Source: a virus. Taken from it: 30,185 nucleotides of DNA. The notes beneath the pieces are model-generated. The model had not been told where the DNA came from. It saw only the letters and a program-made list of their open reading frames with translations, and did no database searches. This document shows, piece by piece, positions 1 through 30,185 of the stretch (the stretch's first letter is position 1; each line of letters begins with the position of its first letter). The stretch lies in the IMG/VR virus record IMGVR_UViG_3300042391_000288, positions 1-30,185 of that record. One strand, given 5' to 3'. The translations under genes and the position numbers were made by a program.

Positions 1-1
1 T

Positions 2-1225
2 ATGGGATTTTGTCTGTACAATAACGGTGGCACACCTTTTGCTAAAGATAATTTTGCCTATGACGAGACTACTGGAACGTATACCCGGGGCGATATAACA
101 ATAGATCCTAAACTTGGACAGTTTAAATTTTCACAAGGCACTGACATTGTCAATGCTATCAATCAAGTTATCTTAATGAGCGAATATGGTAGGACAGCCC
201 TAAATCAAATTAGTTCAGATGGTTCAGTTAAATGGTGGCGTGTAGAAACACAACTTTTTTACATACCAACTGATGAAAATATAGCCAAGAGTGGTGTAAA
301 ACCAAAACTGGTAGTATATCGAGTAGTACCTTATGATGTAGATGCTAGTATTTTTCAACCGCCGAACGCTGCCAGACCTGGTACAGAAGAAGCTAAATCA
401 CAAGTTATAAAAGAATATAACTATATCTACACTGGTAAAAATACTGATATTATAGATTGGAATATTGAATTCATGGCTGGCTTTTATACAGCCATGCGAT
501 CAGACGGTGGTCAGAACAGTGGCGACAAAGATCTAGCAGAACAACAAAGCGGAGCTGCTAACGGCGAACCGAATCCGGGCGGCACACCTACAGGCCAAGC
601 GCCTAAACCTGGACAAATTCCAACGGTTGTGTTGAAAGACGGTGTACTAACCAGTACAGCATACAAAGGCGGCGGCGGCCTAGATGATAATGCCAGTATT
701 GCTGCAAGGCAGTTCCACGATGCACTAGTATCAGGCAACGATATGGTAGCGTTAGATTTAACAATTTTAGGAGACCCTTACTATCTTGGCGATAGCGGCA
801 TGGGCAATTACACAGCTACGGCAACTGATAACAAGCACATTAATGCAGACGGTGCAATGAATTATCAAAGTTCTGAAGTTAGAGTTAATGTAAATTTTAG
901 ATCGCCGGCTGACATTAATCATATTACTGGCATGTATGATTTCACTAGCACATCTGTATCACAGTTTAGCGGACTATATAGAGTGCAGACAGTTAATTCG
1001 AGCTTTCAACGAGGCAAGTTCACACAGATTTTAAAAATGTTTAGACTTAAAGGTCAAGAAGTTCAAAGTACCGGAAAACCAGTATTGGCTACTTCAGCTT
1101 CAGAATCAATTATTCCGTCAGATACTCAGACCTTTGATGACGGGTCGAGTATACAAACGTTTGATGACGGATCAACTTTAGTAACAGACTCCGAAGGCAA
1201 TGTTACATCAACACCAGCACCATAA
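2..1225 (+). CDS. Putative baseplate hub protein (gp27-like), probably 5'-partial
   Basis: Probably the central hub that joins the tail tube to the gp5 spike. An ATG sits at base 2, but it touches the window edge and the true start is likely upstream. The visible 407 residues show an N-terminal beta-rich domain (about 1-165), a Gly/Pro-rich linker (about 170-225) and a C-terminal domain (about 235-355). The last contains a 'LDLTILGDPYYL' stretch and a 'FSGLYRV...GKFTQ' ending, a pattern I associate with gp27/gpD-type hub domains of contractile tails. The tail ends in two 9-residue repeats and a short acidic stretch. The stop is 15 bases before the gp5-type gene, matching the usual pairing of hub and spike genes. 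T4 gp27 is 391 residues, a similar size. The family call rests on context and motif memory. It could instead be another inner-baseplate structural protein. Confidence 0.55.
   Translation: MGFCLYNNGGTPFAKDNFAYDETTGTYTRGDITIDPKLGQFKFSQGTDIVNAINQVILMSEYGRTALNQISSDGSVKWWRVETQLFYIPTDENIAKSGVKPKLVVYRVVPYDVDASIFQPPNAARPGTEEAKSQVIKEYNYIYTGKNTDIIDWNIEFMAGFYTAMRSDGGQNSGDKDLAEQQSGAANGEPNPGGTPTGQAPKPGQIPTVVLKDGVLTSTAYKGGGGLDDNASIAARQFHDALVSGNDMVALDLTILGDPYYLGDSGMGNYTATATDNKHINADGAMNYQSSEVRVNVNFRSPADINHITGMYDFTSTSVSQFSGLYRVQTVNSSFQRGKFTQILKMFRLKGQEVQSTGKPVLATSASESIIPSDTQTFDDGSSIQTFDDGSTLVTDSEGNVTSTPAP
1127..1180 (+). repeat. Two tandem 27-base in-frame repeats near the hub gene 3' end
   Basis: Two adjacent copies encode QTFDDGSSI and QTFDDGSTL. 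The copies differ at several bases but keep the frame. They lie in the probably flexible C-terminal tail of the hub-like protein, just before its stop, and resemble a small slippage-type duplication. Confidence 0.8.
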
Positions 1226-1240
1226 AAGAGATTATTAATC

Positions 1241-2605
1241 ATGGCAGAAGAAACAAGAGTAGCAACGGGTTCTGAAAAATCAAGTCCAGGCCCGTTCTTG
1301 GCAAAAATTGTTAGTCACTTAGATCCTACATATATGGGAACACTAGAAGTACAATTACTTCATGAAGTGGGCAACGACGATGATGAAGGTCAACTACATC
1401 AGGTAAAATATCTTAGTCCGTTTGCTGGACAAACTAGTGTTGATTTTGTTGGAGAAGAGCCCGACGACTATGACAACACTCAGAAAAGTTATGGCATGTG
1501 GATGATCCCACCTGATGTTGGCAATGTTGTAATGGTAATTTTTGTAGACGGTGATCCACGTAAGGGCTATTGGATAGGTTGTGTGCCTGACTTATCGATG
1601 AATTTTCAAGTTCCGGGACATGCCGCTACATCATTTCATGTAGACGGTATAGAAGAACGAGTACCAGTAGCTGAATATAATAAAATAGCACAAGCATCAA
1701 CTGTTGATCCTACACAAATTAAAAAACCTGCAAGCCCCCTACAAGACATATTAGAAGAACAGGGATTGTTAAAGGACGATACTCGAGGCATTACAACTAG
1801 CAGTGCTAGACGAGAAGTTCCCAGCGCTGTATTTGGAATTTCAACCCCCGGACCAATTGATAAACAACCAGGTGCAAAAAAGGGACGATTTGGAAAATCT
1901 GAACATAGAGTTGCGTCTGGGTTTGTCAGTAGACTAGGCGGAAGTAGTTTTGTAATGGATGACGGTGACGACAAGTTTGTCCGTAAGACTCCGGCAAGCG
2001 AAGGCCCACCGGAATATGCTGCCGTTGAACAAGGTGAAACTGATGGCGATCCGACTATTCCCCATAACGAATTAATTAGAATTCGAACTAGAACAGGTCA
2101 TCAAATTTTATTACATAACAGTGAAGACTTAATCTACATCGGAAACGCCAAAGGAACTACTTGGATTGAATTAACTAGTAACGGTAAGATTGATATCTAC
2201 GCAGAAGACAGCATCAGTATGCATACAAAAGGCGATTTTAACGTAACAGCTGATAAAAACATTAACTTAACATCAACCGGCGGCGCCATTAATTTAAAAG
2301 CATCTGGCAATGTAAACACAACTCCTGGCGGCAACTATAACGTTAAGCCTGGCGGCAGCGCAAACATTAACCCAGGCGGCAATTGTAACGTATTGGCTGC
2401 TAATACTAGTATTGATGGCGGTGAAATTCACCTTAACTCTGGCAAAGCTTCTGGCGCACAAGCTGCAATAGCAGCACCTCGTGTTCCAGAACACGAACCG
2501 TGGGACGGGCATGAAAACTTACACAATACTGAGCTGAAATACTCGACAACAACTGATACGTTTGCAAAAATTAAACCGCCCGCTCAAGACGAACAAGAAG
2601 GTTAA
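1241..2605 (+). CDS. 5: Baseplate hub spike protein gp5 (OB-fold plus beta-helix, no lysozyme)
   Basis: Cell-puncturing spike at the centre of the baseplate. Residues about 15-130 look like the gp5/VgrG OB-fold: 'FLAKIVSHLDPTYMGTLEV', then 'MWMIPPDVGNVVMVIF' and 'GYWIGCVPD'. A linker region carries 'GISTPGP' and 'FVMDDGDD' (about 200-245). The C-terminal part begins at 'RTRTGHQILLHNSED' (about 282) and runs into short repeats of the N-x-N/G-G type (about 335-405) that should form the trimeric beta-helix. T4 gp5 is 575 residues with a lysozyme domain between the OB-fold and the beta-helix. No lysozyme-like stretch is present here, and the protein is 454 residues. The start is an ATG 15 bases after the hub stop, with a weak AAGAGA ribosome site. 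The order hub, spike, gp25 and gp6 supports the call. Confidence 0.88.
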   Translation: MAEETRVATGSEKSSPGPFLAKIVSHLDPTYMGTLEVQLLHEVGNDDDEGQLHQVKYLSPFAGQTSVDFVGEEPDDYDNTQKSYGMWMIPPDVGNVVMVIFVDGDPRKGYWIGCVPDLSMNFQVPGHAATSFHVDGIEERVPVAEYNKIAQASTVDPTQIKKPASPLQDILEEQGLLKDDTRGITTSSARREVPSAVFGISTPGPIDKQPGAKKGRFGKSEHRVASGFVSRLGGSSFVMDDGDDKFVRKTPASEGPPEYAAVEQGETDGDPTIPHNELIRIRTRTGHQILLHNSEDLIYIGNAKGTTWIELTSNGKIDIYAEDSISMHTKGDFNVTADKNINLTSTGGAINLKASGNVNTTPGGNYNVKPGGSANINPGGNCNVLAANTSIDGGEIHLNSGKASGAQAAIAAPRVPEHEPWDGHENLHNTELKYSTTTDTFAKIKPPAQDEQEG

Positions 2606-2613
2606 ATACTAAT

Positions 2614-3060
2614 ATGACAGCTAATAACCGCTTATTTGACAAGGTAGTACTTAAAGGACCTGCTAAAAACAGTACATCAGCACCTGGTTCTAAAACTTAT
2701 AAAGGTTTTAGCACAGTCAGCGGTGACAGTAAAAGCTATAGCCTCTACGATCTAGCACTTATAAAACAAGATATTATCAATCACTTCCATATCCGTCAAG
2801 GTGAAAGATTAGAAAATCCTACATTTGGTACTATTATATGGGACTTATTATTTGAACCATTAACTGAAGATGTTAAGCAAATGATAACAAAAAATATTGA
2901 AGACATTATCAACTACGATCCCCGAGTCAGTGCAGATCAAATCATAGTAACAGCCTACGAAAGCGGGATTCAGATAGAATGTAAGCTAACATATCAGCCT
3001 TATAACATCCAAGAAGCAATACAATTTAGGTTTGATCAAGCTAACGGATTATTGAATTAA
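2614..3060 (+). CDS. 25: Baseplate wedge protein gp25
   Basis: A 148-residue member of the GPW/gp25 family, the wedge component that joins gp6 and gp53 near the sheath-initiation site. The family signature is visible at about residues 58-80: 'RQGERLENPTFGTIIWDLLF', with the Gly-Glu-Arg...Pro-x-Phe-Gly pattern. It is followed by a helix ending in 'IEDIINYDPRV' and a beta hairpin. T4 gp25 is 132 residues. The extra length is a roughly 45-residue N-terminal extension rich in Ser, Thr and Lys. The ATG is 8 bases after the gp5 stop. A purine-rich GAAGG lies about 11 bases upstream, inside the end of gene 5, so translation is probably coupled. Confidence 0.9.
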   Translation: MTANNRLFDKVVLKGPAKNSTSAPGSKTYKGFSTVSGDSKSYSLYDLALIKQDIINHFHIRQGERLENPTFGTIIWDLLFEPLTEDVKQMITKNIEDIINYDPRVSADQIIVTAYESGIQIECKLTYQPYNIQEAIQFRFDQANGLLN

Positions 3061-3084
3061 TTAAGTGCCCACATAATAAAATCC

Positions 3085-3092
3085 GATAAATA
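3085..3092 (+). promoter_or_regulatory. Candidate T4-type late promoter GATAAATA before gene 6
   Basis: GATAAATA lies in the 53-base gap between gene 25 and gene 6. It matches 7 of 8 positions of the T4 late consensus TATAAATA and fits the NATAAATA form reported for marine T4-like phages. Initiation a few bases downstream would leave a leader of about 15 bases containing GGGAAG as the gene 6 ribosome site. A TATAAT at 3097-3102 is also present, without a recognisable -35 box. Confidence 0.5.
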
Positions 3093-3113
3093 TCTGTATA
3101 ATGGGAAGCAGAT

Positions 3114-6100
3114 ATGTCAGCAACCGATAGACAAAATAGATTACTAGTAGCAGAAGACTGGAAACGAATATACCAGAGTTTCCGTAATGCGGACTTTCAA
3201 AGTTACGACTTTGAAAATTTACGCCGTGTTATGATTGGGTATATCAGGGAAAATTACCCTGAAGACTTCAACGACTACATTGAAAGCAGCGAATACCTAG
3301 CTCTTATAGACCTTATTGCGTTTTTAGGTCAAAGTATTGCGTTCCGTGTTGATCTAAATGCTCGTGAAAACTTTTTAGAGCTAGCAGAACGTCGAGAATC
3401 TGTATTACGATTAGCTCGCCTACTAAGTTACAGATCTAAACGCAATATTTCAGCATCGGGAATGTTAAAGTTTACCACTGTAAGCACCACTCAAAATGTT
3501 TACGATAGCAACGGTCGCAATTTATCAGGGCAAGTAGTTGCATGGAATGATCCTGCTAATGCCAACTGGTATGATCAATTTATTAAAGTTATAAATGCAG
3601 CATTGCCTGCTACACGACAAATAGGCAATCCGGACCGCAGCGGCACAGTGTTTGGAATTCCAACTTCTCAGTATAGATTTCAAAGTGCCAACACTACAGT
3701 TCCTGTATACGAATTTACCAAGGGTGTTGATGGTAGGTCTATGAATTTTGAAGTTGTTTCGACAACATTTACTGATGGTGCAGATATATCAGAAGAACCG
3801 CCTTCAATTGGAAACCGCCTGGCTTTTTTATACAAAGACGACGGAAAAGGAAACGGATCAAGTAATACAGGATTCTTTTTACGATTTACACAAGGCACCT
3901 TAAGTCAAGGCTCGTTTACACTGTCACAACCAGCTACAGATGAATCTGTAGACATCGATGCGGTTAACATCAACAACAGTGATGTATGGTTATACCGTTT
4001 AGATAATAATGGATCAGAAAGCGAATATTGGGCACAAGTACCTAGCTTTGAAGGCAACAACATTATCTATAATAGCCTTAATAAAAGTATTAGAAATATC
4101 TACGGTGTAGTTACTAGGGCCAACGATCGAGTTAGCCTAGTGTTTAGCGACGGTGTGTTCGGCAATTTACCCCAAGGTACTTTTAGAACCTACTATCGAA
4201 CAGGTAATGGATTGAGTTATACAATTAATCCTAAAGACGTTAAGAATGTATCAATCAGCATACCGTATTTTAGCAATATAGGACAAGTAGAAACGCTGAC
4301 ACTTTCGTTGGGACTTCAGTCGTCTGTATCTAACTCATCACCGACTGAGTCAAACGACAGTATTAAAGCCAATGCACCGGCTACTTATTATACACAAAAT
4401 CGTATGATAACTGGTGAAGATTATAATATCAGTCCGTTAAGTGTTAATCAACAGATAGTCAAAGTCAAGGCAGTTAATCGAAGTTCAAGCGGCATTAGTC
4501 GATACTTCGATCTAGTTGATCCGACTGGCAAGTATAGCAAAACAAATTTATTTGCTGATGACGGTGTGTTGTATAAACAGACGTACACTAGCTTTTTTAG
4601 ATTTAAGTATAATACTAGAACTGATATTGAAGCAATCATTTATAACGAATTGTCAGAAGTATTGCGTTCTTCTAATTTAAAGAATTTTTATTACAGCAGC
4701 TTTGATCGAGTACCTGCATCACTCTTAGGGATAATTTGGAAAAACGTCACTACTGATACTAATCAAAGTACGGGATTTATTGAAGATATTATAACTAGTA
4801 CAGCACAGCGGGTTGGTACTTATACTAGCACACTCTTAAGATTTTTTACAGTAGGATCATTGGTTAAGTTTAAATCGCCTACTGGATATTATTTTGATAG
4901 ATCGAATAATAACAAATTAATTTTATCATCTGCCAATGTGCAAAATTTAACAGATACAATATGGGCCAAAGTTGTAACAGTAGCTGGTGACGGCACTAAC
5001 AACGGTATTGGAACACTGTCCACTGGATCTGGTACAATTATTTTAAACGAGATAATTCCTACACTGGCAACAATTGATGAAATTATTCCAGCATGGCGAG
5101 TGTCGTTAGAACCCGGTACGATATCTTCTATGGTAGATTTAGTATTTTCCAACAAACAATTTGGTCTACGCTACGATACTGAAACACGGACTTGGAAAAT
5201 TATTTTAGAAACTAACTTGAACACTACTGATAATTTTAGTTTAGGCCGTCAAGGCGACACTAGTAATCAAAAGGTAGACTCTAGTTGGTTACTATTGTTT
5301 ACAACTGATACAGAAAATTATACAGTCACTTCGAGATTAAGTCGTTATATTTTTGAAAGCAAGCAGCAAGTGAGATTTTTCTTTGATGCGAGTGATAAAA
5401 TTTACGACACTAGAACAAATACTGTAGTAAAGGATGTAATTAAGGTATTAAGTATTAATACTCAACCATCCACTACGGCATCGTTTACCTACGACAGAGA
5501 TTGGGAAATTACCGAAGAATTCGTTGGCCTTGATGGATATGTTGACACTAAGAAAATTCAAATAACATTCAACGATAGCGACGACGACGGTGTAGTAGAT
5601 GATCCTACCCTATTTGAAACTATTGTTGACCCTGTTAACAATGCTATTCCCTTGGCCAACCGATATGTTGTGTTAGAAAGATATATTATCGAGCAAGGTC
5701 AAGAAGACTATAGATATGTACCTAATACAAATAACTTAGTTAAGGTAATGTTAAGTCAGCCAACTAATACAGCAGGCGAAATAACAGGGCAATATTTTTA
5801 TTTTATAGATACTGATACTGTTGTTAAATTAAACCTTGCTGGCGAGTTCATACCTACATTAGATTATAGAGTGTATGCAGGAAGAGATAATCTTAAATTT
5901 CAATACATTCATAACGCAGATTATGAATCAAGAATTGATCCAGGACTAACGAATTTAATTGACATCTTTGTGTTAACTAAACAGTACGACATTAATTACA
6001 GACAGTGGCTTTCTAATTCGATAACCACAGAGCCGTTGCCACTTAGCAGCGATGCTCTATATAACTTACTATCGCCGGAATTGAATAAGATCAAATCTAT

Positions 6101-6563
6101 AAGCGATGAAATTATATACCACCCAGTAAAATATAAAGTATTATTTGGTAGCAAGGCTAGTCCTAATGTGCAGGCAACTTTTAAAGTAGTTAAAAATTCC
6201 GAAGTTGTTATAAGCGACAACGATATTAAAACAAGAACACTAGTTGCAATATCAGAATTTTTTGCTTTAGAAAATTGGGACTTTGGTGATAATTTTTACT
6301 TTAGTGAATTATCTGCCTACGTAATGAATAAGCTAAGTCCTAACATTGTTAACTTTGTTATAGTTCCAAAGAATTCGGGATTGAGCTTCGGTAGTCTTTA
6401 CGAAATTAGATCAGAGAAAGATCAAATTTTTATTAATAGTGCAACTATGGATGATATTGAAATTATCTCCACAATAACAGCGAGTCAAATTAAAAGCGCA
6501 ATGATTTTACAAGATCAAACAGCAGTCAGTCAACAGGCTATAACAAGTTCTGGGAGTAATTAA
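3114..6563 (+). CDS. 6: Baseplate wedge protein gp6, enlarged form
   Basis: gp6 dimers form the inner ring of the baseplate and connect neighbouring wedges. The N-terminus, with 'IYQSFRNADFQSYDFENLR', 'YPEDFNDYIESSEYLALIDL' and 'ARENFLELAERRESVLRLAR', is typical of gp6 in T4-like phages. A baseplate-J-like segment follows: 'FSDGVFGNLPQGTFRTYYRT' (about 346-365) and 'MITGEDYN' (about 431-438). The C-terminus (about 955-1125) is also conserved in style, with 'NFYFSELSAYVMNKLSPNIV'. At 1149 residues it is about 1.7 times T4 gp6 (660). The extra material lies mainly between about residues 550 and 930, where a calcium-loop-like DSDDDGVVDD occurs near residue 820. The start ATG follows GGGAAG by 5 bases. 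The stop overlaps the next start as TAATG. Confidence 0.9.
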   Translation: MSATDRQNRLLVAEDWKRIYQSFRNADFQSYDFENLRRVMIGYIRENYPEDFNDYIESSEYLALIDLIAFLGQSIAFRVDLNARENFLELAERRESVLRLARLLSYRSKRNISASGMLKFTTVSTTQNVYDSNGRNLSGQVVAWNDPANANWYDQFIKVINAALPATRQIGNPDRSGTVFGIPTSQYRFQSANTTVPVYEFTKGVDGRSMNFEVVSTTFTDGADISEEPPSIGNRLAFLYKDDGKGNGSSNTGFFLRFTQGTLSQGSFTLSQPATDESVDIDAVNINNSDVWLYRLDNNGSESEYWAQVPSFEGNNIIYNSLNKSIRNIYGVVTRANDRVSLVFSDGVFGNLPQGTFRTYYRTGNGLSYTINPKDVKNVSISIPYFSNIGQVETLTLSLGLQSSVSNSSPTESNDSIKANAPATYYTQNRMITGEDYNISPLSVNQQIVKVKAVNRSSSGISRYFDLVDPTGKYSKTNLFADDGVLYKQTYTSFFRFKYNTRTDIEAIIYNELSEVLRSSNLKNFYYSSFDRVPASLLGIIWKNVTTDTNQSTGFIEDIITSTAQRVGTYTSTLLRFFTVGSLVKFKSPTGYYFDRSNNNKLILSSANVQNLTDTIWAKVVTVAGDGTNNGIGTLSTGSGTIILNEIIPTLATIDEIIPAWRVSLEPGTISSMVDLVFSNKQFGLRYDTETRTWKIILETNLNTTDNFSLGRQGDTSNQKVDSSWLLLFTTDTENYTVTSRLSRYIFESKQQVRFFFDASDKIYDTRTNTVVKDVIKVLSINTQPSTTASFTYDRDWEITEEFVGLDGYVDTKKIQITFNDSDDDGVVDDPTLFETIVDPVNNAIPLANRYVVLERYIIEQGQEDYRYVPNTNNLVKVMLSQPTNTAGEITGQYFYFIDTDTVVKLNLAGEFIPTLDYRVYAGRDNLKFQYIHNADYESRIDPGLTNLIDIFVLTKQYDINYRQWLSNSITTEPLPLSSDALYNLLSPELNKIKSISDEIIYHPVKYKVLFGSKASPNVQATFKVVKNSEVVISDNDIKTRTLVAISEFFALENWDFGDNFYFSELSAYVMNKLSPNIVNFVIVPKNSGLSFGSLYEIRSEKDQIFINSATMDDIEIISTITASQIKSAMILQDQTAVSQQAITSSGSN

Positions 6564-9500
6564 TGGCATACAGTAAAAATCAGAACGAACCTAAAGTTCC
6601 AATTTCTAATGTTGAAAAAAGAACGACTTCAGATTTACTACCAAGATTTTATAGAACAAATGGTAATAAAAAGTTTTTACAAGCTACCTTAGACCAACTA
6701 ACTCAGCCCGGCACAGTTAAAAAATTAAATGGCTATATTGGTAGAGCATCTGCCAAAGCGGCAACTAGCAATGACATATTTTTACAAGCGCCGGATAAAA
6801 CACGACAAGATTATCAACTTGAGCCGGCTGCAATTATTAAAGATTATCTTGGAAACACAACATTTTTTAAAGATTATATAGATCATATTAATCACATTGA
6901 AGTGTTTGATGGTAATATTAAAAATCACAGTAGACTAAACAAAGAAGAATTCTATAGTTGGAATCCGCATATCTGTTGGGATAAATTTGTTAACTATCAA
7001 CAGTATTACTGGTTACCATTCGGTCCAACTCCGATCGAAGTATTAGGTAATCAGCTAGCAATTCAAAGTACGTACACCGTTCGAAGTGTTGATGAAGTTG
7101 ATAATATTGCATACTTGTTTACACCAAATGGTCTTACGCGAAACCCTACACTAAGATTATTCAGGGGGCAAACATATACATTTGATATCGATGCGCCTGG
7201 CCACCCTTTCAGTATTAAAACACAGCGAGTATCTGGAAATCTAGAACGATATACACAGGGTGTAGAAGGGTATGCTGTTGAAAAAGGTACAATTACATTT
7301 ACTATTCCGTTGACCAGCCCGGATGTATTATTTTATGTTAGTGAAAATGCTGTTGACACCGGTGGCGTATTTCAGATTTTAGATATTGACGAAAACACTT
7401 CGATAGACTTGGGAACAGATTTTCTAGGTAAAAAGACTTATACTGTTCCTAATGGAACAGCCAAGGGCTTGTCAATCAGTAATGGCATGAAGTTAAGTTT
7501 TGGGGGCAATGTTACTCCTGAAAAGTACGGCAACGGCTTCTGGTACGTTGAAGGTGTGGGCACAGAAATTCAATTAGTCAACGAACAGGAACTACAAGTT
7601 AGGACATCATTTAGCGTGGAGTCTCAAATCTTGTTTGATAACGCACCGTTTGATCAATTGCCGTTTGGTGATGCGAGTGTCTTGCCAGGAACTAAAGATT
7701 ACATAACTATCAACCGTTCAAGTGTGGATCAAAATCCATGGTCGAGATATAATAGATGGTTCCACCAAGATGTTGTACGAGCAGCATCGATCGCCAATGG
7801 GCAAGAACCCGACCTTGACCAGACATTAAGAGCTACTCGACCTATTATTGAATTTAACGCTAGTATTAAATTACACAACTTTGGAGTTAAATCTAAAAAG
7901 GCTGTAGATGTTATTGATAATTTTACAACTGATGTCTTTAGTACTATTGAAGGTACTTTAGGATATAATATTGATGGCATTGATCTAGCAGAAGGCATGC
8001 GGGTATTGTTTGTAGCAGATACTGACAGCATGGTACGGAATAAAATCTTTAAAGTTAACTTTATTAATGTATTGCCTGACAGTCGACAACTATCGTTCGA
8101 TGCTGCTACGGCAGTGGATATTGAGAACGACTATATTACGTTTACTACAGAACACGGATTAAATTCTAAAAATCAAGTAACATATCTTGCTGAAGGTAAT
8201 GCACCAGTATCGGGACTAGTTAATCGTCAAGTTTATTATGTAAAAGCAATTGATACATTTACTATTGAACTTTACAATAACCCTACGCTGACAACAAAAG
8301 TAGATATTTTTGCTCCTAGTTTAGATATACACAAATTTGAGTTATTTCCGGGATATCGCAGACAAATTACACTAATTGAAGAAGACGATAGCAATCCTCA
8401 GTTATACGAAACTGTAACAGTAAATTACGGGCAGCAGGAACTAATTACTTCAAGTATTACAGGAAATCAAGGACAGACTTATTGGTACAACGGAACTACT
8501 TGGAAATTAGGACAAGTAAAAAATTCAGTAAATCAACCACCTCTATTTGATATATTTGATATCAACGGTAACAGTTATTCAGATAACTCGGTATACGACG
8601 GTTCTACGTTTGCAGGTACGAAAATCTTTAGTTATAAAGTAGGAAGTGGCAGTAATGACTCTGAGCTGGGATTTTCTTTAACTTATCAAAACATTAATAA
8701 TATCGGTGATATCGTTTTTGAATTTAATTTATTAAAAGATACATTTGCCTATAAAAACGTTACTGATATTTTGTATAAAAATACAGATGTCGGATACGTT
8801 AAAATCACACGAGAGCTAGATCGTTATAGTTTTGAAAATGCATGGAAAACTAGTTTAATTGAAAATAGTCAGCCTGTTGTTAGAATTTTCAAAGAAAGCG
8901 GACTAATTAATAATTTTCCTATTGATGTATACGACGACTTAACAGCACTAGATGATTTAGAAGTTAGAGTTTATGTTAACGGTAAACGGATCGCCAAGGA
9001 TGCATACACAATTGAAACAGGCATTGTTAGAAAACATGTAGTCTTGAATACTGAAGTTGCACTAACTGATATCGTTACGTTACGATGTTTTTCAGCACAG
9101 TCGAAGAATGACATAGGCTACTACGAGTTGCCATTAAGTCTACAAAATAACCCACTGAATAATAATATCGAACAGTTTACATTAGGTGAAGTTATAGACC
9201 ATGTGGACAGTATCATTGACAACATTTCTGTATTCCAGGGAGTGTATCCAGGCGACGGAAATTTAAGAGATATTGGAAATCTTTCAGCATACGGTACACG
9301 ATTCGTTCAGCATAGTGGTCCTATGAACAATAGTTTATATCACTTAGGGTCTACAAACGCAAACGTTATCAAAGCATTAGATCAAGCTAGAATCGACTAC
9401 GGCAAATTTAAAAGAGCATTTATAATTGCTGCCACAGAAAGTGGAATTGATACTGACCCACGACAGCACGTTGATTTTATACTACAACGTGTTAACGGAG

Positions 9501-12500
9501 CTCGTCCTAAGACTGATGCATACTACCTATCTGACATGTTTGGATATACAGCATCTAACAGAATTGAATATACAGTAGTTGATTCGAGAATTAAAATGTA
9601 TCCGTTAACATCGGCATTTAATTTAGATGATTGCTCTAATAAATCTATTAATGTTTACCTAAACGGTAATCAATTAATTTACGGTCGAGATTACATTTTT
9701 GGTACTGATGTATTTTTTGAAATTCTCACAGACATTCAAGAAGATGACTTAATTGAAGCATTTGAATTTGAAAGTACCGACGGTTGCTTTTGCCCACCAA
9801 CTCCTACTAAATTAGGCCTATATCCTAAGTTTGTACCTAAAAAGTATATTGATGATACCTACATAGAACCGACAGAAGTAATACAAGGTCACGATGGTAG
9901 TATCACTATTGCATTCGGCGATTACAGGGATGATCTACTCCTTGAATTAGAAACACGAATCTTCAATAATATTAAAGTACATTACAACACAGATATATTT
10001 GATGTGTATGATTTTATTCCTGGATATAATAGAAAAGTTCCCTATTCAAGGACCGAAGTCGATACTATTTTATCTAAGTATTTTTTCCAATGGACTATTA
10101 ATATACAAGAAGATTTTACCAAAGATACTTGGTATGATCAAACAAATAGCTTTACCTATAATTATAGAGGAAGTTATACACCCGACAATTTAGATGTTCC
10201 GGCTGCATGGCGCGGAATTTATCGATGGCTGTTTGATACAGACCGTCCTCACACAAACCCTTGGGAATGTTTAGGCTTTAGCATTGAGCCGTCTTGGTGG
10301 CAAACAGTATATGGTCCAGCACCGTATACAAGTGATAATTTAGTATTATGGGATGACATAAAAGAAGGTATTGTTCGAGAACCAGGAGTGCCTGTACGTC
10401 GAAATCCTAAATTTGCAAAACCTATCCTAGCTCAAGGATTACCGGTCGATGATCAAGGCAAACTAGTTAGCCCTAAAGATTCGGGTTTGGTACAAGGTAC
10501 TATACAAACCGGCGACGGCGGTTATTACACCTTCGGTGATCACTCAATGGTAGAAACTGCATGGCGCAGATCAAGCTACTTACCTTTTGCCTTAATTCAA
10601 GCATGTTTGCTAATGCAACCTAACCACGTGCTAGGCCGTTGTCTAGATCGTAGTCGCATACAGCGCAATTTAAACAATCAATTAATTTATTCATCTACTG
10701 GATTGAGAATTAGATTAGAAGATATTGTTGTTCCTTCTACCTCAAATAGAAATAATGATACTAGACAATATGCTTGCGGGTTGATCAATTATGTTATAGA
10801 TTATTTGTCAAGCGAAAATATTATAAGAATCGACCAGTATGCTGTAGATTTAAAGTCGTTAACAAACAATCTAGCAAGTCGATTAGGTGCGTTTACTAAC
10901 AAACCTAAATATAGAATACTATTAGACAGTAAGAATCCTAGCAGCAGCGGTGGCGTATTTGTGCCTGAAGAAGACTATGCTGTTGAATTAAATGTATCTA
11001 GTGCTATCAAGAAAGTCACATACAGTGGCGTAGTAATAACTAAATTTGCTGATGGATTTGAAGTTCGAGGCTACAACTTTGATAATCCGTATTTTACATA
11101 TTATCCGCCAGTGCAGGATGGCAAGACTATTAATGTGGGCGGTATAAGCGAAAGTTATATTACATGGTCGCCAGCTCAAATCTACATTGCAGGTAAAGTA
11201 GTTAAGAATGACAATCAATACTATCGAGTAAAAACAAACCATACTAGTGGAGAACAGTTTGATTCAAACTATTATAGTCGACTAGCAGGATTGCCTATCG
11301 TTGGTGGGCGTGACGTTGTACTTAAAAAGACTTGGGATTTAACAGATCCAAGAGTAATTGCGTACGGTACAAAATTTTATACAATACAAGATGTTGCAGA
11401 CTTCTTACAGGGCTATGGTGTATATCTAGAACAGTTGGGATTTGTATTTGATGATTTTGATAATGACCTAGCAACTATTACCAATTGGGAAACTAGCGTT
11501 AAAGAATTTTTATTCTGGTCCACGCAAAATTGGAGTGCAGGCGCTGTTATCAGTTTAAGCCCATGCGCCAATAAGCTAGTGTTCAACTCGGTAAATTCAG
11601 TCGTGGGCGATATTACTGATCAATTCCGCGGATACAGTGTTTACCGAGTCGACGGCCAAAAATTAGACTTTGAAACTATTACTGCATACCGAAATGGTAA
11701 CGTGTTTATACTTGAGCCCGAAGATACAAATTACGGTATATTCGGAGTTACGCTATATCTATTGCAAAAAGAGCATGTGGTCATTTTAGAAAATAAAACA
11801 TTGTTCAATGATACAATATATGATCGAGAAGCAGGATATCGCCAAGAACGAGTTAAGATTATAGGATATGTTACCAGTGAGTGGACAGGTGGATTCGAAA
11901 TTCCAGGCTTTATCTATGATCAAGCTATTGTTTCGCCGTGGGGTGCTTGGACTGATTATCGTCTAGGTGACATCGTCAAGCATAAGGAATTCTATTACAG
12001 TGCCAACACATTTCTAGTAGGTTCGGAAAAATTTAATAACGAAGACTGGGTGCTGTTAGATGAAAAGCCAAAGTCTGAACTATTACCAAACTGGGATTAT
12101 AAAGCAGAAACATTTACAGACTTTTATGATCTCGATTCCGATAACTTAGATAGTGGTCAGCAAAAGATTGCTCAACATTTAATCGGTTATCAAAAGCGCC
12201 AGTATCTTGAAAACATCATTCAGAATGATGTAAGTCAGTACAAGTTCTACCAGGGTATGATCATTGAAAAAGGAACACAAAACGTTCTTAACAAGCTGTT
12301 CGATGTACTAAGTGCAGACGGTACAGAAAGCCTAACCTTCGACGAAGAATGGGCATTCCGAGTAGGCGAATATGGATCAGTTGATACGTTTAATGAAATT
12401 GAGTTTATATTAGACGAAGCCAGTTTTAAAATTAATCCTCAACCATTAGAGTTAGTTGATTCGCTGGATGTGTCAGCTTTAGATTTTGTCTATAGACAAA

Positions 12501-15500
12501 AGCCGTCGGACGTGTATATTAAGCCAGCAAACTACACTAGCAATGTTTGGCCAACTACAAATACTACACTTGATTATTTGAGAACACCTGGCTATGTAAG
12601 AAAAGAAGATGTGCAAGTTAATGTAGACACATTAGATGACCTAGTATCGTACGACATTTCTTCGTTTGTTGAAGGAGATTATGTATGGACGGCATTTGAA
12701 CCAACAGTTAATCGTTGGAACATTTATAGATTCACATCTGCACCTTTTGTAATTACTAATGTTACATATTCCAATTCAGTAGTAACAGTTGAATGTGACC
12801 AAACAATTACCCTTGAAAATTTAAATGTTGGAGATTTTATAGGTTTAGAAAATGTACAATCGTTGAAGGGCTTTTATAAGGTCACATCAAAGACACTGAA
12901 CAAGTTTACATTCTCTGCATCGTTAGTTGGATTTTCAGAATTTACTGAATCTAATAAACAAGAAATCTTACCGTATGTATTGACATTACAAAGAGTTTCT
13001 AACATTGACGATGCAAATGATATTATTCCACAGCGCATTAAGACTGACGAATTAATTTGGGCCGATAACAACGGCAACGATCAATGGACAGTATATAAAA
13101 ATGCAGGTACGTATAGAAGATCTACAATAGTTAATTCAGACCCGGCAGAAGAACTAAATTTCGGCCTAGCATCAGCAATTAGTGATTCGGGCAACATTGC
13201 AGCGATATCTGACACTGGTGGTATAACAATATACCAAAAAGGAACAGCTGACAATTCTTGGAAAGTAAATGGCAGAATTACTAGAGATGACCCTAATTTA
13301 ACAACTACAATTAGCACAATTAGTTTAGTTACTAGACTTTCAAATATTAGCACAGTCACTACAGCAACCGATCACGGTCTAATAAATGGTGATATAGTAT
13401 CAGTTCTTTCGTCAACTGACACCACATTTACTGAAAAAAATGTAGAAGTTACTGTTACTGGTCTAAAGAAATTTACATATGCTAACATAGGCAGCAACGT
13501 CAGTAGCATTGGCGGCATAGTAGTAAGAACACCTACTGCTGCCTTTGGCGCAATGATTAAGTTATCTCCCGATGCATACTGGCTAGCTATTGCAGACATT
13601 AATCATTCATCTAATAAAGGTCGAGTTTCTATGTACACTCGACAGAACAACGGCGAATACTTATTTAAATCGCATGTAGTGAGTCAATCACCGACAGTTG
13701 ATGAATACTTTGGTAATAATATTGCATTTGCTAAAACAGACAGTGGTTACTTGAGTGTAATTTCAGCTCCCGGTAGTGATTCAGTATACGTTTACAATTA
13801 TGTAGCATCATGGGCATCTGCTGGGGTACTAACCAATGATCCAAGTTTTGGTCATGATATTGCATTGACTCACACTGGCAACATATTAATAGTATCAGCG
13901 CCTCGTGCTGCTAGCAGTTCTGGTAGCGTGTTTGTATACGAATATAACGGATCTACTTACGATCTAGCTAACACACTTACTGCAGACATTGCAAATGATG
14001 CTGAGATGTTTGGAGAAAGTGCTGCAATATCTTCAAATGGAAATTACATTGCTGTTAGCGCAACTATGGCCGATACTGGTAATACTATAGATGCTGGCAG
14101 AGTGTTAGTCTATAAATTAGATGATGCTAGCTATGTATCTGGATTACCATATCAGACTATCTATAGTCCGCGCAGTGAGACTAATGAAAAATTTGGATTT
14201 AATATTGACTTTATGAACGGCAGCGAAACTCTAGCTGTATTCTCAAAACACGGTGATGTTGATACTACGACGTCATTTGATCAGTATTCTGAAAAACTAT
14301 ATCCTAATTCTACAGTAGATGGCGACCGTTATGTCAATGACCCTGCTAGTGAACCTCAACAAACTTCTATCACATTTGACAACAATTCGTTAAGACTAAT
14401 CGATAGAAACATAAATGTAGGACGTATTGATATTTTTGATCGATACAACACTAAATTTATCTACGGCGAGAGTTTAAGTAACACTAGCTTATTGTGGTCC
14501 GGCTACGGAGAAGATATTGCAGTAGGATCTGATGTAATTTTAGTTTCTGCAATTCGAGAGTCTGACTCATCTAAAGCAGAATCTGGTACTGTATATTCAT
14601 ACGTAAAGCCAGTAGGCACAACTAGTTGGACACCGTTCCACGTTGAGCTACCGACTATAGACATAGATAAAATTAAAAAAGTATTCTTGTACAATAAAGT
14701 TACTAGTTCAATTGTCACTTACTTAGATGTTATAGATCCAATACAGGGAAAAATTCCAGGCGTTGCAGATCAAGAAATTAGATTTAAAACATTCTTTGAT
14801 CCTGCAACGTACTCAATTGGCTCGGCAGCAGTCAATGTTGACGATGGCGCAAACTGGACAAAAAACCAAGTTGGTATGTTATGGTGGGATCTTACTAATG
14901 CTAAATTCATTGACCCAAGAAGCGGAAACATTACCTATAGATCGTCGGTATGGAATCAGTTATATGATACCGCTAGTATAGATGTGTACGAGTGGGTTGA
15001 GACCTCACTACTACCGAGCCTGTGGAATAAGCAAGCAGATACTGAAGCCGGCCTTGCTAAAGGAATTAGCGGCCAAAGCAAGTACGGAGATTCGATTTAT
15101 AGTGTTAGCAAGCGATACGACTCTATCAGTCAAACATTTAAAGAAACGTACTACTACTGGGTTAAGAACAAGAAAAATACTCCTAATGTTCCGGGTAGAA
15201 CACTTAGCGCATTTGATACTGCTAGTTTGATAGCAGATCCAGTTGCCTATGGATACCCTTGCATTGCGTTTACTGGAACAAACAGTTTAAGTTTAATTAA
15301 TTTAAGCAGATACCTTCAAGATAAAAATATTGTATTAAACGTACAGTATTGGTTAAGCGATTATAAAAACAGCAACTACCATAGTCAATGGAAATTATTA
15401 AGCACTAATGAAACTACAGTAATTCCGTCATTGATTGAAAAGAAATGGTTTCATAGTCTTGTAGGAAAAGACGACAACGATCGTGTTGTTCCTAATATTG

Positions 15501-18500
15501 ATCTTCCAGTTAAACATCGCTACGGCATCGAATTTAGACCAAGACAAAGTATGTTTGTCAACCGTATCGAAGCTTTAAAACAATTCATTGAACGAGTTAA
15601 TACTGTTATTAATACTAAATTAATTTCAGATGATTACGATTTAACAGACTTAGAACAATTCGAAGCAGAACCTAGTACTATTAGTGCTGAGTGGGATCGT
15701 GTTATAGATACTGATGCAGAATTGCGATTTGTCCCAACTATATTGTTAGATACCGCTACTGTTACTCCGGTAGTTGTTAACGGCAGAATCGTGAGTGTGA
15801 CTATAACCAATAGTGGTCGAGGATACGGTACTCTTAGGGAATATGCAGAAGGATTGTGGTATGGTCCGAATATTTCAGTAACTGGCCCAGGTAGTGATGC
15901 TGTAATTAAGACAATTATCGACGCGGCCGGCCAGGTTGTTGATACTGTAATTTTAAATCAAGGTCGCGGATATACCAACGATACTTCCTTGGTTATTAGA
16001 GATTTCAAAGTACTAGTTCACAGCGATACAACTTCGTATGATACATGGAGCATTTATGCATGGAATAAAGCAATTGGCGAGTGGACACGAGTTCGTAGTC
16101 AAAGTTACGATGTAAGGAAATACTGGAAATATCTAGACTGGTATGAAGCCGGGTATAACCAATTTGTTAAAATTGATTTCTTAGTAGAAAACACTTATGA
16201 ATTAGTAACAACAGATATTCCGCTTGGGTCGATAGCCAAAGTTAAGAATATTGGATCAGGCGGTTGGTTATTATTAGAAAAATTTAACAACTTATCGACT
16301 ATTGACTACACTCAGAATTTTAGAGTTATTGGCAGAGAACACGGCACTGTTGAATTTTTATCAAATTTATATAAATTTAATACCAGCACGGTAGGTTACG
16401 ACGGTCCGTTATTCGATGCAGACATATACGACAACAGTCCGACAACTGAGTTGAAAATAATTTTAAATGCAATAAAGGATAAGATATTAATTGATGAATT
16501 TAGAGTTGAGTTCTTAAAACTATTCTTTGCCAGTGTGCGATATGCACTTACTGAACAGGTGTTTATTGATTGGGCCTTTAAGACAAGTTTTGTTAAATCA
16601 ATGCACAATGTCGGCGAACTAAAACAAAAAGTTACATATAACAGTGATAATTTAGAATTTTTTGAATCTTATATTCGAGAAGTTAAACCCTATAGAACTA
16701 AAGTTAGAGAATATGTAAGTAACTATAGTAGTCTAGACAGGTCACAAAGTTCAGTAACTGATTTTGATTTACTTCCAGTTATAAACAATCAACTTGAAGT
16801 TAATCCGCTAACAGTTCATATTAATTCTAATGGTGAAGTTGTTACTGGATTTACTGAAATAGATACGTATCCTTGGAAACATTGGAATGATCACGTAGGT
16901 TACGAAATCATCTCAATTAAGGTAGTCGATGGCGGCACTGGATATGAAACTCGTCCAATTGTTGAAATTTCAGGAGTGCAAGTTCCTGGAGCTACATCAG
17001 CCTATTTTAAAGTAACCGACGGCACTGGAAATAATGATTTTGTAATCAAATTAACAGATCCGGCAAAAATTCAAAATGCTAGAGATCAAATAAACGGTGT
17101 TGTCCCTCGGCTACACATTACTGGTTTGATTATAAAAAGCACAGCTGATTACAATCCAAACTACAGTTATCATTACGATCCTGATACTATTGACTTTTTT
17201 GAAGTCGCTATGGAAGTATGCGATGCAACTTTTGACTATACTGAAGAGTATTTAGATGAAGCAGGTGGAGCATTTTTACCAGGATTAAGATTGTGTCCAT
17301 GGAACAGTCTTCTAGTAGAGGAGATTGCAGGAGTGCAAGTTCCCGGAGATACTACATTACCTGCATCAGCTGTTGCCTACATAAGCAACGGTAAAGTAAT
17401 TAGAATTGACATCGTTAATGCTGGCACACGTTGGGTATCAACACCTACGATTACAATACGCGGCGGCAACACCGCAGGAGTAGACACCACTGCAAGAGCT
17501 GTGGCAATTATTGGTAACGGAGTTATTAGAACAAATTATATCAAGATTAAATTTGATAGGACTAGTAAAGTATATGAAATAACTGAGTTAGCACAAGCTG
17601 AAACGTTTACGGGATCGGGAAGTAAAACTCAGTTCTCATTAAGATGGTCGCCTGATATTAAGTTTGGTAATTCTACTGTTACTATTGACAATACTGATGT
17701 ATTGAAAGATGACTATACACTAACTACTGTAACGTCTACTAGCAGAGGGTATACTAGTTACTCAGGGCTGCTAACGTTCGTCACACCGCCACCATTAGGT
17801 AGTGTTATTGAGATAACCTACAATAAAAATTATGTGCATTTGAATGCACTAGACAGAATTAATTTTTATTACAATCCAACGACTGGACAAATTGGTAAAG
17901 ATCTTGCACAGTTAATGACAGGTATCGATTATGGCGGAGTACAGATAACAGGATTAGGTTTCGGAGTTAACGTAGGTTGGGATGCCCTGCCTTGGTTTAC
18001 TGATGCCTGGGATGCGGTTGATCCGACATTTGAAGATTATATTGCAACAGTTAGTACTGTAACATATGCATATCGTATGCCATACGTTCCAGCTGTCGGA
18101 CAAGAAATCAATATATATGTTTCAAAGAATATACCTACAATCATAGTTGAAACTATCGGCGAAGTAGATGCAGCATTGGCTGAAATTGAGCCAGGCGATC
18201 TAGTAGTTAACGAAAGTCGTAGAGTTGTAATCAACAATGCAACAGTGCCTGCTACGCTGTACGTTTGGGACGGTAGCGAATGGAATAACAGTAACATAGT
18301 GGCAAGTTCGTCGTATCTACCTTCTGTGCGTATTGATGATTCTAATTATCTAACTATCAATCAAACTAACGATGCAGCTATAATGACATCATTCATCGGT
18401 GACGGTGAAGTCGATATTGTTACATTACCAACTTCACCGATTGCAACCGTATCTGTGATTAAAATTTCACGCTCAGCTGATGTGGCAACAGCAGTAACTG

Positions 18501-21292
18501 ATAAATTACACGGACTATTTGACGGAGAAGTAGTAACTATTTCTGTAATAACTCCGAACGGTACTTTTAGCGAAACGAATGTTGCTGTGACTATCATTAA
18601 TGGTAATACATTTAGTTACTTAAACACTGGTGTAGATACCGCAATTATTACCTCTAGTGGTCAAGTTACTGTTGCATTAAAAACAAATGATAGGATCACA
18701 TTCCGTAAAGATACTAGTGACGGCAGTTATGCTCCACGAGCCGACGAATATGATACACAGATTACCGGCGGCAATCTAGCATATTCTACAGCTAGCGGAT
18801 TAGCAGCCGATGATATTATCCTAGACGGTGACGGATTAATTACACCTGACACTAGTCATGCTCCTGAAGAAATAGTCCCTGGGCATGTAACTGATACAGT
18901 GGCAATTAAAGTATTCCACAGACCATCAGGCGGCTGTCCAAACATTTTGTTTAACAGCCACATCGGCGACGGAACTACTACTAGTTTTACCATTGGCCAG
19001 TATTTCCAAAATCAACAGTCTGTGATAGTTAAACTAGATGATGCAATACAGTTGTTAAACTTTAACTACACAATTGATTATCAAACTAATACTGTTATAT
19101 TTGAATCTGCTCCTGCAAACCAATCAAAGGTTACTATTTTAAGCATTAGTTTCAATAGTGCAAATATACTTGATCTTGATTATTTTGTATCGGACGGAGT
19201 TACTACTGAGTATATTACCAAGGCAAGTTGGTTACCAACTATAACATCTACAGTATTAGTAAATGGCGAAACATATAGCTATGTGTTGTTTAGTACAGAC
19301 GATACCTATACAGATAAAGTAGGTGAGTCGTGGAGATCGCGTGCCGGTATACGATTCGAAACAGCACCTCCGGTTGGGGCCATAATAAATTATGTAATTG
19401 ATGCTAACGGATTTGAACAAACAGCTAGTATTGTTAAGTCAGATACTGTGACCTTTACTACAGGTGTTCAAACTTACTCGTTAATTAATGCGGTAGGAGT
19501 AAACAGTCCATTAGATCAAAACGTGCTAGTAAAAACTGGACAACGTATTTTAAGACCAGCAAGTGCAAACTATTTTACAATGAATGACGATCAGTTAGTG
19601 TATGCCCTACGAGATTACAAATATTTAAATCTCGGAGTTAATGCTACTGATTTAACAGTTTATGTTGGTAGTAATTTATTGGCATTGGGCGCTGACTATG
19701 ATGTGGAATTCGACTACGAAGGAGCGATATACAGCTTAGTAGAAAATTCCACAGATATCCTTAGCGGCACAGACTACGAGGTTGATGATATTTTGACAAT
19801 CTCCGGCGGAACAGTATCTACTCTTGGATCTAGTGCAAAATTTTTAGTAACTCGAGTAAATGCATCCGGTCGAATCCAAACGTTAGAACCTATTGAACTA
19901 GGATCTTATGTTGTAGTTCCGGATGGCGTGATTATTTTATCAGGCGGGTCTGGCACCGATGCAACAATCAGCGCAACATTTGAAATTACTACAAATAGTC
20001 CTAACATTAGTGTAACGGTAAATCCTGCAAAGTATATTAGTGGAGAAAAACTAACTATAGTCATTGATAATGACGCCGAGTATACTATAACAAATAATAC
20101 TATTACCTTCACCGATACATATCCAGTTGGAACAATTTTTGAAGTAATAAGTTTTTACAATCACAATGTATTAGGTATAGAACGTACAGTTGACGAACTA
20201 ATTCCGACAACGGCTATAGCTAACGGTACAGCAGAATACTACGAGCTTGCTGGCAAACTAGGTGGCAAATTTAAATTAAGAAATACTGCAATATCGGGAG
20301 ATTTTGTTTGGGTTATTAAAAACAGTACACTATTGATGAGTGGTGTTGATTACAGATTAGATACTGATCATACTACTATTAAACTAAACAATTATCTGTT
20401 CGACGGCGATGTAATCCAAATAATTGCCTTTACAAATACAGTAGTACATGATAGTTTTGCCTATATGCAGTTTAAGGATATGTTGAATCGTGTACATTAT
20501 AAACGATTGAATAAAGCTAAGTCAACTAGATTAGATAAAGATCTAACACAGTTCTCTAAGACTATTACAGTACTAGACGGTACTGTATTAGATACTCCGG
20601 TTGCAAGTAAAAACCTACCCGGTATCATTGAAATCAATGGCGAGCGTATTGAGTACTTTAACAAAGTAGGCAATGTCTTAAGTCAGTTACGTAGAGGTAC
20701 ATTGGGTACAGGTATTCCTGTGCTTCACGGTAAAGATAGCCAAATTTTAAATATTGGATCTAGTGAAACTATTCCCTACAAGGACGAATATGTGATTAAA
20801 ACACATACCGCCGATGGTATTAGTAACACTTATGACTTACCGTTTACTCCGTCGATTACTACCGTTGGGAATAACATAGCTACCGACTTTGATGTATTTG
20901 TTGGTGGATATCGATTAAAGAAAAAAGAGTATACAATTTTTGCTAAGATTGACGGAGCAACTGGTCAACTAGTCCATCCTGATTATCCTGATAGTGTTGA
21001 AGGAGATATTACATTGCCTGCAGAATTTAGTAACACACCATCAACTAATTCTGCTATTAAACTAACCGCTACTCCGGAGTTGGGAGCTAAGATCGTTGTG
21101 GTTAAAAAGCAAGGAAAACTATGGAATGATCTAGGACAACGTCTAGCTAAATCAGATAATTCTGTGTCTAATTTCTTAAAAACTACTGGCACTAACTGGG
21201 TAGAATCATACCTAGATAAATATGAAGATAGAGTCTTAGGCGGCGACGGCAATCCTCTTCAAACCGGCGACGGTGAACCACTGGAATATTAA
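6563..21292 (+). CDS. Giant modular baseplate wedge protein (gp7 position), 4909 residues
   Basis: One open frame of 14,730 bases with no stop, starting at the ATG of a TAATG overlap with gene 6, with GGGAG 6 bases upstream. Its place directly after gp6 and its N-terminus ('LLPRFYRTNGNKKFLQATLD', then an aromatic WNPHICW...YYWLPFG block, residues 1-165) suggest the gp7-type wedge protein. T4 gp7 is 1032 residues. Approximate layout: core 1-165; cupredoxin-like 194-275; HGL module 515-595; core 1100-1500, Trp-rich near 1216; chitin-binding-like modules 1533-1577 and 1790-1836; core 1835-1955 with 'YLENIIQNDVSQYKFYQGMI'; FG-GAP-like propeller 2185-2690 containing a second HGL module; core 2735-3035; G-x-G-Y modules 3071-3145; core 3157-3393 ending 'REVKPYRTKVREYV'; then beta repeats to the end. 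No transmembrane segment, signal peptide or enzyme motif was seen. The family name is inferred. Exterior or fibre-like domains are plausible. Confidence 0.65.
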   Translation: MAYSKNQNEPKVPISNVEKRTTSDLLPRFYRTNGNKKFLQATLDQLTQPGTVKKLNGYIGRASAKAATSNDIFLQAPDKTRQDYQLEPAAIIKDYLGNTTFFKDYIDHINHIEVFDGNIKNHSRLNKEEFYSWNPHICWDKFVNYQQYYWLPFGPTPIEVLGNQLAIQSTYTVRSVDEVDNIAYLFTPNGLTRNPTLRLFRGQTYTFDIDAPGHPFSIKTQRVSGNLERYTQGVEGYAVEKGTITFTIPLTSPDVLFYVSENAVDTGGVFQILDIDENTSIDLGTDFLGKKTYTVPNGTAKGLSISNGMKLSFGGNVTPEKYGNGFWYVEGVGTEIQLVNEQELQVRTSFSVESQILFDNAPFDQLPFGDASVLPGTKDYITINRSSVDQNPWSRYNRWFHQDVVRAASIANGQEPDLDQTLRATRPIIEFNASIKLHNFGVKSKKAVDVIDNFTTDVFSTIEGTLGYNIDGIDLAEGMRVLFVADTDSMVRNKIFKVNFINVLPDSRQLSFDAATAVDIENDYITFTTEHGLNSKNQVTYLAEGNAPVSGLVNRQVYYVKAIDTFTIELYNNPTLTTKVDIFAPSLDIHKFELFPGYRRQITLIEEDDSNPQLYETVTVNYGQQELITSSITGNQGQTYWYNGTTWKLGQVKNSVNQPPLFDIFDINGNSYSDNSVYDGSTFAGTKIFSYKVGSGSNDSELGFSLTYQNINNIGDIVFEFNLLKDTFAYKNVTDILYKNTDVGYVKITRELDRYSFENAWKTSLIENSQPVVRIFKESGLINNFPIDVYDDLTALDDLEVRVYVNGKRIAKDAYTIETGIVRKHVVLNTEVALTDIVTLRCFSAQSKNDIGYYELPLSLQNNPLNNNIEQFTLGEVIDHVDSIIDNISVFQGVYPGDGNLRDIGNLSAYGTRFVQHSGPMNNSLYHLGSTNANVIKALDQARIDYGKFKRAFIIAATESGIDTDPRQHVDFILQRVNGARPKTDAYYLSDMFGYTASNRIEYTVVDSRIKMYPLTSAFNLDDCSNKSINVYLNGNQLIYGRDYIFGTDVFFEILTDIQEDDLIEAFEFESTDGCFCPPTPTKLGLYPKFVPKKYIDDTYIEPTEVIQGHDGSITIAFGDYRDDLLLELETRIFNNIKVHYNTDIFDVYDFIPGYNRKVPYSRTEVDTILSKYFFQWTINIQEDFTKDTWYDQTNSFTYNYRGSYTPDNLDVPAAWRGIYRWLFDTDRPHTNPWECLGFSIEPSWWQTVYGPAPYTSDNLVLWDDIKEGIVREPGVPVRRNPKFAKPILAQGLPVDDQGKLVSPKDSGLVQGTIQTGDGGYYTFGDHSMVETAWRRSSYLPFALIQACLLMQPNHVLGRCLDRSRIQRNLNNQLIYSSTGLRIRLEDIVVPSTSNRNNDTRQYACGLINYVIDYLSSENIIRIDQYAVDLKSLTNNLASRLGAFTNKPKYRILLDSKNPSSSGGVFVPEEDYAVELNVSSAIKKVTYSGVVITKFADGFEVRGYNFDNPYFTYYPPVQDGKTINVGGISESYITWSPAQIYIAGKVVKNDNQYYRVKTNHTSGEQFDSNYYSRLAGLPIVGGRDVVLKKTWDLTDPRVIAYGTKFYTIQDVADFLQGYGVYLEQLGFVFDDFDNDLATITNWETSVKEFLFWSTQNWSAGAVISLSPCANKLVFNSVNSVVGDITDQFRGYSVYRVDGQKLDFETITAYRNGNVFILEPEDTNYGIFGVTLYLLQKEHVVILENKTLFNDTIYDREAGYRQERVKIIGYVTSEWTGGFEIPGFIYDQAIVSPWGAWTDYRLGDIVKHKEFYYSANTFLVGSEKFNNEDWVLLDEKPKSELLPNWDYKAETFTDFYDLDSDNLDSGQQKIAQHLIGYQKRQYLENIIQNDVSQYKFYQGMIIEKGTQNVLNKLFDVLSADGTESLTFDEEWAFRVGEYGSVDTFNEIEFILDEASFKINPQPLELVDSLDVSALDFVYRQKPSDVYIKPANYTSNVWPTTNTTLDYLRTPGYVRKEDVQVNVDTLDDLVSYDISSFVEGDYVWTAFEPTVNRWNIYRFTSAPFVITNVTYSNSVVTVECDQTITLENLNVGDFIGLENVQSLKGFYKVTSKTLNKFTFSASLVGFSEFTESNKQEILPYVLTLQRVSNIDDANDIIPQRIKTDELIWADNNGNDQWTVYKNAGTYRRSTIVNSDPAEELNFGLASAISDSGNIAAISDTGGITIYQKGTADNSWKVNGRITRDDPNLTTTISTISLVTRLSNISTVTTATDHGLINGDIVSVLSSTDTTFTEKNVEVTVTGLKKFTYANIGSNVSSIGGIVVRTPTAAFGAMIKLSPDAYWLAIADINHSSNKGRVSMYTRQNNGEYLFKSHVVSQSPTVDEYFGNNIAFAKTDSGYLSVISAPGSDSVYVYNYVASWASAGVLTNDPSFGHDIALTHTGNILIVSAPRAASSSGSVFVYEYNGSTYDLANTLTADIANDAEMFGESAAISSNGNYIAVSATMADTGNTIDAGRVLVYKLDDASYVSGLPYQTIYSPRSETNEKFGFNIDFMNGSETLAVFSKHGDVDTTTSFDQYSEKLYPNSTVDGDRYVNDPASEPQQTSITFDNNSLRLIDRNINVGRIDIFDRYNTKFIYGESLSNTSLLWSGYGEDIAVGSDVILVSAIRESDSSKAESGTVYSYVKPVGTTSWTPFHVELPTIDIDKIKKVFLYNKVTSSIVTYLDVIDPIQGKIPGVADQEIRFKTFFDPATYSIGSAAVNVDDGANWTKNQVGMLWWDLTNAKFIDPRSGNITYRSSVWNQLYDTASIDVYEWVETSLLPSLWNKQADTEAGLAKGISGQSKYGDSIYSVSKRYDSISQTFKETYYYWVKNKKNTPNVPGRTLSAFDTASLIADPVAYGYPCIAFTGTNSLSLINLSRYLQDKNIVLNVQYWLSDYKNSNYHSQWKLLSTNETTVIPSLIEKKWFHSLVGKDDNDRVVPNIDLPVKHRYGIEFRPRQSMFVNRIEALKQFIERVNTVINTKLISDDYDLTDLEQFEAEPSTISAEWDRVIDTDAELRFVPTILLDTATVTPVVVNGRIVSVTITNSGRGYGTLREYAEGLWYGPNISVTGPGSDAVIKTIIDAAGQVVDTVILNQGRGYTNDTSLVIRDFKVLVHSDTTSYDTWSIYAWNKAIGEWTRVRSQSYDVRKYWKYLDWYEAGYNQFVKIDFLVENTYELVTTDIPLGSIAKVKNIGSGGWLLLEKFNNLSTIDYTQNFRVIGREHGTVEFLSNLYKFNTSTVGYDGPLFDADIYDNSPTTELKIILNAIKDKILIDEFRVEFLKLFFASVRYALTEQVFIDWAFKTSFVKSMHNVGELKQKVTYNSDNLEFFESYIREVKPYRTKVREYVSNYSSLDRSQSSVTDFDLLPVINNQLEVNPLTVHINSNGEVVTGFTEIDTYPWKHWNDHVGYEIISIKVVDGGTGYETRPIVEISGVQVPGATSAYFKVTDGTGNNDFVIKLTDPAKIQNARDQINGVVPRLHITGLIIKSTADYNPNYSYHYDPDTIDFFEVAMEVCDATFDYTEEYLDEAGGAFLPGLRLCPWNSLLVEEIAGVQVPGDTTLPASAVAYISNGKVIRIDIVNAGTRWVSTPTITIRGGNTAGVDTTARAVAIIGNGVIRTNYIKIKFDRTSKVYEITELAQAETFTGSGSKTQFSLRWSPDIKFGNSTVTIDNTDVLKDDYTLTTVTSTSRGYTSYSGLLTFVTPPPLGSVIEITYNKNYVHLNALDRINFYYNPTTGQIGKDLAQLMTGIDYGGVQITGLGFGVNVGWDALPWFTDAWDAVDPTFEDYIATVSTVTYAYRMPYVPAVGQEINIYVSKNIPTIIVETIGEVDAALAEIEPGDLVVNESRRVVINNATVPATLYVWDGSEWNNSNIVASSSYLPSVRIDDSNYLTINQTNDAAIMTSFIGDGEVDIVTLPTSPIATVSVIKISRSADVATAVTDKLHGLFDGEVVTISVITPNGTFSETNVAVTIINGNTFSYLNTGVDTAIITSSGQVTVALKTNDRITFRKDTSDGSYAPRADEYDTQITGGNLAYSTASGLAADDIILDGDGLITPDTSHAPEEIVPGHVTDTVAIKVFHRPSGGCPNILFNSHIGDGTTTSFTIGQYFQNQQSVIVKLDDAIQLLNFNYTIDYQTNTVIFESAPANQSKVTILSISFNSANILDLDYFVSDGVTTEYITKASWLPTITSTVLVNGETYSYVLFSTDDTYTDKVGESWRSRAGIRFETAPPVGAIINYVIDANGFEQTASIVKSDTVTFTTGVQTYSLINAVGVNSPLDQNVLVKTGQRILRPASANYFTMNDDQLVYALRDYKYLNLGVNATDLTVYVGSNLLALGADYDVEFDYEGAIYSLVENSTDILSGTDYEVDDILTISGGTVSTLGSSAKFLVTRVNASGRIQTLEPIELGSYVVVPDGVIILSGGSGTDATISATFEITTNSPNISVTVNPAKYISGEKLTIVIDNDAEYTITNNTITFTDTYPVGTIFEVISFYNHNVLGIERTVDELIPTTAIANGTAEYYELAGKLGGKFKLRNTAISGDFVWVIKNSTLLMSGVDYRLDTDHTTIKLNNYLFDGDVIQIIAFTNTVVHDSFAYMQFKDMLNRVHYKRLNKAKSTRLDKDLTQFSKTITVLDGTVLDTPVASKNLPGIIEINGERIEYFNKVGNVLSQLRRGTLGTGIPVLHGKDSQILNIGSSETIPYKDEYVIKTHTADGISNTYDLPFTPSITTVGNNIATDFDVFVGGYRLKKKEYTIFAKIDGATGQLVHPDYPDSVEGDITLPAEFSNTPSTNSAIKLTATPELGAKIVVVKKQGKLWNDLGQRLAKSDNSVSNFLKTTGTNWVESYLDKYEDRVLGGDGNPLQTGDGEPLEY
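7142..7385 (+). other. Cupredoxin-like domain inside the giant wedge protein
   Basis: Residues about 194-275 run 'NPTLRLFRGQTYTFDI', 'GHPFSIKTQRV', 'GTITFTIPLTSPDVLFYV' and end 'GGVFQILD'. This is the plastocyanin-like pattern often found in proteins of marine phages and bacteria. The first copper-type His is present (His214), but the usual late Cys/His/Met cluster is replaced by 'YVSENAVDTGG', so a structural role is more likely than metal binding. Confidence 0.6.
11159..12078 (+). other. Two carbohydrate-binding-like (CBM5/12-type) modules in the giant protein
   Basis: Residues about 1533-1577 ('ITWSPAQIYIAGKVVKND', 'QYYRVKTNHTSGEQFD') and 1790-1836 ('AWTDYRLGDIVKHKEFYYSA', 'EDWVLLD') share the pattern Trp...Tyr-x-x-Gly-x-x-Val...Tyr-Tyr...Phe...Tyr/Trp. 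It resembles small chitin-binding modules. About 650 bases of other sequence separate the two. The assignment is from motif shape only. Confidence 0.4.
13151..14640 (+). other. Seven-bladed FG-GAP-like beta-propeller in the giant protein
   Basis: Residues about 2197-2690 contain seven blade starts: FGLASAIS, FGAMIKLS, FGNNIAFA, FGHDIALT, FGESAAIS, FGFNIDFM and YGEDIAVG. Each is followed by a strand of the type 'GNYIAVS' and most by a 'GRVLVYK'-like strand. This matches the FG-GAP repeats of integrin-alpha-type propellers. The gap between blades 1 and 2 is longer because an HGL module is inserted there (about 13310-13530). The usual DxDxDG calcium loops are not evident. Confidence 0.65.
16971..17343 (+). 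repeat. Exact 16-base direct repeat, copies 357 bases apart
   Basis: CAGGAGTGCAAGTTCC occurs at 16971-16986 and 17328-17343. Both copies are in the same frame and encode GVQVPG within ISGVQVPGA and IAGVQVPGD. The spacing is exactly 119 codons, so recombination between the copies would delete or duplicate a segment without shifting the frame. Confidence 0.85.
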
Positions 21293-21293
21293 A

Positions 21294-22124
21294 ATGGCTA
21301 CAATAAACGAATTAGCAACGATAACTACACCATCAAATGACTCAGTAATTGTAGTCACTGATGCTACGTCTTCTAAGAAAATAACATTTCTTGATCTTAA
21401 AAGTAGTATAGTTCAAACAGCATCGGCTACTACATACGGCGTGATAAAAGTCGGATCCGGGTTAAACATCAGCGGATCCGGTGTAATGTCTGTAACTAAT
21501 TACAGTGATTACATATTACCTCCAGCAAGCGGCACAGCATTGGGCGGTATAATTGTTGGTAACGGACTAGCGGTAGATCAAAACGGTGTTATTAGTGTTG
21601 CTTCTCAAAATATACCACCCGCGAGCACTACAACGTACGGTTTAATAAAAGTTGGCTCGGGGCTGTCTGTAGTTAACGGCGCCCTAACAGCCGCTCCCCA
21701 GTATGAGCTACCTGCGGCTAGTGATACTACGTTGGGCGGCATAAAAGTTGGTTCCGGATTAGTAATTGAAGATTCAGTGCTGTCCACAGCAGGAAATTTT
21801 GTTATTACTGAATCTGATCAGATAATTTCTGAAGATTACATCACAACTGACAATAAAAAATCTTACAGTATTGGCCCGATTACTATTGATAAAACAATAA
21901 CATTTACCATTAGTAAAAATTCAACTTGGGTAATTTATAATCCCGAAGATGGAATTAATCCAATTCCTGCCCCAGCAAAGACTCCAATTCAGGAGCAAGA
22001 CACAGAAATTACAGATAATTACATCATACAAAACAATAAAATTGCCTCTAGTAATGGACCAATTACTATTGGCAGATCAGTAACAGTGGAAATTGCACCG
22101 TTATCTACGTGGATTATATTTTAA
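21294..22124 (+). CDS. Repeat-rich tail fibre or baseplate decoration protein
   Basis: A 276-residue protein of probable fibre type. The opening 'MATINELATI...DSVIVVTDATSSKKITF' resembles the N-terminal adaptor of small phage fibre proteins. Four imperfect units with a period of about 32 residues follow (about 45-68, 79-103, 111-134 and 143-166), each of the form T-x-x-G-x-I-x-V-G-x-G-L, linked by 'LP.A' stretches. The C-terminus holds two related blocks (about 175-216 and 236-276) sharing 'GPITI...STW'. An in-frame GTG at 21273 would overlap the giant gene. I prefer the ATG at 21294, one base after the giant gene stop, because it gives the usual fibre-type N-terminus. No strong ribosome site is visible, so translation may depend on the upstream gene. 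The exact virion position is unknown. Confidence 0.65.
   Translation: MATINELATITTPSNDSVIVVTDATSSKKITFLDLKSSIVQTASATTYGVIKVGSGLNISGSGVMSVTNYSDYILPPASGTALGGIIVGNGLAVDQNGVISVASQNIPPASTTTYGLIKVGSGLSVVNGALTAAPQYELPAASDTTLGGIKVGSGLVIEDSVLSTAGNFVITESDQIISEDYITTDNKKSYSIGPITIDKTITFTISKNSTWVIYNPEDGINPIPAPAKTPIQEQDTEITDNYIIQNNKIASSNGPITIGRSVTVEIAPLSTWIIF
21426..21791 (+). repeat. Four coding repeats of about 32 codons (GxIKVGSGL units)
   Basis: Units begin with TTYGVIKVGSGL, TALGGIIVGNGL, TTYGLIKVGSGL and TTLGGIKVGSGL. The same unit type recurs in the next gene (about 22320-22510: SVLGGVRVDG and SILGGVKVGTGL), so the repeat family spans two neighbouring genes. Confidence 0.75.
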
Positions 22125-22131
22125 ATAAATA
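22124..22131 (+). promoter_or_regulatory. Candidate T4-type late promoter AATAAATA
   Basis: AATAAATA begins at the last base of the preceding stop codon and lies 26 bases upstream of the next start. It matches NATAAATA and 7 of 8 bases of the T4 late consensus. It is followed by TTAGGAG, a good ribosome site, at 22141-22147. This spacing suits a short late-mRNA leader. Confidence 0.5.
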
Positions 22132-22157
22132 CATTATCAATTAGGAGTAATACAACT

Positions 22158-23081
22158 ATGGCAAATTTAAAACTTTTAGGAGCATCGTCTGGATACACAG
22201 AAGTATCTGCAGCTCCAAATGCCGTACCTACAACATTCATTCTGCCTTCAGCAGACGGTACAGCTGGACAAATTTTAAGCACTAACGGCGCAGGCCAGCT
22301 AGCGTTTATAACAAATCAAGCTGCATCATACACTTTACCGGCAGCATCTGCTTCGGTATTAGGCGGTGTTAGGGTTGACGGTACAACAATAACTATTAAC
22401 GGATCTGGAATAATTTCATCTGCATCTGCATACACATTACCAACCGCATCTGGTTCTATTCTAGGTGGTGTCAAAGTTGGCACAGGGTTAAGCATTCTTG
22501 CAGGAGTATTAAGTGTAGCAACTGATCTTGCAGCTGGATCGTTACAAGTTATCGACGACAACGAAGGTCCGAATACTTATCGCACTGCTCGAGTTGACAC
22601 AGCAACTGAAGGTACCCCCAACAGTATTGCTTGTCGAGATATCGAAGGAAACTTAAATGCTGTATTCTTCCAAGGAACCGCAACTAGTTCGCTGTTTGCT
22701 GACTTAGCTGAAAAATATATAGCTGATGCCGTGTATGACCACGGTACTGTGTTAGAATTTGGCGGTGCCCACGAAGTTACAATAGCTGAAGCTGAAACAA
22801 CTAAAGTTGCTGGTGTAGTATCTACTAGTCCTGGCTTTATAATGAACAGCGGACTAGAATGTTCAGTTAGCGCAGGCGAACGTACAGCCGTAGTAGCCCT
22901 ACAAGGTAGAGTTCCTGTTAAAGTTAAAGGTGTTGTCCGTAAGGGTGACATGATGGTTAGTGCAGGCAACGGATTTGCCAAGGCATCGGATGCACCAGCA
23001 ATCGGAACTATCATCGGTAAAGCACTAGAAAATTTTGATGGTCCAGAAGGGGTTATCGAAGTTGTAGTGGGACGAATTTAA
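22158..23081 (+). CDS. Tail fibre-type protein with C-terminal DLAE domain
   Basis: A 307-residue protein, preceded by a clear TAGGAG ribosome site 10 bases upstream. Residues 1-50 ('ANLKLLGASSGYTEV...FILPSADGTAGQILSTNG') match the opening of many marine phage fibre proteins. Residues about 54-118 carry two of the LP-A-S...LGG-V-x-V units seen in the preceding gene. Residues 141-161 are 'YRTARVDTATEGTPNSIACR' and lead into 'FADLAEKY' (about 180-187). A compact beta domain follows with 'VAGVVSTSPGFIMNS', 'VALQGRVPVKVKGVVRKGD' and 'IGKALENF'. That C-terminal arrangement resembles the Peptidase_G2-type self-cleaving or chaperone domain at fibre tips. I cannot confirm catalytic residues. It is likely a virion surface protein. 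Confidence 0.65.
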   Translation: MANLKLLGASSGYTEVSAAPNAVPTTFILPSADGTAGQILSTNGAGQLAFITNQAASYTLPAASASVLGGVRVDGTTITINGSGIISSASAYTLPTASGSILGGVKVGTGLSILAGVLSVATDLAAGSLQVIDDNEGPNTYRTARVDTATEGTPNSIACRDIEGNLNAVFFQGTATSSLFADLAEKYIADAVYDHGTVLEFGGAHEVTIAEAETTKVAGVVSTSPGFIMNSGLECSVSAGERTAVVALQGRVPVKVKGVVRKGDMMVSAGNGFAKASDAPAIGTIIGKALENFDGPEGVIEVVVGRI

Positions 23082-23099
23082 TTAAACAAAGAGAATACT

Positions 23100-23711
23100 A
23101 TGCAAGGTAAAGATCTATCAGGAATCCATATTGAGGGACATATTAAAATATGGTATCCCGAGTCCGGCGAAGTTGCTGTCAATAAGCGTAATGCTATCCA
23201 TTACGAAAATATGAGTGTCGCCCTTGCAGAGAGTATTGCCGATGCAGGTCAGGGTTTTATTAATAAAATGGCATTTGGTAACGGCGGCACTAGCGTCGAT
23301 CCAACTGGCATTATTACCTATCTTACTCCTAATTCAACGGGTACTAATGCTAGTCTGTATAATCAGACATACGAAAAAGTAGTCAACGATAGATCAAGCA
23401 GTAATTTAGATCCAACTAGAAATTATATTGAAACTCGACACGTAACTGGTAAAAATTATACAGACGTGTTTATAACCTGCTTATTAGACTACGGTGAACC
23501 TAACGGTCAAGAAGCATTTGATAACACCAGTAACAGCGATAGCGACTACGTATTTGATGAACTGGGATTAGTATCATATAGCGCAACAGGCAATCCTAGA
23601 TTGCTAACTCATGTTATTTTTCATCCAGTTCAGAAGTCATTAAACAGACTTATTCAGATTGACTACACAGTTAGAATTCAAAGTCTAACAGGACTAAGTG
23701 AGGTAGCTTAA
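23100..23711 (+). CDS. Conserved phage structural protein of unknown function
   Basis: A 203-residue protein in the fibre cluster. Visible stretches are 'IHIEGHIKIWYPESGEV', 'KRNAIHYENMSVALAESIAD', 'INKMAFGNGGTSVD', 'LDYGEPNGQEAFD', 'YVFDELGL' and 'THVIFHPVQKSLNRLI'. I recall similar proteins among marine T4-like phages without an assigned role. There is no signal peptide, membrane segment or enzyme motif. The His- and Asn-rich first third and beta-rich second half would suit a baseplate or fibre-attachment part. It starts 18 bases after the previous stop with a weak AAAGAGAA site. Its stop overlaps the next start (TAATG), which ties its expression to the fibre that follows. A fibre connector role is possible but unproven. 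Confidence 0.6.
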   Translation: MQGKDLSGIHIEGHIKIWYPESGEVAVNKRNAIHYENMSVALAESIADAGQGFINKMAFGNGGTSVDPTGIITYLTPNSTGTNASLYNQTYEKVVNDRSSSNLDPTRNYIETRHVTGKNYTDVFITCLLDYGEPNGQEAFDNTSNSDSDYVFDELGLVSYSATGNPRLLTHVIFHPVQKSLNRLIQIDYTVRIQSLTGLSEVA

Positions 23712-26029
23712 TGTCTTATAAATTAAATTATACCGATACAGCTGCTAACCCTAATCCAATTACAGTACCTGATCAAGATCTTAATACTACATCTACGGAC
23801 TTAACATTTGTTGGCAAGAACTTTCCAGGATACTCTCAAAGTATCGGAGAAAATTTTCTACACCTGTTGGAAAATTTTGCATCTGCTACCGCCCCTACAA
23901 AGGCAATAGCCGGGCAATTATGGTACGATACTACAACAAATAAAAATCAATTAAAAGTTTATGATGGTGTTAAATGGTCCGAAGCTGGTAATGTAAAGAA
24001 GGGTTCGACAAAACCTACACCGACAAACAGTATTGCAGGTGATCTATGGGCTGATACTGCAAACCAACAGTTATATCTCTACACTGGTTCAATATGGGTA
24101 CTAGTAGGTCCTCAGTTTAGCGAAGGTACTGCCTCAGGTCTCAAAGCCGAAACGGTTATAGATAGAAGTACAAATACTCCTAAAGTTATTTTAGTATTCT
24201 ATGCATCCGGTGCTCCCGTAGTTATTATTAGCAAGGATGCATTTACACCAAAATCTACTATTAGTGGATTTGAAACTATTAAGCAAGGTATAAGTTTATC
24301 AACTGATGACTTCGATGGCGATGGTATAGTATTAAACAAATTTTGGGGAACTAGCGAAAAAGCAGATGCATTAGTCATTGGTAATAGTATTGTCCCCGCT
24401 GGCAACTTTTTACGCAGTGATTCAGTAAGTACAACAAATTTTACAATTAATATTAGAAACGGTTCAGGATTAGTAATCGGCGATAGTTTACAAACATCAC
24501 TGACTTCATCGGGTTCCGGAGCAATTTTAAATCACAAAACAACTAATTCGCCTATTATTTTACAACAAGGTGGCAGCAGTGTTTTAACCATCCTTAATCA
24601 AAAGGTCGGTATTAATAAAACTGATAATTTATCTGCTGCGTTAGATGTTACAGGTGATGCGTTAATTAGCGGATCGATCGCTAGTGCCAGCTTAACTACT
24701 AGTAACAACGTGTCAGTTGGTAGCGCACTAACTGTTACTAATACATTAACAGTTGGCGGAATATCTACAGTTAAGAACATATTACCTAATGCTGTAGGTG
24801 ACTATGACATTGGATCAACTACTCGTAAATTTAAAAACGTATATTCGGAAAATTTGTATGGATCGGAGTTCTACGGACACTTTAACGGTGATATAACAGG
24901 TTCGGTGTTGGGGACAGCATCGAGTTTATTCAACACTGTTAACTTCTCCATTGCTGGTGACATGATTTCGGGTATAGAAACTTTTAACGGCACAGGCGAT
25001 GTTACTTTAAATGTTGTAGTTAACGAAGATATCATTAGCGGCAAATTAGCACTATCGTCGGACGATACTAGGACGGCAGATAGATTTTTAGTATTAAGTA
25101 ATAAGTTTGGTACACTAAGAAGTATCAACAAAGAAACATTATTTTCAACAGCAGGTACAGTACCGGCAGGTTCGATCATGCCATATACTGGTGACACTCC
25201 ACCGCCTGGTTACTTATTCTGTGACGGTAGTGAACAAAGTCGGGGATTGTATTCTGAACTTTTTGCAGTCATAGGTTACAAATTTAAAGCTGTGGAAACA
25301 TTAGTTGGATATCAAACATTTGCATTGCCTGACCTACGTGGTCGATTCCCGTTGGGTAGAGACAACATGGATAATGGCAACGAAGTTAATGTTCAAATTT
25401 CTGCAACGGCTGCAACTAGATTAGCTATTACAGCATTAGCAGCAATTCAAGCTACATTTGTTGTCAAAGACGGCACGCCCCCAAGTCCTGGCGCCCCTGG
25501 CACTACAAATGGTCCTTTCCAACCTGGTAAAACAATAACAGGTACAGGACTAGACGGCACAGCAACAATTACTTCAGTAACTCCTAACACACCGTCTGCG
25601 GGCTTTTCAACTATTGTAGTTGCTATGCCAGCACAGACAGTAACATACCCTGCAGCATCGGGCCTAGTGTTAGTTTCAATAGGTACAATAGACAGCGGTG
25701 GCGGAACAGCATCTCGAGTTTCTAGTGCATCGGCACTGGGATTTGCTGGAGGAACAGACGACATAACAATCGGACAAAGTAACTTACCAGATCACACCCA
25801 TGATTTAAAAGACAGTGTTGGTAACCAATACACTGCAATTCGAAATACTACTGGAGCTGTGCCGGAACCTGAAGTTATTACTGGTAGTATACACTTTACC
25901 AGTGGAGCAGGACACTTGTTAAAAAACAGCGGTGGCATTAGTACTGCAGGTGCATTAGGTCAATCTATAGACACTATGAATCCGTATCAAACAATCAACT
26001 ATATTATATTCACTGGTAGGATCATCTAA
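23711..26029 (+). CDS. Short tail fibre-like adhesin with phage collar domain (gp12-like tip)
   Basis: A 772-residue receptor-binding fibre. Residues 1-230 form the N-terminal domain shared with the next two fibres: 'GENFLHLLENFASATAPTKA', two 'GxLWxDT...LYxY' units and 'NKFWGTSEKADAL'. A shaft of T/S/V/N-rich strands follows (about 230-440), including 'IGSTTRKFKNVYSENLYG'. Residues about 482-557 are a phage tail collar domain: 'AGSIMPYTGDTPPPGYLFCD' and 'FALPDLRGRFPLGRDNM'. Residues 559-656 are an insertion not expected in this family. The tip then resumes with 'GGGTASRV' and 'LPDHTHDL', whose His695-Thr-His697 matches the metal-binding HxH of T4 gp12 tips, and ends 'MNPYQTINYIIFTGRII'. A GAGGT site lies 6 bases before the start. 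Confidence 0.82.
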   Translation: MSYKLNYTDTAANPNPITVPDQDLNTTSTDLTFVGKNFPGYSQSIGENFLHLLENFASATAPTKAIAGQLWYDTTTNKNQLKVYDGVKWSEAGNVKKGSTKPTPTNSIAGDLWADTANQQLYLYTGSIWVLVGPQFSEGTASGLKAETVIDRSTNTPKVILVFYASGAPVVIISKDAFTPKSTISGFETIKQGISLSTDDFDGDGIVLNKFWGTSEKADALVIGNSIVPAGNFLRSDSVSTTNFTINIRNGSGLVIGDSLQTSLTSSGSGAILNHKTTNSPIILQQGGSSVLTILNQKVGINKTDNLSAALDVTGDALISGSIASASLTTSNNVSVGSALTVTNTLTVGGISTVKNILPNAVGDYDIGSTTRKFKNVYSENLYGSEFYGHFNGDITGSVLGTASSLFNTVNFSIAGDMISGIETFNGTGDVTLNVVVNEDIISGKLALSSDDTRTADRFLVLSNKFGTLRSINKETLFSTAGTVPAGSIMPYTGDTPPPGYLFCDGSEQSRGLYSELFAVIGYKFKAVETLVGYQTFALPDLRGRFPLGRDNMDNGNEVNVQISATAATRLAITALAAIQATFVVKDGTPPSPGAPGTTNGPFQPGKTITGTGLDGTATITSVTPNTPSAGFSTIVVAMPAQTVTYPAASGLVLVSIGTIDSGGGTASRVSSASALGFAGGTDDITIGQSNLPDHTHDLKDSVGNQYTAIRNTTGAVPEPEVITGSIHFTSGAGHLLKNSGGISTAGALGQSIDTMNPYQTINYIIFTGRII
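25385..25678 (+). other. 98-codon insertion within the collar/tip of the fibre
   Basis: Residues 559-656 lie between the collar signature 'GRFPLGRDNMDNGNE' and the 'IGTIDSGGGTASRV' segment, which usually follow each other closely. The insertion is Ala/Thr/Pro/Gly-rich, with 'PPSPGAPGTTNGPFQPG' and alternating beta-type strands. It begins and ends in frame. It is a candidate exposed receptor-contact loop. Confidence 0.5.
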
Positions 26030-28899
26030 TGACTTATAAGATTAACAAAACAGATGGCAGTTTACTAGTAGAAGTTATTGATAACGAAATCAACACTTCT
26101 GCTGCTGATATTGCTCTAATAGGAAAAAACGTCTCGGGCTTCGGCGAATACATTAATGAAAATTTTATCAAACTGTTAGAAAATTTTGCAGCAACTAGCG
26201 AACCTAATAATCCTATTGCAGGCCAAATATGGTTTGATACTAGTGAAAATAGATTAAAAGTATATGACGGCAATGGTTTTAGAATTGGAAGCGGCCCAAT
26301 TGTATCAGGTACCGCTCCGTTAAATCCTATACAAGGCGACTTTTGGATTGATAGTGAAGAAAAACAGTTGTATTTTTATGACGGTACTGATAGAAAACTA
26401 GCCGGCCCGATCTACAAAGAGAGTCAGGGTATTAGTGGGTTTCAAGTTGAAACAATATCTGATACAGCAGGCAATCGTCGAGCCGTTGTTGTACTTTACG
26501 TTGCTGATAAAATATTGGGAGTGTTTAGTAAACACGAAGAATTTACACCAGCAGCTGGCTCACTTAATCCGTCAGACTTTACTGGAAATGTTAAAACTGG
26601 ATTCACCCCGGGTACATTAGCTGGATTTAAATTTCATGCAAGAGCTGCAAGTGCAGATGCCCTAGTAGACACATTAGGTGATTTAAAAACAGCCAACAGT
26701 TTTGTTAGTACAGAAGCCAGCGGCGGCAGTACTAGTATGTACAGAACATTGTCAATATTAAATAACGAGCCGCTTAAACTAGGTGCCGGCCTTGAAAATA
26801 CTGTAACAGTAACAGACTCGTTATTCCAAATTCGCAGTAATGTTACACCTGCATCTGGTGAGCCTGGACAAGAATTTCAAATTGTAACACGAGATAGTAC
26901 TGGTGCATCGTCGTATGCATTAGTAATTCAAACAGAAGATACTATAAAACGAGTTGGTATATTTACTGACGCTCCGGCAACTACGCTCGACGTTAACGGT
27001 TCTGCTACAATTCGTGGTGACTTAACTGTTATAGGTGATACTACTACTATCACAGCTACTGAATTAAACATATCTGATAAAAATATCACACTAGCTGCAG
27101 GTAATACGTTAGATGCTATAGCAAATGGCGGAGGCATCACACTTAACGGTCTTACTGATAAAACATTCAATTGGATTGATTCAACTGACAGTTGGACTAG
27201 TAATCAGCATATTGATTTAGCATCAATTACTAAAGATTATAAGATTGGCGGCTCTACAGTATTAAGTTACAACTCGCTAGGTACAGGTATAACAACTTCT
27301 TATCTTACTAGTGTGGGTACATTAACAAGTTTACAAGTTGACAACGTAAACATTAACGGCAATACTATTAGTTCAACTTCTGGCGATATTAGAATTATAC
27401 CAGCTGGTATCAGCCGAGTAGACTTTAAAGGCACTAGGGTCATCCCTACTATCCTAACAGGAATTCAAACACCTTCTGGCCCAACAGATGCAGCCACAAA
27501 AGGATACGTTGATGCAGCTGTGCCGGCAGATTGGATATTACTACCAAATTTATCTGTTGCACCTATTTTTGGAAATATATATCAAGCTGAAGTATCTGAT
27601 AGGTTTATTGTTGATACACTAACTAGTGGTGAGGTTAAGATCACATTGCCTCAAAATGCTGTTGATGGCGACCTTGTTAGATTTATTGACGCTAAGGGTA
27701 ATTTTGGTACAAGTAGTTTAATTATTCGACGATACAGATCTGTTAAAACAGATGTTGGTGACTTCGGTGGCGGAGTTTCCAGTCTTACCGAAGTTGGTAC
27801 ATATAACAACGGCGGCGATGGACTAGCAACAACTTCGGACGGTGCAGGTACTGGCCTTACAGTTAGTATTACTACTACAGATTTAGGCGATACATACACT
27901 CCTCTCAATACTACAATTGAAATTATTAATCAAGGTGATGGGTATGCTAGCGGTGAAGAAATTACAGTAGCAGGAGCAGACATCGGTGGCGGATCTGATT
28001 TAATTTTTGTGCTTGATATGCATAAAATACTAAATGCAAACTTAGATTTAGAAGTTAACGACCCTGATGCTGCGTTTGGTTTAATTTTTGTTGACTCTAC
28101 TAACAACTGGAAATTTGCAGAAACTACAGTATTGCCCGTAGAAATATCAGTTGCTGTTGTTGGCACGCTAACTGGCAATGTTATCTCAACTAATACTGAT
28201 ACTACTATATTAAATACTAGTAACCCTGTTGCGGTGTTTACTGGTAATGTTACCGGAGATGTCACTGGGGATCTTACAGGAACTGCTGACCAAGCAGATG
28301 CTGTATATGCAGCTGTTGGATCAAGTACAAACAGTAATTTTAGTCTTCCGTACATTACCGCAACATCTGGATATCTTGAACTTAAAACAGATCCTAATTT
28401 ACTGTTTAATCCTAGTACAAATACACTTACAACTGATTATATTTCAGCACCGTTTGGTATTACTGGACCGTTGACAGGTAACGTTACAGGCGGAGCATTG
28501 ACAGTTTCGGGAACTAGCAGCCTAACACTATCATCAGGTACTAATTCAATACTTGTTCGTTCAGGCAATAGTGGTATTAGATTAAGTTCTTTTACAAATG
28601 ATGGTCTTCAAGAACAGTATAACATACAAATAAACCCTGCTACCAACGACACCTTGCGTCCAACTACTTTGTTGTACGGTAATGTAGAAGTTGTTAATAT
28701 CCCAACTCCAGGCGCCCCTGGCCCTACATCATTCGGATCGTCCTTCAAATTACCTACGTACACTAATGCACAATTAGCAGCTAGAACTCTAAACCAATTA
28801 AACTATGGTGAATTAATTTACAATAGTGATACTAATCAAATTAGAGCGTTTATCGACGACGGTAGCGGCACAACAGGCATCTGGGTTACTTTGAATTAA
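26029..28899 (+). CDS. Long modular tail fibre protein
   Basis: A 956-residue fibre. Residues 1-230 are homologous to the N-terminus of the preceding and following fibres ('NENFIKLLENFAATSEPNNP', 'AGQIWFDTS', 'GDFWIDSEEKQLYFY'). The shaft includes 'TTLDVNGSATIRGDLTVIGD', 'ISDKNITLAAGN' and 'PTDAATKGYVDAAV', all common in marine T4-like fibres. A glycine-rich module with 'INQGDGYASGEEITV' (about 630-665) resembles modules in the giant protein. The C-terminus 'KLPTYTNAQLAARTLNQLNY' and 'GELIYNSDTNQIRAF' is a frequent end module of marine phage fibres and may act in trimerisation. No collar domain is present. The start lies in a TAATG overlap with the preceding fibre, with GTAGGA about 9 bases upstream. 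It is likely a host-recognition fibre or its baseplate-proximal part. Confidence 0.8.
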   Translation: MTYKINKTDGSLLVEVIDNEINTSAADIALIGKNVSGFGEYINENFIKLLENFAATSEPNNPIAGQIWFDTSENRLKVYDGNGFRIGSGPIVSGTAPLNPIQGDFWIDSEEKQLYFYDGTDRKLAGPIYKESQGISGFQVETISDTAGNRRAVVVLYVADKILGVFSKHEEFTPAAGSLNPSDFTGNVKTGFTPGTLAGFKFHARAASADALVDTLGDLKTANSFVSTEASGGSTSMYRTLSILNNEPLKLGAGLENTVTVTDSLFQIRSNVTPASGEPGQEFQIVTRDSTGASSYALVIQTEDTIKRVGIFTDAPATTLDVNGSATIRGDLTVIGDTTTITATELNISDKNITLAAGNTLDAIANGGGITLNGLTDKTFNWIDSTDSWTSNQHIDLASITKDYKIGGSTVLSYNSLGTGITTSYLTSVGTLTSLQVDNVNINGNTISSTSGDIRIIPAGISRVDFKGTRVIPTILTGIQTPSGPTDAATKGYVDAAVPADWILLPNLSVAPIFGNIYQAEVSDRFIVDTLTSGEVKITLPQNAVDGDLVRFIDAKGNFGTSSLIIRRYRSVKTDVGDFGGGVSSLTEVGTYNNGGDGLATTSDGAGTGLTVSITTTDLGDTYTPLNTTIEIINQGDGYASGEEITVAGADIGGGSDLIFVLDMHKILNANLDLEVNDPDAAFGLIFVDSTNNWKFAETTVLPVEISVAVVGTLTGNVISTNTDTTILNTSNPVAVFTGNVTGDVTGDLTGTADQADAVYAAVGSSTNSNFSLPYITATSGYLELKTDPNLLFNPSTNTLTTDYISAPFGITGPLTGNVTGGALTVSGTSSLTLSSGTNSILVRSGNSGIRLSSFTNDGLQEQYNIQINPATNDTLRPTTLLYGNVEVVNIPTPGAPGPTSFGSSFKLPTYTNAQLAARTLNQLNYGELIYNSDTNQIRAFIDDGSGTTGIWVTLN

Positions 28900-28920
28900 A
28901 AGAAATAAGATGCGTTTTAC

Positions 28921-28944
28921 ACTAAATACAAATAGATTGAGGGG
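28921..28944 (+). promoter_or_regulatory. Weak late-promoter-like ACTAAATA and strong ribosome site GAGGGG
   Basis: The 54-base gap before the last gene contains ACTAAATA (28921-28928), a 6 of 8 match to the T4 late consensus. It also holds TTGAGGGG at 28937-28944, 9 bases before the ATG. The ribosome site is convincing. The promoter is only tentative. No terminator hairpin was seen in the gap. Confidence 0.35.
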
Positions 28945-28953
28945 TTAAAGAAT

Positions 28954-30185
28954 ATGCCTTATAGCGTTGACAGATACAGTGTTCCGACAACTTACGTAGT
29001 TGAAGACGGTACAATTGACAGCAGTTTAGATATCAAATTAATTGGTAAAAACTATGCCGGCTACGGTGAAGTTCAAAACGAGAATTTTTTACATTTATTA
29101 GAAAATTTTGCGGGTACAGCAGCACCACCTCGCCCTATAGCTGGACAAGTTTGGTACGATTCTGCAACAAAAAAATTAAAATTTTATGATTCATCGTCAA
29201 CACGATGGAAACCAACAGGCGGAGCCGAAGTAGCTACTACAGCACCAGCTGGCCTTACCAAGGGCGACTTTTGGTATGATTCTGCAAATAAACAGGTGTA
29301 TGTATATGATGAAACAGACTACATACTGATAGGCCCGCAAGGTGTCGCCGGTTTAGGCACAACCGAAATGAAATCACGTATTGTTACTGATAATGCTACT
29401 GGTGCAAATCACGGTATTATTACAGCATTAGTTGATGGCGCGGCAATTTTTATTATTTCAACAGACGAATTTACTTTAAGCACAATTAGTGCTCAAGATT
29501 TTCCGGGATTTTCTGCAATTAAGAAAGGCATTACACTAGTAGATACTGGTACTTCCGGAGCAACAACTGGAAATTTAAGTCCTGTAGCAAAACTATGGGG
29601 AACATCATCAGCGGCTCTTGGCCTTGTTAATGCTAGCGGTAACGTATTGACCTTTGCAGATTTTGTTCAAACTGGTGACTACGGTAGTTTCTTAGATGCA
29701 GGTTTTGCGGTAGGTACTGGTTCTGATAAACTTATTGTTAAGATTGATACCGACGGTGAAACATCTATTATTAGAACTGCAACTGGCAGTGGTGCATTAA
29801 AACTTCAGACATATTCTGGAGATTTATTAAATCCATATACTCCATTAAAGTTACTAGGACAACATGTGCTTCCGGGTGTAGACGAAACAAATGACCTAGG
29901 TTCTGCTTCTATTAAATTTAGAAATCTATATGCTAAAACTATATACGGTGATGGCGCAAACATAACTGATTTAAGTGCAACTCAGCTAACTTCAGGAACT
30001 GTACCTGCAGCTAGATTGGCAGGTTCATACACAATTAATATTAACGGTTCGGCAAGTTCAGCAACTACCGCAACTACCGCAACACAAGCAAATAGTTTAC
30101 TATATGACGGTGTATATAGAACAGCTGCTGTTGATACAGCAAGTACTGGAACAGCTTTTTCGGTTGCTGTCCGTGATGCCGACGG
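28954..30185 (+). CDS. Third paralogous tail fibre, 3'-partial
   Basis: The open frame runs from the ATG at 28954 to the window edge without a stop, giving at least 410 residues. It begins 'MPYSVDRYSVPTTYVVEDG' and carries the same N-terminal domain as the two preceding fibres: 'NENFLHLLENFAGTAAPPRP', 'AGQVWYDSATKKLKFY', 'GDFWYDSANKQVYVY' and 'KLWGTSSAALGLV'. A shaft follows with 'DLGSASIKFRNLYAKTIYGD', 'LTSGTVPAARLAGSY' and an ATTATTATQA run. The last visible residues (from 388, 'YRTAAVDTASTGTAF') align with residues 141 onward of the 307-residue protein. The missing end therefore probably contains a DLAE-type C-terminal domain. The start is supported by GAGGGG 9 bases upstream. Function: host-adsorption fibre attached to the baseplate like its paralogues. 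Confidence 0.8.
   Translation, partial: MPYSVDRYSVPTTYVVEDGTIDSSLDIKLIGKNYAGYGEVQNENFLHLLENFAGTAAPPRPIAGQVWYDSATKKLKFYDSSSTRWKPTGGAEVATTAPAGLTKGDFWYDSANKQVYVYDETDYILIGPQGVAGLGTTEMKSRIVTDNATGANHGIITALVDGAAIFIISTDEFTLSTISAQDFPGFSAIKKGITLVDTGTSGATTGNLSPVAKLWGTSSAALGLVNASGNVLTFADFVQTGDYGSFLDAGFAVGTGSDKLIVKIDTDGETSIIRTATGSGALKLQTYSGDLLNPYTPLKLLGQHVLPGVDETNDLGSASIKFRNLYAKTIYGDGANITDLSATQLTSGTVPAARLAGSYTININGSASSATTATTATQANSLLYDGVYRTAAVDTASTGTAFSVAVRDAD
30061..30083 (+). repeat. Short 9-base tandem repeat in fibre gene
   Basis: GCAACTACC is present twice in tandem and is followed by a partial third copy, GCAAC. It encodes an Ala-Thr-Thr run in the fibre shaft. It is a small possible slippage site that keeps the frame. 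Confidence 0.7.

Follow-up and report, generated by a model that had tools for sequence, protein, structure and literature searches.

A 4909-residue protein in the gp7 position of a phage baseplate operon is a member of a common giant family and probably a gp7-type wedge subunit

In the baseplate wedges of phages T4 and XM1, and in the corresponding part of the type VI secretion system (T6SS), one copy of gp7, gp17, or TssG, respectively, binds two copies of gp6, gp16, or TssF via a helical bundle and a trifurcation domain (PMC10457771, PMC6300606). Flexible parts of XM1 gp17, a protein of 242 residues (PMC10457771), hold the tail spikes (PMC10457771, PMC6300606), and gpI of phage P2 has been proposed to be the counterpart of gp7 and TssG (PMC6300606). 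Around a small core, proteins of the gp7 type differ enormously in size, as XM1 gp17 illustrates. The gene that follows gp6 is gp7 both in T4 and in cyanophages. In T4-like cyanophages, the slot following gp25 and gp6 encodes proteins of 4067-4446 aa that are annotated as gp7, 'baseplate wedge subunit', or 'baseplate wedge initiator', among them those of P-HM1 (4446 aa), P-TIM68 (4307 aa), ACG-2014f (4225 aa), and Bellamy (4067 aa). The protein in the gp7 slot of Synechococcus phage S-SZBM1 has 6619 aa (L107:8728-28587).

We analysed a stretch of viral DNA of 30,185 bases (the window), which is the whole of its virus record. Its baseplate-related genes are as follows.

1241..2605, + strand: baseplate hub/tail lysozyme homologue, 454 aa (phrog_13211, E 2.9e-52)
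2614..3060, + strand: gp25-like baseplate wedge protein, 148 aa (phrog_261, E 2.9e-19; phrog_43, E 2.2e-14)
3114..6563, + strand: gp6-like baseplate wedge protein, 1149 aa (phrog_10646, E 9.7e-298; phrog_219, E 1.2e-17)
6563..21292, + strand: giant protein in the gp7 position, 4909 aa (phrog_10938, 1048 bits; purifying selection)
23100..23711, + strand: conserved 203-aa protein downstream of the giant protein (phrog_11259, E 3.6e-71)

The genes for the hub lysozyme, gp25, gp6, and the giant protein, followed by fibre-like open reading frames (ORFs), are a baseplate operon. An earlier reading of this DNA, made from its letters alone (the sequence-only reading), had placed the giant protein in the gp7 position, and the gene order agrees with that placement, both in the window and in relatives. 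The gp6-like protein is 33-37% identical, over more than 80% of its length, to annotated jumbo-phage wedge proteins. We interpret the giant protein as a wedge subunit of the gp7 type in the baseplate of a jumbo phage with a contractile tail and assign this interpretation a probability of roughly 0.75. Its gp7 identity rests mainly on gene position.

The giant protein matches the full PHROG 10938 profile in five stretches (E 0, 1048.5 bits). This family is annotated only as "virion structural protein" and is filed under 'head and packaging'. Homologues lie directly after gp25 and gp6 in the jumbo phages PA5oct (gp355, 3857 aa), Atu_ph07 (gp180, 4449 aa), Phosso (4555 aa), Vibrio 2.275 (3771 aa), 121Q (582, 3323 aa), RaK2 (ORF070, 3326 aa), and CBB (CBB_236, 3340 aa). 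SCTP-2 also has a homologue (3807 aa), but its gp6 homologue is located elsewhere in the genome. Two sets of 80 relatives were taken from IMG/VR. Among relatives with sufficient upstream DNA to be testable, gp6 lies immediately upstream of the homologue in 70 of 71 and gp25 lies upstream in 66 of 67. Given that the gene adjoins gp6 in all but one of the relatives tested, the category 'head and packaging' looks wrong. CBB_236 has been detected in the CBB virion by mass spectrometry with 21 unique peptides (PMC5259590), and PA5oct gp355, marked ESI-MS/MS, is likewise a homologue found in virions.

The strongest conservation within the family is found in a block that is also the candidate gp7 core (the KGT block).

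12113..12412, + strand: most conserved block, residues 1851-1950, candidate gp7 core (highest family conservation)

T4 gp7 and the cyanophage giants have a common core motif, FYxxKGx(6-7)LFxxLY (hhalign E 9e-6). T4 gp7 contains one KGT-type motif, and the cyanophage giants have theirs close to the start of the chain. The giant protein has a single site of this type, FYQGMIIEKGTQNVLNKLFDVL at residues 1895-1916, which falls within the family's most conserved 100 residues and begins with FYQGMIIEKGT (residues 1895-1905, window 12245-12277). When the gp7/cyanophage KGT profile was scanned over 81 overlapping segments of the giant protein, the two segments that bear this site scored 26.8 and 26.0, compared to 16.1 for the next best outside the block and a mean of 11.0. 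None of 300 column shuffles of the block reached the real score. The E value of the match is 3e-4 as a single comparison and roughly 0.02 when corrected for the number of segments. These results suggest that the KGT block is a weak but specific sequence link between the giant protein and gp7. P2 gpI shows a similar arrangement, with HKGT followed by EWW where the giant protein has KGT followed by EEWA; this likeness was found by eye, is weak alone, and is equalled in score by 6 of 300 shuffles.

Given the slot after gp6 and the KGT core block, a gp7 function of the giant protein is probable, and its descent from gp7 is likely, although these comparisons support it weakly. The sequence-only reading had described a wedge protein in the gp7 position and proposed, as a check, a profile search with its core blocks against T4 gp7. 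In the comparisons made here, the KGT block is the one link between the two families, and the whole-length profile comparison and the searches for Pfam gp7 domains are negative. When the family was compared with T4 gp7 over its whole length by hhalign, no significant similarity emerged, and iterative HMM searches that started from cyanophage N-termini and from gp7 KGT cores never recruited the giant protein. Pfam Gp7_helical, Gp7_5th, and Gp7_6th, which are present in T4 gp7, are absent from the giant protein at E 0.1. Since they are likewise absent from the annotated gp7 of P-TIM68, these domains cannot discriminate among the giants. Significant hhalign matches to cyanophage gp7 run via shared beta modules and not via the core, and sequence searches of the PDB gave no match. 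Structure prediction, a further check that had been proposed, was unproductive for the KGT region: AF2 yielded two low-confidence pieces (in a 541-aa piece, pLDDT stays below 50 over the core; in a 164-aa piece, it is about 50-70 close to the motif), and Foldseek searches of the PDB with both returned no gp7 match.

Two further likenesses were considered and rejected. A by-eye match of the N-terminus of the giant protein (LLPRFYRT...NKKFL) to that of cyanophage gp7 has a P of 0.01-0.04, ranks fourth among the segments compared, and was not counted. PHROG matches of two members of alignment A1 (presumably Atu_ph07 and Phosso) to cyanophage families are attributed to GxGY modules within the piece compared and were not counted towards gp7.

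The alternative that survives best is that the giant protein belongs to the baseplate or tail surface, has no relation to gp7, and took over the position after gp6. The real gp7-like wedge core would then have been lost or be encoded at another locus, and the match at the KGT motif would reflect chance or convergence. This alternative draws on the restriction of the gp7 likeness to one short block and on the uninformative structure predictions. We nevertheless consider it unlikely, since adjacency to gp6 is kept almost without exception, the block that matches gp7 is the very one that is most conserved, and no second annotated gp7 candidate is found around gp6 in the window, PA5oct, Atu_ph07, or RaK2.

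Next in rank, and likewise unlikely, is a variant of the gp7-type interpretation in which gp7 and gp8 functions, perhaps with those of gp10, are combined in one chain. It would fit with the gene order downstream, in that gp8 comes after gp7 in T4 and cyanophages and none is annotated after the giant protein in RaK2-, CBB-, and PA5oct-type phages. However, the profiles of gp8, gp9, gp10, and gp11, as well as that of gp6, score at noise level against the giant protein, except for a GxGY module common to cyanophage gp8.

Homologues of the conserved 203-aa protein also lie downstream of the giant protein, as aligned, in PA5oct, Atu_ph07, Phosso, SCTP-2, and Vibrio 2.275. Comparison of PHROG 11259 with gp8, gp9, and gp11 gave no matches, and the 203-aa protein is a possible candidate for a wedge or fibre-connector partner. 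In the window, two ORFs of 283 and 307 aa (21273-23081) separate it from the giant protein, and the 307-aa ORF has a tail-fibre-like match at its C-terminus. ORFs of these sizes are absent from the same interval in PA5oct and Phosso. Further downstream (23711-30185) are three successive fibre-like ORFs of 772, 956, and more than 410 aa, the last of which is cut by the contig end. All three match common N-terminal families (PHROG 15511, 14394, and 8309), which suggests that they may be paralogous fibre proteins that share one attachment site.

The protein that we interpret as a gp7-type wedge subunit is encoded by a single ORF on the + strand (6563-21292) with an ATG start that overlaps the stop codon of the gp6-like gene by 1 base. 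A search for stops within the frame found none, and the computed mass of the 4909-residue product is 547.9 kDa, in agreement with the single 14.7-kb frame and mass of about 540 kDa described in the sequence-only reading. In the nearest IMG/VR relatives, which are 55-67% identical, the frame is likewise single and open, with a length of about 4450-4835 aa. Comparisons with these relatives over about 4,400-4,500 aligned codons show saturated synonymous sites (pS 0.72-0.74) and a pN of only 0.21-0.30, a contrast that extends from the N-terminal part through the middle to the C-terminal third. Since pN is far below saturated pS along the chain, the frame encodes a translated protein under selection, and this purifying selection is strong. 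Complete frames of the family (n = 85, isolates included) span 2373-5184 aa, with 17 being at least 4909 aa, and one incomplete relative exceeds 5300 aa. Although the window is one metagenome contig, we consider an assembly artefact that fuses separate genes a very unlikely explanation for the frame, given purifying selection across the whole protein and 85 complete homologous frames, some from isolates, in the identical slot.

Blocks conserved throughout the family lie at residues of about 1-150, 400-500, 600-1000, 1050-1800, 1850-2000, 2700-3050, 3300-3400, and 3600-3850 of the giant protein, and the stretches between them are found in fewer relatives. This family alignment, together with the module matches listed here, bears out the earlier description of conserved blocks alternating with inserted beta modules.

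7091..7417, + strand: cupredoxin-looking beta module, residues 177-285 (tblastn to cyanophage proteins)
8084..8362, + strand: 'HGL' beta module, residues 508-600 (hhalign E 8e-10 to P-TIM68 gp7 815-915)
11930..12076, + strand: chitin-binding (CBM5/12)-like module, residues 1790-1838 (weak Foldseek, AF2 piece 1590-2130)
13160..14540, + strand: seven FG-GAP-like repeats, residues about 2200-2660 (PF14312 below cutoff, E 0.023)
15722..16003, + strand: GxGY beta module, residues 3054-3147 (hhalign E 1.7e-12 to P-TIM68 gp7 1083-1169)
16463..16762, + strand: conserved block WAFKTSF...EVKPYRTKVREY, residues 3301-3400 (conservation 0.62-0.64)

The module at residues 177-285 is common to cyanophage baseplate and tail-fibre proteins, with tblastn E values from 9e-10 (Bellamy) to about 1e-3; we infer the name of its fold, cupredoxin, from sequence. 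The chitin-binding-like module was placed by eye within an AF2 piece whose weak Foldseek matches to chitin-binding modules have E values of about 0.1-0.7 and probabilities mostly above 0.9. For Pseudomonas phage PAC2, the annotation of a homologue reads 'chitin-binding type-3 domain'. The FG/YG repeats, at residues 2200, 2328, 2383, 2429, 2483, 2544, and 2648, are predicted to form a beta-propeller. The block at residues 3301-3400 is found in almost all relatives, and the C-terminal third of the protein contains several short G-D/N-G-x-T beta repeats.

One further insert, a BP74_N domain, is flanked by direct repeats.

16964..16995, + strand: left copy of a 32-nt direct repeat (28 of 32 positions match)
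16997..17326, + strand: BP74_N domain insert, residues 3479-3588 (PF23621, E 4.2e-40, 136.6 bits against a cutoff of 27)
17321..17352, + strand: right copy of the 32-nt direct repeat (28 of 32 positions match)

Occupancy at residues 3501-3550 is 0.04 among 35 aligned relatives, indicating that BP74_N is missing at this position from nearly all of them. The domain also occurs on six other IMG/VR contigs, in five of them within homologues of the giant protein at other sites. These sites, as equivalents of residues of the protein in the window, are as follows.

L348: after about residue 4620
L349 and L351: about residue 900 (identical over the domain and apparently one phage)
L350: between residues 3018 and 3149
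L352: about residue 1660 (cut by the contig end)

The remaining contig, L353, stops inside the domain. With the identical L349/L351 pair set aside, the BP74_N copies are 81-92% identical in DNA, and the scaffold proteins that carry them are mostly about 25-52% identical. This disparity, together with the differing sites, points to recent lateral movement, and lateral movement of in-frame domains is known in phages for Ig-like domains. On balance, we favour the view that BP74_N may be an in-frame cassette that moves among five sites of one giant baseplate protein in different metagenome phages. Two contigs break inside the domain, making chimeric assembly a caveat for this mobile-domain reading, and the other complete copies have no comparable flanking repeat. 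A search for the domain in cultured phages gave no match; one in bacterial genomes gave none either, but it used narrow patterns and is uninformative. If the cassette reading is true, the giant protein would serve as a scaffold that accepts mobile surface domains, and domain gain in baseplates would become directly testable.

The simplest reading of this architecture is that the giant protein keeps a small core and has grown to about five times the size of T4 gp7 through added modules. The core would comprise the KGT block near residue 1900, probably together with N-terminal helices, and by analogy with T4, XM1, and the T6SS it would join a gp6 dimer and so form the wedge hub, a (gp6)2-giant protein complex. 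Assuming T4 stoichiometry, each wedge would contain one copy and each baseplate six, adding about 3.3 MDa. Much of the remaining chain is made up of beta modules that are inserted and exchangeable (cupredoxin-like, propeller, carbohydrate-binding-like, GxGY/HGL, and BP74_N) and that may extend outward and carry fibres or contact the host surface.

The sequence-only reading had treated the size of this protein as remarkable. However, GenBank already contains gp7 proteins from cyanophages with lengths of 4067-4446 aa, as well as the 6619-aa slot protein of S-SZBM1, which is larger than the 4909-aa protein in the window. Since giants of about 2,400 to more than 5,300 aa are common in sequenced phages, with cyanophages reaching 6,619, the size is not new, and the protein is a further member of a known, common giant family. 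An enlarged protein in the gp7 slot is thus a common design in jumbo phages and T4-like cyanophages, shared by dozens of environmental phages, and no oddity of a single contig. Residues 1851-1950 provide a concrete range for testing the wedge core and so make the gp7 identity testable. Should a wedge core be shown there, the whole family could be reannotated from 'virion structural protein' to baseplate wedge protein.

Compared to known systems, the giant protein is closest to its PHROG 10938 homologues in jumbo phages, which are homologous over much of the chain and 26-29% identical in the matched parts of residues 1-2000. It is longer than the isolate proteins listed above, most of which lack the BP74_N insert and in which the cupredoxin-like module is mostly missing. 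The cyanophage giants (PHROG 2885 and relatives) resemble it in slot, in similar or larger size, in the HGL and GxGY modules, and in the candidate KGT core, but this core lies near residues 200-700 in those proteins and near residue 1900 here, several of them are followed by an annotated gp8, and core similarity is significant nowhere outside the KGT block. T4 gp7 (PDB 5IV5, 5HX2) is about five times smaller than the giant protein and P2 gpI is about 28 times smaller, yet both contain the KGT motif. Like the giant protein, the members of this group, T4 gp7, XM1 gp17, P2 gpI, and T6SS TssG, adjoin gp6- and gp25-type genes and combine a small core with peripheral insertions.

Follow-up and report, generated by a model that had tools for sequence, protein, structure and literature searches.

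A tail fibre gene of an uncultured large phage, on the virus record IMGVR_UViG_3300042391_000288, carries a long segment between its collar domain and its HxH motif, and the question raised by this locus is whether that segment is an insertion and what it might do at this end of the fibre. We analysed the whole stretch of 30,185 nucleotides (positions 1 to 30,185 of the record, hereafter the window), and the features needed for the argument are as follows.

23100–23711, plus strand: 203-aa gene, syntenic and 72–88% identical in relatives (phrog_11259).
23711–26029, plus strand: gene encoding a tail fibre of 772 aa that carries a Collar domain and an HxH tip (from the ORF, Pfam, PHROGs and orthologues).
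25169–25351, plus strand: Phage Tail Collar domain PF07484, aa 487–547 (Pfam E 1.1e-17; homology to T4 gp12).
25370–25699, plus strand: insert relative to loop-less relatives, aa 554–663 (110 aa), from the alignment with relatives.
25385–25678, plus strand: the segment as delimited in the first-pass annotation, aa 559–656 (98 aa), from the in-frame translation.
25478–25501, plus strand: Pro/Gly-rich PPSPGAPG, aa 590–597, missing in the three other homologous inserts; an indel loop within the insert.
25793–25801, plus strand: HxH motif (HTH, aa 695–697), placed like the metal site of T4 gp12 described in the accessible part of PMC3004832.
25802–26026, plus strand: C-terminal tip part, ending in the conserved NPYxTINYII.
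26029–28899, plus strand: 956-aa fibre with the same N-terminal domain, the downstream neighbour also in relatives.
28954–30183, plus strand: third fibre, again with this N-terminal domain, truncated where the record stops.

The PF07484 match scores 64.2 bits against a cut-off of 24 and spans the full model (1–57); it is the sole Pfam match of the 772-aa protein (E up to 0.1), and the PHROGs found there are tail and tail collar families. Downstream of the collar lies the HxH pair of a T4 gp12-type tip, HTH at aa 695–697 (the HxH of gp12 is at 445). The N-terminal part of the protein is common to the next two fibre genes and occurs also in the large phages Agrobacterium phage Atu_ph07, Sinorhizobium phage Phosso and Pseudomonas phage PA5oct. 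The first-pass annotation had placed a 98-residue in-frame insertion at 25385–25678; these coordinates give exactly 98 residues, and the segment does separate the collar upstream from the HxH motif downstream. From the start of PDLRG (aa 540) to the start of the HxH (aa 695) the spacing is 155 residues, compared with 52 between PDxRG and HxH in T4 gp12, and the greater distance is due to the insert. Its description as Pro/Gly-rich was right for proline (10 of 110 residues in the insert against 25 of 662, p 0.023) but not for glycine (13 of 110 against 72 of 662, p 0.74). The GC content of the insert (45.8%) lies at the 98th percentile among 330-base stretches of the window; third-position GC, at 23.6%, is not raised over the 26.2% of the gene, which traces the rise to the amino acids, and a recent foreign origin judged by composition was rejected on the same values.

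A single-chain AlphaFold2 model of aa 478–772 had a mean pLDDT of 69.5, with the insert at about 46–75 by 10-residue block and strands predicted within it at about aa 558–561, 579–586, 618–625, 632–639 and 658–661; modelled alone, the insert reached a poor pLDDT of 52.3. In VIA-align the tip model was closest to 1ocy (Z 8.2), 5iv5 (7.8), 5lye (7.2), 8kec (7.2) and 2xgf (6.6), values that come from a model of middling quality and fall in the range flagged by the tool as possibly just a common arrangement. The ranges of these five span both sides of the insert (for 1ocy, 80 residues aligned over model positions 1–293); rows over the insert itself (SETX, Spr0693, Rubisco and MCE domains) had a Z of 4.5 or less and were not used. 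Foldseek found no PDB match to the tip model at E 0.001 or better; among predicted viral proteins 33 matches reached E 0.001, and many of these carry the name collar protein. By sequence, the tip alone gave only chance-level hits in the PDB, while a profile of 41 tips matched T4 gp12 over the collar only (1ocy, E 1.3e-5); with 9qgo, a tail fibre protein, the match took in both collar and tip (E 5.2e-10).

With T4 gp12 (1ocy, 5iv5) the fibre end thus shares the collar by sequence, the HxH pair after it and, going by a model of middling quality, possibly the fold on both sides of the insert. The long tail fibre gp34 of Anabaena phage A-1(L) (8kec) appears from the same model to have in common a collar-like domain and an HxH tip (model positions 3–291), but it has several HxH repeats and is without a long insert between collar and first HxH; the arm domain of this long fibre bound host cells in vitro, according to the accessible part of PMC10966104. 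For T4 gp12, the accessible text of PMC3004832 places the ion on the threefold axis, with His445 and His447 of each chain as ligands, and describes an insertion loop in the flower motif of that protein. Because it also describes the metal site as buried deep inside the C-terminal domain, the word 'tip' may mislead. In marine phage fibres, HxH motifs have been proposed as iron sites (PMC11705849, accessible part).

How usual such a segment is was surveyed in viral contigs searched with an alignment of five collar tips, which gave at least 600 pattern matches, at least 501 of them confirmed. The sample consisted of the best 80 of the at least 501 loci, ranked by likeness to the window tip, a ranking that favours insert-bearing tips; these loci held 57 distinct C-terminal proteins, and with the truncated L025 and L070 taken out and L109 and the window added, 57 distinct tips were compared. 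The loop was measured from the M of 'DNM' to the R of 'RV', with the ends in L021 and L064 set by hand from the sequences. Among these 57 tips (best 80 of at least 501 loci, L109 and the window), 12 had a loop of 6 aa, 39 one of 20–38 aa and six one of 102–121 aa; in the 12 insert-less relatives PDLRG and HxH are 48–49 residues apart. Collar and tip had been said to sit normally close together, which fits 51 of the 57 tips (6–38 aa), with the correction that the usual spacer is 20–38 aa rather than zero. Relative to these commoner short-loop relatives, the window insert adds about 90 aa. The collar-HxH segment is also far shorter in Salmonella phage PT1 and in two proteins of Arthrobacter phages, and four orthologous or closely related tips (L039, L052, L064 and L068) are without any PxHxH and keep the collar and the final NPYxxINYII strand. 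A scan of viral_contigs for PDLRGR...PxHTH at 134–154 codons gave no match, which says little, as it used one proline codon and exact letters only; the pattern does find the window itself, and L017 and L020 came from the protein search.

Three kinds can be told apart among the six long loops. Kind A comprises the window, L017 (three identical loci), L020 and L109, all homologous; besides the window, the homologous insert occurs at the same site in six contigs with three distinct sequences. Kind B is that of L021, present in six contigs, three of them those of L021–L023, identical across the insert, and it matches the virion-protein PHROGs 5342 (E 2e-5) and 438 (E 2.9e-5). Kind C, in L064, matches PHROGs 6002 (E 5.9e-4) and 6005 (E 7.5e-4). 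The collar-HxH loop is filled differently in relatives, with dissimilar inserts in L021 and L064.

The collar fibres compared are orthologues and not merely proteins with shared domains. In seven contigs the giant gene is followed by the 203-aa gene, then the collar fibre and two more fibres of the same N-terminal type, and this order is shared by the eight aligned orthologues, window included. The fibre N-terminal region lies upstream of the tip at 73 of 81 loci (best 80 of at least 501, plus L109), and the eight others all have fewer than 900 bases of fetched upstream sequence. Every one of the 12 records searched had at least three fibre matches, and the insert profile matched once per record in six of 13 records and nowhere else in those records. 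The fibres of uncultured large phages (L099, L100, L103 and others) agree with that of the window in gene order and are 44–55% identical at the N-terminus, 56–64% in the collar and 31–49% in the tip; they differ at the loop, which has 6–38 aa or, in L021/L098 and L064/L101, is occupied by a dissimilar insert.

Two further differences from these relatives were observed along the same stretch. Two genes, 21273–22124 (283 aa) and 22158–23081 (307 aa), separate the giant gene from the 203-aa gene. The 307-aa gene has no match at this place in six of seven relatives, where a related sequence follows the third fibre, and in L097 a match is found in both places; its protein matches Phage_head_fibr, and Peptidase_G2 only below the cut-off of that family. 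The giant ORF (6563–21292) contains at aa 3479–3588 (window 16997–17326) a Pfam BP74_N domain (E 4.2e-40), which had no PDB sequence match at E 0.01. In tblastn comparisons with the seven syntenic contigs, six alignments break at about aa 3471–3486 and resume at 3591–3601, and in the seventh (L098) a gapped alignment passes through, so that BP74_N is apparently an accessory domain that this phage carries.

Within its lineage the insert is kept about as well as its surroundings. Against L097, the nearest fully aligned relative, the window shows 162 of 299 identities in the N-terminal part, 63 of 175 in the stalk, 49 of 76 in the collar, 51 of 100 in the insert and 54 of 111 in the tip, so the insert (51%) resembles the tip that follows it (49%). 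A crude codon count for one near-identical pair, L017 and L020, gave 31 silent and six changing differences in 108 insert codons, next to 28 and five in 75 codons of the collar part and 24 and six in 109 of the tip. The insert thus has no excess of amino-acid change of the kind expected of a hypervariable or DGR-type target in this one pair, and the codon counts point to purifying selection on it there. Together with the flank-like identity, this suggests a conserved accessory domain of one lineage rather than a hypervariable patch. The alternative raised at the outset, that the segment is core fold carried and conserved by all close relatives, applies to the nearest relatives (three distinct sequences), in which the segment is about as conserved as its flanks, and fails in the wider family, most members of which are without the segment or have something else. 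Being absent or replaced there and kept in the nearest relatives, it is an insertion, but a conserved one: real, in frame and restricted to one lineage.

We consider it somewhat probable that the insert is a beta-domain added as an accessory to a receptor-binding-type tip, in a loop prone to insertions. The fibre end would be a T4 gp12-like receptor-binding domain, the collar being followed by the HxH metal-site fold, and the loop joining the two would tolerate insertions. In this phage and three related ones, that loop would hold a homologous accessory domain of about 105–115 aa, predicted to be mostly beta strand, its two Pro/Gly-rich loops varying in length; the insert alignment breaks at aa 590–597 (Pro/Gly) and at a loop near G613/L614, and the four copies differ in length there. 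The fibre is presumably trimeric, in which case the tip would have three such domains at its sides, where they would most likely add host-envelope contact surface or stabilise the tip. A role of the insert in host specificity, as the first-pass annotation had proposed, would be a reasonable inference from the kind of domain around it.

A possible, though less probable, account makes the insert a structural spacer or stabiliser that lengthens or braces the tip, or packs on the baseplate or a neighbouring fibre when stowed, and plays no part in receptor choice. Conservation like that of the flanks and purifying rather than diversifying selection in the one close pair speak for it, as does the T4 gp12 receptor-binding domain, which before infection is tucked beneath the baseplate (PMC3004832, accessible part); the dissimilar inserts of L021 and L064 in the same loop suit an outward slot better than a packing contact, which argues indirectly against it. 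A bolder form of the accessory-domain reading, which we hold only tentatively, is that in a family of large uncultured phages the loop is an interchangeable socket: unrelated small domains, of which at least three kinds occur, would be exchanged there by recombination and would retune binding around an unchanged core of trimeric collar and metal site.

It is likewise possible, though less probable, that the insert belongs to a beta-module, which we call 'GTGI', found in other phage virion proteins. The two have an order of motifs in common (PGKxIxGxGL...TITSV...TIVV and VGMPISGPGI...TTITAI...TLTLS), but the hhalign probability is 3.6% (E 0.012) over 23 columns only. The collar protein of Bordetella phage PHB04 likewise carries an in-frame module with a similar motif order in a collar-domain fibre; there, however, the module lies within the collar itself (L011:2933–3598) and splits the Pfam match in two, and its kinship with the insert is put at that same 3.6%. 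Nor did the stretch 25370–25710 match any Pfam or NCBIfam model, its best PHROG having E 0.11. The insert alone gave zero tblastn matches in phages, a scan of genome_contigs with the insert profile yielded 69 pattern matches and 0 confirmed, and structure and sequence searches found no known fold for it.

It is improbable that the insert was already there in the ancestor and disappeared from most relatives, instead of having been gained. In a midpoint-rooted tree built from the 57 tips without their loop, the four homologous inserts of kind A form one clade (support 95/94) amid short-loop rows, and kinds B and C are placed elsewhere, so that three changes are needed; the long loops are unlike in sequence (hhalign probability 0.3% for A against B and 0.2% for A against C, from four A sequences only, with distant kinship possible), and T4 gp12, with its distance of 52 against 48–49 residues, is near the loop-less state. 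What speaks for an ancestral insert is that the tree is rooted only at the midpoint and that the AU test does not reject a single clade of all six long-loop rows (A+B+C, p 0.137), nor A+B (p 0.373) or A+C (p 0.131). A single gain of kind A is well supported; B and C were likely gained independently, but the AU tests leave joint clades unrejected. An assembly artefact, a frameshift or a selfish element such as an intein can be dismissed, given the same-place homologous insert in six other contigs (three distinct sequences), the open reading frame with 0 internal stops and the lack of a Pfam or NCBIfam family over 25370–25710.

Shuffling of domains is well established for phage receptor-binding proteins, with examples that, in the accessible part of PMC10684548, are mostly swaps of the whole C-terminal end, and our literature searches, which covered few subscription journals, turned up no paper describing the stretch from collar to HxH as a hot spot for insertions. 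The orthologues form a natural series in which one internal loop is empty, short or occupied by three dissimilar inserts. The loop is thereby a concrete place for testing the effect of an internal insert on binding, and a candidate site at which such fibres tolerate added domains. Such phages seem to use the place between collar and HxH as a slot for added parts, beside their host-binding end.
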